A program made the position numbers and the translations under genes. A DNA stretch of 64,000 nt from an uncultured Clostridia bacterium (lineage in GTDB: Bacteria; Bacillota; Clostridia; Oscillospirales; Acutalibacteraceae). Under the pieces are notes generated by a model. That model did not search any database. It was not told the origin of the DNA and saw only the letters and a list, made by a program, of their open reading frames with translations. Shown here piece by piece: positions 1 through 64,000 of the stretch (position 1 is its first letter; each line of letters starts with the position of its first letter). The stretch is from assembly GCA_946183365.1 (NCBI GenBank), contig CAMHAH010000002.1, forward strand, positions 1 to 64,000. The letters run 5' to 3'.

Positions 1-912
<912 letters not shown>

Positions 913-1011
913 ACATTTCTTTGGTCTACCCATCTTACTCTCCTTTGTCTCTCACTTTGTTCAGTTTTCAGGGTGTTCCCTTTGATTTGATAATTAATTA
1001 AGTTGCCATAA

Positions 1012-1050
1012 AACAGCGGCGCGGTAGTGATACCGCGCTGTTGTTTTTTA
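1012..1050 (+). terminator. Rho-independent terminator of the rRNA operon
   Basis: AACAGC and GCGCGGT pair with ACCGCGC and GCTGTT to make a strong hairpin, followed directly by TTGTTTTTT. It lies about 100 bases past the 23S end and closes the rRNA transcript. Confidence 0.85.
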
Positions 1051-1182
1051 CTTTACAGGAAACTGCTTGTTTCCGTAAAGTAATACTAAGTAGCAATAAA
1101 AAAGATTTGTATGCCCGCTCAGTTTGCCGCTGTGCGGTAAAGAGCGATGGCGATGCGAAATGCGCGCAAGGAGCGCTTTCTT
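1051..1182 (+). repeat. Interspersed 3'-flank repeat, copy A
   Basis: This is one of four related elements in the window (others at 10836, 15038 and, reversed, 3892). It begins with an imperfect hairpin (CTTTAC, GGAAAC, loop, GTTTCC, GTAAAG). An A-rich stretch with AAAAGATTTGTATGCCCGCT follows, then AGTTTGCCGC, and it ends near GCGCTTTCTTG. It starts at the last T of the rRNA terminator. No ORF in it looks real. Confidence 0.8.
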
Positions 1183-1191
1183 GTATATTAT

Positions 1192-1217
1192 TGTAACGTT
1201 ATGTTTATTTGTGCGTT
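1192..1217 (+). promoter_or_regulatory. Candidate ECF-type promoter
   Basis: TGTAAC and CGTT separated by 16 bases resemble the -35 and -10 elements used by ECF sigma factors (typical form TGAAAC/TGTAAC then CGTC/CGTT). It sits just before the sigma gene, so autoregulation is the simplest inference. Transcription would start after 1220, which rules out the TTG start at 1209 given by the ORF track. Confidence 0.5.
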
Positions 1218-1238
1218 ATTAAGGTGAAAGGAGGTCGG

Positions 1239-1721
1239 ATGGTGGAATTTGAAGAGATATATAAAGAATACTTCAGGGAAGTGTATTATTATCTGTGCAG
1301 TTTATGCGCAGATACGAATTTGTGCGAGGATATTGCGCAGGAGACTTTTTATAAGGCTCTGAAAAATATTGAAAGATTTGACGGCAAAAAAGATATCAGA
1401 GCGTGGCTTTTTACAATTGCAAAAAACAATTATATATCTTATCTGAGAAAGAACAGAAAGAATATACAATTAGAGAAAGATATAATATATGAATCCGATA
1501 TCGGGGACAAGCTGTCTGACCGCGAGAGCGCGTTGAAGCTTTATGAGATACTGCATAAGTTGCGGGAGCCGTATAAAGAAGTATTCAGCTTGAGAGTGTT
1601 CGGTGAGCTTAGCTTTGAGAATATAGGAAAGCTGTTCGGAAAAAGTGCCGGATGGGCGAGGGTAACCTACTACCGAGCCAAGATGATGATAATCAAAGAA
1701 ACGGAGAATAATGATGGATAA
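1239..1721 (+). CDS. ECF-family RNA polymerase sigma factor
   Basis: A 160-residue sigma-70 family protein of the extracytoplasmic function type. Region 2 is at the N terminus (YKEYFREVYYYL, then CEDIAQETFYKAL and IRAWLFTIAKN). Region 4 is C-terminal (LREPYKEVFSLRVFGELSF, then GKSAGWARVTYYRAK). The start is set at ATG 1239 because AAAGGAGG lies at 1227-1234; GTG at 1242 has slightly better spacing and is possible. The track start at 1209 is a TTG without a ribosome site. The end overlaps the anti-sigma gene by 11 bases, so the pair is probably translationally coupled. The inducing signal cannot be told from sequence. Confidence 0.93.
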   Translation: MVEFEEIYKEYFREVYYYLCSLCADTNLCEDIAQETFYKALKNIERFDGKKDIRAWLFTIAKNNYISYLRKNRKNIQLEKDIIYESDIGDKLSDRESALKLYEILHKLREPYKEVFSLRVFGELSFENIGKLFGKSAGWARVTYYRAKMMIIKETENNDG

Positions 1722-2439
1722 AATTAGCTGTAATGTTATAAATGATATACTGCCGCTGTATGCTGATGATGTTGTCAGTGAGGATACTCGCAAGATTGTA
1801 AATGAGCATTTATCAGGATGCCGTGAGTGTTCGCAAAGATTATCGGATATACGAAGTGATATAAGGACAGATATCGAAACACAAGCTGCTGAAGCTGAGA
1901 AACATGCGGTCGTAGCTGCGAAGAAAAAACTTCGTACCAAGAGGATAATTACCATTTTCCTTTCGGTGGTAGTCGGAGCTGTGATAATCAGCATGATAAT
2001 CGCGGGTATGAGGCTGGTCAAGATACCTGTTGAATACGATGAAAGCAGGTTCAGGGCCGTTGTTCGTGAGGAAGGCGGAGAGGATTGTCTGTTCCTGAGA
2101 TATAAGGGAAGATATGACGGACATGAGTTAGTAGCCACCAGAGACGCTAACACCGGAGAAGAAGAAATGTATATCGAGCTGTATACCACGGCTTGGGGCA
2201 ATCTGTTCGGTAATGAAAATGATGATTCATGGCACGAGTTGTCCATATGGACGCTTAATGACAGAGATGGTGACTATATCAATGAACTAAGGCTGATATC
2301 CGGCGACATAAGGCAGTTCTATGAGCCTACAAGGGATTATGAGAAGCTGATCGAAAAATCGACACTGTTGTGGGAAAGAAAGGACGGTATCACGCACTCG
2401 GCAGAACCGGAACATGGTTTATTCAAAGCGCAACAGTGA
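1711..2439 (+). CDS. Membrane-anchored anti-sigma factor with zinc-finger domain
   Basis: A 242-residue partner of the upstream sigma factor. The N-terminal domain has the ZAS signature H-x3-C-x2-C (HLSGCREC, about residues 29-36), which in this family holds the sigma factor at the membrane. A basic stretch and one transmembrane helix (IITIFLSVVVGAVIISMII, about residues 75-95) follow, then an extracytoplasmic domain of about 140 residues without a recognised fold. Two adjacent ATG codons (1711, 1714) can serve as start. Release by proteolysis or conformational change is family knowledge; the signal is unknown. Confidence 0.88.
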   Translation: MMDKISCNVINDILPLYADDVVSEDTRKIVNEHLSGCRECSQRLSDIRSDIRTDIETQAAEAEKHAVVAAKKKLRTKRIITIFLSVVVGAVIISMIIAGMRLVKIPVEYDESRFRAVVREEGGEDCLFLRYKGRYDGHELVATRDANTGEEEMYIELYTTAWGNLFGNENDDSWHELSIWTLNDRDGDYINELRLISGDIRQFYEPTRDYEKLIEKSTLLWERKDGITHSAEPEHGLFKAQQ

Positions 2440-2446
2440 GCAAACC

Positions 2447-2475
2447 TTGAAAACAAAGAAATAATATGTTATATT
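2447..2475 (+). promoter_or_regulatory. Sigma-A-type promoter for nth
   Basis: TTGAAA and TATATT are spaced by exactly 17 bases, 30 bases before the nth start. This gives nth its own promoter, separate from the sigma/anti-sigma pair. Confidence 0.65.
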
Positions 2476-2505
2476 TGGTCTATATTTAAGACAAGGGCTG
2501 ATATT

Positions 2506-3135
2506 ATGACCAAGAAACAAATTGCCTTGATGGCTGTGGAGGCGCTGAAAAATGAATATCCCGACTCGATATGTTCACTGGAGTATACGGATCCTTTACA
2601 GTGTCTGGTCGCCACAAGATTATCGGCTCAGTGTACGGACGCTCGGGTGAACATGGTCACTCCCGCGTTGTTTGAGCGGTATACCTGCGCTCGGGATTTT
2701 GCGGAGAGCACGCCTGAGGAAGTTTCTGATTATATAAGGTCATGCGGTCTGTATAAGACAAAGAGCAAGGATATCGTTGCAATGGCGCGCGTGCTATGCG
2801 ACAAATACGACGGTGAGGTGCCTTCGACCCTTGACGAACTGATCGCCCTGCCGGGTATCGGCAGAAAAACCGCTAATCTCGTGATGGGCGATATCTTTCA
2901 TATGCCGGGCGCGGTGGTCGTGGATACTCATTGTATCCGCATAACACGCAGGCTCGGTCTGCATGATGAGACCGATCAGAAAAAGATAGAGTTGATACTC
3001 AGAAGGCTTTTGCCGTCAGATGAGAGCAACGACTTTTGTCACAGGCTCGTTCTGCACGGCAGGGCTGTATGTACCGCGAGAAAGGCAGACTGTGAAAACT
3101 GCTGTATGACCGGTTTTTGCAGAAAAAAGCCGTGA
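2506..3135 (+). CDS. nth: Endonuclease III (DNA glycosylase/AP lyase)
   Basis: A 209-residue base-excision repair enzyme that removes oxidised pyrimidines and cuts the abasic strand. The helix-hairpin-helix motif LPGIGRKTANLVMGD carries the catalytic lysine, and VVDTHCIRITRRLGL carries the catalytic aspartate. The C terminus has the [4Fe-4S] ligand pattern C-x6-C-x2-C-x5-C (CTARKADC, then ENC, then CMTGFC). Length matches the family. It stands alone between a sigma/anti-sigma pair and a stress protein, with its own promoter and terminator. Confidence 0.97.
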   Translation: MTKKQIALMAVEALKNEYPDSICSLEYTDPLQCLVATRLSAQCTDARVNMVTPALFERYTCARDFAESTPEEVSDYIRSCGLYKTKSKDIVAMARVLCDKYDGEVPSTLDELIALPGIGRKTANLVMGDIFHMPGAVVVDTHCIRITRRLGLHDETDQKKIELILRRLLPSDESNDFCHRLVLHGRAVCTARKADCENCCMTGFCRKKP

Positions 3136-3151
3136 TATTGAGTATTATATT

Positions 3152-3184
3152 GGGGACGATCCGCGGATCGTCCTCTTTTCTTTC
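3152..3184 (+). terminator. Rho-independent terminator after nth
   Basis: A near-perfect palindrome GGACGATCCGCGGATCGTCC is followed by TCTTTTCTTTCT, 17 bases after the nth stop. Confidence 0.85.
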
Positions 3185-3339
3185 TGATGAATTAATATGT
3201 AATAAAATTTTGCGAGCGTTCCAAATAATCGGATTTTTGTATTTACAAAACATTCACATATTATTCACACGGTTTTACACTTTTCGTCACATATGCGTGT
3301 TATGATAGTACCATCAGATAAGACAAGGGAGGTGACAAA

Positions 3340-3765
3340 ATGAGCGCCGTAAAGAAGCCGTCTGTGTTAGTATGCGTAACAGGACAGTATGACAGCGACA
3401 GGCTGATCGAAGCAGGCTTTGAACAAGCGGTCGAGCTGGGCGCGGAGCTGCACGTATTGTGCGTACATCCGCCGGTGAGAGATCTGTCGTACTTTTCTGA
3501 CGAGATAGAATATCTCTACCGTACCGCTAAGGATCTCGGCGCGGACATGACATTGTTATTTAGCGATAAAGCGCCTCAATGCGCGGCCGGCTTCGCACGC
3601 AAGATCAACGCGCGGCACCTGATAACGGGTCTGCCGGATAACCGTCCGAACGGTTTCGTCCTGACCCTCAGCGAGCTGCTGCCGAGACTGCAGATTACTA
3701 TGGTAACAAAAGAAGGCGAAAACCTGTTGTATCGTATTGCAGATACAGACAGAGCTCTTGCCTGA
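3340..3765 (+). CDS. Universal stress protein family (UspA-like)
   Basis: A 141-residue single-domain protein of the Usp/adenine-nucleotide alpha-hydrolase-like fold. It begins with the typical first strand (SVLVCVTGQYDSDRLIEAG), followed by an alpha/beta pattern (AELHVLCVHPP, ADMTLLFSDKAPQ, ARHLITGLPDNRPNGF). The start ATG 3340 has an excellent site (AGGGAGGTGACAAAATG). The classical G-2x-G-9x-G(S/T) ATP-binding pattern is not clear, so nucleotide binding is uncertain. KdpD-type sensor domains have a similar fold. It appears monocistronic. Confidence 0.75.
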   Translation: MSAVKKPSVLVCVTGQYDSDRLIEAGFEQAVELGAELHVLCVHPPVRDLSYFSDEIEYLYRTAKDLGADMTLLFSDKAPQCAAGFARKINARHLITGLPDNRPNGFVLTLSELLPRLQITMVTKEGENLLYRIADTDRALA

Positions 3766-3859
3766 CGGATACGGACTTTCGTATCAACAAAACAAAACTA
3801 CTTAAAACAATTAGGATCAATACTATTATATATAATCAATAATTCATCATTTCAACAGG

Positions 3860-3887
3860 AAAAGCCGCTCGAAAGGGCGGCTTTTTT
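3860..3887 (+). terminator. Rho-independent terminator
   Basis: AAAAGCCGC-TCGAAAG-GGCGGCTTTTTT, a compact hairpin with a T tract, about 95 bases after the universal stress gene. Confidence 0.85.
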
Positions 3888-3891
3888 CTGA

Positions 3892-3945
3892 GGGTATACA
3901 AATCTTTTTTGCTTTACTCAAACGAGCAGTTTCCGGTAAAGTAAA
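3892..3945 (-). repeat. Interspersed 3'-flank repeat, copy D (partial, reversed)
   Basis: Read on the minus strand, this is the hairpin of the repeat family (CTTTACCGGAAACTGCTCG, then GAGTAAAG) followed by CAAAAAAGATTTGTATACCC. It stops where copies A-C continue with CGCTCAGTTTGCC. It lies just past the stop of the CpXC gene in the sense direction of that gene and may serve as its terminator. Confidence 0.7.
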
Positions 3946-3981
3946 AACCGCAGCGATACGTATGTACCGTTACGGTGAAAA

Positions 3982-4656
3982 TCATGTTCCGTGTATCACG
4001 CGCTTATAGCGGAAGAGGGTGTTCTCTGCCCACTCTCGGTCTATCTTAATAAATCCGCTGAGCTTCTTGTCGTTGCCGCAGATGGCGGTCACTATCTTCA
4101 TGCTTTTGCGGTATATCTCGAGCCTCGCGGACTGAACGAAGGGTTCGCTGTTCTCACCTATAAAAAAGGTGAAGCCGATCGTGTTTTCCTCACGATTGTA
4201 CATTGTAAGATAGCCCTCTGAGACCCTGCCGAGGTTCTGTTTCCTGGCTACCATCTCGCTGATAGCGTATTTGGTAAGCTCGACCGCCATATCGTCGAGA
4301 CCCGACTCAAAGATAAATATCTTCTCTTTGAAGGAGTTGAAGTCGGCGGTTATGCGTTTTTTGATACCCTTGAGATTGCGGTAGTCATCCTCGAGGGATC
4401 TGTCCTCAAGCTGAAAACGATCGATCTGAGGTATCATGTATACCATGAACCTGCGTTTCATATCATTATAGAGCATCGGATATCTGTACTGGAACTCGTG
4501 ACCGCAGCCGGAGCATTTGGATTTCATCAGCCTGCCCGAGAGCAGCTCGGTCTTGAACTGCGGGTCGTTGGTGGCGTTTATGCTGATGTAAAGATGAGCG
4601 CTCGACTTTTGACCGCACTTAGGACACACGATCTCTTTTGAAATCACATTTGACAT
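3982..4656 (-). CDS. CpXC domain-containing protein
   Basis: A 224-residue protein with an N-terminal CpXC zinc-binding-type domain: EIVCPKCGQKSSAHLYISIN, followed about 25 residues later by KSKCSGCGHEFQYRYP. The two CxxC pairs probably bind a metal. The remaining ~150 residues are alpha/beta with no named domain. The molecular function of this family is not established. The start ATG at 4656 is chosen because GAGGG sits 7 bases upstream; the track start at 4686 has none. It is divergent from the gene at 4815 and is followed by repeat copy D. Confidence 0.8.
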   Translation of the reverse strand: MSNVISKEIVCPKCGQKSSAHLYISINATNDPQFKTELLSGRLMKSKCSGCGHEFQYRYPMLYNDMKRRFMVYMIPQIDRFQLEDRSLEDDYRNLKGIKKRITADFNSFKEKIFIFESGLDDMAVELTKYAISEMVARKQNLGRVSEGYLTMYNREENTIGFTFFIGENSEPFVQSARLEIYRKSMKIVTAICGNDKKLSGFIKIDREWAENTLFRYKRVIHGT

Positions 4657-4754
4657 AATATTCCCTCTTGAAATCAGAAAAAACAATTTACCATACTATT
4701 CTATCATATTTCAATAAAAATGTAAATTATTTCTCAATCAATTATAAATAAATA

Positions 4755-4783
4755 TTGATTTTCTCGCTGATAAGTGCGATAAT
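4755..4783 (+). promoter_or_regulatory. Sigma-A-type promoter
   Basis: TTGATT and GATAAT are separated by 17 bases, about 30 bases before the start of the 4815 gene. Confidence 0.55.
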
Positions 4784-4814
4784 AAATACGAATATAATAT
4801 ACGGAGGTATGATC

Positions 4815-5528
4815 ATGGATATTTCTAACAACATCAAATCGGGTTTGGGATTTGTAGGCGAGACATTCTCCGAGTTTGCTGCGTCTATAGCGGAGAAGAA
4901 CCGCCTCAGAGTACAGCTCAATGAAATAAAGTGTCTGATAAAGTCAGACACAGCTACACGTGATCAGGCTTTTATAGAGCTGGGACGTTATTTCTATGAG
5001 AATATGCGCGAGAATACTACTGCCGAGAACGAGGCTATCTGCGCGGTTATAGACAGCGCCAACGACCGCATCAGCAAGGCTTCTCTCAAATATGTTGAGC
5101 TGCTGAATATACAGAACGATACTAAGGTCCGCTCCGAGAACGCCGAGAAGCTGGCTAAGGCTGTATCCGAGAAAGCCGCCGCGACCGCTAAGTCGGCAAA
5201 AGACAAGAGCACGGAGGCTATAGACAAGGCTAAGGATTTTGCGGCGAATACCGCAGAGAAGGCCAAGGCTACAGCCGCGGATCTTGGTGAAAAAGCCAAG
5301 ATGACCGCGAATGACTTAAAGGATAAGGCGTTCGACGCCGCCGAGGGCGTAAGAGAGCGCTTTGATCCCGCTGTTAACGCCGATCTCGAAGATCTGATCG
5401 CCGCCGAGCAGGAAAAGGCAGCCGAGATCGAAGCAGAGACCGTTGAAGCGGCGGAGGCGGCTCAGGAAGCTATCGAAGAGAAAAAAGAAGATATCTCTGA
5501 GGAATCCCCCGAGGATATCGGCTTCTGA
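4815..5528 (+). CDS. Amphipathic helical protein with Lys/Ala/Glu 11-mer-like repeats
   Basis: A 237-residue predicted all-helical cytoplasmic protein. The first half is ordinary helical sequence (AEKNRLRVQLNEIKCLIKSD). Residues 110-185 are KAK/AEK/AADL repeats (AKDKSTEAIDKAKDFAANTA, EKAKATAADLGEKAKMTAND) like those of LEA, phasin-type or apolipoprotein-like proteins. The tail is acidic. There is no signal peptide or membrane segment. The start ATG 4815 is 7 bases after GGAGG; ATG 4809 is too close. A role in stress or surface/lipid coating is only a guess from composition. Confidence 0.65.
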   Translation: MDISNNIKSGLGFVGETFSEFAASIAEKNRLRVQLNEIKCLIKSDTATRDQAFIELGRYFYENMRENTTAENEAICAVIDSANDRISKASLKYVELLNIQNDTKVRSENAEKLAKAVSEKAAATAKSAKDKSTEAIDKAKDFAANTAEKAKATAADLGEKAKMTANDLKDKAFDAAEGVRERFDPAVNADLEDLIAAEQEKAAEIEAETVEAAEAAQEAIEEKKEDISEESPEDIGF

Positions 5529-5549
5529 TAACAGAATAAACGTGAAACG

Positions 5550-5582
5550 AAAGCCTTCTCATGATCGGAGAAGGCTTTTTTG
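5550..5582 (+). terminator. Rho-independent terminator between convergent genes
   Basis: AAAGCCTTCTC-atgatcg-GAGAAGGCTTTTTT. On the minus strand the hairpin is followed by TTTCG only, so it mainly serves the + strand gene. Confidence 0.85.
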
Positions 5583-5601
5583 GTGTTATAATAAAGGGAT
5601 A

Positions 5602-6270
5602 TTATAATAATTCTTCTATTTTTTCTCGGACTTCGGGTATATTAACTAATTCGTTTATAAAGTAATCAAAGTTATCTCTCATATCTTCATTGCGTGAGCT
5701 GACAATTTCGTCGTAATCGATATGTAAGATCTCACATAGTTCTCTGCCGGTCATTATATGTTCAAGATCAAACCTGCCTTTAAAGCCAGTGTAAATCATC
5801 TCTTTATTCTCTTGATTGAAAGAACAAATATAGTATTCTGTAACAAAAGGTATTCTTGAGCCGAATAGTCTTGCAAATTGCTCAAGATGTTCTTTCTCGG
5901 ATTCTGATTTTTTGGTATCAAAATTATCGCCGTCTTTTAATTCAATAACTTTACAAATTCGACGTCTATCAACTATAAAAATCAATAAATCCGGCTCAAT
6001 ATCTCTGATAGCATAGCTGCTTTTTTTAAGCACTTTCTTTTGACATAAATACACACCGTTCTCTTGTTCGCCGTCTGTGACATTATTAATAAATAAATCC
6101 AAGTCATGGATGGGGTTAGTCAGTGAAACAATAATTCGCTCTAATTCCGTTCCGTTGCTGATTACTGTAGATTGTACTCTTGAAACAAGCCGACCCAACT
6201 CATCATTGCCCAAAGCTCTTGTATATCCGGAGTTACCGTCAGTTCTTCCTTTTGCATCTCGGATCTTCAT
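5602..6270 (-). CDS. Type II restriction endonuclease (PD-(D/E)XK fold, specificity unknown)
   Basis: A 222-residue protein whose start lies 1 base after the stop of a DNA methyltransferase; its ribosome site GGAGGAA lies inside the methyltransferase end, so translation is coupled. The catalytic core reads EPDLLIFIVD ... CKVIELKDGD, giving a PD-ELK pattern with Asp94, Glu110 and Lys112, typical of PD-(D/E)XK nucleases. The sequence is AT-rich compared with its neighbours. The family could not be named, so the recognition sequence is unknown. The pairing with a methyltransferase makes the restriction assignment strong. Confidence 0.8.
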   Translation of the reverse strand: MKIRDAKGRTDGNSGYTRALGNDELGRLVSRVQSTVISNGTELERIIVSLTNPIHDLDLFINNVTDGEQENGVYLCQKKVLKKSSYAIRDIEPDLLIFIVDRRRICKVIELKDGDNFDTKKSESEKEHLEQFARLFGSRIPFVTEYYICSFNQENKEMIYTGFKGRFDLEHIMTGRELCEILHIDYDEIVSSRNEDMRDNFDYFINELVNIPEVREKIEELL

Positions 6271-6271
6271 A

Positions 6272-6916
6272 TTATTCCTCCGTTTCTATATCACAACCAA
6301 TGAACTGCCTTTCTGTTTGTAAGCAGGCGTCTAATACAGAGTATCCCCCTGCAGCGGGATCTACTACAGTATCTCCTATGTCTGTTACAGCTTGGATAAG
6401 CATCTTTTGAAGTTCTATGGGTTTACTGTGCGCATGATTTTTATTGACCTTCTCATCCCAAACATCCGGAATATTATGTATTTTCCAAGTTGCTTTTGCT
6501 AATTTCGGAACCTTTTGCAGAATAACTAAATATTCACTTTTTCTTCGGGTTCTATATCCCATGCCCATCTTGAGTTTATTCCATGTTATCAGATCAACAA
6601 TTTCCATTGTCGGGATATCGGCAAACCAAGCAGATATACCCTCGCAAAGATGAAATTTATCTACCCATAAAAATAAATAACCACTGGGTGATAATACTCT
6701 TTCTATTTCTACGAGGAATGATTTTATAGTATCTTCTGACATTTGCGGTAAAGCGCTCCTGAGTTTTCCTCTGCTTTTTCCCTCATTGCCGTAAGATAGC
6801 TTATCAAGAACGCCTCGATACTGAGGATCAAAGAAAACTGCTTTTGTCGAGCTGCTTTTAAGCTCTGACAGCAGCAGTATTCCATCCATTTTATTTTTGC
6901 TGTTTGTTTTATACAT
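6272..6916 (-). CDS. DNA adenine/cytosine-N4 methyltransferase (beta-class order)
   Basis: A 214-residue amino-methyltransferase. Motif IV comes first (FFDPQYRG, residues 29-36, a DPQY variant of DPPY) and the SAM-binding motif I is near the C terminus (VVDPAAGGYSVLDAC, about residue 184). This is the order of beta-class N6-A/N4-C enzymes. The segment between motif IV and motif I carries RRKSEYLVIL and HSKPIEL, typical of the family. It protects DNA against the nuclease encoded directly downstream. Start 6916 lacks a strong ribosome site. The surrounding AT richness suggests recent acquisition. Confidence 0.88.
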   Translation of the reverse strand: MYKTNSKNKMDGILLLSELKSSSTKAVFFDPQYRGVLDKLSYGNEGKSRGKLRSALPQMSEDTIKSFLVEIERVLSPSGYLFLWVDKFHLCEGISAWFADIPTMEIVDLITWNKLKMGMGYRTRRKSEYLVILQKVPKLAKATWKIHNIPDVWDEKVNKNHAHSKPIELQKMLIQAVTDIGDTVVDPAAGGYSVLDACLQTERQFIGCDIETEE

Positions 6917-7018
6917 ATTATCATGAACCCTTATGTTATTATAAAAATAATGGTAAAAGCTAAATTACATTATATAATGAATTACAGAATATTACAATCA
7001 TTATTTATAATTTAACAT

Positions 7019-7058
7019 AAAAATAACACCTAAGGTAACTTTTATGTACCGTAGGTGT
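7019..7058 (-). terminator. Terminator of the lipoprotein gene
   Basis: On the minus strand ACACCTACGGTA and TACCTTAGGTGT form an imperfect hairpin, followed by TATTTTTATG. Confidence 0.7.
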
Positions 7059-7077
7059 CATTATATAAAATTATAGA

Positions 7078-7590
7078 TTATTCAGCTGTGAAGTCGAATG
7101 AACCGTAGACCTTGCTGCGGTCGCCGGCGTTACAGAAAACGACCTTGATCGACTGGACGGGGTTTTGCAGGCTCTGGAAATACTTGAAGCCGTAGTCGGC
7201 GGCGATCTTAGCCTCATCAGCGGCTGTAGCCTCATCGTAGTCGCCCTCGTTGAGGCCTACCATTACCGACTTGGCGTCTTCGTCGATGAATACATACTGA
7301 CCGTAGCTCTTGTCATGCTTCGCGACCAATTCGTTCTGTATATCGCTTGATACCGTATTCTTGTGGTTTTCCTGATAGCTTTTGTACTGGCTGTCGGTAA
7401 ATTCATATACGGTGTTGCCGTCGCTGTTGACCGAGCTTGAAGAAGCGTACTTGTTAGCGTAGCCGTCGTCATACTTTGAGTTTACGGTCGTGGTGACCTT
7501 ACCGTTCGCGGAGCCTGAATTGCCGCCGCAGGCGCATAAGAGCGCGCAGATCATAGCGACTGCAAGAATAATTGCAAATAATCTTTTCAT
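7078..7590 (-). CDS. Predicted lipoprotein, function unknown
   Basis: A 170-residue secreted lipoprotein. The signal peptide MKRLFAIILAVAMICALLCA ends in a lipobox (LCAC) with the acylated Cys near residue 21, followed by a Gly/Ser/Asn linker. The mature part (from about residue 40) has no recognised domain; it is rich in Tyr, Asp and Lys and ends with an alpha/beta segment (SIKVVFCNAGDRSKVYGSFD). It stands alone with its own terminator. Confidence 0.75.
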   Translation of the reverse strand: MKRLFAIILAVAMICALLCACGGNSGSANGKVTTTVNSKYDDGYANKYASSSSVNSDGNTVYEFTDSQYKSYQENHKNTVSSDIQNELVAKHDKSYGQYVFIDEDAKSVMVGLNEGDYDEATAADEAKIAADYGFKYFQSLQNPVQSIKVVFCNAGDRSKVYGSFDFTAE

Positions 7591-7716
7591 TTTGATCCTC
7601 CGAAATGTTGTGAATTATTAGGATAATGAGGGAGTTATATCCCCGAACATTACTAATTATATCAAACCTGAATAAAAAATCAACTGTTATAATTATAATT
7701 TAATAATTCAGGATGA

Positions 7717-8565
7717 TCAGATCTTTTCGATAAGCACTTCAAGTATTCGTCTGCCGTCTGAATGAGAAGCGGTGAATTTGAGACCCTCCGCCTCAATAGA
7801 AGGCTGTTCGTCGGCAGAGGGGATACGTCCGAGCCTGCTGAGGATAAAGCCGGCGATGGTCTCGCTGTCGTCGTCGCTCAGCTCGGTACCTGTCAGCTCC
7901 TCTACATCCTCGATCGAGGTGCTGCCGTCGACGGTGAATTTGCCGTCGGAGATACGGCGGATCTCGTCCTCTTCGTTATCATACTCATCCTGGATATTGC
8001 CGAGGATATCCTCGATCAGATCCTCAAGGGTGATTATGCCCTCTGTGCCGCCGTATTCGTCTACTACAATTGCTATCTGGGTCTTGTTCTTCTTCATCAG
8101 AGAGAACAGCGAGCGGCAGTCCTTGGTGCGCGGGATGAATACCGCGGGTCTGAGGATGGCGCTGAGCTTGAAGTTCGCGGGAGCGGGTTTACCGACAAAT
8201 CTTAAGAGATCTTTTACATAAAGGATACCGAGTATATTGTCTACATCGTCTCGGTATACCGGGATTCGTGAGTGACCCGATTCGATAGCTACCTCAACGA
8301 CCGTGTCAAGATCGTCGGTGTCCTCGAGGGTGGTCATATCTCTGCGGTGGGTCATTATCTCATAGGCGACAGTATCGTCAAAGTCAAAGACATTCTCGAT
8401 GATGTCCTTGGTCTCGTCCTCGATAAGCCCCTTCTCCTGACCCTCTTCAACGAGAGAGAGTATCTCTTCTTCGGTCTCAGCCTGTTTGCTTTCGGCGTCT
8501 TTGGGACCGAAAAGACGCTCCATAAAGGTTTTTTCTTTTTTGCTACCTGACTGATCGTCGGGCAT
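7717..8565 (-). CDS. CBS-domain/CorC_HlyC protein (hemolysin C/CorC family)
   Basis: A 282-residue soluble protein. Two CBS motifs span about residues 70-200 (YEIMTHRRDMTTLE, HSRIPVYRDDVDNILGILYV, and QIAIVVDEYGGTEGIITLED). A C-terminal transporter-associated CorC_HlyC domain follows (DGKFTVDGSTSIEDVEEL, then TIAGFILSRLGRIPS). The membrane DUF21 part found in CNNM-like transporters is absent, as in CorC/TlyC-type proteins. The family is linked to Mg/Co homeostasis and adenosine-nucleotide sensing. ATG 8565 has AAGGAG upstream; the track start 8592 does not. It lies downstream of lepA on the same strand. Confidence 0.85.
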   Translation of the reverse strand: MPDDQSGSKKEKTFMERLFGPKDAESKQAETEEEILSLVEEGQEKGLIEDETKDIIENVFDFDDTVAYEIMTHRRDMTTLEDTDDLDTVVEVAIESGHSRIPVYRDDVDNILGILYVKDLLRFVGKPAPANFKLSAILRPAVFIPRTKDCRSLFSLMKKNKTQIAIVVDEYGGTEGIITLEDLIEDILGNIQDEYDNEEDEIRRISDGKFTVDGSTSIEDVEELTGTELSDDDSETIAGFILSRLGRIPSADEQPSIEAEGLKFTASHSDGRRILEVLIEKI

Positions 8566-8591
8566 ATTTTTCACTCCTTGGATTTTTGTCA

Positions 8592-8621
8592 ACCTCGGGA
8601 GATTTACTGCTCCCGAGAGGA
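8592..8621 (-). terminator. Hairpin between lepA and the CBS gene
   Basis: CCTCGGGAG and CTCCCGAGAGG pair into a stable hairpin just after lepA, but there is no good T tract on either side. It may weaken rather than stop read-through. Confidence 0.4.
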
Positions 8622-8667
8622 TAATTACAGATATATGATGTTTTAATGTTGATAAGCTGAGCTGATA

Positions 8668-10479
8668 TCAGTCGGTGTCGAGCTTGAGCACCGCCATGAA
8701 CGCCTCCTGAGGTACCTCTACGGAGCCGAGCTGGCGCATACGCTTCTTGCCCTCTTTCTGTTTCTCGAGCAGCTTTTTCTTACGGGTGATATCGCCGCCG
8801 TAGCACTTAGCGAGTACGTCCTTGCGCATAGCCTTGACGGTCTCGCGGGCGATTATCTTGCCGCCGATGCACGCCTGTATCGGGATCTCAAAGAGCTGGC
8901 GCGGGATATTCTCTTTCAGCTTTTCAGCCATTTTTCTGGCTCTGGGATATGCCTTGTCGGCGTGGATGATGAACGACAGCGCGTCTACGACTTCGCCGTT
9001 GAGCATGATATCGAGCTTGACGAGCTTGCTCTCGCGGTACTCCTTGAACTCATAGTCGAAAGAGGCGTAGCCCCTTGTGCGCGATTTGAGAGTGTCAAAG
9101 AAGTCGTAGATTATCTCAGAGAGCGGCAGCTCATAATGGATATCTACACGGTCGGAGTCGATATAGTCCATACCGATGAAGGCGCCGCGTCTGTCCTGAC
9201 AGAGCTCCATGATGTTGCCGACATAATCGGAGGGTGAGTAGATATGAGCGTCGGTGACGGGCTCCTCAGCCATCGCGATAACGGCGGGATCGGGATAGTT
9301 TGTAGGATTGGATATCATCTCTACGGTGCCGTCGGTGAGGGTTATGCGGTAGTTTACCGAGGGGGCTGTGGTGATGAGGTCGAGGTTATACTCGCGCTCG
9401 AGCCTCTCTTGGATTATCTCCATATGCAAAAGTCCGAGGAAGCCGCAGCGGTAGCCGAAGCCCAGCGCGACAGAGGTCTCGGGCTCGAAGGATAATGAAG
9501 CGTCGTTCAGCTTGAGCTTTTCAAGCGCGTCGCGCAGGTCGCCGTAGCGGGCGCCGTCAACGGGATAGATACCGCAGAACACCATGCTCTGTACCGCTCT
9601 GTAGCCGGGCAGGGGCATCTCGGCGGGATTTGAGGTCAGGGTGACGGTGTCGCCGACCTGAGCATCGCCGAGGCTCTTTATCGAGGCTGTGATATAGCCG
9701 ACCTCGCCTGCGTATAAGCCCTCTCTGGGCTCGAGCGAGGTAGCGCGCATATAGCCGCACTCAACTACGTTGAACACCGAGCCGGTAGCCATGAGACGGA
9801 ATTCGTCGCCGACATGGATCTGACCCTCTTTGAGCCTTACATATATGATAACTCCTTTGTAGGAGTCGTAGATACTGTCAAAGATCATAGCCCTGAGCGG
9901 AGCGTTGATATCTCCGGTCGGAGCGGGTACATCCGAGACGATCTTCTCGAGGACGGCGTGGATGTTTATTCCCGCTTTTGCGCTGACCTGCGGAGCGTCC
10001 TCGGCGGGGATGCCGATGATATCCTCGATCTCATTTATCACGCGCTGAGGGTCGGCTGAGGGCAGGTCGATCTTGTTGATGACCGGCACTATCTCGAGCC
10101 TCGCGTCTACCGCAAGGTAGGTGTTCGCGAGGGTCTGAGCCTCGATGCCCTGTGACGCGTCGACGACCAGTATAGCTCCCTCGCACGCCGCGAGAGAACG
10201 GCTGACCTCATAGTTGAAGTCAACGTGTCCGGGGGTATCTATAAGGTTGAACTGATAGCTCTCGCCGTCGTCAGCCTTGTATTCAAGGGTCACGGCGTGG
10301 CTCTTGATGGTTATGCCGCGTTCACGCTCGAGCTCCATATCGTCGAGCAGCTGATCTTCCATATCGCGGACAGCAACAGACTGGGTCTGCTCCAGAATTC
10401 GGTCGGCAAGGGTGGACTTGCCGTGGTCGATATGGGCGACTATCGAAAAATTACGGATCTTACTCTGATCAAATGACAT
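8668..10479 (-). CDS. lepA: Elongation factor 4 (LepA GTPase)
   Basis: A 603-residue translational GTPase that back-translocates or rescues stalled ribosomes. The G1 loop [15 protein letters not shown] is at residue 16, G3 is DTPGHVDF, and G4 is [10 protein letters not shown]. Domains II, III and V and the LepA-specific C-terminal domain are present ([20 protein letters not shown], then [20 protein letters not shown]). Length and ending match LepA and exclude EF-G. Confidence 0.98.
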
Positions 10480-10674
10480 TTTATCACCTGTTGTTTCGGG
10501 CAGGATTTTCTCTCTGTTTACCGATTATTTCATTATATAATTAACCAAACTATATTCTATCATAAATATCCCGCCTTTGCAAGATTGGAGCGCAATATCG
10601 GCAAAAAAGTAAACGGCCGCCCCGTGCTATGTGCCGGAGCAAATAAAAAGCAGAAAAAAAGTCAAAAATGGGTA

Positions 10675-10703
10675 TTGAAATTTGATTTGAGTTGTGATAT
10701 TAT
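10675..10703 (+). promoter_or_regulatory. Promoter of tRNA-Thr
   Basis: TTGAAA and TATTAT with an exact 17-base spacer, ending 18 bases before the tRNA. Confidence 0.7.
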
Positions 10704-10721
10704 ATTATAGCGTTATGAAAC

Positions 10722-10797
<76 letters not shown>

Positions 10798-10801
10798 TCG
10801 C

Positions 10802-10834
10802 AAAACGGCATCCCGAAAGGGGTGCCGTTTTTTT
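10802..10834 (+). terminator. Rho-independent terminator after tRNA-Thr
   Basis: AAAACGGCATCCC-gaaa-GGGGTGCCGTTTTTTT, a strong hairpin and T tract 5 bases after the tRNA. Confidence 0.9.
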
Positions 10835-10835
10835 G

Positions 10836-10955
10836 CTTTACAGGAAACTGCTCGTTTCCGTAAAGCAAAAAAAGATTTGTATGCCCGCTCAGTTTGCCGC
10901 GGTGCGTCAACGAGCGATGGCTATGCGAAAATGCGCGAGAAGCGCGCTTTCTTAC
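10836..10955 (+). repeat. Interspersed 3'-flank repeat, copy B
   Basis: It begins right after the tRNA terminator with CTTTACAGGAAACTGCTCG and GTTTCCGTAAAG, continues with AAAGATTTGTATGCCCGCTC, AGTTTGCCGC and GAGCGATGGC, and ends near GCGCGCTTTCTTA. It is close to copy A over its whole length. Confidence 0.85.
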
Positions 10956-11035
10956 GTGGGGCTGTGAGAGTTGATTTGACGTTATAGGGAGCCAAAAACT
11001 CCCCGAAAAAATGAGCGGAATTAGTGATTTGGGGA

Positions 11036-11064
11036 TTGTAAAACAGGAAACGCTGTGATATTAT
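11036..11064 (+). promoter_or_regulatory. Promoter in front of a structured RNA/leader
   Basis: TTGTAA and TATTAT separated by exactly 17 bases. Transcription would begin near 11070, at the 5' edge of the inverted-repeat structure at 11070-11180. Confidence 0.6.
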
Positions 11065-11069
11065 AAAAG

Positions 11070-11240
11070 TGCTACACGAACCGAATATGGTATCTCGAAA
11101 AGGTGGGTTTTTGTCTTTTGGCAAAAACGCATCTCTTCTTCGCATTCTCATCTTTTCGGGTATGACGGTTTTGTGTAGCAACAAACGGAGTTATGCGTTT
11201 TTCGGTGTGTAGTTCCGTTTGGGACTGCACACTTTTTATT
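11070..11240 (+). ncRNA. Candidate structured RNA or transcription attenuator
   Basis: Nested complementary segments are visible. TGCTACAC (11070) pairs with GTGTAGCA (11173), AACCG with CGGTT, CTCGAAAAG (11094) with CTTTTCGGG (11152), and GTTTTTG (11107) with CAAAAAC (11122). A pyrimidine-rich unpaired part (CTCTTCTTCGCATTCTC) remains. A terminator hairpin follows at 11205-11238 (GTGTGTAGT with ACTGCACAC, then TTTTT). A competing pairing, CAAACGGA with TCCGTTTG, would break that terminator. It could be an independent small RNA, or a leader controlling the LRR gene that starts 100 bases later. No known family was recognised. Confidence 0.5.
11205..11238 (+). terminator. Terminator at the end of the structured RNA
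   Basis: GTGTGTAGT-tCCgtttGGg-ACTGCACAC followed by TTTTTATTT. It lies between the promoter at 11036 and the LRR gene, so it would limit expression of that gene. Confidence 0.65.
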
Positions 11241-11243
11241 TAG

Positions 11244-11311
11244 AAACAAAGCCTCCCCGCTGAGGCGATATCGTCAATTCAGCCTTCCCCCCGAGGGAAA
11301 GGCTCATAAAT
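11244..11311 (+). repeat. Two short GC-rich hairpins related to the GGGAGGC repeat family
   Basis: GCCTCcccgctGAGGC and AGCCTTCCCcccgaGGGAAAGGCT lie in the leader of the LRR gene. They resemble the GCCTCCCTTT-type repeats at 13508-13601 and 49647-49690. Confidence 0.5.
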
Positions 11312-11338
11312 ACTAACCACATCAAGGAGGAGAACAAA

Positions 11339-13336
11339 ATGAAAAAAGCATTATGTGTCTTATTAGCCTACGCGGTACTTATGACCATGCTCGTCGTTGT
11401 ACCGTTCACCGCGAACGCGGATGAGAAGAATATCGCCGAAACAGGCGAAACCGTAGCAAGCGGCACCACCGGCGACTGCACATGGACGCTTGAAAACGGC
11501 GTACTGACTATCTCGGGCAACGGCAAGATGGGGAGCTATGATGGTAGCGTCAACAACCACGCTCCGTGGCGATATTACTATATTACAGAAGCGGTGATAG
11601 AAAAGGGCGTTACAACGATCGGTAAGAACGCGTTTTATAAATGCAAAAACCTTACAAAGGTAACCATCCCCGATACGGTCACGAGTATCGGTGATAGAGC
11701 GTTTCGTAATTGTTCAAATCTTACGAGTGTAAAGTTAGGTAACTCTGTCAAAAGTATCGGCATTGAGGCTTTTTGTGCCTGCACAAACCTTAAGAGTATT
11801 AATATCCCCGACTCCGTATCGAGTATCGGAAATAACGCGTTTTACGGATGCTCAAACCTCACGAGCATAGATATCCCCGACACTGTATCGTGTATAGAAT
11901 ATGAAACATTCTCAAACTGTACAAACCTTATGAGCATAACTATCCCCAACTCTGTCACAAGCATTGGAAATGATGCGTTTTTCAAATGCACAAAACTTAC
12001 AGGCATAACTATCCCTGACTCTGTCACGAGTATCAGTTCTTCTGCATTTTCTGGCTGCTCAAGCCTTACAAGTATAAAAGTTGCTGAAAGCAATACAGTA
12101 TTTGACAGCCGTAACGACTGCAATGCGATTATAAAGACGGAAACTAACGCCCTTGTTCTCGGGTGTAAAAATACTGAGATTCCCAACTCCGTCACAAGTA
12201 TCGGTGGTTCTGCGTTTTCCGGCTGCCGGGGACTGACGAGCATAGATATCCCCAACTCCGTCACAAATATCGGTGGTTCTGCGTTTTCCGGCTGCTCAAG
12301 CCTGACGAGCGTAGATATTCCCGATTCTGTCACAAGTATCGGTGGTTCTGCATTTTACAACTGCCGGGGACTGACGAGCATAGATATCCCCGACTCCGTC
12401 ACGAGTATCGGTAATTATGCGTTTGAGGGCTGCAAAAGCCTGACGAGCATAGATATTCCCAACTCCGTCACAAGTATCGGTGATAGAGCGTTTCGTAATT
12501 GTTCAAATCTTAAAAGAGTAGAAATTGGTAACTCTGTCACGAGTATCGGTTACGAAGCGTTTTTAGGCTGCACAAGCCTGACGAGCGTAAAAATACCCGA
12601 CTCCGTCACGAGTATCGGTGATGCTGCATTCGGATACTCTTTTGAAGATTGGGGCGAGTATATAAAAACCAAGGGTTTTATAGTTTACGGATATGAGGAT
12701 TCGGCAGCAGAAGAATATGCGAATAAAAACTACTTAACTTTTATCGGTACAAAAGGTACCACAGGTGACTGCACATGGAAAGTCATAAACGGCAAACTTA
12801 CGATATCCGGAAGCGGCGCAATTGGTAATTATAGCACTGGTGAAACACTTCCTTGGAGGAACTGGAAAATCAAAGAAGCTGTCATCGAGGACGGTATCAC
12901 AAGTATCGGCAGTCAAGCTTTCTACGGCTGCACAAGCCTGACGAGTGCAACTATCCCCGATTCTGTCGAAGCTATAGCGAGCATGGCTTTTTACGATTGT
13001 ACATCTTTAACAAGTGTTACTATTCCCGCGTCAGTTACTGACATTTATGATAAAGCCTTCGGTTATTACAATAAAGAAGGCTTCGGTGAGTCGAAGGTAA
13101 AAGATTTCACCGTATACGGTTATAAAAACAGCGAGGCTGAGCGCTACGCTAATGACAACAACTTTAAATTTATCGCTCTGGATGACGAGCCCTCTGACCC
13201 GACCAAAACGACCGACAGAGAATTCTTCGGCGATATAGACGGCGACGGCGAGGTCTCGGTCATAGACGCTACCTTTATACAGCGTTATGTGACAAAATTT
13301 CAGACCCCCTACCCCATCGGCAACAAAATGAAATGA
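11339..13336 (+). CDS. Secreted BspA-type leucine-rich repeat protein with a half dockerin
   Basis: A 665-residue exported protein. The signal peptide is MKKALCVLLAYAVLMTMLVV, cut near FTANA. Two modules begin with a similar Thr/Gly/Cys/Trp segment (TTGDCTWTLENGVLTISGNG and TTGDCTWKVINGKLTISGSG). Each is followed by LRR_5 (BspA-like) repeats of about 23 residues (IPDSVTSIGxxAFxxCxxLTS), roughly 15 in the first module and 3 in the second. The C terminus has one dockerin half only (GDIDGDGEVSVIDATFIQRY) and stops after QTPYPIGNKMK; normal dockerins have two. The ribosome site AAGGAGGAG is ideal. It is probably cell-surface or complex associated. Confidence 0.88.
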   Translation: MKKALCVLLAYAVLMTMLVVVPFTANADEKNIAETGETVASGTTGDCTWTLENGVLTISGNGKMGSYDGSVNNHAPWRYYYITEAVIEKGVTTIGKNAFYKCKNLTKVTIPDTVTSIGDRAFRNCSNLTSVKLGNSVKSIGIEAFCACTNLKSINIPDSVSSIGNNAFYGCSNLTSIDIPDTVSCIEYETFSNCTNLMSITIPNSVTSIGNDAFFKCTKLTGITIPDSVTSISSSAFSGCSSLTSIKVAESNTVFDSRNDCNAIIKTETNALVLGCKNTEIPNSVTSIGGSAFSGCRGLTSIDIPNSVTNIGGSAFSGCSSLTSVDIPDSVTSIGGSAFYNCRGLTSIDIPDSVTSIGNYAFEGCKSLTSIDIPNSVTSIGDRAFRNCSNLKRVEIGNSVTSIGYEAFLGCTSLTSVKIPDSVTSIGDAAFGYSFEDWGEYIKTKGFIVYGYEDSAAEEYANKNYLTFIGTKGTTGDCTWKVINGKLTISGSGAIGNYSTGETLPWRNWKIKEAVIEDGITSIGSQAFYGCTSLTSATIPDSVEAIASMAFYDCTSLTSVTIPASVTDIYDKAFGYYNKEGFGESKVKDFTVYGYKNSEAERYANDNNFKFIALDDEPSDPTKTTDREFFGDIDGDGEVSVIDATFIQRYVTKFQTPYPIGNKMK

Positions 13337-13356
13337 TCGAGTAGATCGGTCATATA

Positions 13357-13392
13357 ACAACACGGCGGGAGCGCTCCCGCCGTGTTTGTTTA
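13357..13392 (+). terminator. Rho-independent terminator after the LRR gene
   Basis: ACGGCGGGAGC and GCTCCCGCCGT form a long perfect hairpin followed by GTTTGTTTAT. Confidence 0.85.
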
Positions 13393-13507
13393 TAGATATG
13401 ATATCGAGTAATAAAGCCGTCGTAATCGTGAGCAATTTACCCAGCCGTAGGGACGACCGTTGGTCGTCCGTGTTCCGCAGGAACATTCGCAAAGCGACAG
13501 AGGTTGG

Positions 13508-13601
13508 AACCTTCCACCGCTGACGCGGTCCCCCTCCCTTAGAAAAGGGAGGCTATAACCCTCCGCCCCTGTCGGGGCACCTCCCTTGGGAAAGGGAGGC
13601 T
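13508..13601 (+). repeat. GGGAGGC-family intergenic repeats (two tandem units)
   Basis: Unit 1 (13508-13552) is ACCTTCCACCGCTGACGCGG, then CCCTCCCTTAGAAAAGGGAGGC. Unit 2 (13558-13601) is ACCCTCCGCCCCTGTCGGGG, then CACCTCCCTTGGGAAAGGGAGGC. Each holds two small hairpins. Unit 2 is nearly identical to the element at 49647. The rest of 13393-13637 holds an inverted repeat GGACGACC/GGTCGTCC and no gene. Confidence 0.75.
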
Positions 13602-13637
13602 TTGGTCGTCCCTGCGGCGGGGCAGCTTGCTCCTTAT

Positions 13638-14321
13638 CTACGTTTCGAGCGGGACGGCTTCTGTTACCGTGAGGTTTTTATCCTTTACCGTAAAGCGGAT
13701 ATCATAGCCGCTGTAGGCGAAGCCGTAGACGCGCTGCGGGTCGTCCTGATATCCGGGTCTCGGATCAAGAGAGAGCACCTCTTTGAGCGTTGATAACCGT
13801 TCTTCGCCGAATAACGACGCTATCTTTGACGGTATCTCGACAGATAAGTGTTCGCTGTATATGGGACCGTAAGCGCCGGACGTCGCCTCGGGAACGCTGT
13901 CGGCAAAGGGGAGATACGGCTTGATATCCAATATCGCGGTGCCGTCCATGAGATCGGCTCCCGATACGGTCAGCACCGGACCGTCGCCCTCTGTGAAGTC
14001 AACGGATATCAGCTTTACCCGAGTGAGACCGATGGGATTAGGGCGGTTGGGCGACCTTGTGGCGAATACGCCCATGCGCTTGTTGCCGCCGAGCTTCGGC
14101 GGGCGGACGGTAGGCGACCACTCGCGCTTGCCCATGGGCTCGAATATCCAGATGAGCCACAGGTATCCAAAGGCTTCTATACCTCTGAATGCCTCGGGGT
14201 TTTGATATTCCTTCTCCATTATTATTCGTGAGATCAGGTGCTCGGACATACCGCTCTGGCGGGGCAGTCCGAATTTAGTCGGGAAATCGTTGTGTATACG
14301 CGCTATTGGTTCAAAATTCAT
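13638..14321 (-). CDS. trmO: TrmO/TsaA family tRNA (t6A37) N6-methyltransferase
   Basis: A 227-residue protein of the UPF0066/TsaA family, which uses SAM to methylate N6-threonylcarbamoyladenosine in tRNA. Family motifs are clear: FEPIARIHNDFPTKFGLPRQ at the N terminus, then GYLWLIWIFEP, GVFATRSPNRPNPIGLTRVK (the SAM-binding signature) and DGTAILDIKPYLPFAD. A C-terminal domain with DPRPGYQDDPQRVYGF follows. ATG 14321 is preferred; the track start 14330 is a GTG too close to AAAGG. It is a single gene opposite to its neighbours. Confidence 0.93.
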   Translation of the reverse strand: MNFEPIARIHNDFPTKFGLPRQSGMSEHLISRIIMEKEYQNPEAFRGIEAFGYLWLIWIFEPMGKREWSPTVRPPKLGGNKRMGVFATRSPNRPNPIGLTRVKLISVDFTEGDGPVLTVSGADLMDGTAILDIKPYLPFADSVPEATSGAYGPIYSEHLSVEIPSKIASLFGEERLSTLKEVLSLDPRPGYQDDPQRVYGFAYSGYDIRFTVKDKNLTVTEAVPLET

Positions 14322-14563
14322 TGCTCTCACGACCTTTATATTAATTGAGATCAGTATAAATCTTACGTTAATCTTTAAGCTGTGTCAAGATTTTCGCGGG
14401 CGGGCGGAAAAAATCATCGGAATACCGAGAAAAATTTAAAATATATATTGAAATATAAAAAGAAAAATGATATCTTTATTATAGGTGTAAATATTCCGAA
14501 TGTTGATCTGTTGATATACCGAAAGCTTGAACGGGTCATGCCCGTGCCGAAAGGGGAGTAACC

Positions 14564-15001
14564 ATGAAAAAGAAATGTAAGAATTGCGGAGCTGTTCTGA
14601 GCAAGACCGATACCGTATGCCCCAACTGCGGAGCCGAGGTCAAAAAAGCCGGCAAGGGTTCTTCAAAAAAGGCTGTGATAATAACTATCGCCGCTATATT
14701 CGTGCTCCTTATGGTGATCGGTATCTTCGGCGGACTGAGCGCTCCCGTGAGAGGCTACTACAGCTACGAGGGCAAGCCGTATTATTATCAGGGCGGCGTG
14801 TGGTATACCTACAGCGAGTTCGGCGGTTGGTACGGTATAGTGCCCAATCAGGAGTTCCTGGGGAACTATAAGGAATACTATCAGGGCAATACATATCAAA
14901 GCGGCAGCAGCTATGAGGAATTCGAAAAGAGCGAGTATTATGCCGCCGACGGAAAGGTGCCCGATTTCAACGGCAAAAGCACCGAAAACAACAACGGATA
15001 A
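14564..15001 (+). CDS. Zinc-ribbon membrane protein, function unknown
   Basis: A 145-residue protein with an N-terminal zinc ribbon (KCKNCGAVLSKTDTVCPNCG, two CxxC pairs), a Lys-rich linker, one transmembrane helix (AVIITIAAIFVLLMVIGIFGG, about residues 38-58) and a Tyr/Gly-rich outer part (RGYYSYEGKPYYYQGGVWYT). GGGGAGTAACC precedes the ATG. This layout is frequent in Clostridia but has no assigned role. Confidence 0.75.
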   Translation: MKKKCKNCGAVLSKTDTVCPNCGAEVKKAGKGSSKKAVIITIAAIFVLLMVIGIFGGLSAPVRGYYSYEGKPYYYQGGVWYTYSEFGGWYGIVPNQEFLGNYKEYYQGNTYQSGSSYEEFEKSEYYAADGKVPDFNGKSTENNNG

Positions 15002-15009
15002 ATATTCAG

Positions 15010-15036
15010 AACCGTCTCGTAATGAGGCGGTTTTTT
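15010..15036 (+). terminator. Rho-independent terminator
   Basis: AACCGTCTC-gtaat-GAGGCGGTTTTTT, 9 bases after the zinc-ribbon gene and directly before repeat copy C. Confidence 0.85.
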
Positions 15037-15037
15037 A

Positions 15038-15210
15038 CTTTACAGGAAACTGCTCGTTTCCTGTAAAGTAAAAAAGATATGTATGCCCGCTCAGTTTGCT
15101 GCTGCGCAGCAACGAGCTGAGGTGCTGTCCAAATCTGTGATTTGGGTCACAGCACCCATACACAGGAGATGGGTAAACGAAATCGCGCGCGTGGGGCGCA
15201 CGCTTTCTTG
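15038..15210 (+). repeat. Interspersed 3'-flank repeat, copy C, with a nested insert
   Basis: It starts 2 bases after the terminator with CTTTACAGGAAACTGCTCG and GTTTCCTGTAAAG, where the hairpin is fully paired. It continues with AAAAGATATGTATGCCCGCT and AGTTTGCTGC, and resumes at its 3' end with GAGATGG, CGCGCG and CGCTTTCTTG. About 50 bases (roughly 15117-15168) absent from copies A and B interrupt it; see the findings. Confidence 0.8.
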
Positions 15211-15437
15211 CTGTAAACGGATAAGACATTTTGATATCCGAGTTCAATAATACAAGGCGTTGAGATGTGATCTCTGCAAAACGTCTTTTGATCATCGTAA
15301 ATTCTTTATGTGCAAAAATTGTACATCAGGTAAATATATGGTAAACAGCCGAATGTTTTTGATTATTTTAGACAAAAAAGCTATTGTTTTTATCTTCTAT
15401 TTATCCAACGGCGCAGGTCAATATTTTGCCAATTCTA

Positions 15438-15466
15438 TTGATTTTAGAGCAATAATAAGGTATTAT
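15438..15466 (+). promoter_or_regulatory. Main promoter of the exopolysaccharide locus
   Basis: TTGATT and TATTAT with a 17-base spacer, about 105 bases before the first gene. The leader holds a stem-loop (ATTCAGGC at 15477 pairs with GCCTGAAT at 15505) without a T tract, which may be regulatory. The region 15211-15437 shows no gene. Confidence 0.55.
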
Positions 15467-15571
15467 ATAATAGAATATTCAGGCGCATATCTATTATTGA
15501 TCCTGCCTGAATTAATTTATGACCAAATATGTTTTTATCTATTACTCAGAAAAACAAAATGGGGAGATTTT

Positions 15572-16375
15572 ATGCAGGAAATTACTAACGAAAACAGAGT
15601 AAACGACAAAGCCTCGCGCGAGATAGAGATAGACGTTGTAGGTCTTCTGCGCGCGATATTTAAAAAACTGTGGGTCATCATTCTTGTCGCGCTGGTATGC
15701 GGCGGCATAATGTTCGGTCTCTCCGAATATGTGATCCAGCCCACCTACCGCGCCTACTGCACCGCGTATGTAAATAACAAAAACGTTCAGTCGAGTTCTC
15801 AGCAGATCACCAACTCCGATATTAACGCTCAGCATCAGCTTGCGGCTACCTATTCAACTATCCTTACCAGTAATACGGTACTTACCGCCGCGGCAGAATC
15901 GATAAATCTCGATTATCCTTATTCAAGGCTCAAATCAATGGTCAAGACCAGCGAGAAGGATGAGACCGGCGTTATCGAGATAAGCGTTATCTCGAAATCA
16001 AAGGATCTTTCGTTTATGCTCGCTGACGCTATCTCAAAGGTAGCTCCCACTTATATGGCGGATATGGTAGAGGGAAGCTCGATGAAGATCGTCGATCATC
16101 CTGAATATCCCAAGGGCAAATACGCTCCCAATACCTCGAGATATACATTGCTCGGCGCTTTAGCGGGCGCGCTGCTCACATTGATAATCGTCATCATCAG
16201 ACACTTCACCGATGATACCTTATCAAGCGAGACCTACCTTGAGCAGAATTACTCGATGCCTATCATCGGTATCATCCCCGATTTCACCAAGATAGATAAG
16301 CAGGGCAAGGGCGCTTACAGCTATGGCTACGCTTATAAACGAAGCAGCTCAAAGGAGGAAAAGGACAATGGCTAA
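15572..16375 (+). CDS. Wzz-type polysaccharide chain-length/co-polymerase protein
   Basis: A 267-residue membrane protein, first gene of the 29-kb locus. TM1 is LWVIILVALVCGGIMFGLSE (about residues 32-52), followed by an extracellular helical region, and TM2 is LLGALAGALLTLIIVIIRHF (about residues 190-212). This is the CapA/YveK/CpsC layout of Gram-positives, where the protein activates a separate tyrosine kinase. The start ATG 15572 follows GGGGAG; the track start 15260 would add 104 residues with no ribosome site. Its end overlaps the kinase gene by 8 bases. Confidence 0.9.
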   Translation: MQEITNENRVNDKASREIEIDVVGLLRAIFKKLWVIILVALVCGGIMFGLSEYVIQPTYRAYCTAYVNNKNVQSSSQQITNSDINAQHQLAATYSTILTSNTVLTAAAESINLDYPYSRLKSMVKTSEKDETGVIEISVISKSKDLSFMLADAISKVAPTYMADMVEGSSMKIVDHPEYPKGKYAPNTSRYTLLGALAGALLTLIIVIIRHFTDDTLSSETYLEQNYSMPIIGIIPDFTKIDKQGKGAYSYGYAYKRSSSKEEKDNG

Positions 16376-17090
16376 GAAGAGCAATATCAATACAGTGTTT
16401 AATTCCGAAAGCATGCTGCTTTCGAAGAAATCTCCTTTCTCCGTACAGGAAGCGTACAAAACGCTGAGAACGAACGTAACCTTCTCTTTACCGGGTAACG
16501 ATTGTAAGTGTATAGGCGTTGTATCTGCCAAGAGAAGCGAGGGCAAGAGCTCTGTATCTATCAACCTCGCGATATCATTCGCTCAGCTGAACAAAAAGGT
16601 AGTCGTAATCGACGGAGATATGCGTCTGCCTACCCTCGCGGCTAAGCTGCGTATAGCTACCAACAAGGGCCTTTCGAACTATCTCGCGGGCAACTGTGAC
16701 GAGATCCCCGTACAGCATATCGAGGAGAGAAACCTCGATATCATCACCTCGGGTAATATCCCGCCGGATTCGACTACACTTCTTGAATCTGACGTTATGG
16801 CTCAGATGATAGATCTGCTCAGACAGGAATATGATTATATCATCATCGACCTGCCGCCCGTTACCGTCGTTTCTGACGCGATCATCCTCTCAAAGCTTAT
16901 CGACGGATATCTCCTTGTAGTTCGCCATAACTGGTCAGAGACCTCTAAGATCGACGAGACTATCCGTCAGCTCAGGTTTGCCGACGCGAAGATCCTCGGA
17001 TTTGTATATAACGGCAAGTCGACCGAGAGCAAGTATTACAAGAAACGCGGATATTACAGCTCTGATTACTATTATTATAAAAAGTCTTAA
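16368..17090 (+). CDS. BY-family tyrosine kinase (CpsD/YwqD-like)
   Basis: A 240-residue cytoplasmic kinase. Walker A is SAKRSEGKSSVSINLA, Walker A' is VVVIDGDMRLPTLAAK, Walker B is YDYIIIDLPPV, and the C-terminal tyrosine cluster is YYKKRGYYSSDYYYYKKS. In this family the kinase pairs with the Wzz-like protein, and phosphorylation of the tyrosine cluster tunes polymer length and export. ATG 16368 has AAAGGAGG; the track start 16323 does not. The neighbouring genes fit this role exactly. Confidence 0.93.
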   Translation: MAKKSNINTVFNSESMLLSKKSPFSVQEAYKTLRTNVTFSLPGNDCKCIGVVSAKRSEGKSSVSINLAISFAQLNKKVVVIDGDMRLPTLAAKLRIATNKGLSNYLAGNCDEIPVQHIEERNLDIITSGNIPPDSTTLLESDVMAQMIDLLRQEYDYIIIDLPPVTVVSDAIILSKLIDGYLLVVRHNWSETSKIDETIRQLRFADAKILGFVYNGKSTESKYYKKRGYYSSDYYYYKKS

Positions 17091-17156
17091 CCATTAAGAC
17101 CGACAAATAGTTGCCCCTATGACATCCACAACTAATTATTTGGGAGGGAAGGATAT

Positions 17157-18548
17157 ATGTTTTTTCAAAAGCGCTCCGCTGTGAGCTTTGACGGTTATCT
17201 GAGAAAAAACGTCAAAGACGCGGTAAACGCCTCTGATGCAAATATACCTGAGAGAATACTTCAGGATGAAAGATTTGAAGGGATAACTCCCTTTGAAAAC
17301 AAGATCTGGCTCTCAAGTCCCACCATGCACGGCGACGAGCAGAAATGGGTCGATGAAGCTATTCAGACCAACTGGGTCAGCACCGTAGGTGCGAATATCA
17401 ACGAGATAGAGCATAAAGTAGCAGAGATGGTAGGCTGCAAGTACGCTGTAGCCCTCTCAGCGGGTACAGCGGCTCTGCATCTCGCCGTCAAGCTCTGTGC
17501 AGAGAAGCTGTACGGTCAGCCCGGCGCGGGTCACGGCTCTCTCGAGGGCAAAAAGGTATTCGCCTCGGATATGACCTTCGACGCTACCGTAAACCCGATC
17601 GCATATGAGGGCGGCGAGGCCGTATTCATCGATACGGAGTACGACACATGGAACATGGACCCGAAGGCGCTCGAAAAGGCGTTTGAGATCTATCCCGATG
17701 TAAGGCTGATAGTGGTGGCGCATCTTTACGGCACACCCGGAAAGATCGACGAGATCAAGGCTATCGCGGACAAGCATAACGCTTTGATCGTCGAGGACGC
17801 CGCCGAGTCTTTTTGCGCTACATACAAGGGCGCTCAGACAGGCCGCTTCGGCGACGTCGGCGTCCTTTCGTGGAACGGTAATAAGATAATCACCGGCAGC
17901 AGCGGCGGTATGCTGCTGACCGATAACGAGGAATGGGCGAACAAAGCCCGCAAGTGGTCTACTCAGAGTCGTGAGGACGCCGCTTGGTATCAGCATGAGG
18001 AGATCGGCTATAACTACCGTATGAGCAATATCGTTGCCGGCGTAGTAAGAGGCCAGCTCCCATATGCAAAAGAGCATTGCGCTCAGAAGAAGGCTATCTA
18101 CGAGAGATATAAAGAAGGTCTCAAGGATCTGCCCGTACAGATGAATCCGTATGACGGCAAGAACTCTGAGCCTAACTACTGGCTCTCTTGTCTGATGATC
18201 GATAAAGAGGCTATGGCTCCCACTGTAAGAGGCGAGAAAGAGGCCATGTATCAGACCAAGCCCGGCAAGAGCAGTCCTACAGAGATACTCGAGGCTTTTG
18301 CGGCGTTCAACGCTGAGGGCAGACCTATCTGGAAGCCCATGCATATGCAGCCTATATACAGAACCAATCCGTTTATAACAGCTACCGGCAGCGGAAGAGC
18401 GAGAAGCAACGCTTATATAGCTGAGAGCGGCATGGTAGACGTCGGCGCCGATATCTTTAACAGAGGCGTGTGTCTGCCCAGCGATAACAAGATGACGCCT
18501 GAGCAGCAGGATATCATCATCGATATCATACACAGGTGCTTCAGATAA
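17157..18548 (+). CDS. DegT/DnrJ/EryC1-type sugar aminotransferase
   Basis: A 463-residue PLP enzyme. After an unusual N-terminal extension of about 50 residues come IWLSSPTMHGDEQKWVDEAI, VALSAGTAALHLAVKL (phosphate loop), IVVAHLYGTPGKIDEI, ALIVEDAAESFCATYKG and WNGNKIITGSSGGML, which holds the Schiff-base lysine. These features match UDP-4-keto-sugar aminotransferases such as PglE. The product would be a 4-amino sugar nucleotide. The 4,6-dehydratase that should make its substrate is not in the window. GGGAGGGAAGG precedes the ATG. Confidence 0.92.
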   Translation: MFFQKRSAVSFDGYLRKNVKDAVNASDANIPERILQDERFEGITPFENKIWLSSPTMHGDEQKWVDEAIQTNWVSTVGANINEIEHKVAEMVGCKYAVALSAGTAALHLAVKLCAEKLYGQPGAGHGSLEGKKVFASDMTFDATVNPIAYEGGEAVFIDTEYDTWNMDPKALEKAFEIYPDVRLIVVAHLYGTPGKIDEIKAIADKHNALIVEDAAESFCATYKGAQTGRFGDVGVLSWNGNKIITGSSGGMLLTDNEEWANKARKWSTQSREDAAWYQHEEIGYNYRMSNIVAGVVRGQLPYAKEHCAQKKAIYERYKEGLKDLPVQMNPYDGKNSEPNYWLSCLMIDKEAMAPTVRGEKEAMYQTKPGKSSPTEILEAFAAFNAEGRPIWKPMHMQPIYRTNPFITATGSGRARSNAYIAESGMVDVGADIFNRGVCLPSDNKMTPEQQDIIIDIIHRCFR

Positions 18549-18586
18549 TCGCTGACGATAATCTAAACAAAACGACGGGTGAACAA

Positions 18587-19276
18587 ATGTATAAGGTAAA
18601 GCATAGTTTTTATCAAAAATATGTTAAACGGTTGTTTGATATTGTCCTGTGCTCGCTGGCTTTGATCATTCTTTCGCCGATCTATCTTATCATCGTGATC
18701 GGCATTAAGGTATCAAGTCCGGGCACGGTGCTTTATTACTCCGACAGAGCGGGGCTGAACGGCAAGCCGTTCCATTTTTATAAATTCAGGTCGATGCATC
18801 AGACAGACAATGATAAAAAGATGTTTGTCGCGGATCAGGACCGCGTATTCCCCTTCGGTAAGGTGATGCGCCGCTTAAAGCTTGACGAACTGCCCCAGCT
18901 GATAAACGTTATCAAGGGTGATATGAGCATCGTCGGCCCGAGACCTATGACGGTCGAAGGCGTAAAGAAGATATACGCCGGTAAATATGAGCCGATCAAA
19001 GCTGTCAGACCGGGGCTCACAAGCATCGCGAGCCTTTACGATTATCTGGTCGGCGATACGTATACCGACAACGATGAGTATATGAGGGTCGTGCTGCCGG
19101 TAAAGAAGGAGCTCGAGCTGCTGTATGTTGAGAAGCAGTCGTTCTTATATGACGCTCAGCTGGTTTGGCGCACGATAGTTGCCATTATACAGGTAGCCTT
19201 CGGCAAGAAGGACTTCAAAGAGATGAAGGAGCTCAGTGAGATCGACCCCGAGATACGGCGATTAACAGTTAAGTGA
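18587..19276 (+). CDS. Initiating sugar-1-phosphate transferase (undecaprenyl phosphate PGT)
   Basis: A 229-residue monotopic phosphoglycosyl transferase of the PglC/WcaJ catalytic-domain type. One N-terminal membrane segment is present (RLFDIVLCSLALIILSPIYL), followed by PGTVLYYSDRAGLNGKPFHF, YKFRSMHQ, the DE catalytic pair in LKLDELPQLINVIKGDMSIV and GPRPM, and VRPGLTSIASL. It moves a sugar phosphate onto undecaprenyl phosphate and so starts the repeat unit. ATG 18587 lies after the aminotransferase stop; the track start 18536 overlaps it. Confidence 0.93.
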   Translation: MYKVKHSFYQKYVKRLFDIVLCSLALIILSPIYLIIVIGIKVSSPGTVLYYSDRAGLNGKPFHFYKFRSMHQTDNDKKMFVADQDRVFPFGKVMRRLKLDELPQLINVIKGDMSIVGPRPMTVEGVKKIYAGKYEPIKAVRPGLTSIASLYDYLVGDTYTDNDEYMRVVLPVKKELELLYVEKQSFLYDAQLVWRTIVAIIQVAFGKKDFKEMKELSEIDPEIRRLTVK

Positions 19277-19292
19277 TTTGAAGGTTGTATAT

Positions 19293-20483
19293 ATGGAAGG
19301 TAAAACAAGTTTACCAAACTATAATAATATATCTGTTTTGATCTTCGGAGCCGGCGGCAGACAGACCCTGCCTATGTGCAGAGGTTTTTATAAGCTGGGC
19401 TGCAAGGTGACGGTCTATTGCTCACACAAAATGGATACCGGATATATGACGCGCTTCAAGCATAAAAAGATCCTGTTTGATGAGAACAATCCCTATGGCG
19501 AGGATTTTTATGAATTCGGAGCGCGCCTGATAAAGTCAGGGGATTTTGATCTGGTCGTTCCTATGGGCGACAAGACCGCGATGTTTTTGTCACAGAATAA
19601 AGAGGAGTTCTTGAAATACGCTAAAATCGCGGTGAACGACTGGGATGTATTCAGCAAGGTCATAGATAAATCGAAAACCATGCTTATCTGTGAGGAAAAC
19701 GACATACCCGCTCCGCGGACTTTGTACTCTGAGGATCCCGTAACAGAGATACGAGAAAAAGGACTTTCGTATCCGGTCGTAGTCAAGCCGAAAACCGGCG
19801 TCGGCTCCATCGGATTTAATATAGTAAAAGATGAAGAAAGACTAAAAAAGCTGCTCGAGGGTTATGATAACTCGAACGGACCCCTGCTGGTGCAGGAATA
19901 TATCGAACAGGGCGATCAGCCGCAGTACGGCGCTGAGTTCTTCAGAGACCGCGACGGTGTGATACGCTCAAAGCTTATATTCAAAAAACCCAGATGGTTC
20001 CCGCTTGACGGAGGATCTACCGTATGCGCTGTGTCAGTACATGACGATGAGATACTTGACTCCTGCACGAGGCTCTTAGACGCGCTGAACTGGGAAGGCA
20101 CGGCGAATTTCGACCTTGTCTGGGACGTAAAAGAGAAAAAAGCTAAGATACTTGAGATAAACCCGAGGGTCAGCGCGATAGTCAAGCTGTCGTTCGTAGT
20201 CGGTATCGACGTCGCGAGGCTGATGGTCGAAAACGCTATGGGTTATCCTGTCACCGATATGACCGAGTATGAGGATAACAAGCAGATTTCGTGCCTGCTC
20301 GTTGATTGTCTGTGGTTCGCGAAGTCAAAGGACCGTTTCAGGTCCAAGCCCTCATGGTTCGCCAGATGGAGAATCAAGGACACGATCTTCTCATGGGACG
20401 ATCCTATACCTACGATCGGCTTTATATATGAGAGCGTCAGCGGATACAAGTCGGCGATGAGCAAAAGAAAGAGAGTGGATTAA
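19293..20483 (+). CDS. ATP-grasp ligase (copy 1)
   Basis: A 396-residue enzyme. The N-terminal Rossmann-like part is VLIFGAGGRQTLPMCRGFYK. The ATP-grasp core has YPVVVKPKTGVGSIGFNIV (lysine and glycine loop), LLVQEYIEQGDQPQYGAEFF and AKILEINPRVSAIVKL (Mg ligands E and N). These enzymes form amide or thioester bonds from a carboxylate via an acyl phosphate. It is a paralogue of 21116-22306, of identical length, with a GNAT between them. In this locus it probably joins an amino acid or other acid to an amino sugar; the substrate is unknown. AAGG precedes ATG 19293. Confidence 0.85.
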   Translation: MEGKTSLPNYNNISVLIFGAGGRQTLPMCRGFYKLGCKVTVYCSHKMDTGYMTRFKHKKILFDENNPYGEDFYEFGARLIKSGDFDLVVPMGDKTAMFLSQNKEEFLKYAKIAVNDWDVFSKVIDKSKTMLICEENDIPAPRTLYSEDPVTEIREKGLSYPVVVKPKTGVGSIGFNIVKDEERLKKLLEGYDNSNGPLLVQEYIEQGDQPQYGAEFFRDRDGVIRSKLIFKKPRWFPLDGGSTVCAVSVHDDEILDSCTRLLDALNWEGTANFDLVWDVKEKKAKILEINPRVSAIVKLSFVVGIDVARLMVENAMGYPVTDMTEYEDNKQISCLLVDCLWFAKSKDRFRSKPSWFARWRIKDTIFSWDDPIPTIGFIYESVSGYKSAMSKRKRVD

Positions 20484-21074
20484 ATGAGCAAAGAATATAA
20501 CGATAATATCGTGATAATAGAAAAACCCGATAATATAAGCTATGAACAGATCCAGTCGCTGCTTCATTCGGCTCACGGAAGCAATAAGGAAAAGGGCATG
20601 AAATACGGCGTTGCAGATCAGTCCGTTGAAGAGCTCGAGAAAGAGTTGAGCAGAAACACGATTTGCTATGTCGCTATGGACGGAGAAAAGATGGTTGGAA
20701 CAATGTCCTTCAGATATGCCCGTAAACGCAAAGCGTTTTTGCATATAAACAGCATCTATATGCAGCTGCTCGGGGTATCACCCGACTGTAAAGGGCATCA
20801 TATCGCCGACAGGTTGTTTGACAGAGGTATTAAGGACGCTGAGGAAAAGGGCTATAAGATCTTTTACGGCTTTCCCGCAGAGGATAACTTGATCATTCAC
20901 CATATGTATTTAAAGCGCGGCTTTGTTAAGGCGAGTTATACCAAGTATCCGAGAAATAATTTCTTTTCGGTAGGATTTATCAGAACGCCTTATAAATTGG
21001 TAAACAAAGTATTAGCTTCACGGTATGAAGGAATAAGAAAGAAAGTCCGCGCCGAGCATAATCTCGATGATTAG
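20484..21074 (+). CDS. GNAT family N-acyltransferase
   Basis: A 196-residue protein with the GNAT core: AMDGEKMVGTMSFRYARKRK, then LHINSIYMQLLGVSPDCKGH (strand 4 and the acyl-CoA pyrophosphate loop, HHIADRLFDRG), then YGFPAEDNLIIHHMYLKRGF. It starts directly after the ATP-grasp stop and precedes the second ATP-grasp gene. In this setting it could acylate an amino sugar from an acyl-CoA or acyl-ACP. Substrate unknown. Confidence 0.85.
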   Translation: MSKEYNDNIVIIEKPDNISYEQIQSLLHSAHGSNKEKGMKYGVADQSVEELEKELSRNTICYVAMDGEKMVGTMSFRYARKRKAFLHINSIYMQLLGVSPDCKGHHIADRLFDRGIKDAEEKGYKIFYGFPAEDNLIIHHMYLKRGFVKASYTKYPRNNFFSVGFIRTPYKLVNKVLASRYEGIRKKVRAEHNLDD

Positions 21075-21115
21075 TCGCTTGTTGATCGAGCCACGATATA
21101 GTACGGAGGAAGTAT

Positions 21116-22306
21116 ATGAAAAAAGAAAAGAACTTAAAATATAAGGGCATAAAAGTATTCTTACTCGATGTCTCTGGACGTCAGGCGGTACCGATTGCAA
21201 AGGGTTTCGCTGAGCTGGGCTGCGAGGTGACTGCTTACGGACACTCTAAGCTGAACCCCGGTTACCTCACAAAATATACAACTCACAATATACTTTTTGA
21301 CAGAGATAACCCCGATAAAGAGAACTTTTATGAATATGCCGCTCATAAGATAAGAGATAATAAGTACGATATCGTTATTCCGCTCAGGGATAAAGCCGCG
21401 ATATATCTATCTAAGAATAAAAGAGAACTTGAGCAGTACGCTCATATCGCGGTAAATTACTGGGAGATCATGCAGTACGCTTCTGACAAGGCTCTTACCA
21501 TGGAGGCTTGCGAGGAGTTGGGCATACCTGCTCCGCGAACCGTATCCGGAGATAATATTTTAGAGCAGGTCGACGCAAAGGGACTGCAGTTTCCTCTGGT
21601 TGTGAAGCCGAGAACTGCCGGCGGCTCGGTAGGATTCAGCATTATCAAATCCAGAGAGAGTCTGGAGGCTTATGTCAACAGTTACGATAATAGAAACGGG
21701 CCTATCTTGTGTCAGGAATATATCGAGCAGGGCGACGCACCCCAGTACAGGGCGGACTTTTTCAGAGACAGAGACGGTAATTTCAAGGCGGCTATCGTAG
21801 GCAAGAACACCCGCTGGTATCCGCTCGATGGCGGCTTCGGTATATTCGCTGTGACTCTGCATGACGACGAGATCATCAAAAACGGCAAGAAGCTGCTCGA
21901 CAGGATCGGTTGGAACGGCTACGCCAATATAGATATGGTTTGGGATTCGAGAGAGAACAAGGCAAAGATCATAGAGATCAATGGCAGAACCGGCGCAACC
22001 ATACTGCTTGACTATGTTGCCGATATAAATATGTCGCAGCTCATCCTTGAAAACGAGATGGGTTATCCCGTAACCGATATGCTTGATTATGAAGATAACT
22101 GCAGGACTTCCTGTTTCTTTATAGATATTCTCTGGTTCCTTAAATCAAAGAACCGCTTCAAAGCCGATCCCTCGTGGTTCGACCGCAGGGGCGCAAAGGA
22201 CGCGATCTTTCAGTGGTCAGATCCCAAGCCTGGTTTTGGATATCTGATACAAGGGCTTCAGAATATCAAAAAAGGCAATGCCAGAAGAAAGAGATTTGAA
22301 CCTTAA
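21116..22306 (+). CDS. ATP-grasp ligase (copy 2)
   Basis: A 396-residue paralogue of 19293-20483 with the same order of motifs: LDVSGRQAVPIAKGFAELGC, FPLVVKPRTAGGSVGFSIIK, ILCQEYIEQGDAPQYRADFF and AKIIEINGRTGATILLDYV. The conserved C-terminal block (NEMGYPVTDMLDYEDNCRTS) is shared with copy 1, so the two arose by duplication around or before the GNAT insertion. ACGGAGGAAG precedes the ATG. The two copies probably use different acids or sugars. Confidence 0.85.
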   Translation: MKKEKNLKYKGIKVFLLDVSGRQAVPIAKGFAELGCEVTAYGHSKLNPGYLTKYTTHNILFDRDNPDKENFYEYAAHKIRDNKYDIVIPLRDKAAIYLSKNKRELEQYAHIAVNYWEIMQYASDKALTMEACEELGIPAPRTVSGDNILEQVDAKGLQFPLVVKPRTAGGSVGFSIIKSRESLEAYVNSYDNRNGPILCQEYIEQGDAPQYRADFFRDRDGNFKAAIVGKNTRWYPLDGGFGIFAVTLHDDEIIKNGKKLLDRIGWNGYANIDMVWDSRENKAKIIEINGRTGATILLDYVADINMSQLILENEMGYPVTDMLDYEDNCRTSCFFIDILWFLKSKNRFKADPSWFDRRGAKDAIFQWSDPKPGFGYLIQGLQNIKKGNARRKRFEP

Positions 22307-22427
22307 ATAATCCGATGCGAAGCGCAAGAGGATAGAGGATTGATACACCGCAGACAAATGTCTGAAAGCGATGCGGAAGGCTGTGAAAAATACATTTCAG
22401 CGTGTTATCACGCGGAAAGAGGAACAG

Positions 22428-23114
22428 ATGAAGATTTTAGTATTCGCGCCCCATCCCGACGATGAGATTCTGGGATGCGGAGGAACTATGGCGAGATATA
22501 TCGCTCAGGGAGCCGAGGTCACGGTATGTATCGTGACCAGCCCTAAGCCTCCGGTATATAACAATACAAAAGCCGTTGAGAACGGCTGGCCGCACATGAT
22601 ATATCCTCAGGCAAAGGCGGCGCATGAGCTGATGGGGATAAAGGAAACGGTCTATCTGCAGTTCCCCTGTGTCCTGCTCGAGAATGAGCCGCGTCATATT
22701 GTGAACGGCAAGATAGGCGAGCTGATCCAGAGGGTCGAACCCGATATCGTGTTCATCCCGCATTTCGGCGATATGCAGAAGGATCACGCTATCGTAGCCG
22801 AGGCGGTCATGGTAGCGGTAAGACCTAAATATAAGCACGTTCCGAGGTATGTTTATTCATATGAGTGCCTCTCGGAGACCGAGTGGAACATACCTCACGC
22901 TTCAAATATGTTTATCCCCAATACCTTTGTTGATATAACCGACTATCTGCAAAAGAAGCTCGACGCTATGTCGTGCTTTACATCTCAGTTAGGGGATTTC
23001 CCCGATCCGCGCTCGCTTGAGGCGGTCGAGGCTCTGGCTAAGCTCAGAGGTTCAACATCAGGCTTCAAGGCGGCTGAGGCGTTCGCGCTTATACGCGAGT
23101 ACAGGGGGATGTAA
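22428..23114 (+). CDS. PIG-L/LmbE-family N-deacetylase
   Basis: A 228-residue zinc-dependent deacetylase. The metal motif is FAPHPDDEILGCGGTMARY at the N terminus, and the second signature is VFIPHFGDMQKDHAIVAEA. Relatives remove acetyl groups from GlcNAc-type sugars (for example in bacillithiol or GPI biosynthesis). Here it would free an amine for re-acylation by the neighbouring transferases. ATG 22428 follows AAAGAGGAAC; the track start 22371 has no ribosome site. About 120 bases without a gene precede it. Confidence 0.9.
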   Translation: MKILVFAPHPDDEILGCGGTMARYIAQGAEVTVCIVTSPKPPVYNNTKAVENGWPHMIYPQAKAAHELMGIKETVYLQFPCVLLENEPRHIVNGKIGELIQRVEPDIVFIPHFGDMQKDHAIVAEAVMVAVRPKYKHVPRYVYSYECLSETEWNIPHASNMFIPNTFVDITDYLQKKLDAMSCFTSQLGDFPDPRSLEAVEALAKLRGSTSGFKAAEAFALIREYRGM

Positions 23115-23115
23115 G

Positions 23116-23763
23116 ATGAAAAACATTGTTTTGTACGGCGCGAGCGGCTTCGGAAGAGAGGTCGCGCATATAATAGAGCGCATCAATAAAGTCAGCCCTA
23201 CATATAACCTGCTCGGATTTCTCGACGACGGCGACGGCTTTGATGAAAGTACAGATATCAACGGATATCCGTGGCTCGGTAAGGGCGACTGGATACTTGA
23301 GCATAAGGACGACTGCGTTTGTACCTGCACCATAGGTTTCCCTAAAGTCAAGGCGGCGATACAGCGCAGACTTACCGAACAGGGAGTAAGGTTTGAGACT
23401 CTTATTACTCCGGGAGCTGTTATCGGTCCCTATACTGTTATCGGCAGTGGCTGCGTTATTTACGGAAAGGTCGGAATCTCGGTAAACTGCGTCATCGGCG
23501 ACGGAGTTCTGCTCAATACGGGAGTCCTGCTGGGACATGACGACGTTATCGGTGACTATACCACCATCATGACAGGCACCGCTGTAAGCGGATGCTGTAA
23601 GATAGGCTCGCAGGTAAATATAGGCGGCCACGCATATATCATACCCGGCAAGAAGGTCGGAGATAACGCCACGATCGCCGCGGGAAGCGTGGTATTCACC
23701 AATGTTAAAGCCGGCTCTACAGTACTCGGCAATCCCGCAAAAAGAATGAAGGAATTGGAGTAA
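23116..23763 (+). CDS. PglD/NeuD-like sugar N/O-acyltransferase
   Basis: A 215-residue left-handed beta-helix acyltransferase. The N-terminal Rossmann-like domain begins NIVLYGASGFGREVAHIIER. Hexapeptide repeats follow from about residue 95 (ITPGAVIGPYTVIGSGCVIY, then NCVIGDGVLLNTGVLLGHDD). They include the catalytic His in LLGHDDVIGDY and end with AGSVVFTNVKAGSTVLGNPAKR. Relatives acetylate the 4-amino group of bacillosamine, which fits the aminotransferase in this locus. It starts one base after the PIG-L stop; the track start 23017 is too long. Confidence 0.9.
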   Translation: MKNIVLYGASGFGREVAHIIERINKVSPTYNLLGFLDDGDGFDESTDINGYPWLGKGDWILEHKDDCVCTCTIGFPKVKAAIQRRLTEQGVRFETLITPGAVIGPYTVIGSGCVIYGKVGISVNCVIGDGVLLNTGVLLGHDDVIGDYTTIMTGTAVSGCCKIGSQVNIGGHAYIIPGKKVGDNATIAAGSVVFTNVKAGSTVLGNPAKRMKELE

Positions 23764-23768
23764 ATAGA

Positions 23769-24701
23769 ATGAAAACAGCATTTTTGTTTTCAGGTCAGGG
23801 CGCTCAGTACCCCGGCATGATGAAGGAAATATATGACACCGAGCCCGCCGCTAAAGAGGTTTTTGACGCGGCTGAAAAGGCTCTCGGCAGAGATATCTCT
23901 GCCTTGTGTTTTGAGGGAACTCAGGAGGAGTTGAACCTTACCCATAACACTCAGCCCTGTGTGCTTGCCGCCGATCTGGCTGCTGCTGCGGCTTTGAGGG
24001 CGCACGGGATAGAGCCCGACGCTGTCGCCGGCTTCTCGCTCGGAGAATACGCCGCGCTTACCTTTGCGGGAGCTATCCCTATGGACGAGGTGTTCCCGAT
24101 GATCCAGCTCAGAGCCGACGCCATGCAGGAGGCTGTTCCCGCGGGCGAGGGCGCTATGGCAGCGTTCATCGGCGCTCCCGCCGATGAGGTCGAAGAGCTC
24201 TGCGCGCAGGTAAAGGGCGGTTATGTTATACCGGCGAACTACAACAGCCCCGTACAGACGGTCATATCCGGCGAGGCCGCGGCTGTAGACGAGGCTATCG
24301 CTCTCGGAGTTGAAAAGGGTCTCAGATGTATGAAGCTGGCTGTCAGCGCTCCGTTCCACTGCGCTATGATGAAGCCCGCCGCAGAAAAGCTCGGCGAGCT
24401 TTTTGAGACCAAGAGTTTTTCTGCCCCCGAGATACCCGTTTATATGAATGTGAACGGCGAGCCCGCAGGCTCTGCGTCAGACATCCCCGGGCTGCTCGTC
24501 AAGCAGGCCATGAGTTCCGTTCAATGGGTCAAAACATTAGAGAATATGCGCGACAGCGGTATAGACACCTTTATCGAGTGCGGTCCCGGAAAAACCCTGT
24601 CGGGTCTTGTGAAAAAGACCTTGAAGGGTGTAAAGATCTGCCGCGTTGAGAATATAAAAACACTCGAGAGCACCTTAGAGGCTCTGAGTGAAGAGCAATA
24701 A
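23769..24701 (+). CDS. fabD: Malonyl-CoA:ACP transacylase
   Basis: A 310-residue FabD. FLFSGQGAQYPGM opens the protein, the nucleophile is Ser90 in GFSLGEYAAL (GxSxG), the catalytic His lies in SAPFHCAMMKPAA, and the arginine that selects malonyl is in QLRADAMQ. It loads malonyl from CoA onto ACP. Here it stands inside a glycan locus and next to ACP, KASIII and SDR genes rather than in a complete fatty-acid operon. GGAGTAAATAG precedes the ATG. Confidence 0.95.
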   Translation: MKTAFLFSGQGAQYPGMMKEIYDTEPAAKEVFDAAEKALGRDISALCFEGTQEELNLTHNTQPCVLAADLAAAAALRAHGIEPDAVAGFSLGEYAALTFAGAIPMDEVFPMIQLRADAMQEAVPAGEGAMAAFIGAPADEVEELCAQVKGGYVIPANYNSPVQTVISGEAAAVDEAIALGVEKGLRCMKLAVSAPFHCAMMKPAAEKLGELFETKSFSAPEIPVYMNVNGEPAGSASDIPGLLVKQAMSSVQWVKTLENMRDSGIDTFIECGPGKTLSGLVKKTLKGVKICRVENIKTLESTLEALSEEQ

Positions 24702-25321
24702 TGAAAATAAAAGCGTACAGCTCTGATCTTCTCTCATCCAATATGTATGTCATCTCTGAAAACGGTCACGCGGTAGTGATCGACCCGTTCAGAGATATCA
24801 CAAAGGGAGAGGGGCTTACAATAGACCTGATGATGGTCACGCATGAGCATTATGACCACATCTCGGGCGTGAACGCATGGAAAGAGGCTTATAACGCGCC
24901 TCTCTTGTGCAGCGAGGCGTGCGCCGCCAACCTCGGCGATACGGTCAAGAACCAGTCAAGGCACTTCGATGTTTTCTGTGAGCTTCAGTCGTGGATAAAG
25001 CAGGACAAGCCCGTAGATACCGAGCCTGATTATACTTGTAAGGCCGATATGACCTTTAATGATAAAACAGAATTTGAATGGCAGGGTCATGTGTTCAGAT
25101 TATATGAGATACCCGGTCACTCTCAGGGCAGTATCGGTATATATCTGGACGATGAGAATTTCTTCTCGGGCGACAGCCTGCTTGAAGGAAAAGAGACCGA
25201 GCTCAGACTTCCGGGAGGAAGCCGAAAGCAATGGAAGGAGCTCGGCGAGCCGCGTATCAAGGCGGTTCCCCCGGGCACGGTGATATTCCCCGGACATTTC
25301 AACAGCTTTTTGAAGGAGTAG
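24701..25321 (+). CDS. Metallo-beta-lactamase-fold hydrolase
   Basis: A 206-residue MBL-fold protein with all zinc ligands: HEHYDH (residues 48-53), PGHSQGS, SGDSLLEG and FPGHF. It is glyoxalase-II-like in size. Its start overlaps the FabD stop by one base (TAATG), so it is coupled to the acyl module. In polyketide systems MBL-fold enzymes can act as ACP thioesterases; a thioesterase or editing role here is inference. Confidence 0.85.
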   Translation: MKIKAYSSDLLSSNMYVISENGHAVVIDPFRDITKGEGLTIDLMMVTHEHYDHISGVNAWKEAYNAPLLCSEACAANLGDTVKNQSRHFDVFCELQSWIKQDKPVDTEPDYTCKADMTFNDKTEFEWQGHVFRLYEIPGHSQGSIGIYLDDENFFSGDSLLEGKETELRLPGGSRKQWKELGEPRIKAVPPGTVIFPGHFNSFLKE

Positions 25322-25326
25322 ATACT

Positions 25327-26415
25327 ATGTCGTTTTTTAAAAGCAACGGTATCGGTATCGCAGGTATCGCCTGCGCCGTACCTAAGAATAACGTTACGGT
25401 AGACAGCTTCACGCCTGTATTCGGTGAGGAGGTCACCTCTAAATTCACTGCCGGTACCGGTATCAAGGCTATGTATAAGGCTCTGCCCGAGCAGACCGCG
25501 AGCGATCTGGGTGTAGCGGCGGCTGAGAACCTTCTCTCAAAGCTCGATATAGATAAGAACGAGATCGGCGCTATGCTGATGGTCACACAGTCTCCCGATT
25601 ACCGCAGACCCTCAAGCGCGAGCATTGTTCAAAAGCGCCTCGGATTGCCGATAAGCTGCTCTTGTATGGAGATTAACTTAGGCTGCTCCGGTTTTATCTA
25701 CGGTATACAGACCGCGATGTCGCTGATGAACAGCTCTGATATGAAATACGCTCTGCTCGTTATGGGCGAGACCGCCTCAAAGCTGGTTGACCCCAAGGAT
25801 AAGTCGATCGTTATGATGTACGGCGACGCAGGCGCGGCTGTCCTGCTCGAAAGACAGGCTGACGCGAAGACGACAACTCTGCTACGCTCGGACGGCGACC
25901 GCTTCAAGGCGATCGTACTGCCCGCGGGAGGCTTCCGTGATATGACGCCCACCCACGAGAGGTTCATGTGCAGCGACGGTATCGAGCGCTCTCTGTATGA
26001 CATCTTCATGGACGGCACCTCGGTATTCTCTTTCTCGATCACAGACGTGCCTCAGGCTCTCAAGGATTATCTTGAAAAGACAGAAACTACCGCCGAGGAT
26101 TACGACGCGTTCGTATTCCATCAGGCTAACCAGTTCATCATAAAACAGCTGATAAGAAAGATGAAACTGCCCAAAGACAGCGTGCCGATCTCTCTCGACC
26201 GTTTCGGCAACACCGGCGGCATTTCCATACCGCTTACGCTCTGCGACGCTTACGGCGACAAGAACGAGGGCAAGAAGAACGCGCTGATGTGCGGCTTCGG
26301 TATAGGATTATCGTGGGGCGTCACAAACGCCGTTATAGATTTCGACAAGGTATTCCCGATAATCGAGACCGACGATTATTATAAAGAGGGTAAAATAACC
26401 CCTGAGATGCTTTGA
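25327..26415 (+). CDS. 3-oxoacyl-ACP synthase III family protein (KASIII, copy 1)
   Basis: A 362-residue thiolase-fold condensing enzyme. The triad is complete: Cys120 in MEINLGCSGFIYG, His in VFHQANQFIIKQL, and Asn in RFGNTGGISIPLTL. It would condense an acyl-CoA starter with malonyl-ACP to give a 3-ketoacyl-ACP. ATG 25327 follows GAAGGAG; the track start 25231 overlaps the hydrolase. Some KASIII relatives act as O- or N-acyltransferases instead, so direct transfer to sugar is an alternative. It is paralogous to 27202-28287. Confidence 0.92.
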   Translation: MSFFKSNGIGIAGIACAVPKNNVTVDSFTPVFGEEVTSKFTAGTGIKAMYKALPEQTASDLGVAAAENLLSKLDIDKNEIGAMLMVTQSPDYRRPSSASIVQKRLGLPISCSCMEINLGCSGFIYGIQTAMSLMNSSDMKYALLVMGETASKLVDPKDKSIVMMYGDAGAAVLLERQADAKTTTLLRSDGDRFKAIVLPAGGFRDMTPTHERFMCSDGIERSLYDIFMDGTSVFSFSITDVPQALKDYLEKTETTAEDYDAFVFHQANQFIIKQLIRKMKLPKDSVPISLDRFGNTGGISIPLTLCDAYGDKNEGKKNALMCGFGIGLSWGVTNAVIDFDKVFPIIETDDYYKEGKITPEML

Positions 26416-26428
26416 GAAGGAGACGACT

Positions 26429-27190
26429 ATGATCAATCCAATGGATCTGTCCGGAAAAAGGATTCTTGTCACGGGAGCTACGGGAGGTATCGGTTCCGAG
26501 ACTGCCGTTCAGCTCAGCAGACTCGGAGCAAACGTAGTTATCTGCGGAAGGAATGAAAAAAAACTTCAGGGCGTTTTTGAATGTCTCGAGGGAGAAGGTC
26601 ACGCAAGATATGTATTTGATCTGAATGATATCGACTCCATCGAGGGCTTTATCAAGCAGATAAATGATGAACAAGGTGTTTTTAACGGAGTAGCGTTCTG
26701 CGCGGGAATTGCTCCGATGAGACCTTTGAAAATGACAAAAAGAAAAAACATGATCGAGGTTATGGATGCAAACCTGTTCTCATTTATTGAGATTGTCAGA
26801 TGCATCACTAAGAAAAACGGATTTGCCGATGAGGGAAGCATAGTGGCGATCTCATCTACGGCAAGCATACAGGGAAAACAGTCCAAGGTTGCCTACAGCG
26901 CATCAAAGGCAGCTCTAGACGGCGCAATACGCTGTCTGGTTTGCGATCTGAAAAAGAAAAAGATTCGTGTTAATTCAATAACACCCTGTTGGGTCAATAC
27001 AAAGATGTATCAGGGCTATATAGACAGATATCCCGATACGTTTGAAGTTCAGGAGATAAATGAAAAACAGTACATGGGTGTGACGGAGCCGATCGAGGTT
27101 GCCAATACTGCGGCGTTTCTGTTGAGTGATGCCGCAAAAACCATAACAGGCACAACCGTATTGATCGACGGCGGAATGTCGCAGGGATAA
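26429..27190 (+). CDS. SDR oxidoreductase, FabG-like (copy 1)
   Basis: A 253-residue short-chain dehydrogenase. The cofactor motif is VTGATGGIGSETAVQLS, the central motif is FCAGIAPM, Ser is in AISSTASIQG, the catalytic Y-x3-K is in YSASKAALDG, and the end is TTVLIDGGMSQG. NADPH-type reduction of a 3-ketoacyl-ACP made by the upstream KASIII is the natural reading. Good ribosome site (GAAGGAG). It forms a KASIII-SDR pair duplicated at 27202-29306. Confidence 0.88.
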   Translation: MINPMDLSGKRILVTGATGGIGSETAVQLSRLGANVVICGRNEKKLQGVFECLEGEGHARYVFDLNDIDSIEGFIKQINDEQGVFNGVAFCAGIAPMRPLKMTKRKNMIEVMDANLFSFIEIVRCITKKNGFADEGSIVAISSTASIQGKQSKVAYSASKAALDGAIRCLVCDLKKKKIRVNSITPCWVNTKMYQGYIDRYPDTFEVQEINEKQYMGVTEPIEVANTAAFLLSDAAKTITGTTVLIDGGMSQG

Positions 27191-27201
27191 AGGAGGATAA
27201 T

Positions 27202-28287
27202 ATGTACAGTAATATTGATAATGTCAAGGTGATAGGTATAGCGGCGGCCGTCTCTGAAAAATGGGACTCCGTTATGGAGGTCACAAACGAAAGCCAAGAG
27301 GTTTTGAAGCGTTTTGTAAAGAAAACCGGCGTAGAGGGTCGTTATTCTGCATCCCTTAAGCAGACTACTTCGGATTTCTGCTGCGCGGCTGCAGAAAGGT
27401 TGCTGACAGAAAAGAACATCAACAGAGAGGATATCGGGGTCCTTGTGTTTGTAACACAGATGCCCGATTACCGCATTCCGGCCACAGCCTGTGTTTTGCA
27501 GATGAGACTGGGTTTGAGCAATAACTGTATTGCATTTGATGTGAACTTAGGCTGTTCGGGTTTCGTATACGGGCTGAACATCCTTTCGAGTTTGATGAGT
27601 ACCTCCTCAGCCAGATACGGACTGCTGCTTGCGGGCGATACCTCCGCAAGAGAGTTCAGCAATAAGCAAAAAGAGAAAATAGGACATACAAGTGAGCTGC
27701 TCTTCGGTGACTCCGGGACTGCAACTCTCTTAGAGCGCAGCGAAGGAGACAGCCTCTCGTTCATGTCCAATACCAAAGGCAGCGGATTTAGAGCAATCAT
27801 TGCTCCTTACGGTTGGTATCGCAATCCCGAATCTCCCGACGGCAGAATACACTATTCCGTAATGGATGATATCGAGGTATTCAACTTTGCTACAAATGAG
27901 GCTCCCGAGCAGATCAGTAGCTATATGGATAAAAAAGGAACTACATCTGCTGATTACGATTGTCTTGTGCTTCATCAGGCAAATCTGATGATAATGAAGC
28001 GCATTGCTAAAAAAACCGGTTTCTCCGAAGATAAAATGCTCGTTTCAATGAATAAATTTGCAAACACATCGTCTTCTTCGATCCCCCTGACGCTGGTATA
28101 TACCTATGGAGATTCAGAAGAAAACAAGTCGATAAACGCTCTGTGCTGCGGTTTCGGCGTTGGCCTCTCTTGGGCGACAGTCGGGCTTTCCGTAAACAAA
28201 AAAGATATTCTGCCGCTTGTCCATACAAGTGAGTATTTCAAAGACGGATATAATTTAGACGATTTGGAGGAAAACAATAATGACTGA
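27202..28287 (+). CDS. 3-oxoacyl-ACP synthase III family protein (KASIII, copy 2)
   Basis: A 361-residue paralogue of 25327-26415. The triad is intact: Cys in FDVNLGCSGFVYGL, His in VLHQANLMIMKRI, and Asn in KFANTSSSSIPLTL (NTSSSS instead of NTGGIS). AGGAGGATAAT precedes the ATG. Its end overlaps the first ACP by 8 bases. The different neighbourhood of the Asn and the changed starter pocket suggest another starter unit or chain step. Confidence 0.92.
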   Translation: MYSNIDNVKVIGIAAAVSEKWDSVMEVTNESQEVLKRFVKKTGVEGRYSASLKQTTSDFCCAAAERLLTEKNINREDIGVLVFVTQMPDYRIPATACVLQMRLGLSNNCIAFDVNLGCSGFVYGLNILSSLMSTSSARYGLLLAGDTSAREFSNKQKEKIGHTSELLFGDSGTATLLERSEGDSLSFMSNTKGSGFRAIIAPYGWYRNPESPDGRIHYSVMDDIEVFNFATNEAPEQISSYMDKKGTTSADYDCLVLHQANLMIMKRIAKKTGFSEDKMLVSMNKFANTSSSSIPLTLVYTYGDSEENKSINALCCGFGVGLSWATVGLSVNKKDILPLVHTSEYFKDGYNLDDLEENNND

Positions 28288-28498
28288 GCAGGAAAAGATC
28301 GCACTGATCGAAGAAACACTCGACCTTGACGAGGGCACACTTACGGCTGATACCGTACTTGACGATGTAGACGAGTACGACTCGATGGCTAAGCTCTCGC
28401 TTATCGTAATGATGGACGACGAGTTCGGCGTAAAGCTGACAGGCGACGTAATCAAGGGCTTTAAGACAGTAGGCGATATCCTCGCCGTTATGAATTGA
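28280..28498 (+). CDS. Acyl carrier protein (ACP 1)
   Basis: A 72-residue acidic four-helix protein. The phosphopantetheine site is Ser35 in DEYDSMAKLSLI, and helix II and III segments (VMMDDEFGVKLTGD, GFKTVGDILAVM) fit the ACP family. It differs from ACP 2 in only three residues. It overlaps the KASIII gene, so it is probably its partner. Confidence 0.95.
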   Translation: MTEQEKIALIEETLDLDEGTLTADTVLDDVDEYDSMAKLSLIVMMDDEFGVKLTGDVIKGFKTVGDILAVMN

Positions 28499-28541
28499 CC
28501 GGCGCCTGCAATATTCAGGTTCCGAAACAGGTGAAACAATA

Positions 28542-29306
28542 ATGTATAATCTTGTAGATCTAACAGATAAAAAAATATTGGTAGTGGGAGCCTCATCGGG
28601 TATCGGCAAACAGACTGCCGTTACTCTCAGCCGGCTGGGCGCCAAGGTGATACTTGCCGCACGCAGAGAGGACAAGCTCATGGAAACGCTGGCTCTGCTT
28701 GAGGGAGAGGGCCACAGCGTGAAGAGATTTGACGTGCAGGATACCGACGGCATAGAAAAGGTCGTAAATGATATAGTGGCCGAATCCGGCGCTCTGGATG
28801 GAATGGTTTATTCTGCGGGTCTCGGGACAGCGCTCCCACTTCAGCAAACCAAGCCCGAGAAAATCAATCAGGTATTTGATGTTAATTTCTTCGGCTTTAT
28901 AGAGACGGTAAGGCAGCTTTGCAGACGCGGCAGGTTTAATCCCGGTATGCGTATCGTCGGTATTTCGTCTGTCGCTTCGATACGCGGAGATAAATCAAAA
29001 ACTGCTTATTCTGCGTCTAAATCTGCGATGGACTCGGCTGTGCGCTGTATAGCCCGCGAGGTTGCCGACAAGGGTATATGCATAAACAGCGTTGCTCCGT
29101 CTATGACGGCCACAGAGCTTTACACACATTATCTCGATAAATACGGAGAGGATAGCGAAACCAACAAGGATCTGCTCAAAAGGCAGTATCTCGGTATTGC
29201 CGAAACCTCCGATATTGCAAATGCCGTGGCATTTTTACTTAGCCCCGCCGCGAGATTCATAACGGGAATAACTCTTCCTGTTGACGGCGGACTGACAACT
29301 TGCTGA
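28542..29306 (+). CDS. SDR oxidoreductase, FabG-like (copy 2)
   Basis: A 254-residue paralogue of 26429-27190. Cofactor motif VVGASSGIGKQTAVTLS, YSAGLGTALPL, Ser in GISSVASIRGDKS, active site YSASKSAMDS, and the C-terminal block LKRQYLGIAETSDIANAVAF shared with copy 1. It is presumed to reduce the keto group made by KASIII copy 2. No strong ribosome site is seen; AACAGGTGAAAC lies upstream. Confidence 0.88.
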   Translation: MYNLVDLTDKKILVVGASSGIGKQTAVTLSRLGAKVILAARREDKLMETLALLEGEGHSVKRFDVQDTDGIEKVVNDIVAESGALDGMVYSAGLGTALPLQQTKPEKINQVFDVNFFGFIETVRQLCRRGRFNPGMRIVGISSVASIRGDKSKTAYSASKSAMDSAVRCIAREVADKGICINSVAPSMTATELYTHYLDKYGEDSETNKDLLKRQYLGIAETSDIANAVAFLLSPAARFITGITLPVDGGLTTC

Positions 29307-29346
29307 GCATTTGATTCAATGATATGAATAGAAAGGAAGTATAATT

Positions 29347-29565
29347 ATGACAGAAAAGGAAAAAATCGCACTGATCGAAGAGACACTCGATCTTGATGAG
29401 GGCACACTGACAGCGGACACCGTACTTGACGACGTAGACGAGTATGACTCGATGGCTAAGCTCTCACTGATAGTAATGATGGACGACGAGTTTGGCAAGA
29501 AGCTGACAGGCGACGTCATCAAGGGCTTCAAGACCGTAGGCGATATCCTCGCCGTGATGGAATAA
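29347..29565 (+). CDS. Acyl carrier protein (ACP 2)
   Basis: A 72-residue ACP with Ser35 in DEYDSMAKLSLI. It is one residue different from ACP 3, which starts 19 bases after it, and nearly identical in DNA. AAAGGAAG precedes the ATG. Confidence 0.95.
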   Translation: MTEKEKIALIEETLDLDEGTLTADTVLDDVDEYDSMAKLSLIVMMDDEFGKKLTGDVIKGFKTVGDILAVME

Positions 29566-29584
29566 TATTTGGAGGTAAAAGACA

Positions 29585-29803
29585 ATGACAGAAAAGGAAA
29601 AGATCGCACTGATCGAAGAGACACTCGATCTCGACGAGGGCACACTCACAGCCGACACCGTACTTGGGGATGTAGACGAGTATGACTCGATGGCTAAGCT
29701 CTCACTGATAGTGATGATGGACGACGAGTTTGGCAAGAAGCTGACCGGAGATGTTATCAAGGGCTTCAAGACCGTAGGCGATATCCTCGCCGTGATGGAA
29801 TGA
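29585..29803 (+). CDS. Acyl carrier protein (ACP 3)
   Basis: A 72-residue tandem duplicate of ACP 2; the only amino-acid change is Asp28 to Gly (TVLGDVDEYDS). It has its own site TTGGAGG. Confidence 0.95.
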   Translation: MTEKEKIALIEETLDLDEGTLTADTVLGDVDEYDSMAKLSLIVMMDDEFGKKLTGDVIKGFKTVGDILAVME

Positions 29804-29817
29804 TCGAGGGAATAACG

Positions 29818-30060
29818 ATGACTAACTTAGAAAAGTATAACAAAGCATTCATCGATACCTTCGGCGTAAGCGAGGACGCACTCGGTGAGAATTTTACATT
29901 CAAGGATGTGCCCGTATGGGATTCGGTAGCGCATCTTTCTCTTATATCCGAGCTTGAGGACAGCTTTGATGTGCTGTTTGACGCTGAGGATATACTTCAC
30001 TACGGCTCGTATCTCAACGGTATAGAAATACTCAAGAGATACGGCGTTGAGTTTGACTGA
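29818..30060 (+). CDS. Divergent acyl carrier protein (ACP 4)
   Basis: An 80-residue ACP or peptidyl-carrier-like protein. The site is Ser36 in VPVWDSVAHLSLISELEDSF, followed by DAEDILHYGSYLNGIEILKR. It is clearly different from ACP 1-3 and may carry another acyl group, for example one loaded by the AMP ligase at 43226. ATG 29818 has GAGGGAAT; the track start 29800 has no site. Confidence 0.9.
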   Translation: MTNLEKYNKAFIDTFGVSEDALGENFTFKDVPVWDSVAHLSLISELEDSFDVLFDAEDILHYGSYLNGIEILKRYGVEFD

Positions 30061-30138
30061 TTATTATCAGTTCCGTAATGAACATGGATGATCGCCCGGA
30101 GGTGTGACGAATCGGGCGGAGAGGAGAGCTGATCTGAT

Positions 30139-31284
30139 ATGCGTATATGGGTAGTCGGCAGAGGAATGCCCAGTAAACGGAATAATTTGTTGGGCAGCTT
30201 TGAACTTGAACAAGCGCAAATGCTTGCGCGAGCGGGCATGGACGTCTGCTATTTCGGCGTGAATGTACGCTCGGCAAGGGATCTGAAAGGATTAGGTTAC
30301 CGATACTCTTCTGTTGGCTCTGTCAAGACAGCTTCTTTCAATTTTCCTATCGCAAGATTTATGAATTGGGCCGCGTCGATGCGAATAGCGGTCAAGTGTT
30401 TTCGTGCGCTCGCCGATAATATGGTGAAAAGATACGGTATGCCCGATGTGATACACATCCATTATCCGGCGCTCTGGATGTATGACGCCTTCGAGCCTTT
30501 TCAGAAGAAGGGAGTCAGGATAGTCGCAACCGAGCACTGGTCGCGGGTCATGGAGAAGCAGATCGACGGCGTGCACTCTGAGAGTCTGAGAGAATTCAGT
30601 AAAAAAAGCGACGCTTTGATCTGTGTCAGCTCTGGTCTTGAAAGATCCATCAGAGAGCTGACGGGCACAAAGCGCGACATCTATGTCATACCTAACTTTG
30701 TAAGCTCGGCTTTTTCTATAAAGAGCGAGCCTCATAAGAGCTTTAATTTTATTTGTGTAGGCAGAGTGATACCGATAAAGCAGTTTGACAAGGTCGTCTC
30801 TGCTTTTATTGAGGTGTTCAAAAATAAGTCCGATGTCGTGCTGACTGTTGCCGGCGGCGGAAGCGACTTCGGCAAGCTGAGTAGGATCGTAGCCGATGCC
30901 GGCGCCCATGACAGGGTAAAGCTGCTTGGCACTGTGCCGAGAGAGAAAATGGCTGAGGTCATGGCGTCAGCCGACGCTTTGATATGCTACAGCGTGTATG
31001 AGACTTTCTGCGTCCCGATAATAGAGGCGTGGATGTCCGGCAAGCCGGTCATAGTACCGTCATCTTTGCCGCTGGCGCAGGATAATAATGACGAAAGACT
31101 TGAGAAGCTCGTGGATTATAGTGATACGGAGACTCTCAAGGCCGCTATGCTTGAAATGTATAATGACCACAGCCGTTATGACAGCGAGTGGATAGCGGCT
31201 TACGCTAATGAGCGTTTCAGCGAGCAGGCGGTATCAAAACAGCTGACAGATATCTATCAACAGGTAATAAGGAAAAATCAATGA
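30139..31284 (+). CDS. Glycosyltransferase family 4 (GT-B fold)
   Basis: A 381-residue retaining-type transferase. The N-terminal acceptor domain contains MPDVIHIHYPALWMYDAF. The C-terminal donor domain contains FNFICVGRVIPIKQFDKVVS, VLTVAGGGSDFGKLSRI, RVKLLGTVPREKMAEVMASA and the EX7E motif (ETFCVPIIEAWMSGKPVIVP). It adds one sugar to the lipid-linked repeat unit; donor and acceptor are unknown. Its 3' end overlaps the Wzy gene by 4 bases (ATGA). Confidence 0.93.
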   Translation: MRIWVVGRGMPSKRNNLLGSFELEQAQMLARAGMDVCYFGVNVRSARDLKGLGYRYSSVGSVKTASFNFPIARFMNWAASMRIAVKCFRALADNMVKRYGMPDVIHIHYPALWMYDAFEPFQKKGVRIVATEHWSRVMEKQIDGVHSESLREFSKKSDALICVSSGLERSIRELTGTKRDIYVIPNFVSSAFSIKSEPHKSFNFICVGRVIPIKQFDKVVSAFIEVFKNKSDVVLTVAGGGSDFGKLSRIVADAGAHDRVKLLGTVPREKMAEVMASADALICYSVYETFCVPIIEAWMSGKPVIVPSSLPLAQDNNDERLEKLVDYSDTETLKAAMLEMYNDHSRYDSEWIAAYANERFSEQAVSKQLTDIYQQVIRKNQ

Positions 31285-32573
31285 GACTGACAATTCATAA
31301 AAGACAGGGAAAATTAAATCTCAGACAGCTTTTGATCGGCGTGATGGTAATATGGCCTTTTCTATATTCCATATGGATACAGGTCAGAATTACTGCGAGT
31401 ACATTTGTGCATTTCCCTTTGATATTGCTAGGAGCGACTGCGATAATAGCTGTTATCTGTTTCGGAAAGCTGTATCAAAGCATTTTACTTGTATGGTTGA
31501 TTTTTTACGGCGTGATCCTGTTATTATCACTCAAGTCGAATAAAAAAGTATTCTTCATGGATTTTGCGGTCAGCTTCAGCTCATGGCTGATCTGCTATAC
31601 CGCGGGAAGAAGGAATGTTTCTTTTGATCTGGTATGCAAGATCGTGCGCAGGCTGGGTATCATTACCGCGTTCACGGTCATTTTGGATTCTACTACCCGT
31701 ATCATTTCGAAAGTGATAGCTCCCATGTTTTATACAAGCGCCGATGTGGAGAAGTTCTCAGGCAGATCCGGGATCCTGAGCTCCGGTTTATTCACACATT
31801 CGGGAATCGCCGGATGCTTCCTTGTGCCCGGTTTATTTGCTTTTTTGGTGAGCTACAGAAATAAAAAGAAAAATGCGTTTTTTTGGATCATGCTGAGTGT
31901 ATTGGCTCTGGGTATAATACTCATCAATAAACGCGGCTTCATGTTGGATATAGCTATCTCGTTGCTTGTCGTCTTTTTGGTCGCAAGACAGTCTGAAGGC
32001 AAAATGAAACTGAGATTGAACCGCGTCCTGATAGTGGTGTTCAGCATACTTATTATAATAGGCGTGTTGTTTGCTATGTATATGAGCATACCGCTCGTAA
32101 GGCAATCCATAAACAATATCACGGATAAGTTCGCTGATGACGATGGTACGCTCTCAGGCAGGACAGAGCTTTATGATCTGGCTATACGTCTGTTCAAGCA
32201 GCATCCGATCATTGGCATAGGTTGGGGCAATTTCAGAGAACAGTCCTTACACGTATTCAGAATGACAAGCTCCAAGACCTATGAAACTCATAACGTTTAT
32301 CTGCAGCTCTTATGTGAGACGGGCGTCATAGGTCTGGCGGCGTTTTTGATAACCATAATATGGATGCTGGTATATACGATAAGACGGTTTATGAGGGTCA
32401 ACTCGATGTATCCCGATTCCGAGGCGTCACTGGCTCTGCGCTTATCTATGTATCTACAACTTTTCTTCATAACCTATTGCTTCAGCGGAAACCCGCTGTA
32501 TGACTATGTTTTTGTTGTTACCTACTTTATTGGTATAGTGCTCTTGGGCGTTAATGAAAGGGAAAATGTATGA
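31281..32573 (+). CDS. wzy: Polysaccharide polymerase/O-antigen ligase family (Wzy-like)
   Basis: A 430-residue membrane protein with about 11-12 hydrophobic segments. A large loop with SGRTELYDLAIRLFKQHPII, then GIGWGNFREQ and ETHNVYLQLLCETGVIGLAA, is the signature of the O-antigen ligase/Wzy domain. It should polymerise repeat units outside the membrane. Coupled by 4-base overlaps to the genes before and after it. Confidence 0.9.
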   Translation: MRLTIHKRQGKLNLRQLLIGVMVIWPFLYSIWIQVRITASTFVHFPLILLGATAIIAVICFGKLYQSILLVWLIFYGVILLLSLKSNKKVFFMDFAVSFSSWLICYTAGRRNVSFDLVCKIVRRLGIITAFTVILDSTTRIISKVIAPMFYTSADVEKFSGRSGILSSGLFTHSGIAGCFLVPGLFAFLVSYRNKKKNAFFWIMLSVLALGIILINKRGFMLDIAISLLVVFLVARQSEGKMKLRLNRVLIVVFSILIIIGVLFAMYMSIPLVRQSINNITDKFADDDGTLSGRTELYDLAIRLFKQHPIIGIGWGNFREQSLHVFRMTSSKTYETHNVYLQLLCETGVIGLAAFLITIIWMLVYTIRRFMRVNSMYPDSEASLALRLSMYLQLFFITYCFSGNPLYDYVFVVTYFIGIVLLGVNERENV

Positions 32574-33646
32574 AAGCAGGAATAATGACCTTTTTCAGCG
32601 CGAATAACTACGGCGCCGTTCTTCAGGCTTACGCGTTGCAAAAAAAGCTGACATCCGAGAACATCGAATGTGAATGTATAGATTATAAGTGCGACGCTAT
32701 AGAGAAGATGCATCAACCCAGAAAAATCGATATAAAATACGGTTTGATTGGCAACGCGAAGATTATAGTTAGCAATATACTGAACGGTCCGAGGCTGAAG
32801 GCGTTCGCTCCGTTCAGAGAGAACATCTCTCACAGCAAGCCGTATACTAAAGCCACTATAGCTCAGGCAAACAATGTTTACGACGCTTTCATCACCGGCA
32901 GCGATCAGGTATTCAGCCTTGACCTCACAGGCTCAGATACCGCGTATTTCCTTGACTTTGTTGCCGACGGTAAACGTAAGATATCCTATGCCGCGAGCAT
33001 GGGAAGGTATCTTGAGGAATACAAGGATATTTATAAGGAACAGCTTGGCAGCTTTGATCTTTTGTCCTTCAGAGAAAAGGCGATAGCCGACAAGATAAAG
33101 AGCGAGATAGATATAGAAGGTCAGACCATACCCGATCCGGTCTTTCTTTTGACGGGTGAGGAATGGAAGAAGAGCCTTAATATTTCGCAAAAATCGAACG
33201 AGAGATATATATTTGTATACGCTCTCTTCGGTTCAAAGACCCTGTTGCAAGCAGCTCAAAGACTGGCTCGTGAGAAGAACTGCAGGCTGTACATAGTCAC
33301 AAAGCTGAATAAGCTGTCGGTAAATGCCGATAAGATAATCAGGGACGCTTCTCCCGAGAGGTTTATCGAGCTTATCGCTAACGCTGAGTATGTGCTGACT
33401 GATTCGTTCCACGGGACTGCGTTCTCATTGATACTAAAAAAGCAGTTCTATACCGTTCTTCCCCCGAAAGCGCCGGAAAGAATAACCGATTTGCTGAGCT
33501 CGGACGAGCTCAAGGCGAGGATCATAGATGATCAGAGCGCGGCGGACGGCAGAGAATTCGACACATCGTTCTCTGCACAGGTCACCGAGAGCTTAAAGCA
33601 TACGGGAGAAAGTTATATTTCTTTGATCAAAAATATAATCAGTTAA
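32570..33646 (+). CDS. Polysaccharide pyruvyl transferase family protein
   Basis: A 358-residue protein of the CsaB/WcaK family, which adds pyruvate ketals from PEP to sugars. Family motifs: MTFFSANNYGAVLQAYALQK (N-terminal NYGA), DAFITGSDQVFSLDL, ISYAASMGRYLEEY, FREKAIADKI and LTDSFHGTAFSLIL. No Fe-S or other domain. It overlaps Wzy by 4 bases. Confidence 0.9.
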   Translation: MKAGIMTFFSANNYGAVLQAYALQKKLTSENIECECIDYKCDAIEKMHQPRKIDIKYGLIGNAKIIVSNILNGPRLKAFAPFRENISHSKPYTKATIAQANNVYDAFITGSDQVFSLDLTGSDTAYFLDFVADGKRKISYAASMGRYLEEYKDIYKEQLGSFDLLSFREKAIADKIKSEIDIEGQTIPDPVFLLTGEEWKKSLNISQKSNERYIFVYALFGSKTLLQAAQRLAREKNCRLYIVTKLNKLSVNADKIIRDASPERFIELIANAEYVLTDSFHGTAFSLILKKQFYTVLPPKAPERITDLLSSDELKARIIDDQSAADGREFDTSFSAQVTESLKHTGESYISLIKNIIS

Positions 33647-33683
33647 GTCAAAACTCTGTTTTGATGTATGGGTGTTAATAAAT

Positions 33684-35957
33684 ATGCGTGTTTTAACTGT
33701 AACATATTTGATTAATAATTACGGCTCGGTTTTACAGGCGTTCGCACTGCAAAACATTTTAAAAGAAAACTCAGCTGAGCCTGTTATCATCAAAATAAAG
33801 AACAGGCCCTCCGGACGAAAAGCAAAAATAAATAAGTATCTGAAGGTTTTTAAGCCGACAAAGAGTTACACAAGTTCGGTCAAACTGAAAATGATACTTC
33901 AGGAAGGTCGCTTCATCGAAAAAGAAAAAAAGCTCAAACGCTTTATAGATGAACACATCTCTGTTATTGAAGTGAATTCATCTAAAGAAGCCGCGAGAGA
34001 GGTAAAAGACACCGATATTTTATTGGCAGGAAGCGACCAGATCTGGACTTATATAACGGGAAAAACCGCCTCTTGGTATACATTCAGATGGCCGGGACTG
34101 TCTGATGACGTAAAGAGAGTAAGCTATGCCGCAAGCGCCGGTCTTAGCGAGCTCAGCGACGTCCAAAAGGATGATTATCACAGAGCTCTCAGGGATTTCA
34201 GCTGCGTTTCCTTCAGAGAGCAGCAGAGCGTCGATCTCCTTGGATCCTCTTTATCATCTCCTGTTCGCTGCGATCTCGACCCGACATTGCTGTTTGATAA
34301 GGAGAAGTGGTCTGAGTTAGCCGCTGAGCGGATAGAAAGCTCCCCTTACGTGTTTGTATATATGCTCAGACCCGACACCCGATTGATAGAAATGGGTAAA
34401 AAATACGCCGCCGAACATAACTGTAAGGTTATCTATACCGGCTTGATGGCGGATAATTATAAAGGAGTGGAAACCGTCTGTTCCGCGGGAGTAGAAGAGT
34501 TTCTCTCATATATCAAATATGCTGACGCTGTCATAACGAATTCTTTTCACGGTATGGCTTTTTCAATACAGTTCGAGAAGCAGTTTGTATCCGTTCAGTT
34601 ATCATCTACAAACTCGAGAGCGTTAAATCTTTTGAACAAGCTCGATCTGGCCCACAGACAAATCAAAACGATTGAAGAAATATCGGTTTTGAATGATAAG
34701 ATAGATTATATCCCGGTCAAAGAACGCTTGACCGCAGAGAGAGCCTTATCGCTCGGATATATAAAGCAGATATGCTCGAGTGAAGTATTTGATAAGCCTG
34801 TTAAAAAATCGTACTTCGATACAGGCCACAGCTCAGATTGCAGAGGCTGCACAGCCTGCTCCGCAAACTGTCCCGTAAACGCGATCAGCATGATCGCTGA
34901 AAACGGCTTTGTCTATCCTGAGATAGACGATGAAAAGTGTATACACTGCAACAAATGTGTAAAAACCTGTGAAAAGACCCTCAGGACAATATCGGGGTCA
35001 GATAACGCTGAGGTTTATTACGGCTGGAACTCCGATAAGGATATAAGATGGCAGAGCACCTCGGGCGGAGCGTTCCGCGCTATTGTGGACGCTTATACAA
35101 AGGAATTTCCCGAAGCCTGGGTATACGGAGCGGTATACAACGATAAATTCTATGTTGTGCATACCGGTACTCAGGATAAGAATGTCATCTCTGATATGTG
35201 CCGCTCAAAGTATCTTCAGAGTAATATCGAAGGTATTTATGATGAGATAAAAGAACGTATCAAGAATAAACAGCGCGTGCTGTTTTCGGGTACTCCGTGT
35301 CAGGTCGCCGGTCTGAGAGCGGTCATAGGCGATACCGAGTATCTGCTTACGGTAGACTTTATTTGTCACGGTGTATCTAATCCGCTGTATTTCAGCGAGT
35401 ACATCAAAGGCTTGGGCGAGAAAAAGAACAGTCCGGTCACATCATATTCATTCAGGACAAAGACAGATACGCTGAAAAAGAAATCTTATCGCTTGATATC
35501 GCTCAAATACGAGAACGGAACAAGCGAGCTTACCGATGAAGATCTGTATGTCATGTCGTATAAGTATCGGATGTTTTACAGAAGCTCATGCTATAACTGC
35601 GAGTTTGCGCGTATGGAGCGCTGTTCGGACATAACACTTGGAGATTTCTGGGGATTAGAGAAAAAGATCCCCGCTTTGCAGACCGAGCGGCTCAAGGGTA
35701 TCTCTATGATGATGCTCAATACAGACAAGGCGAGATCATTCAAAAACAATCTTTCGAAATACTTTGAGATGAAACGCTATGACGGTGATTTTACGGCTTA
35801 TTCACATCTGTTCCTGCCTTCGGCATCATGCCGCGTAAAGATGAAGGAATACTCGGATGACCAAAGCTTTATCGACTATCTGTCAGATACGATCACCCCT
35901 AAGATGAGAGCGATGTATACACACCCCAAGGCGGCGTGGCTGTTGAGAATTCTCTGA
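33684..35957 (+). CDS. Fusion of pyruvyl transferase and FrhB-like Fe-S domain
   Basis: A 757-residue two-part protein. Residues 1 to about 370 are a polysaccharide pyruvyl transferase domain (VTYLINNYGSVLQAFALQNI, LLAGSDQIWTY, VSYAASAGLSEL, ITNSFHGMAFSI). Residues 385-440 hold two [4Fe-4S] ferredoxin motifs (CRGCTACSANCPVNAISM, CIHCNKCVKTCEK). The rest is a coenzyme F420 hydrogenase/dehydrogenase beta-subunit-like domain (TSGGAFRAIVDAY, RVLFSGTPCQVAGLRAVIGD, YNCEFARMERCSDITLGDFW). ATG 33684 is chosen; no strong ribosome site is seen, and GTG 33672 is an alternative. Confidence 0.9.
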   Translation: MRVLTVTYLINNYGSVLQAFALQNILKENSAEPVIIKIKNRPSGRKAKINKYLKVFKPTKSYTSSVKLKMILQEGRFIEKEKKLKRFIDEHISVIEVNSSKEAAREVKDTDILLAGSDQIWTYITGKTASWYTFRWPGLSDDVKRVSYAASAGLSELSDVQKDDYHRALRDFSCVSFREQQSVDLLGSSLSSPVRCDLDPTLLFDKEKWSELAAERIESSPYVFVYMLRPDTRLIEMGKKYAAEHNCKVIYTGLMADNYKGVETVCSAGVEEFLSYIKYADAVITNSFHGMAFSIQFEKQFVSVQLSSTNSRALNLLNKLDLAHRQIKTIEEISVLNDKIDYIPVKERLTAERALSLGYIKQICSSEVFDKPVKKSYFDTGHSSDCRGCTACSANCPVNAISMIAENGFVYPEIDDEKCIHCNKCVKTCEKTLRTISGSDNAEVYYGWNSDKDIRWQSTSGGAFRAIVDAYTKEFPEAWVYGAVYNDKFYVVHTGTQDKNVISDMCRSKYLQSNIEGIYDEIKERIKNKQRVLFSGTPCQVAGLRAVIGDTEYLLTVDFICHGVSNPLYFSEYIKGLGEKKNSPVTSYSFRTKTDTLKKKSYRLISLKYENGTSELTDEDLYVMSYKYRMFYRSSCYNCEFARMERCSDITLGDFWGLEKKIPALQTERLKGISMMMLNTDKARSFKNNLSKYFEMKRYDGDFTAYSHLFLPSASCRVKMKEYSDDQSFIDYLSDTITPKMRAMYTHPKAAWLLRIL

Positions 35958-36053
35958 GTATCAGCGCCATTTTCACTCAAATGACTGAAAAATAATAGTT
36001 TATTCAAATGCTTTGGATAACGGTTAGTAAGACAATAAGAAGGTATTATAATC

Positions 36054-37610
36054 ATGGCAAAATCAAGAACGACTAAAGCGACATTGAATATTGCGACTTC
36101 AGCGATCTATGAAGTCGCCGCGATGGTGTGCGCGCTGATATTACCGCGTTTGATTCTGTCGCATTTCGGCTCTGCATATAACGGTATAGTTTCTTCTGTC
36201 TCACAGTTCCTCACGCTTATCTCGCTTTTAACGCTGGGCGTGACCGCTTCTACAAGAGTAGCGTTATATCAATCTCTCGCCGCTAAGGATATTCGAAAGA
36301 CCAGCGCTATCGTACGCGCTACCAATAACTATATGCGCAAGGTCGGAATCGTACTGCTGATATATATCCTTGCTATCGCTTTGATATATCCTTTGGTAGT
36401 ACATACGGGCTTTGATTATTTTGACATATTCATTCTGATACTGATAATCGGCGCCAGCGCCTTTGCCGAGTTTTTCTTCGGAGTAACATATCGTACCTTC
36501 CTGCTTGCCGATCAGAGCGTATATATTTCCAATATCTTCACGACTATCTCTGTCATATTGAATACGGTGCTCTCTGTAATACTGATAAATATGGGCTTCA
36601 GTATTCAAATAGTAAAGCTGGGCAGCGCGGCGGTATTTGTGCTCCGACCGATCATGCAGTATATATATGTACATAAAAAGTATAAGCTGATAAAGAATAT
36701 CGAGCCTGACAAGAGCGCGCTTAATAAGCGCGGCGACGCTATGGCTCACGCGCTCGCGAATATCGTCCATGACCATACCGATATTATAGTCCTGACCATA
36801 TTTACCGACGTCAAGACGGTATCGGTATATACCGTGTATAATCTGGTCATGAACGCGCTCAAAAAGATACAGTCCATAATGACGACCGGTACCGAGCCGA
36901 TATTCGGCGATATGTGGGCAAAGGGCGAAAAAACCAAGATCAAGAATTTTCTCGGTTTCTATGAGTTCGCAATATACTCGTTCGCGTCTATAGTTTTCTC
37001 AATAGCCATGGTCATGCTGCTGCCGTTCATTGCTCTGTATACCAAGGGTGTACACGACGTAGAGTATATACTGCCGGTATATGCAGTGGTCATAACGATG
37101 GCGTTCGCTTTCCAGTCTATCAGGACACCGTATTTGTGTCTGGTACAGGGTGTCGGTCATTACAAAGAAACAAAGGCTGCCGCTATCATTGAGGCTGCCA
37201 TGAATATAGTGATATCAGTTGTTCTGGTACAGTTCATCGGTATAGTCGGCGTTGCGGTGGGTACATTCGTCGCCAATGTATACCGTTCATATCAGTACGC
37301 GTTTTACATAGATAAGAATATCGTCAAGAGAGGTAAAAGAGTATTCATATTAAAGTCGATATGGGCTTTGTTCAATATGGCGCTGATATGTATTCCCGCT
37401 GAGCTGGTATTACAAAACATCGTGATCAACAGTTGGCTGAAGTGGATCGGAGTAGCGGTTATCGTAAGTATGTACGCTATCGTCGTATGGTTGATCTCGT
37501 CGCTGATATTCTACCGCAAGGACATGATAGTCGCCTTGAAGCGAGGTAAAGACATCATGCAAAAGCGTTTCTTAAAGCGCAAAAGAAAAAGACCTGAGGT
37601 AAGATCATAA
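36054..37610 (+). CDS. wzx: Polysaccharide flippase (Wzx/MATE-like)
   Basis: A 518-residue membrane protein with about 14 hydrophobic segments, starting ATLNIATSAIYEVAAMVCAL, with the polysaccharide transporter pattern (LPRLILSHFGSAYNGIVSSV). It flips the undecaprenyl-linked unit to the outer face. A basic cytoplasmic tail (KRFLKRKRKRP) ends the protein. Its stop overlaps the carboxyltransferase start by one base (TAATG), tying the export genes to the carboxylase genes in one transcript. Confidence 0.92.
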   Translation: MAKSRTTKATLNIATSAIYEVAAMVCALILPRLILSHFGSAYNGIVSSVSQFLTLISLLTLGVTASTRVALYQSLAAKDIRKTSAIVRATNNYMRKVGIVLLIYILAIALIYPLVVHTGFDYFDIFILILIIGASAFAEFFFGVTYRTFLLADQSVYISNIFTTISVILNTVLSVILINMGFSIQIVKLGSAAVFVLRPIMQYIYVHKKYKLIKNIEPDKSALNKRGDAMAHALANIVHDHTDIIVLTIFTDVKTVSVYTVYNLVMNALKKIQSIMTTGTEPIFGDMWAKGEKTKIKNFLGFYEFAIYSFASIVFSIAMVMLLPFIALYTKGVHDVEYILPVYAVVITMAFAFQSIRTPYLCLVQGVGHYKETKAAAIIEAAMNIVISVVLVQFIGIVGVAVGTFVANVYRSYQYAFYIDKNIVKRGKRVFILKSIWALFNMALICIPAELVLQNIVINSWLKWIGVAVIVSMYAIVVWLISSLIFYRKDMIVALKRGKDIMQKRFLKRKRKRPEVRS

Positions 37611-39160
37611 TGGATAATATTTGGAAAGAAAAAACCGAAAAGCTGAATGAAAGACGACTGTCGGCGCGTGAGGGCGGCGGCAAGGCGAGGATCGACAAGC
37701 AGCATGAAAAAGGCAAGCTGACCGCTCGTGAGAGGCTTGAAGCGCTGTTTGACGACAATACCTTTGTCGAAGTGAACGACCTCATAGCCTCGCGCTGCTC
37801 AGATTTCGGCATGGATAAAAAGAAGCGCCCCGGCGACGGAGTAGTTACCGGCTACGGATATATCCACGGCAGGCTGGCGTATGCCGCTTCTCAGGATTTC
37901 ACCGTAGGCGGCGGCTCTCTCGGAGAGGCTCATGCTATGAAGATATGCCGCGTCATGGATATGGCGCTTGAGATGAAGGCGCCGTTCATATCTGTCAACG
38001 ACAGCGGCGGCGCTCGAATAGAAGAGGGCATCGACAGCCTCGCGGGATATGCCGATATCTTTTATCGCAATACCATAGCGTCGGGCGTTATCCCTCAGAT
38101 ATCGGTCATACTCGGACCGTGTGCCGGCGGAGCCTGTTACTCGCCGGCTATTTGTGATTATATATTTATGACAGAAGAAAACAGCCAGATGTATATCACC
38201 GGACCCTCGGTGGTAAAGTCTGTTACCGGTGAGGTCATCACCGCCGCGGAGCTTGGCGGCGCATCGGTACACGCGGGTGTATCGGGTGTGGCTCACTTTG
38301 TATATCCCGATGATCTTTCATGTCTCAACGGCGTGAGAAGGCTGCTGGGTTATCTGCCTCAAAGCAATGAAGATGAGATATTGACGGTACCCGGAAGATC
38401 TATAGATCGCTGCTCGGAGCTACCCGATATCGTGCCTGCCGACTCTAAAAAGGGCTATGATGTGAGAGACGTCATTGCTACCTTCGTAGATGAAGGCTCA
38501 TTCATGGAGGTACAGGCGGCTTTCGCTCAGAACATAGTTGTAGGCTTTTCGCGGATCGAGGGCAAGACCGTGGGTATAGTAGCGAACCAGAGCAACTATA
38601 TGGCGGGCTCGCTTGAGATAAACGCTTCTGATAAGGGAGCGCGCTTCATACGCTTCTGTGACTGCTTTGGAATACCCCTGCTCACTTTGGTTGACGTACC
38701 GGCGTTCCTGCCCGGCAGTCAGCAGGAGCACGGCGGTATCATACGTCACGGCGCAAAGATGCTGTACGCGTACTCAGAGGCTACCGTACCTAAGATATCG
38801 GTCATTATGCGCAAGGCTTACGGCGGAGCGTATATCGCGATGAACAGCAAGGGCATCGGCGCCGATACGGTATTCGCTTGGCCTATCGCCGAGATAGCGG
38901 TAATGGGCGCTTCGGGCGCTGTCGCGATCATCGGCAGAAGAGCGATCGACGCCGCTGAGGATCCCTCGGCTAAGCGCGAGGAGCTAATAAATGAATATAA
39001 TGAAAAGTTCATGAACCCGTATATAGCCGCCGAGCACGGCTATGTCGACGAGGTCATCCTGCCTGAAGAAACAAAAATTAGGGTCGTATCCGCTTTGAGG
39101 ATGCTTGAAAACAAAAAGCAGCAAAGACCCTATAAAAAGCACGGTAATATTCCGCTGTAA
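37610..39160 (+). CDS. Acyl-CoA carboxyltransferase subunit (transcarboxylase 12S-like)
   Basis: A 516-residue biotin-dependent carboxyltransferase of the PccB/MmdA/12S type. It begins with KLTARERLEALFDDNTF. The two oxyanion-hole regions are FISVNDSGGARIEEGIDSLA with GPCAGGACYSPAICDY (N half) and DVPAFLPGSQQEHGGIIRHG with RKAYGGAYIAMNSKGIGADT (C half). It transfers CO2 between carboxybiotin and acetyl- or propionyl-CoA. With the next three genes it forms a complete carboxyltransferase set without biotin carboxylase or the membrane decarboxylase beta subunit. Confidence 0.93.
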   Translation: MDNIWKEKTEKLNERRLSAREGGGKARIDKQHEKGKLTARERLEALFDDNTFVEVNDLIASRCSDFGMDKKKRPGDGVVTGYGYIHGRLAYAASQDFTVGGGSLGEAHAMKICRVMDMALEMKAPFISVNDSGGARIEEGIDSLAGYADIFYRNTIASGVIPQISVILGPCAGGACYSPAICDYIFMTEENSQMYITGPSVVKSVTGEVITAAELGGASVHAGVSGVAHFVYPDDLSCLNGVRRLLGYLPQSNEDEILTVPGRSIDRCSELPDIVPADSKKGYDVRDVIATFVDEGSFMEVQAAFAQNIVVGFSRIEGKTVGIVANQSNYMAGSLEINASDKGARFIRFCDCFGIPLLTLVDVPAFLPGSQQEHGGIIRHGAKMLYAYSEATVPKISVIMRKAYGGAYIAMNSKGIGADTVFAWPIAEIAVMGASGAVAIIGRRAIDAAEDPSAKREELINEYNEKFMNPYIAAEHGYVDEVILPEETKIRVVSALRMLENKKQQRPYKKHGNIPL

Positions 39161-39174
39161 CGGAGGTGTCCGCA

Positions 39175-39351
39175 TTGAAATTGACCGATGAAGCCATCGT
39201 CGCTATGGCGATAGCCGCTATCGCTGAGGAAAGCGGCGCCGAAATGAGCGATATCAGAGTGAGATCGTTCAAGAAGGTCGGTAAGAGCCAACTTGAAGAA
39301 TATATCGAAGAACGCGGTATCGCTTATAAAAAATATCAACTGGGAGACTGA
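39175..39351 (+). CDS. Small putative subunit of the carboxyltransferase complex
   Basis: A 58-residue protein (LTDEAIVAMAIAAIAEESGA, then VRSFKKVGKSQLEEYIEERG). The start is TTG 39175, 8 bases after GGAGG; the track start GTG 39166 overlaps that site. It has a short helical N-terminal part and no clear membrane span. Its place between the 12S-like and biotin-carrier genes, and its size, recall the small epsilon-type subunits of methylmalonyl-CoA decarboxylases, but homology could not be shown. Confidence 0.6.
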   Translation: MKLTDEAIVAMAIAAIAEESGAEMSDIRVRSFKKVGKSQLEEYIEERGIAYKKYQLGD

Positions 39352-39355
39352 ACGA

Positions 39356-39733
39356 ATGAGTAAATACAGAATAACCCTGAACGGAGAAGTATATGAGATG
39401 GAGGTCGAGCTGATCGAAGAAGGCTCTGCCCCGATAAAGACCGAAGCTAAGCCCGCTGTACGCGATACAGAGCGTCCCGCGGCGCAGAAAGCTCCCGCAC
39501 AGGCTGATAACACTTCCGCCGACGGCGCTGTAGTCAGCCCCATGCCCGGCACGGTCGTCCAGCTCATGGCGGCTCAGGGCGATAAGGTCAGCAAAGGCCA
39601 GCCTATTCTGGTGCTTGAGGCTATGAAAATGGAAAATGAGATAACAGCCGCTAAAGACGGCGTGCTGTCTGAGCTGCGCGTTGCCGAGGGACAGACGGTC
39701 GCGGGCGGCGAGATACTATTTATAATCGGCTGA
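39356..39733 (+). CDS. Biotin carboxyl carrier protein (1.3S-like)
   Basis: A 125-residue biotinyl protein. N-terminal part YRITLNGEVYEMEVELI, a Pro/Ala-rich linker (residues 30-55), and a C-terminal biotinyl domain with VVSPMPGTVVQL and the biotin site Lys91 in VLEAMKMENEI. Size and order match the 1.3S subunit of transcarboxylase. ATG 39356 follows GGGAG; the track start 39293 lies in the previous gene. Confidence 0.95.
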   Translation: MSKYRITLNGEVYEMEVELIEEGSAPIKTEAKPAVRDTERPAAQKAPAQADNTSADGAVVSPMPGTVVQLMAAQGDKVSKGQPILVLEAMKMENEITAAKDGVLSELRVAEGQTVAGGEILFIIG

Positions 39734-39748
39734 TAAGGCGGTAGATAT

Positions 39749-41161
39749 ATGGAAAACAAGCTGAATTTTCCGGCGCGAAAGCTGTATATAACCGATACCA
39801 TCCTGCGTGACGCCCATCAGTCGCAGGCTGCTACGCGTATGCGCCTTGAGGATATGCTGCCTGCCTGTGAGGCTCTCAATGAGGTGGGCTACTGGTCGCT
39901 CGAGTGTTGGGGCGGCGCTACCTTTGACGCCTGTATGCGCTTCCTTGGTGAGGATCCGTGGGACAGGCTCAGAGCGCTCAGAAGAGCTCTGCCGGATACA
40001 AAATTACAGATGCTCCTGAGAGGTCAGAACCTGCTCGGTTACCGTCATTACGCCGATGACGTTGTAGATGAATTCTGCAAAAAATCCATAGAGAACGGTA
40101 TCGATATCGTCAGGATATTCGACGCACTCAACGACGTCCGCAATATGAGAGCGGCTATGACGAGCGTGAAGAAGTACGGCGCTCACTGTGAGGCGGCTAT
40201 CAGCTATACCACCAGCCCCGTTCACAGCGACGATTACTTTGTCGAACTCGCAGCAAAGCTCGAAGATATGGGAGCTGATACGATCTGTATCAAGGATATG
40301 GCTAATATCCTGCTTCCGGATAACGCATATACACTTATTAAGAAGATCAAAGAAAAGGTGAGCGTGCCTGTTCACCTTCATACACATAATACGACCGGCA
40401 CCGGCGCTATGGTATATATGGCGGCGGCTATGGCAGGCGTAGATATCATCGACTGCGCTCTGTCGCCGTTTGCCGACGGTACCGCTCAGCCGGCGACCGA
40501 GTCTATGGTAGCGGCGTTCAGGGGCACACCCCGTGATACGGGTCTGGATCTCAAGAAGCTGAATAAGGCGGCAAAGCATTTCAGAAAGGTCGCTCAGCGC
40601 CTGCAGGATGAGGGCACGCTCAACCCAAAGGTGCTGCGTACCGACCCAAACACCCTGCTCTATCAAGTGCCGGGCGGTATGCTGTCGAACCTTATGTCAC
40701 AGCTGCATGAGGCAAACGCGGATGATAAGTTTGATGAGGTGCTCAAAGAGGTCCCCAGAGTACGAGAGGACTTCGGCTATCCTCCGCTGGTCACGCCCAC
40801 AAGCCAGATCGTCGGCACACAGGCTGTGCTGAATGTCCTGTTCGGCGAGCGTTACGGCACCTTTACCAAAGAGTCAAAGGGTTTGCTCAGAGGAGAATAC
40901 GGTTCTCTGCCCGGTAAGGTCAATGAGGATATCCGCAAAAAGGCTATCGGCGATGACGAGGTCATCCAATGCCGCCCCGCCGACCTGCTCGAGCCTGAGC
41001 TGGATAAGGACAGAGAGAGCTACAGCGATATCGCGAGGAGCGATGAGGATGTGCTCAGCTGTGTGCTCTTCCCACAGGTAGCCCCTGAGTTTTTGAAGAA
41101 AAAGTACGCGCAGCCCGAAGAAGAAAAGGTCACAGAGATAAATGTTGTCTGGGACAGATAA
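39749..41161 (+). CDS. Oxaloacetate/pyruvate carboxyltransferase subunit (5S-like)
   Basis: A 470-residue protein with the DRE-TIM barrel of pyruvate carboxylase/oxaloacetate decarboxylase alpha. Metal and substrate residues are in ITDTILRDAHQSQAATRMR, the carboxylated lysine is Lys182 in DTICIKDMANILLP, and the metal histidines are in VPVHLHTHNTTGTG. A conserved PYC_OADA domain follows (RVREDFGYPPLVTPTSQIVG). It has no biotin domain, which is supplied by the preceding gene, as in the 5S subunit of transcarboxylase. It would move CO2 from oxaloacetate to biotin, releasing pyruvate. Confidence 0.92.
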   Translation: MENKLNFPARKLYITDTILRDAHQSQAATRMRLEDMLPACEALNEVGYWSLECWGGATFDACMRFLGEDPWDRLRALRRALPDTKLQMLLRGQNLLGYRHYADDVVDEFCKKSIENGIDIVRIFDALNDVRNMRAAMTSVKKYGAHCEAAISYTTSPVHSDDYFVELAAKLEDMGADTICIKDMANILLPDNAYTLIKKIKEKVSVPVHLHTHNTTGTGAMVYMAAAMAGVDIIDCALSPFADGTAQPATESMVAAFRGTPRDTGLDLKKLNKAAKHFRKVAQRLQDEGTLNPKVLRTDPNTLLYQVPGGMLSNLMSQLHEANADDKFDEVLKEVPRVREDFGYPPLVTPTSQIVGTQAVLNVLFGERYGTFTKESKGLLRGEYGSLPGKVNEDIRKKAIGDDEVIQCRPADLLEPELDKDRESYSDIARSDEDVLSCVLFPQVAPEFLKKKYAQPEEEKVTEINVVWDR

Positions 41162-41170
41162 GAGGTAAGC

Positions 41171-41935
41171 ATGAGCGAGATCAATAACAACCTGTTAGAG
41201 GATAAAGTAGTCATCGTCACCGGAGCCGGCAGAGGCATCGGTCAGGCTATGGCTGAGCTTTTCGCCGGGAACGGCGCTATAGTTTATGCCAACGACGTTC
41301 GCGAAGGCGCCGTAGAGGAATGGTGCGGCAGCGTCAACGAGAGCGCCTCGGGCGAGGTGCGTCCGCTTTACTTTGATATAACGAACGATCAAGAGGTCAA
41401 GACTGCCGTTATGCAGGTCAAGAAGGCTTGCGGTCATATAGACGGTCTGGTTAACAACGCCGGAGTAGAGTTCAACGAGCTCATCGGTATGATCGACCGC
41501 AAGCATATGCAGACGATGTTCTCTGTCAATGTTTTCGGCACAGTCAATATGCTTGAGATAGTCAGCCGTGTTATGGGTCGTCAGGAGAACGGCGGCTCGA
41601 TAGTGAACATAGCTTCGATGACGGCATTAAGAGGCAACCGCGGCCAGATGATCTATTCGGCTACCAAGGGAGCCGTGATCTCTCTGACAAAGTCCGCGGC
41701 AAAGGAGCTCGCAGATAAAAAGATCAGGGTAAACGCGATCGCGCCGGGTCTTACAAACACCGCCATGATGCAGCAGGCTGACCCCGAAAAGCTTCAAAGC
41801 CGTATCAATAATATCTGTATGGGCAGGCTCGCCGAGCCCGAGGATATAGCGGGAGCCTGTATGTTCATGCTGTCCGACCTCTCAAAGTATGTGTCCGGTC
41901 AGATACTCGCGGTAGACGGCTGTACCATAATGTGA
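41171..41935 (+). CDS. SDR oxidoreductase, FabG-like (copy 3)
   Basis: A 254-residue classical SDR. TGAGRGIGQAMAELF, NNAGVEFNEL, Ser in NIASMTALRG, active site YSATKGAVIS, and the NAIAPGLTNTAMM and ILAVDGC endings fit 3-ketoacyl-ACP reductases. It is more canonical than SDR copies 1 and 2 and is not part of the duplicated KASIII-SDR pair. It could serve the keto-acyl step or a sugar reduction. It follows the 5S-like gene by 9 bases. Confidence 0.88.
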   Translation: MSEINNNLLEDKVVIVTGAGRGIGQAMAELFAGNGAIVYANDVREGAVEEWCGSVNESASGEVRPLYFDITNDQEVKTAVMQVKKACGHIDGLVNNAGVEFNELIGMIDRKHMQTMFSVNVFGTVNMLEIVSRVMGRQENGGSIVNIASMTALRGNRGQMIYSATKGAVISLTKSAAKELADKKIRVNAIAPGLTNTAMMQQADPEKLQSRINNICMGRLAEPEDIAGACMFMLSDLSKYVSGQILAVDGCTIM

Positions 41936-42008
41936 TATCGTTCCGCGGCAGTAAATGATACTTGCGGTTTTATAGAAAATAGTATAGATAATCGATCAAG
42001 GTGATAAT

Positions 42009-43184
42009 ATGAATATCCAACTTCCCACTACGACCTGTACAGGCTGTTCTGCCTGTATGAATACCTGTTCGGTCGGCGCGATAACCATGGCGGAACAAAC
42101 CGACGGCTTTTTGTATCCTCAGATCGATGATGGAAAATGTATAAAATGCGGTCAGTGCATGAAGGTGTGTCACGCTCTCGGTTTTGAGGGCTTCAATCAG
42201 CCTTCGCAAACCTATGCCGCTCAGGTAAATGATAAAGATGTGTTGAAGGCCAGCACCTCGGGCGGTTTGTTCTTCGCGCTCGCGCAGAGCATACTATCTG
42301 AGGGCGGCGTTGTATACGCCTGTAATTATGACGATGATTACAACGCTTTCATTCAGAGATTTGACGCTGTAGAACAGATCGCGCCCGTACACGGCTCAAA
42401 GTATGTATGGAGCGATTCGTCACTCAGCTATCCCCTTGTCAAAAAGGACCTTGACGACGGAAAGGCCGTTTTGTATACCGGTCTGCCGTGTCAGATAGCG
42501 GGTCTCAGAAAATATTTGAAAAAAGATCATGAAAACCTCTTTACCGTCGATGTTTTATGCGGCGGCGCTCCGAGCCCCTACGCGTTTCAGAGATATCTTG
42601 ATACCCTGACGGACAAAGAGGGCAGGAAAAACCTGTGTTTTCAGTTCAGAGATAAAGGGAAGAACGGCTCGGGTGTATGCTGCACCTACTATGTAAACGG
42701 TGTAAAGCACTATGAGAACTACCTTGAAAACAGCTTTTACTTTGCTTTCTGTTCACAATCGAGGATATCATGGCGAAAGTCGTGTTACACCTGTAATTAC
42801 AAGAGCCTGAGCAGGGCGTCAGATATGTCTATAGGTGACTATTGGGGTGTTGAAAAGTATCACAATGATTTCAAGCCTAAGGACGGCGTGTCCCTGGTGA
42901 TGATAAACACCGATCAGGGCAAACGCCTTTTTGAAAAGATAAAGGGCAGTATCAAATATGTCGAGAGCAAGGCGGTATATGCGATTGAGAAAAACAGCCT
43001 TGTAAAAGAGCCCGCCGAGGGCCACCATAAAATGCCCGAAAACAGAGAGGCGTTCTTTGAAGAGCTCCGCCGCAGCGACTGGAATACGGTGGATAAAATG
43101 TATCTCGGAAGCAGGCATAAAATATTGAACAAGCAGAAGCTCACGCGGATACCGCGAAAGCTCATGCGTATATTTAAAAAATAA
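42009..43184 (+). CDS. FrhB-like Fe-S protein (stand-alone)
   Basis: A 391-residue relative of the C-terminal half of 33684-35957. Two ferredoxin motifs (CTGCSACMNTCSVGAITM, CIKCGQCMKVCHALG) precede a coenzyme F420 hydrogenase/dehydrogenase beta-subunit domain (STSGGLFFALAQSI, VLYTGLPCQIAGLRKYLKKD, CYTCNYKSLSRASDMSIGDY). Such proteins occur in many surface-polysaccharide loci, where they are assumed to reduce a sugar or isoprenoid intermediate. No function is proven. It begins 73 bases after the SDR. Confidence 0.9.
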   Translation: MNIQLPTTTCTGCSACMNTCSVGAITMAEQTDGFLYPQIDDGKCIKCGQCMKVCHALGFEGFNQPSQTYAAQVNDKDVLKASTSGGLFFALAQSILSEGGVVYACNYDDDYNAFIQRFDAVEQIAPVHGSKYVWSDSSLSYPLVKKDLDDGKAVLYTGLPCQIAGLRKYLKKDHENLFTVDVLCGGAPSPYAFQRYLDTLTDKEGRKNLCFQFRDKGKNGSGVCCTYYVNGVKHYENYLENSFYFAFCSQSRISWRKSCYTCNYKSLSRASDMSIGDYWGVEKYHNDFKPKDGVSLVMINTDQGKRLFEKIKGSIKYVESKAVYAIEKNSLVKEPAEGHHKMPENREAFFEELRRSDWNTVDKMYLGSRHKILNKQKLTRIPRKLMRIFKK

Positions 43185-43225
43185 AGGCAAGCTATCCATT
43201 GCCTTGATAAAAGTGGGTCATATCA

Positions 43226-44626
43226 GTGTTTTTAGATTTAGATAAGCATAATCAAAACAAAACAGCGATAAAGGACGACTCGGGCTATGAGCTGAGTTAC
43301 CGCGACGTATGCGATACCGTCCGAGCCTTTGAACAGCTCAGCCTGCCCAGATGCGTAGTTTTCTGTATGTGTGAGAGCTGCGCGGGATCGCTCATTGGCT
43401 ATCTTGCCTTTGAAAACAATAAACAGGTTCCGCTCCTGCTGAGCGCAAAGCTTGACGGTGAACTGCGCTCGCGTCTTGAGAGCATCTATCAGCCTTCTTA
43501 CTACTGGGCTCCCGAGCAGATGACAGAAGAGCTCGGCGGAGAAAAAGTATACTCAGCCTACGGCTACGCGCTGACAAAGACGGCGCATGAGCCGTATGAG
43601 CTGAACGATAAGCTCTCTATGCTGCTCACTACCTCGGGCTCTACGGGCAGTCCCAAGCTCGTGCGCCATAAGTACGGCAACCTCGAGGCGAACGCCCGAA
43701 ATGTCGCAAAGGTATTCGAGTGGCGTGAAGATGAGAAGGGCATCTGCGACCTCCCGATGAACTACACCATGGGGCTGAACGTCATCAACAGCCATTTGGT
43801 CGTCGGCGCTTCGGTCCTGATGGTCAAGGCTAATCTGATGGATCCCGACTTCTGGAGCTTTATCAAAGAGAACGGCGGTACAAGCTTTTGCGGAGTACCG
43901 TTCAGCTATGAGATAATGCGCCGTATCGGCTTTGACAGGATGGACCTGCCCGAGCTGTATACCTTAGCCGAGGGCGGCGGAAAGCTGACCGATAAGATGT
44001 TCAAGTGGACAGCCGCTTACTGCAAGAATAACGGTAAACGCTTCTGCGCTACCTTCGGCACCAGCGAGACGAGCGCGCGCATGGCGTTCCTCGACCCGAA
44101 AATGGCTGAAGAAAAGACGGGCAGCATCGGCAAGGCTATCCCCGAGGGCGAGCTGTTCCTGATCGACGAGGCTCAGGGCGAGGACGGATGTTTGACCGGT
44201 GAGCTCGGCTACAGAGGTCCTAACGTTACCATGGGCTACGCTGTATGCAAAGAAGATCTTCTCAAGGACGATGAGTTCCTCGGTGAGTACCACACAGGCG
44301 ATATCGCTAAGCGTGACGCAGACGGATTTTACTATATAATCGGCCGCAAGGGCAGATTTTTGAAGCTGTTCGGCTTAAGGGTTAGCCTCGATGAGACCGA
44401 GCGTATCTTAAAAGCGCAGTATCCCGACGCCGACTGCGTATGTACGGGCGATGATAAGCGCATGAATATCTTTACCGTTGACGCTCAGATCAAGGATCGG
44501 ATAATACCGTTTATCAGCTCAAAGACCAATCTGCATAATTCAGCCTTCAGGGTATTTGTTGTTGATAAGATACCACGTAACGAGTACGGCAAGGTCAAAT
44601 TTGCCGAGCTTGAAAAGCTTATGTAA
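43226..44626 (+). CDS. AMP-dependent acyl ligase (ANL superfamily)
   Basis: A 466-residue adenylate-forming enzyme. The ATP loop is LTTSGSTGSPKLVRHKYGN, core A5 is FGTSETSARM, A7 is EYHTGDIAKRDADGFYYIIG, the hinge is GRKGRFLKLFGLRVSLDE, and the catalytic lysine is in IPRNEYGKVKF. It is shorter than most acyl-CoA synthetases. It would activate a carboxylate and load it on CoA or one of the ACPs. Start is GTG 43226 with a weak site. It is the last gene before the terminator of the locus. Confidence 0.87.
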   Translation: MFLDLDKHNQNKTAIKDDSGYELSYRDVCDTVRAFEQLSLPRCVVFCMCESCAGSLIGYLAFENNKQVPLLLSAKLDGELRSRLESIYQPSYYWAPEQMTEELGGEKVYSAYGYALTKTAHEPYELNDKLSMLLTTSGSTGSPKLVRHKYGNLEANARNVAKVFEWREDEKGICDLPMNYTMGLNVINSHLVVGASVLMVKANLMDPDFWSFIKENGGTSFCGVPFSYEIMRRIGFDRMDLPELYTLAEGGGKLTDKMFKWTAAYCKNNGKRFCATFGTSETSARMAFLDPKMAEEKTGSIGKAIPEGELFLIDEAQGEDGCLTGELGYRGPNVTMGYAVCKEDLLKDDEFLGEYHTGDIAKRDADGFYYIIGRKGRFLKLFGLRVSLDETERILKAQYPDADCVCTGDDKRMNIFTVDAQIKDRIIPFISSKTNLHNSAFRVFVVDKIPRNEYGKVKFAELEKLM

Positions 44627-44647
44627 AATAATAAATAGTATAATAAT

Positions 44648-44696
44648 ACTGCCGCAGCGTTATCGATGAGATAACGCCGCGGCAGTTAGTTTTTTG
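44648..44696 (+). terminator. Terminator of the exopolysaccharide locus
   Basis: CTGCCGC-a-GCGTTATC and GATAACGC-c-GCGGCAG form a long hairpin, followed by TTAGTTTTTTG. It is the only clear terminator seen between 15.5 and 44.7 kb. Confidence 0.85.
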
Positions 44697-44719
44697 TTTA
44701 CATTAGAATTGAGTTAATA

Positions 44720-45853
44720 TCAAAGCCTCGCTCCGCAGTTTCCGCAGAAGGGCGAGCCGTCTGTAGGAGCGCCGCAGTTGGGGCATACGGAGGGAGCCGC
44801 AGGCTGTTGAGGCTGAACGTTGAAGTTGTCGTTATAGGGCATGGGCTGAGGAGCACCGTAAGGGGGCTGGGTATTATCCATTGTGGGGATAGGATTATAA
44901 CCGTTCATCCCTCCGTCGGGTGTACCGTTATAGCCATACTTGATATTGTCGATATATTTCTTGTAGCCCAGAGCAATCCCGGCTGTAAATACAAGGATAA
45001 GGAAGTTGACTATGCCTGAGATAAGTGACATTACAAGATACATAACGGTACCTGAGGACGCACCGTATGAGATAATAGAGAACAGCGAGAAGAATAAAGA
45101 TAAAAGACTGAAGGCGCTGAAAACAGCGTTGATAACGCAGATGACACCGTAGCCCTTTGCTCCTTTGTTCTGCAGCTCAACGGTATTGATGCTATCCTTG
45201 ACAGAGCGATAAAAGCGCTTGCAGTTGATAGCGGAGATCAGCAAATAAATAATGACGATAAGAGCGATTACGCTGAAAACGATCAGTAATACACCGATTG
45301 CCGATCCCGTGATATTGAGCTGATAGCCGTTGCCTAAGTCTACAGCCTGTGAGGTATTGTTTCCGAGCAGGTTCACCGCCAGAACGATCATGCCGAGTAA
45401 CCCGAGACCGCCCAGGACCGTTGATATTATGATTATAACCAAAGAGATGACAGAGAGGACGTACAGGATATTTACGCCTGTGTTAGGGGTGGATTCCTCA
45501 GAAGTGTTGCGGCTCTTTATATAGATAATAATAAACGCGGCGGCAAAGAGACCGGTGACAAAGGTCGAGACGACCATACTCGGTATTGAGCTTATGAGAG
45601 TGGATGAGACCGGTAAGCTTTCCAATATCATGCGCATACGGTTTGCCATATCGCTCAGACCGATCCTCTCGAGCAGTGAGATCATATCCGCGAAATAATC
45701 GTTCGCGCTGCCCGCTGTAATAATAGTCGAGACAACAGATATGATTGCGGATACAATATACAGAATACCTAAGACGAGGACTTTAGTCTGTTTAAAATAG
45801 TCCTTTACAATAGCCAGATTAGCTGCAAAGGGGTTAAACGGCTGTTCGTACAT
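44720..45853 (-). CDS. Multi-pass membrane protein with C-terminal zinc ribbon
   Basis: A 377-residue protein with about seven hydrophobic segments (for example VLGILYIVSAIISVVSTIIT and YVLSVISLVIIIISTVLGGL). A Pro/Gly/Gln/Asn-rich cytoplasmic stretch and a zinc ribbon (CPNCGAPTDGSPFCGNCGAR) end the protein. No transport or enzymatic motif was found. It is a separate unit convergent with the glycan locus. Confidence 0.75.
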   Translation of the reverse strand: MYEQPFNPFAANLAIVKDYFKQTKVLVLGILYIVSAIISVVSTIITAGSANDYFADMISLLERIGLSDMANRMRMILESLPVSSTLISSIPSMVVSTFVTGLFAAAFIIIYIKSRNTSEESTPNTGVNILYVLSVISLVIIIISTVLGGLGLLGMIVLAVNLLGNNTSQAVDLGNGYQLNITGSAIGVLLIVFSVIALIVIIYLLISAINCKRFYRSVKDSINTVELQNKGAKGYGVICVINAVFSAFSLLSLFFSLFSIISYGASSGTVMYLVMSLISGIVNFLILVFTAGIALGYKKYIDNIKYGYNGTPDGGMNGYNPIPTMDNTQPPYGAPQPMPYNDNFNVQPQQPAAPSVCPNCGAPTDGSPFCGNCGARL

Positions 45854-45884
45854 ATGATCATACTCCTTATACTGATAATAATGA

Positions 45885-45910
45885 ACCCGACAAAGAAAAC
45901 TCTGTCGGGT
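45885..45910 (-). terminator. Hairpin after the zinc operon
   Basis: ACCCGACA and TGTCGGGT form an 8-bp hairpin 46 bases after the last gene. The following minus-strand sequence (TCATTATTATC) is only a weak T tract. Confidence 0.5.
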
Positions 45911-45955
45911 ATATTATAAATTATTATTTCACGGATTGCAATACCTTATATTATA

Positions 45956-46450
45956 TCAGAATTTGACCTCGGCGTCTTTGAGCTGACAGTATTGCTGCGA
46001 GCCCTCCATATAAGTCGAGAAAGTGCCGACGACTGTGATATCCTTGCCTGCCTCGGGGTAATCGTCGGGATAGCTGTGATCGCCCTTCCAGATAAACTCG
46101 ATACCCTGTGAACAGCAGGCGGTGGCGTCCTTGATGATACAGGCGAAGTAGCGGTTATTATCCATCTCAGCAACGCTGAAAGCACCCTGCATCTTTACGG
46201 TCTTGCCTAAGTAATCGGTAGGCTTAGTCATCATGTTCTGTACCTCTGAATATACCATGGTCGAGCTCATGGCGGTGAGGTCTACGTCTATGCCGTCGGC
46301 GGATTTTTGAGCTGACTGAGCCGCCTCGGTAGCTTGATCCGCGGATTTGTTCACGGTCTCTGTGGTTCCGCTCGCGACCTGCTTGCCGCCGCAGGCGGCG
46401 AGAGTTGCTGTGAGTATAACAGCCATCAATAATGCTGTGAGTTTTTTCAT
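45956..46450 (-). CDS. Zinc-operon lipoprotein, probable OB-like domain
   Basis: A 164-residue lipoprotein (signal MKKLTALLMAVILTATLAAC, Cys20). A spacer is followed by a C-terminal domain (YLGKTVKMQGAFSVAEMDNN, then RYFACIIKDATACCSQGIEF). The CC pair and the strand pattern resemble the C-terminal part of YcgQ-type proteins of zinc-responsive loci. Its start overlaps ZnuB by 4 bases (ATGA). A zinc-handling role is inferred from context. Confidence 0.7.
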   Translation of the reverse strand: MKKLTALLMAVILTATLAACGGKQVASGTTETVNKSADQATEAAQSAQKSADGIDVDLTAMSSTMVYSEVQNMMTKPTDYLGKTVKMQGAFSVAEMDNNRYFACIIKDATACCSQGIEFIWKGDHSYPDDYPEAGKDITVVGTFSTYMEGSQQYCQLKDAEVKF

Positions 46451-47301
46451 GCTTTTGAGCCTCCTTTGATCTTACCGATGACAGAAAAGATAATGAACGC
46501 GACTATATCGACCGCGACTATCGTAGAGCCTACGGGCGTACCCGCTAAGATAGAGGTCAGCAGTCCCGTAAGCGCGCATATCACCGAAACTATAGCCGCG
46601 CATATCGTAACGCTCTTGAAACTCTTGAATACTCTCATAGCCGACAGAGCGGGGAAGATGACCAGAGCGGATATCAGCAGTGAGCCGACGAGCTGCATGG
46701 ATACTACGATGATGACCGCTATCACTATCGCTATGAGCAGATTATACAGAGAAGCGCGCTGTCCCGTAGCTCTCGCGAAATTCTCGTCGAAGGTCACCGA
46801 GAATATCTTGTTGTAAAAGAGTACAAAGAAAAGTACGACGATGACCGAGAGTATGACACACATCCATACGTCAAAGGAACTGAGCGTGAGGATAGAGGTA
46901 GAGCCGAAGAGGGTAGAGCAGACGTCGCCGCTGAGGTTTGAGGAGGTGCTGAACAAATTCATCAGCAGATAGCCTATAGCCAGCGAGCCCACCGAGATCA
47001 TAGCGATCGCGGCGTCGCCCTTTATCTTCGCGTTCTTGCCTATACGCAGCAGCAGTATAGCACATACCACGGTTATAGCCAGTACCAGCGGCATATTGTT
47101 GGTCAGCCCCACTACGGCGGCGATAGCCATCGCGCCGAAGGCTACATGAGATAGTCCGTCGCCGATGAAGGAATATCGCTTTAATACGAGAGTCACGCCC
47201 AAGAGGGATGAACACAGCGCTATCAGTACGCCGACTATCAGAGCGTTGACTACGAAGGAGCGCTGAAGATAGAACGCGAGGGTAGAGAAAATATCAGTCA
47301 T
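46447..47301 (-). CDS. znuB: Zinc ABC transporter permease
   Basis: A 284-residue membrane protein of the ABC-3 family with about 8 hydrophobic segments. LGVTLVLKRYSFIGDGLSHV (the conserved cytoplasmic motif) and LLISALVIFPALSAMRVFKS are typical. ATG 47301 lies 6 bases after GAGAGG; the track start 47307 is on top of it. It overlaps the ATPase gene by 8 bases. Confidence 0.93.
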   Translation of the reverse strand: MTDIFSTLAFYLQRSFVVNALIVGVLIALCSSLLGVTLVLKRYSFIGDGLSHVAFGAMAIAAVVGLTNNMPLVLAITVVCAILLLRIGKNAKIKGDAAIAMISVGSLAIGYLLMNLFSTSSNLSGDVCSTLFGSTSILTLSSFDVWMCVILSVIVVLFFVLFYNKIFSVTFDENFARATGQRASLYNLLIAIVIAVIIVVSMQLVGSLLISALVIFPALSAMRVFKSFKSVTICAAIVSVICALTGLLTSILAGTPVGSTIVAVDIVAFIIFSVIGKIKGGSKA

Positions 47302-47998
47302 TATCATCCTCTCCCTTCACAGCGCCGTCTTTGAAGTCCCGGTATTCTTCCTTTGTGCCGAAGAAACACTCGTTTCCGATATGCAGGATATGAGATGCGT
47401 ATCTCAGCGCTTTGTCTACATCGTGAGATATCATGATTATCGTCACGCCGTCATCTTTGTTAAGGCTGTCTATCAGCTCATACATATCGGCCGTAACCTT
47501 TGGGTCGAGACCTGCGACGGGCTCGTCTAGGAGAAGGATCTTTTGAGTAGCACACAGAGCGCGTGCTAAAAGCACACGCTGCTGCTGACCGCCCGAAAGC
47601 TCACGGTAACAGCGTTTTTTTAGGTCGAGTATGTTCATGCGCTCCATAGACCGCTGAGCGAGAGCCTTATCGTCTTTGTTATAAAAAGGGCTGAAGCCCT
47701 TTCTGCCCAAGCAGCCCGAGATAACTATCTCTTGTACCGAGGCGGGGAAATCACGCTGGACGTCGGTTTGCTGAGGCAGATAACCGATATCGCGCGAGCT
47801 GAGCCCCTCAGAGAATTCGATCGTGCCCGAGAGCGGCTTTTGCAGACCTAATACGGTTTTCATCAGAGTGGTCTTGCCCGAGCCGTTTTCTCCCACGATA
47901 CACAGATAATCGCCGGAGTTCACCTCAAAGCTGAGCCCGTGCTGTATTTCCTGAGAGCCGTAGCCGAGGCTCAGATCCTTACATATTAACTGAGGCAT
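47294..47998 (-). CDS. znuC: Zinc ABC transporter ATP-binding protein
   Basis: A 234-residue ATPase. Walker A is GENGSGKTTLMKT, the Q-loop is GYLPQQTDV, the signature is LSGGQQQRVLLARAL, Walker B is KILLLDEPVAGLD, and the H-loop is IMISHDVDKAL. It energises the ZnuA/ZnuB importer. Confidence 0.96.
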   Translation of the reverse strand: MPQLICKDLSLGYGSQEIQHGLSFEVNSGDYLCIVGENGSGKTTLMKTVLGLQKPLSGTIEFSEGLSSRDIGYLPQQTDVQRDFPASVQEIVISGCLGRKGFSPFYNKDDKALAQRSMERMNILDLKKRCYRELSGGQQQRVLLARALCATQKILLLDEPVAGLDPKVTADMYELIDSLNKDDGVTIIMISHDVDKALRYASHILHIGNECFFGTKEEYRDFKDGAVKGEDDND

Positions 47999-48038
47999 TT
48001 CGTATACTTCCTTTTTTATAGGATTGCGGCGCTCCGGC

Positions 48039-49010
48039 TCATTTCAGAGCCTTTGTGAGCACCTCGAGGTTGCTCTCCATGATGTTCAGATAAGTCTCGC
48101 CCTTGTCGATAGCGTCCTTTGTGATGTTCTGCATGGAGTTGAGGGTCAGTATCTCCTGATCCTTTGTCTTTGTATTATCTCTGACGGTCTTTGCAATCGA
48201 GCCGTCGGAGGTCTCTATTTGCATTATGTTGTGAAGCCCGAGCTCGTCTGCTTTATCGGCGAGGAAAACTATCGTCTCAAAGCTCGCCTCGGTCTCTGCC
48301 GAACAGCCGACAAAAGCGGCGTAATAATCGAGCTTGTAATCGTCGGTAAGATAGCGGAACGGGAAGCGGTCGCCGAAGAGCAGGGTCTTTACCGCGGCGC
48401 TGTCGACAGCCGCCTGATACCTGCCGTCAAGGTCGTTGAGCTTGTCAGTATAAGCGGCGGCGTTGCTCTTGAATACGTCGGCGTGCTGAGCGTCGACTTT
48501 CTCAAAGGCTTCTGATATTTTATCGACAAAGATTTTGACGTTTTTCAAAGAGAGCCAAACGTGCTCATCATATTCGGGCTCTTCTTCGTGTTCATGCTCG
48601 TGTTCGTCAGCCTGCATACCCTCTTTGAGCTCTTCTTCTTTTGCGTTGCTGCCGAGGATATCCATGAGGTCGAGCACTATCATATCCTTGTTGTTCGCTT
48701 GCTTCAAAGTATCGTCGACCCATTTGTCGGACTCGCCGCCTACATAGATGAAAACATCACACTCGGATATATCCATTATGTCTTTGGCGGTGGGCTGGAA
48801 GCTGTGCAGGTCTACGCCGTTATCGAGCAGCAGGTCGATATTAATATCAACATCATCGCCCGCGACGTTCCTGACCCAGTCATAGATGGGGAAGATGGTG
48901 GCGACTACCTTTATGTTGCCGTTCTCAGCGGGCTTTTTGCCTGAGCCGCACCCCGCGAGAGCCGATACCGCAAGTATCAAAGCGAGCAGTAAGGCTGTTA
49001 TCCTTTTCAT
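48039..49010 (-). CDS. znuA: Zinc-binding lipoprotein of the ABC importer
   Basis: A 323-residue cluster A-I binding protein. Signal and lipobox (LLLALILAVSALAGC), metal His in DNGVDLHSFQPTAKD, a His/Glu-rich loop (EHEHEHEEEPEYDEHVW) that marks zinc rather than manganese carriers, and the conserved FPFRYLTDDY segment. ATG 49010 has GGGAGGTAAAA; the track start 49037 lies in the regulator gene. Confidence 0.95.
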   Translation of the reverse strand: MKRITALLLALILAVSALAGCGSGKKPAENGNIKVVATIFPIYDWVRNVAGDDVDINIDLLLDNGVDLHSFQPTAKDIMDISECDVFIYVGGESDKWVDDTLKQANNKDMIVLDLMDILGSNAKEEELKEGMQADEHEHEHEEEPEYDEHVWLSLKNVKIFVDKISEAFEKVDAQHADVFKSNAAAYTDKLNDLDGRYQAAVDSAAVKTLLFGDRFPFRYLTDDYKLDYYAAFVGCSAETEASFETIVFLADKADELGLHNIMQIETSDGSIAKTVRDNTKTKDQEILTLNSMQNITKDAIDKGETYLNIMESNLEVLTKALK

Positions 49011-49012
49011 TT

Positions 49013-49414
49013 TTACCTCCCTGTTGAGTGACTGCACTGTGAGCAGATGCCGTATATTATGGTGTCGCTCCTGTCGATAGAGAAGTCGTCGTTCTCAGCT
49101 ACGCTCTCAACGAGGGCGTCCGCGGTCTTTTTCTTCATATGCACGGTCTTGCCGCATTTTTTACAGCTCAGATGCAGACAGCCTATACATTCGTGAGCGT
49201 CTATATATTGGTATATTACCTCTCTTGAGCCGCCCGACGCCACCCTGCGCACCTTGCCCTCAGCTTCCATGTCAGCGAGATTGCGATAAACGGCGCTCTT
49301 GCTGATGAGCTCAGAGAGAGCGTCGGCTATCTCGCCCGCCGAGATACTCTCGTCGGTGTGCTGTGAGAGATAATCTGTCAGTATTTTACGTTGCTTTGTC
49401 ATGTATTTTGACAA
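49013..49414 (-). CDS. zur: Fur-family regulator (probably Zur)
   Basis: A 133-residue repressor. Winged-helix part (MTKQRKILTDYLSQHTDESI, then SAVYRNLADMEAEGKV with the recognition helix). The metal part has HECIGCLHLSCKKCGKTVHM and YGICSQCSHS (two CxxC pairs for structural zinc). It is the first gene of the zinc-uptake operon, 2 bases from ZnuA, so zinc is the likely ligand. TTG 49414 is the preferred start: GGAGG lies 8 bases upstream. The track start (TTG 49447) lies inside the operator. Confidence 0.88.
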   Translation of the reverse strand: MSKYMTKQRKILTDYLSQHTDESISAGEIADALSELISKSAVYRNLADMEAEGKVRRVASGGSREVIYQYIDAHECIGCLHLSCKKCGKTVHMKKKTADALVESVAENDDFSIDRSDTIIYGICSQCSHSTGR

Positions 49415-49428
49415 GCGTGTCGCCTCCA

Positions 49429-49449
49429 ATTTGCGAATTGTTCGCAAAT
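49429..49449 (-). promoter_or_regulatory. Palindromic Zur/Fur operator
   Basis: TTTGCGAA-TTG-TTCGCAAA is a perfect palindrome (9+3+9 with flanking A/T). It lies directly after the -10 element, where a repressor would block transcription. It is the expected place for autoregulation of the zinc operon. Confidence 0.75.
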
Positions 49450-49450
49450 C

Positions 49451-49479
49451 AGTATAACACAGCTGATGAGCTATGTCAA
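49451..49479 (-). promoter_or_regulatory. Sigma-A-type promoter of the zinc operon
   Basis: On the minus strand TTGACA and TATACT are separated by 17 bases, close to consensus. Confidence 0.8.
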
Positions 49480-49501
49480 CATAAAATATAGGTATTATCT
49501 A

Positions 49502-49530
49502 TTGATACGGCGTAAAACTTGTGATATAAT
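49502..49530 (+). promoter_or_regulatory. Promoter of hisS-aspS
   Basis: TTGATA and a perfect TATAAT with a 17-base spacer. The leader to hisS is about 190 bases long; it holds a short inverted repeat (CACTCAGTGA) and the repeat at 49647, but no T-box motif. Confidence 0.7.
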
Positions 49531-49646
49531 CTATAAAGCGAAATTCGGCGTTGAAATGGTTCCGTAATCATCAGGGAGCTGTCACTCAGTGACTAAGGGT
49601 TGAATCCTTTTCAGTGAGATGAATTATTCTTTTTGTCATACGAGGC

Positions 49647-49690
49647 AACCCTCCGCCCCTTCGGGGCACCTCCCTTAGGAAAGGGAGGCT
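49647..49690 (+). repeat. GGGAGGC-family intergenic repeat
   Basis: AACCCTCCGCCCCTTCGGGG, then CACCTCCCTTAGGAAAGGGAGGC; nearly identical to 13558-13601. It lies inside the presumed leader of hisS and forms two small hairpins. Confidence 0.75.
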
Positions 49691-49727
49691 GATATTACAT
49701 CTACACCAACAGAAAGGTTTTGATATA

Positions 49728-51032
49728 ATGGCATTGATAACCAAGAAGCCCAGGGGCACCGAGGATGTATTGCCCCGCGACAGCTACCGCTGGCAGTTCT
49801 TAGAGGATCTGTTCAGAGACGAGGCGAGAGCCTTTGGCTACAAAGAGCTCCGCACACCCGTATTTGAGCACACCAACCTCTTTGAACGCGGAGTAGGCGA
49901 CACTACCGATGTAGTACAGAAGGAGATGTATACCTTCCTGACTAAGGGCGGCGACAGCATAACCCTCCGTCCCGAGGGTACGGCAGGCGCGGCGAGAGCC
50001 TTTCTTGAGCACGGTCTGCACAACGATCCTCTGCCTATAAAGGCGTATTATTTGACTTCTTGCTACCGCTATGAGAAGCCTCAGGCGGGCAGGCTCAGAG
50101 AGTTCCATCAGTTCGGCATGGAGTGCTACGGCACTCAGAACCCCGCCGCCGACGCCGAGCTCATCACCGCTGCGGCTAATATATTCGACCGCTTAGGGTT
50201 GAAAAATATAAGGCTCGAGATAAACTCGATCGGCTGTCCGAAGTGCAGAGCAGAGTACCATAAGGCGCTCAAGGAGTATTTCGGCGGCTACAAGGACGAG
50301 CTGTGCGAGGACTGCCGGGACAGACTGGAGCGCAACCCCATGCGCCTGCTCGACTGCAAGGTGCCTCACGATCATGAGATAGCTGAGAAGGCTCCCACGG
50401 TGCTCGATTATCTGTGTGATGAGTGCAGAGAGCACTTTGACGGAGTGAAGGCTTATCTTGACTCAAACGGCGTTGAGTATACCGTGAACCCGACAATTGT
50501 GCGCGGCCTCGATTACTATACAAAGACTGTATTTGAGTTCATATCGGGTGATATCGGCGCTCAAAGTACCATCTGCGGCGGCGGAAGATATGACGGACTT
50601 ATCGAGGACTTAGGCGGCAATCCCATGCCGGCGCTGGGCTTTGCGGCAGGTATAGAAAGACTTCTTTTGACACTCGACGCTCAGGGCATCGAGATCCCCG
50701 AGCCCGCCCCCTGTGATATCTATATCGCTTCAATGGGCGACAACGCTCACAAAAAGGCGTCTGAGCTGTGCAACGCTCTGCGCAAGTCGGGTATGTACGC
50801 CGAGTTCGACGTAGTAGGCAGAGGTCTGAGGGCTCAGATGAAGTATGCAGATAAGCTAAAGGCTAAGTTCTCGCTGGTGCTCGGCGATGATGAGCTCAGC
50901 GGCGGCACAGGCAGGCTCAAGAATATGGACAACGGCGAGCAGGTCGATATCCCGCTCGATACGGATGCGTTTACACAGAGCTTTATCGCGGCTAAGCTTG
51001 ATCACGAGTATAAGACAGCGGCGAGCAAGTAA
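49728..51032 (+). CDS. hisS: Histidyl-tRNA synthetase
   Basis: A 434-residue class II synthetase. Motif 1 region is KKPRGTEDVLPRDSYRWQFL, motif 2 is SCYRYEKPQAGRLREFHQFG, His-specific motifs are IVRGLDYYTKTVFEF and GGGRYDGLIEDLGG, and motif 3 is ALGFAAGIERLLL. The anticodon-binding domain follows. It forms an operon with aspS, a common arrangement in Firmicutes. Confidence 0.98.
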   Translation: MALITKKPRGTEDVLPRDSYRWQFLEDLFRDEARAFGYKELRTPVFEHTNLFERGVGDTTDVVQKEMYTFLTKGGDSITLRPEGTAGAARAFLEHGLHNDPLPIKAYYLTSCYRYEKPQAGRLREFHQFGMECYGTQNPAADAELITAAANIFDRLGLKNIRLEINSIGCPKCRAEYHKALKEYFGGYKDELCEDCRDRLERNPMRLLDCKVPHDHEIAEKAPTVLDYLCDECREHFDGVKAYLDSNGVEYTVNPTIVRGLDYYTKTVFEFISGDIGAQSTICGGGRYDGLIEDLGGNPMPALGFAAGIERLLLTLDAQGIEIPEPAPCDIYIASMGDNAHKKASELCNALRKSGMYAEFDVVGRGLRAQMKYADKLKAKFSLVLGDDELSGGTGRLKNMDNGEQVDIPLDTDAFTQSFIAAKLDHEYKTAASK

Positions 51033-51085
51033 AACCAAATGATAGTTCAGCTTAAACACAGCTTGATATAAAGGAAGGATGTACT

Positions 51086-52870
51086 ATGGCAGAATTTATG
51101 ACAGGGCTCAAGCGTACCCATTACTGCGGCACGCTCAGAGCTGATAATATCGGTGAGGAGGTCACCGTTTGCGGCTGGGTACAGCGTCAGCGTGACCTCG
51201 GACAGCTTATCTTCATCGATCTTCGCGACCGCACGGGTATCGTGCAGCTCGCATTTGATGACAATACAGACAGAGAGATATTTGACAAGGCTTTTGCCGC
51301 GAGATCTGAGTTCGTTCTGTGCGCTAAGGGTACTGTACGCGAGCGCTCGGCTAAGAGCAATAAGATCCCCACGGGCGATATAGAGATAGAGGTCAGCGAC
51401 CTGAGAGTGCTCTCAAAGGCCCAGACCCCGCCCTTCGAGATCGTCGACGACAGCAAGACCGCTGAGGATATTCGTCTAAAATACCGTTATCTCGATCTCA
51501 GGCGCGCTCCATTACAGCAGAATATCATCACACGCTCAAAGATCGCTAAGATCGCGCGCGATTACTTCTATGAGAACGGCTTCATCGAGATAGAGACCCC
51601 GATGATGATAAAGTCGACCCCCGAGGGCGCCCGCGATTATCTTGTGCCATCGCGTATACACAACGGTAAGTTCTACGCTCTGCCGCAGTCGCCCCAGATA
51701 TATAAGCAGCTGCTCATGCTCTCTGGCTTTGACAGATACATCCAGCTCGCGCGCTGCTTCCGCGATGAGGACCTCAGAGCCGACCGTCAGCCCGAATTCA
51801 CTCAGATAGATATGGAGCTGAGCTTTGTAGACGTCGAGGATATCATGGAGATCAACGAGGGTCTTATGTACAGGCTCTTCAAGGAGATAAAGGGCATCGA
51901 GCTCGATCTTCCCTTTGAGCGCATGACATATAACGACGCTATGAACACCTACGGCTCCGATAAGCCCGATGTTCGCTTCGGTATGCCTATACAGGATCTG
52001 AGCGAGACCGTCAAGGACGTTGATTTCGTCGTATTCAAGAGCGCTATCGAGAACGGCGGATCGGTTAGAGCGATCGTCGCTAAGGACGCCGCTTCTTCAC
52101 TGACCAGAAAGAAGATAGACAAGCTGACCGAGTATGCTAAGGGTATCGGCGCAAAGGGTCTGGCGTATATCCGCTGGGCTGACGATACTCCCAACTGCTC
52201 ATTCAATAAGTTCCTCGGCGAGGGTGACCTCGATCGTATCATAAACGCGCTCTGTCTTAAAAAGGGCGACGTCGCGCTCATCGTCGCGGATAAGAACGCG
52301 GTCGTCCTGCCTACCCTCGGCGCTCTGCGCCTTGAGGTTGGCAGACAGCTCGACCTGATACCCAAGGATGTGTATAAGTTCGTATGGATCGTAGATTTCC
52401 CGTTCTTTGAGAAGGACGAAGAGAGCGGCGAGTGGGTGGCTATGCACCATCCCTTCACCATGCCTAAGGAAGAGTGCCTCGAGTATCTCGAGACCGATCC
52501 CGGCAAGGTCATCGCAAAGGCATATGACCTGACCCTCAACGGCACCGAGCTCAGCTCGGGCTCTATCCGTATCACGGATTATGAGCTGCAGCAGCATATG
52601 TTCCGCGCGTTGAAGATGACCGATGAAGAGATCGAAGCTAAGTTCGGTTTCCTTGTAGAAGCGTATAAGTATGGCGCTCCGCCTCACGGCGGCATGGGCA
52701 TCGGCCTCGACCGTATCGCGATGCTGATGTGCGGCGCAGACAGCCTTAGGGACGTCACCGCATTCCCAAAGGTACAGAACGCCTCTGAGCTGATGAGCAA
52801 CTGCCCGTCTACGGTAGATGATGAGTCGCTCGATGTACTGGGAATACAGATAAAGAAGATCGAAGAATAA
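51086..52870 (+). CDS. aspS: Aspartyl-tRNA synthetase
   Basis: A 594-residue bacterial-type AspRS. OB-fold anticodon domain (VTVCGWVQRQRDLGQLIFID), motif 1 (GFIEIETPMMIKSTPEGARD), motif 2 (RCFRDEDLRADRQPEFTQID), GAD insertion domain, and motif 3 (GAPPHGGMGIGLDRIAMLMC). AAGGAAGG precedes the start ATG 51086. Confidence 0.98.
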   Translation: MAEFMTGLKRTHYCGTLRADNIGEEVTVCGWVQRQRDLGQLIFIDLRDRTGIVQLAFDDNTDREIFDKAFAARSEFVLCAKGTVRERSAKSNKIPTGDIEIEVSDLRVLSKAQTPPFEIVDDSKTAEDIRLKYRYLDLRRAPLQQNIITRSKIAKIARDYFYENGFIEIETPMMIKSTPEGARDYLVPSRIHNGKFYALPQSPQIYKQLLMLSGFDRYIQLARCFRDEDLRADRQPEFTQIDMELSFVDVEDIMEINEGLMYRLFKEIKGIELDLPFERMTYNDAMNTYGSDKPDVRFGMPIQDLSETVKDVDFVVFKSAIENGGSVRAIVAKDAASSLTRKKIDKLTEYAKGIGAKGLAYIRWADDTPNCSFNKFLGEGDLDRIINALCLKKGDVALIVADKNAVVLPTLGALRLEVGRQLDLIPKDVYKFVWIVDFPFFEKDEESGEWVAMHHPFTMPKEECLEYLETDPGKVIAKAYDLTLNGTELSSGSIRITDYELQQHMFRALKMTDEEIEAKFGFLVEAYKYGAPPHGGMGIGLDRIAMLMCGADSLRDVTAFPKVQNASELMSNCPSTVDDESLDVLGIQIKKIEE

Positions 52871-52963
52871 GCATAGTCGGTAATCGGCGGTTATCATAGC
52901 ATCGATACTAAAGCCTTTACCGTAAGCCTTGTTATGCCCTGTTCTAAGGTATAATAAACAGAA

Positions 52964-52993
52964 TAAGCCGCATCCGAATTCGGATGCGGCTTT
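52964..52993. terminator. Bidirectional terminator between aspS and valS
   Basis: AAGCCGCATCCG-AATT-CGGATGCGGCTTT is a perfect palindrome between two convergent genes. A tracts and T tracts flank it on both sides. Confidence 0.8.
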
Positions 52994-53015
52994 GTCGCGT
53001 TATTATGGTTTTTTA

Positions 53016-55709
53016 TCAGCCGAGCTGTTTGATAGCGGCCTTGATCAGAGCTATCTTCTCGCGCTCACGCTCTGCCTGACCCTTGATCTTCTCGATAACA
53101 GCGGCGGGAGCCTTTGACATAAAGCCCTGATTGTTCAGCTTGCCCTCATCCTGAGCGAGCAGCTTCTCAGTCTGCTGCAGCTCCTTGTTAAGACGTTTGA
53201 GCTCAGCCTCTTTGTCTACAAGCTCGTTCATCGGGATATAGAGTTTAGCGTCGGCGGTTACTACGGTGACGGCGCCCTCGATATTGAACTCATCGCCGAT
53301 CTCGACCTCGCTTGCCGAAGCGAGCTTCTTGAAGAACTCTGTTCCCTCTTTAAAGGTGTCGGGAGTTTTTGTGGCGATATAGAGCTTAGCCTTCTTTGAG
53401 GGCGGAACATTCATCTCGTTGCGCTGTGTGCGGATCGCGGTGATCGCCTTCATGATCTTCTGCATATCCTCAGCCTCTTTCTCAAAGCTGAGCTCCTCGG
53501 TGTACTCGGGGTACTTCTGCAGCATGATGGTATCGCCGTCGTGAGGGATGTTCTGCCAGATCTCTTCGGTGATGAACGGCATGAACGGATGCAGCAGCTT
53601 GAGTATCTTATCGAGCACATATACCAGCACCTGACGGGCGTTCTGAGCGGCGTTCTCATCATCGCTGTAAAGGTCGGTCTTTTTCAGCTCGATATACCAG
53701 TCGCAGAAGCAGTCCCAGATGAAGTCGTACAGCTTCTGTACCGCGATACCCAGCTCGAACTTCTCGAGGTTATCGGTGACGTCCTTGCACAGGGTGTTGA
53801 GAGTAGAGAGCACCCACTTATCCTCGAGCTTCAGGTCGGTCGGCAGGGTCAGGGGCACATCATGCCCCTCGATATTCATGAGTACAAAGCGGCTGGCGTT
53901 GTAAAGCTTGTTCGCGAAATTGCGGCAGCTCTCGACGCGCTCCTCCGAGAAGCGCATATCGTTGCCGGGCGAGTTGCCGGTAGCAAGGAAGAAGCGCAGG
54001 GCGTCGGCGCCGTATTTGTCGATGATCTCGATCGGATCAACGCCGTTGCCGAGAGATTTACTCATCTTTCTGCCCTGAGAGTCGCGGATAAGACCGTGGA
54101 TGAATACGGTGTGGAAGGGCACGTCGCCCATGTTGTGGATGCCTGAGAACATCATGCGTACTACCCAGAAGAATATGATATCGTAGCCTGTGACCAGAGT
54201 ATCGGTGGGGTAGAAGTATTTGAGCTCTTCGGTATCCTCAGGCCAGCCGAGCGTCGAGAACGGCCACAGCGCTGAGCTGAACCAGGTATCGAGCGTATCG
54301 GGGTCCTGAGTCATGTGTTTACATCCGCAGTTGGGGCAGGTATCTACGGCAGTCTTGCTGACTACCATCTCGCCGCACTCGTCGCAGTAATATACGGGGA
54401 TACGGTGACCCCACCAAAGCTGACGGGATATACACCAATCCTTTATATTTTCAAGCCAGTTGAAGTAGATCTTCTCACTGCGCTTTGGGATGAACTTGGT
54501 TCTGCCGTCGCGAACGGCGTCTATAGCCGGCTTTGCCAGCGGAGCCATCTTGACGAACCACTGCTTGGATACCATCGGCTCGATGGTGGTGTGGCAGCGG
54601 TAGCAGGTGCCGACGTCATGCTTGAGCGGCTCGATCTCTTTTAAGAGACCGAGGTCTGTCAGGTCGGCGACTATCGCCTTGCGCGCCTCATCGGTGGTCA
54701 TACCCGCGTATTTGCCGCAGTCGAGCACCTCAGGCTCGTTCTCAGAGAGCTTGCCCTTAGCCTTTAGCTCCTCATAGGCGGCTACGTCCTCAGCGCCTGT
54801 CATGTGACCGTCATAGGTGAAGCAGCGAACGATCGGCAGATCATGGCGCAGACCGACTTCAAAGTCGTTGGGGTCGTGGGCCGGGGTGATCTTGACTACG
54901 CCCGTGCCCTTCTCCATATCCGCGTGCTCGTCGCAGACGATCGGTATCTCTTTATCAAGCAGAGGCAGGATGACATGACAGCCGTGCAGGTGCTTGTAGC
55001 GCTCGTCATCTATGTTGATCGCGACCGCCGTATCACCGAGCATGGTCTCGGGACGGGTGGTAGCTATCTCAAGCATCTCGCCGGTTTCTTTAACGGGATA
55101 GAGGATGTGCCAGAAATTGCCGTTCTGCTCCTCGTACTCGACCTCCGCGTCTGAGATAGAGGTACAGCAATGAGGACACCAGTTGACCATGCGGTTGCCG
55201 CGGTAGATAAGGCCCTCGTTATAGAGTTTGACGAAGACTTCCTTAACGGCGTTCGAGCAACCCTCGTCCATTGTGAAGCGCTCGCGCTGCCAGTCGCAGC
55301 TTACGCCTAATTTCCAGAACTGCTTGGTGATCCTGCCGCCGTATTCCTTTTTCCAATCCCACGCGCGCTCAAGGAATTTCTCTCGTCCGAGATCCTCTTT
55401 CGTGACGCCTTCCTTGCGCATAGCCTCAACGATCTTCGCCTCTGTAGCGATAGAGGCGTGGTCGGTGCCGGGCAGCCACAGAGCTTCATAGCCCTGCATC
55501 CTGCGCCAGCGCGTCAGGATATCCTGCAGGGTGTTGTCCAGAGCGTGGCCGATATGCAGCTGACCTGTGATGTTGGGTGGCGGCATAACGATGCAATAGG
55601 GCTTTTTATCGGGGTTTACCTCGGCGTGGAAATAGTTGTTTTCCAGCCAATACTGATATATCCTGTCCTCGACCTGTCTCGGGTCATAGGACTTGTTGAG
55701 TTCTGCCAT
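53016..55709 (-). CDS. valS: Valyl-tRNA synthetase
   Basis: An 897-residue class I synthetase. HIGH motif in PPPNITGQLHIGHALDN, editing domain (TTRPETMLGDTAVAINIDDE), KMSKS in GRKMSKSLGNGVDP, anticodon-binding domain and the C-terminal coiled coil (KEAELKRLNKELQQTEKLLA) that is specific for ValRS. Full length. Confidence 0.98.
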   Translation of the reverse strand: MAELNKSYDPRQVEDRIYQYWLENNYFHAEVNPDKKPYCIVMPPPNITGQLHIGHALDNTLQDILTRWRRMQGYEALWLPGTDHASIATEAKIVEAMRKEGVTKEDLGREKFLERAWDWKKEYGGRITKQFWKLGVSCDWQRERFTMDEGCSNAVKEVFVKLYNEGLIYRGNRMVNWCPHCCTSISDAEVEYEEQNGNFWHILYPVKETGEMLEIATTRPETMLGDTAVAINIDDERYKHLHGCHVILPLLDKEIPIVCDEHADMEKGTGVVKITPAHDPNDFEVGLRHDLPIVRCFTYDGHMTGAEDVAAYEELKAKGKLSENEPEVLDCGKYAGMTTDEARKAIVADLTDLGLLKEIEPLKHDVGTCYRCHTTIEPMVSKQWFVKMAPLAKPAIDAVRDGRTKFIPKRSEKIYFNWLENIKDWCISRQLWWGHRIPVYYCDECGEMVVSKTAVDTCPNCGCKHMTQDPDTLDTWFSSALWPFSTLGWPEDTEELKYFYPTDTLVTGYDIIFFWVVRMMFSGIHNMGDVPFHTVFIHGLIRDSQGRKMSKSLGNGVDPIEIIDKYGADALRFFLATGNSPGNDMRFSEERVESCRNFANKLYNASRFVLMNIEGHDVPLTLPTDLKLEDKWVLSTLNTLCKDVTDNLEKFELGIAVQKLYDFIWDCFCDWYIELKKTDLYSDDENAAQNARQVLVYVLDKILKLLHPFMPFITEEIWQNIPHDGDTIMLQKYPEYTEELSFEKEAEDMQKIMKAITAIRTQRNEMNVPPSKKAKLYIATKTPDTFKEGTEFFKKLASASEVEIGDEFNIEGAVTVVTADAKLYIPMNELVDKEAELKRLNKELQQTEKLLAQDEGKLNNQGFMSKAPAAVIEKIKGQAEREREKIALIKAAIKQLG

Positions 55710-55870
55710 GATATAGCCTTCCTCTCTACATGATAGTCAAAATGTGAAGTTAGCGTAGTTTGCCCGTCAGGGTGTTTGTGGGCATACTCTAACCTATATA
55801 TTATGGCATTACAGGCGGATTTTGTCAAGGTCGCGCGCGACTTTTTCTCTCAGCCGCAGTAGTTTTCAGA

Positions 55871-55906
55871 AATAAAAATCACCCCTGAGAGTGATCACAG
55901 GGGTGA
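55871..55906 (-). terminator. Rho-independent terminator of nifJ
   Basis: On the minus strand TCACCCCTG and CAGGGGTGA form the hairpin, followed by TTTTTATT. Confidence 0.85.
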
Positions 55907-55946
55907 AGTTATGCCTGAAGGCAAATTATTGATCTATTCGGAACGA

Positions 55947-58900
55947 TCAGTCCTTAGCTCTCTCGGTAAGGGTCTCGAAGCGAGCCTCAGCGGTCTTTTC
56001 AGCCTTATCGAAGAGTTCCTCAGCTCTCTGCGGGAAGGAACGGGTCAGAGCGGAGTAACGAGCCTCGTTCATGATGAAGTCGCGATAGCTCTCTGTGGGA
56101 GCCTTGCTGTCGAGGATGAACGGGTTCTTGCCCTCAGCCTTGAGCCTGGGATCATAACGGAAGTTGTTCCAGTAACCGCAGGCTACAGCGCGCTGCATCT
56201 CCTTCTGGCAGTTCTGCATACCGCCCTTGATGGAGTGCATCTCACAGGGAGCGTAGCCGATGATAAGTGACGGACCCGGATAAGACTCGGCGTCCTTGAT
56301 AGCCTTGAGGGTCTGGTTCATATCAGCGCCCATAGCGATCTGAGCAACATAGATGTAGCCGTAAGAGATAGCTATATCAGCGAGCGACTTCTTCTGGATA
56401 GCCTTACCGGCAGCCGCGAACTGAGCGACCTGACCGATGTTTGAAGCCTTTGAAGCCTGACCGCCGGTGTTGGAGTAGACCTCGGTATCGAATACCATGA
56501 TGTTTACATCCTCGCCTGTAGCCAGTACGTGGTCAACGCCGCCGAAGCCGATATCATAAGCCCAGCCGTCGCCGCCGAAGATCCATACGGACTTCTTGGA
56601 GAGGTATTCTTTGTTTTCGAGGATATCCTCAGCGTAGGGGCAGTTCTCGCCGACCTTCTCGACCTCAGCGATGAGAGCCTTGGTAGCGGCGGTGTTCTTG
56701 TCGCCGTCGTTTAATGTAGCGAGATACTCATCGGCAGCAGCCTTGAGCTCAGCGGTAGCTCTCTCGTCAGCGATCATTTCCTTGACGTCGGCGATGAGGC
56801 GCTCGCGGATAGCTCTCTGACCGAGGAACATACCCAGACCGTGCTCGGCGTTGTCCTCAAAGAGGGAGTTCGCCCATGCGGGACCGTGACCGTTCTTGTC
56901 AACGGTGTAGGGAGAAGTAGCCGCGGGACCGCCCCAGATTGATGAACAGCCTGTAGCGTTAGAGATGTACATTCTGTCGCCGAAGAGCTGAGTTACGAGA
57001 CGAGCGTAAGAGGTCTCGGCACAGCCTGCGCAGGAGCCTGAGAACTCAAGCAGCGGCTGCTTGAACTGAGAGGAGATGACAGAGAGCTTCTCTGTGGTCT
57101 CGGGCTTCTCGGTTACGTTAGCTACGCAATAATCGAATACTGCCTGCTGATCGTCCTGAGACTCTCTGGGAACCATTGTCAGAGAGTTGGTCGGGCAAAC
57201 GCCGATACATACGCCGCAGCCCATGCAGTCGAAGGGAGATACAGCGAGGGTATATTTATAGTTTGTCTTTACGACGGGCTTGGGAGCGAACTTGGTCTGC
57301 TCGGGAGCAGCAGCGGCCTCCTCATCGCTCAGAGCGTAAGGACGGATAGTAGCGTGGGGGCAGACAAAGGCGCAGCGGTTACACTTAGCGCACTTGTCGG
57401 GTGTCCACTCGGGAACCATAACGGCAACGCCGCGCTTTTCAAATGCAGAAGCGCCCTGCTCGAATGTACCGTCGGCGTGGTCAACGAAGGCGGATACGGG
57501 CAAGCTGTCACCGTCCATACGGCCTACGGGCTCCATGATGCCCTTGACCATCTTCTCGAGCTTTGAGGTAGCGTCAGCGGCTGCCTCAGCAGCGTCCTGA
57601 GCGTCAGCCCAGTCAGCGGGAACGTTGATCTTGACATAAGCGGTAGCGCCGGCGTCGATAGCCTTCTCGTTCATCTCAACGATCTCTTTGCCCTTCTTCA
57701 TGAACTTCTGAGCCTTCTCCTTCATGTAGCCGATAGCTTCCTCAGCGGGGAGTACCTTAGCGAGTGAGAAGAACGCGCTCTGGAGAACGGTGTTGGTACG
57801 CTTGCCAAGACCGATCTGAGCGGCGAGGTCGATAGCGTTAACGGTGTAGAGCTGGATGTTGTTCTGAGCGATATAGCGCTTTGTCTCGGCGTTGAGCTTT
57901 TCAGCGAGCTCAGCCTCATCCCACTGGCAGTTGATGAGGAATACGCCGCCGGGCTTGACGTCCTGAACCATGCGGAAGCCCTTCTCGACATAAGAGGGGT
58001 TGTGGCAGGCTACGAAGTCAGCCTTGTTGATGTAATAGGGGGATTTGATGGGCTTATCACCGAAGCGCAGATGGCTGATGGTGATACCGCCGGTCTTCTT
58101 TGAGTCATACTGGAAGTATGCCTGTACATATTTGTCGGTGTGGTCGCCGATGATCTTGATAGAGTCTTTGTTAGCGCCTACGGTGCCGTCGCCGCCGAGA
58201 CCCCAGAACTTGCACTCGATGGTGCCCTCAGCCGCTGTGTTGGGAGCGGGCTTCTCTTCGAGAGAGAGGTCGGTGACATCGTCTACGATACCGATGGTGA
58301 AGTTGTGGCGCGGAGCGTCCTTCTTGAGCTCCTCATATACTGCGAATACAGATGAAGGAGGAGTATCCTTTGAACCCAGACCGTATCTGCCGCCTACTAC
58401 CTTAGCGGAGCAGCCGTTTGCAGCCAGAGCGGCTACAACGTCGAGGTACAGAGGCTCGCCCAGAGCGCCGGGCTCCTTTGTGCGGTCGAGGACCGCGATC
58501 TTCTTAGCTGTAGCGGGGATAGCCTCTACGAGCTTGTCAGCGCGGAACGGACGGTACAGTCTTACCTTTACAAGACCGACCTTCTCGCCGTTAGCATTCA
58601 TGTAGTCGATGACCTCTTCTGCAACGTCGCAGATAGAGCCCATAGCTACGATGACGCGCTCAGCGTCGGGAGCGCCGTAGTAGTTGAACAGCTTGTAGTC
58701 GGTACCGAGCTTAGCGTTTACCTTGTCCATGTACTCTTCAACGATAGCGGGAAGAGCGTCATAGTACTTGTTGCAAGCCTCACGGTGCTGGAAGAAGATA
58801 TCTCCGTTCTCGTGAGAGCCGCGCATTGTGGGATGCTCGGGGTTGAGAGCGCGCTTACGGAACGCCTTAACAGCGTCCATATCGGTCATCTCTTTGAGGT

Positions 58901-59468
58901 CGTCATAGTCCCAGATCTCGATCTTCTGGATCTCGTGTGAGGTACGGAAGCCGTCGAAGAAGTTGATGAAGGGGACTCTGCCCTTGATAGCAGCCAGATG
59001 AGCAACGGCGCCGAGATCCATGACCTCCTGGGGGTTGGTCTCTGCCAGCATAGCGAAACCTGTCTGACGGCAGGCGTATACGTCAGAGTGATCGCCGAAG
59101 ATGTTCAGCGCGTGTGACGCAACGCAGCGGGCGGAAACGTGGAATACGGACGGAAGCAATTCGCCCGCGATCTTGTACATATTCGGGATCATGAGGAGCA
59201 GACCCTGAGAAGCGGTGTAGGTGGTGGTCAGCGCGCCCGCGTTCAGCGAGCCGTGAACGGTACCTGCGGCACCTGCCTCAGACTGCATCTCTTCTACCTT
59301 TACGGTAGTGCCGAAGATGTTCTTCATGCCCTGTGCGGACCACTGATCAACGTAGTCAGCCATAGGGCTGGACGGTGTGATGGGGTAGATGCCCGCTACT
59401 TCGGTGAACGCATAGCTCACCCAAGCGGCAGCATTGTTACCGTCCATGGATTTCATTTTTCTTGCCAT
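55947..59468 (-). CDS. nifJ: Pyruvate:ferredoxin (flavodoxin) oxidoreductase
   Basis: A 1173-residue single-chain PFOR that oxidises pyruvate to acetyl-CoA and reduces ferredoxin. Domain order: N-terminal TPP-binding part (YAFTEVAGIYPITPSSPMAD), gamma domain, 2x[4Fe-4S] domain (CAKCNRCAFVCPHATIRPYA, CMGCGVCIGVCPTNSLTMVP), and the C-terminal TPP domain (SGSCAGCAETSYARLVTQLF, GGDGWAYDIGFGGVDHVLA). ATG 59468 follows AGGAGGAAAA; the track start 59561 would add 31 residues in the leader. Confidence 0.98.
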   Translation of the reverse strand: MARKMKSMDGNNAAAWVSYAFTEVAGIYPITPSSPMADYVDQWSAQGMKNIFGTTVKVEEMQSEAGAAGTVHGSLNAGALTTTYTASQGLLLMIPNMYKIAGELLPSVFHVSARCVASHALNIFGDHSDVYACRQTGFAMLAETNPQEVMDLGAVAHLAAIKGRVPFINFFDGFRTSHEIQKIEIWDYDDLKEMTDMDAVKAFRKRALNPEHPTMRGSHENGDIFFQHREACNKYYDALPAIVEEYMDKVNAKLGTDYKLFNYYGAPDAERVIVAMGSICDVAEEVIDYMNANGEKVGLVKVRLYRPFRADKLVEAIPATAKKIAVLDRTKEPGALGEPLYLDVVAALAANGCSAKVVGGRYGLGSKDTPPSSVFAVYEELKKDAPRHNFTIGIVDDVTDLSLEEKPAPNTAAEGTIECKFWGLGGDGTVGANKDSIKIIGDHTDKYVQAYFQYDSKKTGGITISHLRFGDKPIKSPYYINKADFVACHNPSYVEKGFRMVQDVKPGGVFLINCQWDEAELAEKLNAETKRYIAQNNIQLYTVNAIDLAAQIGLGKRTNTVLQSAFFSLAKVLPAEEAIGYMKEKAQKFMKKGKEIVEMNEKAIDAGATAYVKINVPADWADAQDAAEAAADATSKLEKMVKGIMEPVGRMDGDSLPVSAFVDHADGTFEQGASAFEKRGVAVMVPEWTPDKCAKCNRCAFVCPHATIRPYALSDEEAAAAPEQTKFAPKPVVKTNYKYTLAVSPFDCMGCGVCIGVCPTNSLTMVPRESQDDQQAVFDYCVANVTEKPETTEKLSVISSQFKQPLLEFSGSCAGCAETSYARLVTQLFGDRMYISNATGCSSIWGGPAATSPYTVDKNGHGPAWANSLFEDNAEHGLGMFLGQRAIRERLIADVKEMIADERATAELKAAADEYLATLNDGDKNTAATKALIAEVEKVGENCPYAEDILENKEYLSKKSVWIFGGDGWAYDIGFGGVDHVLATGEDVNIMVFDTEVYSNTGGQASKASNIGQVAQFAAAGKAIQKKSLADIAISYGYIYVAQIAMGADMNQTLKAIKDAESYPGPSLIIGYAPCEMHSIKGGMQNCQKEMQRAVACGYWNNFRYDPRLKAEGKNPFILDSKAPTESYRDFIMNEARYSALTRSFPQRAEELFDKAEKTAEARFETLTERAKD

Positions 59469-59537
59469 GTATTTTCCTCCTGTTTTTGCATTGCTGTAAG
59501 ATGAGCTCGTTCTTACACCAACGCGGATTTTAGGTTG

Positions 59538-59603
59538 ATGAGGGGTTACATCTCCCCTCATTTTTCCAATATATATACTATCACTTTTTGTCGATTATGT
59601 AAA
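59538..59603 (-). promoter_or_regulatory. Promoter and leader hairpin of nifJ
   Basis: On the minus strand TTTACA (59598-59603) and TAGTAT (59575-59580) are spaced by 17 bases. The transcript leader then folds ATGAGGGG with CCCCTCAT (59538-59561). On the + strand this hairpin is followed by TTTTT. The rest of 59604-59832 shows only AT-rich sequence and the ribosome site of the next gene. Confidence 0.55.
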
Positions 59604-59832
59604 GGGGAAAATGTTGATAAACAAGCGGAAAAACAGCATTTTTAAGTTAGCCAAAGCTAACGCAGGCTCTTTTTCCGAGCCTCATTATCAATGAGATAAA
59701 ATCTGACGAAATTTGCACAAAATATTTTTTCAAATGTGTTATAGTTTATTCCAAATATGTATGGAATTTTCTGCGGTTTATTGATATAATATTTATACCC
59801 TATTTTATACATTAGCATTTTGAGGTGGGCGG

Positions 59833-60570
59833 ATGTATAGCAACATTATCTTTGATTTGTACGGCACACTTATAGATATTCGTACCGACGAATATTCGCT
59901 CGATTTCTGGCGCAGAGCGGTACAGCTATTCGCGATGGGCGGAGCCTCGTTCAGCCCCGGAGAGCTCAGGACTGCGTATTCAAAATATGTCAGGCGCGCT
60001 TATATGCGCGAGAAGCTCAGACACCCTACATATAAGCACCTTGATATCGACCTGCTCGAGGTATTCAGAAAGCTCTATGCGATGAAGGGGCTCAGCCCCG
60101 ATGAGGTCCAGCTCAGAGATACAGCGTATAAGTTCCGCAAGGCGTCTACCGAGCATATAAATCTGTATGACGGAGTTACAGAGTTGCTCGAGGGTCTGCG
60201 CGCAGCGGGCAAGAAGATATATCTGCTCTCGAATGCTCAGGAGAGCTTTACTATCCCCGAGATGGACGAGCTGGGGATCCTCGGTTATTTTGACGGTATA
60301 ATGATAAGTTCTGAGGAGCGCGTCAGCAAGCCTCAGAAGCAGTTCTTCAATAAGCTTCTCGATAAATACAACTTAAAGCCCGAGGAATGCCTGATGGTGG
60401 GCAACGATATGAATTCGGATATGCTGGGCGCGGAGAGTGCGGGCATTGACGGACTGTATATTCATCAGGATATCTCGCCCGATGTCTATGATGAAAATGA
60501 GATACACGCCAAATGGAAGATAATGGACGGCGACGTTCACAAGATACTCGGATACATTTTAGAAGCATAA
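59833..60570 (+). CDS. HAD-superfamily hydrolase (subfamily IA)
   Basis: A 245-residue phosphatase-like protein. Motif I is FDLYGTLID (Asp8 nucleophile; the second Asp is Tyr, as in haloacid dehalogenase-like and YjjG-like members). A helical cap follows, then motif II LLSNAQ, motif III Lys in KPQKQFF, and motif IV VGNDMNSDMLGA. Substrate unknown. TTGAGGTGGGCGG precedes the ATG. Confidence 0.87.
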   Translation: MYSNIIFDLYGTLIDIRTDEYSLDFWRRAVQLFAMGGASFSPGELRTAYSKYVRRAYMREKLRHPTYKHLDIDLLEVFRKLYAMKGLSPDEVQLRDTAYKFRKASTEHINLYDGVTELLEGLRAAGKKIYLLSNAQESFTIPEMDELGILGYFDGIMISSEERVSKPQKQFFNKLLDKYNLKPEECLMVGNDMNSDMLGAESAGIDGLYIHQDISPDVYDENEIHAKWKIMDGDVHKILGYILEA

Positions 60571-60577
60571 AGAACAC

Positions 60578-60612
60578 GCCCGAGAACGGAAAGAACCGCT
60601 CTCGGGCTTTTT
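60578..60612 (+). terminator. Rho-independent terminator after the HAD gene
   Basis: GCCCGAGA-a-CGG and CCG-c-TCTCGGGC form a strong hairpin followed by TTTTTGG. Confidence 0.85.
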
Positions 60613-60642
60613 GGTTTACAGAAAATAGCATATATATAATAA

Positions 60643-60674
60643 AGCCATGGGTCTGTCTTTTCAGATCCATGGCT
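60643..60674 (-). terminator. Hairpin after the dockerin gene
   Basis: AGCCATGGATCTG and CAGACCCATGGCT pair on the minus strand; the tail is TTATTATAT, so termination may be inefficient. Confidence 0.5.
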
Positions 60675-60682
60675 GTTATATT

Positions 60683-61504
60683 TTATTTGTTTTCGATCTC
60701 AGACTCAAATATCCATTCGCTTACTTTAGCGTCTGTAGTCATGCCTACTTTATACTTGCGGATATCGAGAGCGTCCTTGAGGTTTACGTCGCCGTCGCCG
60801 TTCACATCAGCGTTCATCAGCTTGTAGTCAGCGGCTATACCCGCCGTGACGCGCTGGATAAACGTGGCGTCCATTACGGTTACGCTATAGTCGCCGTCAG
60901 CGTCGCCGATAAGAGCGACAGCGGGCTCCGCGAAGCTCTGCTGGTAGGGTACGGGATCGAGCTGAGTGTTGGGCTTGCCGTTGTCAAAGATCCTGACCTT
61001 GCCTTGACCCGTGTTGGACGAAAGCACCTCAAAAACGTGGCTTATCTCGACTCTGCCGGGAGCGACAGCTTTAAAGCGAACCTTGAAATAAGGCTTGTCA
61101 ACGCTGTTGAATACATCTACGCCGACCGTAGGCTTGGTAAAGTTATACTTGATCCTGTTTTTTACGCCGAAGAAGTTTGATACAAGAGAAGTATTGTAGA
61201 TGGATTTCGGGAAAGAATACTTATCCATATCTACATCGCCCCACTTATCTACGACGCCGTGCTCAACGACCTGTACGAAGTTCGAGTCATATCTGATATA
61301 ACCCTGACCGCTGTGTATGAGATAATCTCCGGAATTCACGCCAACTCTGTATATGAATTCGTTGCCTACCTCTACCGACGCCAAAACGGTGCCTGCATCG
61401 GTGATGACCAGTATATCATCATTATCGGCCGCCGAGACATGACAGCAGGTAAACGCCGCGACCGTTATCATCAGTACAAGCAGTATGCTTATCAGCTTTT
61501 TCAT
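60683..61504 (-). CDS. Secreted dockerin-containing protein with cohesin-like N-terminal domain
   Basis: A 273-residue exported protein. Signal peptide MKKLISILLVLMITVAAFTC, a beta-rich domain of about 150 residues (VEVGNEFIYRVGVNSGDYLI, HSGQGYIRYDSNFVQVVEHG) reminiscent of cohesin-like Ig folds, and a complete two-repeat dockerin (GDADGDYSVTVMDATFIQRV and ADVNGDGDVNLKDALDIRKY). A short tail follows. ATG 61504 has CGGAGGTAAAT; the track start 61564 has none. Probably a non-catalytic part of a multi-protein surface complex. Confidence 0.85.
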   Translation of the reverse strand: MKKLISILLVLMITVAAFTCCHVSAADNDDILVITDAGTVLASVEVGNEFIYRVGVNSGDYLIHSGQGYIRYDSNFVQVVEHGVVDKWGDVDMDKYSFPKSIYNTSLVSNFFGVKNRIKYNFTKPTVGVDVFNSVDKPYFKVRFKAVAPGRVEISHVFEVLSSNTGQGKVRIFDNGKPNTQLDPVPYQQSFAEPAVALIGDADGDYSVTVMDATFIQRVTAGIAADYKLMNADVNGDGDVNLKDALDIRKYKVGMTTDAKVSEWIFESEIENK

Positions 61505-61601
61505 ATTTACCTCCGTGATAGAGATTGCTGAATATATTGTAATAGAAAAGCCGATGAATTGCAAGTCATTTAGTTATTTGTTAATTTAATTGTAACAAAT
61601 A

Positions 61602-61628
61602 GGCGCCTGCCGAAAAGCAGGCGCCTGT
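61602..61628 (-). terminator. Hairpin after the CotH/dockerin gene
   Basis: GGCGCCTGC-cgaaaa-GCAGGCGCC, a perfect hairpin 13 bases after the stop; on the minus strand it is followed by TATTTGTTAC. Confidence 0.7.
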
Positions 61629-61640
61629 GTTATATGGATG

Positions 61641-64000
61641 TTATCTAAGACCTGTGACCGACCTCTGGAGCATAGTCGCGTCTACCGCGTCAGCCTCGCC
61701 GCTGCGGTCAAAGTCAGCCGCCTTAAGCTGATGGGCTGTTAAGCCGTACATAGCTATTACATAGCGCTGCAGATAGGTGACGTCTATGATGTCTACCTCT
61801 CCGCTGTCGTCTACGTCGCCCATGAGAACGTCGTCATAACTCAGCGTTCTGCCCTGAATGACAGCATAGTTGAGCGCGAGCTCGCCGCCCGTAGGCGTAT
61901 CTGCAGCGCTGCCGCCGGCTACTGTGGTCATAGATACCGGCACAAGCTGCAGGATGAGGGTATCATGGAATACGTCATACTTGAAATCAGGCAGAGCGGT
62001 CTTGTCAAAATACGCTGTGAGCACCTTGCGGTTCTCGGCTGTTATCTTAGCCGAGGCTCCGTCTATATCGGTGAAGGTCTCGCCGTCGGTGCTGTGCTGC
62101 AGCTTCCACTCGGCGGGGCATTTATTTGAACCCGCGAGATACAGTGTAAGATTGAGCTGATCATATCCCGTCGCGGGGACAGCGAAGCGGATATAAGGCT
62201 CACCCCAGGGGTTCTTTGAGCCGGCTGCCATTATCGGGGTGATAAGAGTGCCCGTCTTGCCGTACTCGGCGTCGCTCCACTCAAGCGCGCGTAGCTTTTC
62301 GCCGCTTACGGTGAGGGTCATGGTACCGTTGCCGAGGGTCGCCTTGTAGCCTTCGTCAGAGCTGCCGTATTCGGTCAGCTTGTCTCCCGATACCTTTTCA
62401 GCGTTATCGAATATCCATGCCGCGATCGCGTCGGTGAGGTCGGGGGTGATGATCTCTTCCTCGGGCTGAGTGGGTTCTTCGGTCTGCGCCTCGGTGGGCT
62501 CGGTTGCGGGTTCGGACGGGATATAAGCGTCTATATACTGGGCGCTGATCCACGCGGCGCGTGAGTTGGTCCAATCCATCATATAATCGAACTGACCGTC
62601 AAAGGTGTACTGGTCATATGTTGTCGTTGAGCTGTTCTGTTTGAGAGATACGGCTGTGACCTGACCGTATGCGTTCTTAGTGTAGTCGGCTGTATATCCG
62701 CGCAGACTGCCGTGGTCGCAGATCCAGCTCGAGTTGGTGACGAGCTCCCAGACCTTGTAGTTCATATCGGCAGAGCCGCGCAGGATGTCGGCGTATACGT
62801 TTGATGAATACAGCTCGCCGTCGGAGATGTTCTTTGAGTTGAGGATATCGAGAGCGGGGAGGAAGTCTTCGAACCATACCCTGCGTACCTCATCCATGAT
62901 AACGCTGTTCTTGACTGCCTCCGCGAGGAAGTTGGGGCCTGCGTAGCCGTTCTTCTTTGTCGAGAACCAACCTGAGGGCAGGGTGTAGTCGGTTATACGC
63001 AGACGGCTCAGGTCGCCGCTTACTCCGCGGGCATTGCCCAGAGAATTATCATAGTCCCATACGGGAGAAGCAAAGAACTTATATTTACCGTCTTTGTCGG
63101 GCTTATAGGTGAAATAGAAGGAAGAAGCGCCGCTGTCCCAGTTCTTGCCCAGCTCGTTTATCAGATAGACCTTGGCGAGGGAGTTTATATCGATATAATC
63201 GTTGATGTTAGCTTTGCCGATATTGTTGTACATGACGCTGTACTTTGAGCGGATATATGTGCGCACGGCGTTGTAGTTTGGGTCGTCGGTGGCTAATTCC
63301 GGCGCCTTCATGGTGAGGTTATTGCCGTTCTTCGCAGTGAAATGGAAGTCATCGGCAGCGGGGCTTGAGTCTATCTCGGCGACGAAGCAGAAGTCGTCCT
63401 TAACTCCGCCTGTCTCGGGGTCGAGGTAATCGTCCTCTTCAAAGTCGCTGATAAGGGTGTTTTTGCCTGTGTCTATCTTCTGACAGATCTGGTATGTGCC
63501 CTGATATTCTCCGTTGGTATAAAGGTCGATGAAGCGGCTGTCTGAGGAATAGGGCACGCCTATCTCGTCAGCCAGATCGAAGAGTATGCGGTTGCGAGCC
63601 ATAGCGGCGTCCTGGAAGTTAGATACGAGAGAGAACTTCTTGCACTTTTCCATTCCCGCGAGCTCAATGGTGTTCTGGAAGGTAACATTGAAGCCCTTTT
63701 TGTCAGCGTTCCAAGAGGTGTTGCCGCGACCCTTCATCTTTTTGATCTCTGTATTCTCGATCTTTCCGTCAGGTGTGGAAACAGCGCCCGACGCGGCTAC
63801 CGAGTTTTCTTTGTTTGCCGTCAAGTATGAGAAGAAATCCTTATAGTTCTCGAACTCGTCGGTATTGTTAACCCACAGAGCCGCCTCGGCGGTAGAGAAC
63901 ATGAATTTTACGGTGCGGGTCGAGCCCTTCCAATCAACCTTGTATGATGTATCGGCGTTCACCTTAACTGCAGCTGAGCCGAACGAGGGTACGGTCGTTC
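61641..64000 (-). CDS. CotH-kinase family protein with dockerin (5' end outside the window)
   Basis: At least 786 residues; the reading frame stays open to the window end, so the real start and signal peptide lie beyond 64000. The CotH-like kinase domain has KKMKGRGNTSWNADKKGFNV, KKFSLVSNFQDAAMARNRIL, NWDSGASSFYFTY and FASPVWDYDNSLG. A Thr/Pro/Glu linker (EPATEPTEAQTEEPTQPEEE), an Ig/carbohydrate-binding-like domain and a two-repeat dockerin (GDVDDSGEVDIIDVTYLQRY, ADFDRSGEADAVDATMLQRS) follow. Secreted CotH-dockerin proteins are known in cellulosomal Ruminococcus. Possible role: protein phosphorylation or scaffolding at the surface. Confidence 0.9.
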   Translation of the reverse strand, partial: TTVPSFGSAAVKVNADTSYKVDWKGSTRTVKFMFSTAEAALWVNNTDEFENYKDFFSYLTANKENSVAASGAVSTPDGKIENTEIKKMKGRGNTSWNADKKGFNVTFQNTIELAGMEKCKKFSLVSNFQDAAMARNRILFDLADEIGVPYSSDSRFIDLYTNGEYQGTYQICQKIDTGKNTLISDFEEDDYLDPETGGVKDDFCFVAEIDSSPAADDFHFTAKNGNNLTMKAPELATDDPNYNAVRTYIRSKYSVMYNNIGKANINDYIDINSLAKVYLINELGKNWDSGASSFYFTYKPDKDGKYKFFASPVWDYDNSLGNARGVSGDLSRLRITDYTLPSGWFSTKKNGYAGPNFLAEAVKNSVIMDEVRRVWFEDFLPALDILNSKNISDGELYSSNVYADILRGSADMNYKVWELVTNSSWICDHGSLRGYTADYTKNAYGQVTAVSLKQNSSTTTYDQYTFDGQFDYMMDWTNSRAAWISAQYIDAYIPSEPATEPTEAQTEEPTQPEEEIITPDLTDAIAAWIFDNAEKVSGDKLTEYGSSDEGYKATLGNGTMTLTVSGEKLRALEWSDAEYGKTGTLITPIMAAGSKNPWGEPYIRFAVPATGYDQLNLTLYLAGSNKCPAEWKLQHSTDGETFTDIDGASAKITAENRKVLTAYFDKTALPDFKYDVFHDTLILQLVPVSMTTVAGGSAADTPTGGELALNYAVIQGRTLSYDDVLMGDVDDSGEVDIIDVTYLQRYVIAMYGLTAHQLKAADFDRSGEADAVDATMLQRSVTGLR

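Follow-up and report, generated by a model that had tools for sequence, protein, structure and literature searches.

We found that a single open reading frame of an uncultured Clostridia bacterium joins a polysaccharide pyruvyltransferase domain to an iron-sulfur reductase of the FrhB family. On the basis of conserved residues, folds and gene pairing, we propose, with confidence slightly short of even, that it encodes a two-step glycan-decorating enzyme, which would transfer an enolpyruvyl group to a sugar and then reduce it to a 1-carboxyethyl (lactyl) ether. The gene lies in a glycan locus of the window, by which we mean the whole stretch of 64,000 nucleotides that was analysed (Table 1).

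Table 1. Features of the fusion gene and of the glycan locus around it (window coordinates).
Feature	Position	Strand	Remarks
Fusion protein, 757 aa	33684..35957	+	pyruvyltransferase domain, two ferredoxin-type [4Fe-4S] motifs and FrhB-like FAD/[4Fe-4S] domain (predicted)
Pyruvyltransferase domain (PF04230), residues 12-305, GT-B-like fold	33717..34598	+	Pfam
Linker, about residues 365-384	34776..34835	+	low-confidence segment 371-381; lacks an in-frame start codon
Two [4Fe-4S] motifs: C386, C389, C392, C396; C419, C422, C425, C429	34836..34974	+	
FrhB_FdhB_C domain (PF04432), residues 530-696, with GTPCQ motif	35271..35774	+	Pfam, fold match
Stand-alone pyruvyltransferase, S/T-type clade	32570..33646	+	37 bp upstream of fusion ATG
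Stand-alone FrhB-like gene, two Fer4 motifs, FrhB N- and C-terminal domains	42009..43184	+	
Wzy/O-antigen-ligase-like gene	31281..32573	+	same glycan locus
Glycosyltransferase, GT4-like	30139..31284	+	same glycan locus
Multi-spanning membrane protein, presumed Wzx-type flippase	36054..37610	+	no Pfam match at E 1e-5; assigned from sequence only
Initiating sugar-phosphate transferase (Bac_transf)	18536..19276	+	marker of lipid-linked glycan pathway

The composite architecture was recovered by Pfam, as the original prediction had described it: PS_pyruv_trans (PF04230) matched at 107.8 bits against a gathering cut-off of 25.3 (E 1e-30), FrhB_FdhB_C (PF04432) at 68 bits against 23.3 (E 1e-18), and Fer4-type motifs were found at residues 384-432. 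Structure prediction from the single sequence reached a pLDDT of 34, and an alignment-based AlphaFold2 model was used instead (mean pLDDT 86.4, pTM 0.69), in which well-predicted domains are separated by a short low-confidence linker at residues 371-381. Fold searches with this model returned F420-reducing enzymes as the best matches, together with the plant reductase HCAR (5dqr) and GT-B enzymes; in our reading, the C-terminal half of the model resembles the F420-reducing enzymes and HCAR, and the N-terminal half the GT-B enzymes. No relative in the PDB was found by sequence for the pyruvyltransferase profile.

The N-terminal half had been labelled CsaB-type, which proved wrong at the level of the subfamily: the fusion scored 27.2 bits on the NCBIfam equivalog model for CsaB (TIGR03609, cut-off 213.1), and in a tree of 166 pyruvyltransferase domains it sits in an S/T-type clade of 130, apart from an R-type clade of 36 that holds the CsaB-like genes. 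Residues R178, H289 and R312 of the fusion align with R148, H308 and K328 of the CsaB PEP site, of which H308 and R148 have been found important (PMC10435577). The PEP-site histidine is kept in all 173 of 173 domains and the PEP-site arginine in both clades, so that at these two positions the fusion, with R178 and H289, matches the ketal-forming enzymes. Two residues N-terminal of the histidine (CsaB R306, Pvg1p R337), 36 of 37 CsaB-type proteins carry arginine, as does E. coli WcaK (R-L-H), which carries the annotation of colanic acid pyruvyl transferase, whereas most others carry serine or threonine, and the fusion has S287. The second clade-specific residue of the fusion, D118, is an aspartate that is invariant across the S/T clade and is glycine in CsaB-type proteins. 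These changes at PEP-contact positions suggest that the pyruvyl chemistry of the S/T clade may be altered. With few exceptions FrhB partners go with the S/T clade and not with the CsaB clade, although R-type loci were mostly viewed with only 1.5 kb of flank.

The original prediction had raised the possibility that a read error near position 34800 joined two genes. An assembly or sequencing error of this kind would fit the six consecutive A at the fusion junction (34804-34809) and the many genomes in which the two parts are encoded by distinct neighbouring genes with gaps of about 50-160 bp. The frame is, however, open throughout from 33684 to 35957, and it holds no ATG, GTG or TTG between position 34740 and the first cluster cysteine (C386, base 34839), so that we see no separate start codon for the FrhB half. 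Fusions in the same order also recur in other genomes. Because 12 further fusions were found in the analysed set and the FrhB half lacks a separate in-frame start, we reject the artefact and regard a merging error as next to impossible.

To see how common the arrangement is, 59 relatives were searched, which yielded further fusions and many split neighbours. The analysed set contains 13 distinct fused ORFs, this one included, and in two of them (L106 and L144, from uncultured Alphaproteobacteria) the domain order is reversed. Among 80 named loci found through FrhB, in Bacillota, Bacteroidota, Spirochaetota, Pseudomonadota and other phyla, five focal genes are fused to a pyruvyltransferase, 38 lie directly beside one, 12 within 3 kb and six farther away; in the remaining 19 the pyruvyltransferase is absent from the fetched stretch, several of these being at contig ends. 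The survey of fusion frequency that had been suggested thus shows fusion in both orders, with split neighbours common in anaerobes of several phyla. In a class-wide sample, PF04432 occurred in 45 of 196 genomes, and the fused form is a minority, since only about 4 of 55 PF04432 genes lie in frames of more than 700 aa. The sampling as a whole mixes MAGs and isolates, and several loci stop at contig edges. One rumen plasmid, pNP95 of Pseudobutyrivibrio xylanivorans (L216), carries two pyruvyltransferase-FrhB neighbourhoods; in the first, the annotation splits the pyruvyltransferase into two overlapping pieces.

Pairing was also seen from the side of the transferase. In a Clostridia sample chosen by hand from pyruvyltransferase matches, regardless of FrhB, 14 of 31 non-R-type pyruvyltransferases were joined to FrhB or lay directly next to it, and 19 of 31 had it within 3 kb; no FrhB was found near 8 of the 31 S-type genes. 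By our own count of a Bacteroidaceae sample (L242-L269), FrhB lay within 1.5 kb of 18 of 28 pyruvyltransferases, and none was found near the other ten S-type genes. About a third of S/T-type genes therefore lack a nearby FrhB. Glycosyltransferases and flippases predominate around these unpaired genes, and the neighbour families listed include no other enzyme that would be an obvious enolpyruvyl reductase, which implies that an S-type enzyme need not mean a lactyl ether.

The 'fused' label changes seven times on the pyruvyltransferase tree and seven times on the FrhB tree (FastTree), so the fusion was probably gained or lost repeatedly; if the well-supported branches of the FrhB tree are the only ones counted, three changes suffice. 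Divergence of the partners is correlated, with a Mantel r of 0.55 over 74 pairs (maximum of 2000 permutations, 0.17) and of 0.32 when the pairs are restricted to those with less than 50% FrhB identity, and shared ancestry contributes to it. The earlier suggestion that the two activities work together is well supported by fusion in both orders, the recurrent label changes, frequent adjacency and correlated divergence, and comparative genomics speaks for a functional link between the domains. Adjacency in glycan cassettes can also reflect modular inheritance.

In the reductase half, 12 cysteines are conserved in at least 99% of 130 FrhB domains, and the SGG, GTPCQ and GDxWG motifs are conserved as well. 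Eight of the cysteines form the ferredoxin-type motifs, contrary to the loss of these motifs in relatives that had been named as a possible objection. The other four, C539, C561, C636 and C639, are probably ligands of a third [4Fe-4S] cluster, by analogy with Fsr and FrhB. Thus the two [4Fe-4S] motifs originally predicted are present, but the protein probably binds three clusters, four near-invariant cysteines having been missed.

The original prediction had also hinted at F420. Use of this cofactor, whether the cell synthesizes it or acquires it from methanogens, would fit the family name, the F420-reducing enzymes among the best structural matches and the CofE-like ligase encoded in the genome. 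Profile searches of the genome did not find the other synthesis genes, with best scores of 58.8 bits for CofH (cut-off 374) and 25 bits for CofG (cut-off 213) and no match for CofD, and the family includes a plant enzyme, HCAR. Because only the CofE-like ligase accompanies the missing CofG, CofH and CofD, F420 is an unlikely cofactor of the FrhB half, and we consider the F420 explanation highly improbable, which makes ferredoxin, as in HCAR and BciB, the likelier donor. BciB is a ferredoxin-dependent vinyl reductase of the FrhB/FdhB family, and the fusion, with its fold match to 5dqr and its 12 conserved cysteines, may be a reductase of the HCAR/BciB type that binds FAD; by analogy with these two enzymes we infer that ferredoxin supplies the electrons. 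The CofE-like ligase itself (PF01996, 200 bits) lies at G000:C5:70323-71459 (L035).

The stand-alone pyruvyltransferase directly upstream of the fusion and the stand-alone FrhB gene, both noted originally, are present; the latter lies about 6 kb downstream of the fusion, may be the partner of the former, and together with the fusion accounts for both PF04432 genes of the whole genome. The locus also contains a fatty-acid/polyketide-like cassette (23769-30060 and 43226-44626) with a FabD-like acyltransferase, two KAS III-like genes, short-chain dehydrogenases, four small ACP-like ORFs and an AMP-ligase, which perhaps makes an acyl decoration. Three of the ACP-like genes, of 72 aa, are nearly identical and in tandem (28280-28498, 29347-29565 and 29585-29803), the last two being one residue apart. 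Carboxyltransferase, biotin carrier and OadA/PYC-like genes, a transcarboxylase-like set, are found among the glycan genes at 37610-41161. At 19278-22306, two related ATP-grasp genes surround a GNAT gene, with a PIG-L deacetylase nearby, a group that could possibly ligate an amino acid to the glycan.

For a PEP-dependent transferase and a reductase that act on one substrate, the simplest scheme by analogy would be enolpyruvyl transfer followed by reduction, as in MurA and MurB. Many anaerobes carry the two parts as neighbours or in one protein, and this points to a later reduction of the attached pyruvate, which would yield a lactate ether. Given the conserved PEP-site residues, the N-terminal domain would place a three-carbon unit derived from PEP on a sugar hydroxyl of the lipid-linked repeat unit, leaving an enolpyruvyl ether without ketal closure. 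Electrons, probably from ferredoxin, would then pass through the two ferredoxin-type clusters and the third cluster to FAD, and the FrhB domain, judging from its fold and cofactor motifs, would reduce the enolpyruvyl double bond to give the 1-carboxyethyl (lactyl) ether. Fusion or pairing would hold the reactive vinyl ether near the reductase. The iron-sulfur-driven reduction in glycan synthesis that was originally hinted at is plausible. No FrhB-paired locus among those examined was matched to a solved glycan structure.

It is possible that the N-terminal domain forms an ordinary pyruvate ketal and that FrhB carries out a separate redox step on a different residue of the same glycan or on one of its precursors, such as a keto- or deoxy-sugar intermediate. 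Fusion and adjacency would then mark a co-inherited cassette for two decorations, which would accommodate both the S-type pyruvyltransferases that occur without FrhB and the 19 of 80 FrhB genes without a pyruvyltransferase in the fetched locus, several at contig ends. Repeated direct fusion in both orders and correlated divergence favour sequential steps on one substrate instead, as does the clade's change at PEP-contact positions, and we judge the ketal explanation unlikely while taking it seriously. That the Fe-S/flavin half serves to sense redox state or oxygen, switching pyruvylation on or off without doing any glycan chemistry, appears improbable to us: Fe-S clusters are oxygen-sensitive and the distribution is mainly in anaerobe-rich groups, but the whole enzyme core is kept (the 12 cysteines, SGG, GTPCQ and GDxWG), beyond what a sensor needs, and the FrhB partner is also found as a separate gene.

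Lactyl-ether sugars occur in capsules and O-antigens, for example in Klebsiella K22/K37, Shigella dysenteriae and Proteus penneri. Outside support for the lactyl-ether reading comes from Klebsiella: a title cited in PMC3857182 and PMC7246685 places 4-O-[(S)-1-carboxyethyl]-D-glucuronic acid in the K22/K37 capsules, and PMC4616057 describes K22/K37 as having a pyruvyltransferase gene and a capsule that is not pyruvylated. The same paper counts two nitroreductases and one coenzyme F420 hydrogenase among Klebsiella cps genes; our guess is that the two nitroreductases come from the nearly identical loci of K22 and K37. Replacement of FrhB by other reductases was considered more widely, but because no nitroreductase is among the listed neighbour families of FrhB-less S-type genes, this idea is unsupported outside Klebsiella. 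A full-text literature search found no paper that brings polysaccharide pyruvyl transferase together with F420 hydrogenase, and no paper describing enzymes that make lactyl-ether sugars was found.

At somewhat less than even odds, fused and paired S/T-type PF04230-FrhB enzymes are a widespread ferredoxin-driven lactyl-ether synthase of anaerobe glycans, independent of MurA/MurB, and would explain where many of the 1-carboxyethyl sugars of capsules and exopolysaccharides come from. If so, a common but functionally unassigned gene pair, found in anaerobes of the gut and rumen, gains a testable function, the S/T clade should no longer be annotated as ketal pyruvyltransferases, and it could become possible to predict glycan structures from sequence. 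The fused form offers a single-polypeptide handle for biochemistry.

The fusion can be compared with four known systems. With the ketal enzymes CsaB (P. alvei), Pvg1p (S. pombe) and WcaK (E. coli) it shares PF04230, the counterparts of R148 and H308 and a basic residue at the K328 position, but it differs in having Ser/Thr for the R306/R337 arginine, Asp for Gly, a separate clade and an FrhB partner. The FrhB_FdhB_C domain is common to the fusion and the FrhB/FdhB-family reductases HCAR, BciB, FrhB and the F420-dependent sulfite reductase Fsr; HCAR and FrhB match it in fold, and Fsr in sequence profile and Fer4 motifs. Unlike these reductases, the fusion belongs to glycan loci, in which the domain lies beside or is fused to a pyruvyltransferase, and no complete F420 synthesis gene set was found in its genome. 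With MurA/MurB of peptidoglycan synthesis it would share the logic of an enolpyruvyl ether on a sugar that is reduced by a flavin enzyme to a lactyl ether; MurA and MurB are not homologous to its halves and have different folds, the reductase is of the Fe-S/ferredoxin type rather than NADPH-dependent, and the substrate is probably a lipid-linked glycan. The dehydro-F420 reductase (FbiB C-terminal domain or FbiE) is a flavin enzyme whose substrate also carries an enol group derived from PEP, which its nitroreductase-family domain reduces (PMC8498797); its fold is that of nitroreductases, and its substrate is a phosphodiester cofactor and not a sugar ether.
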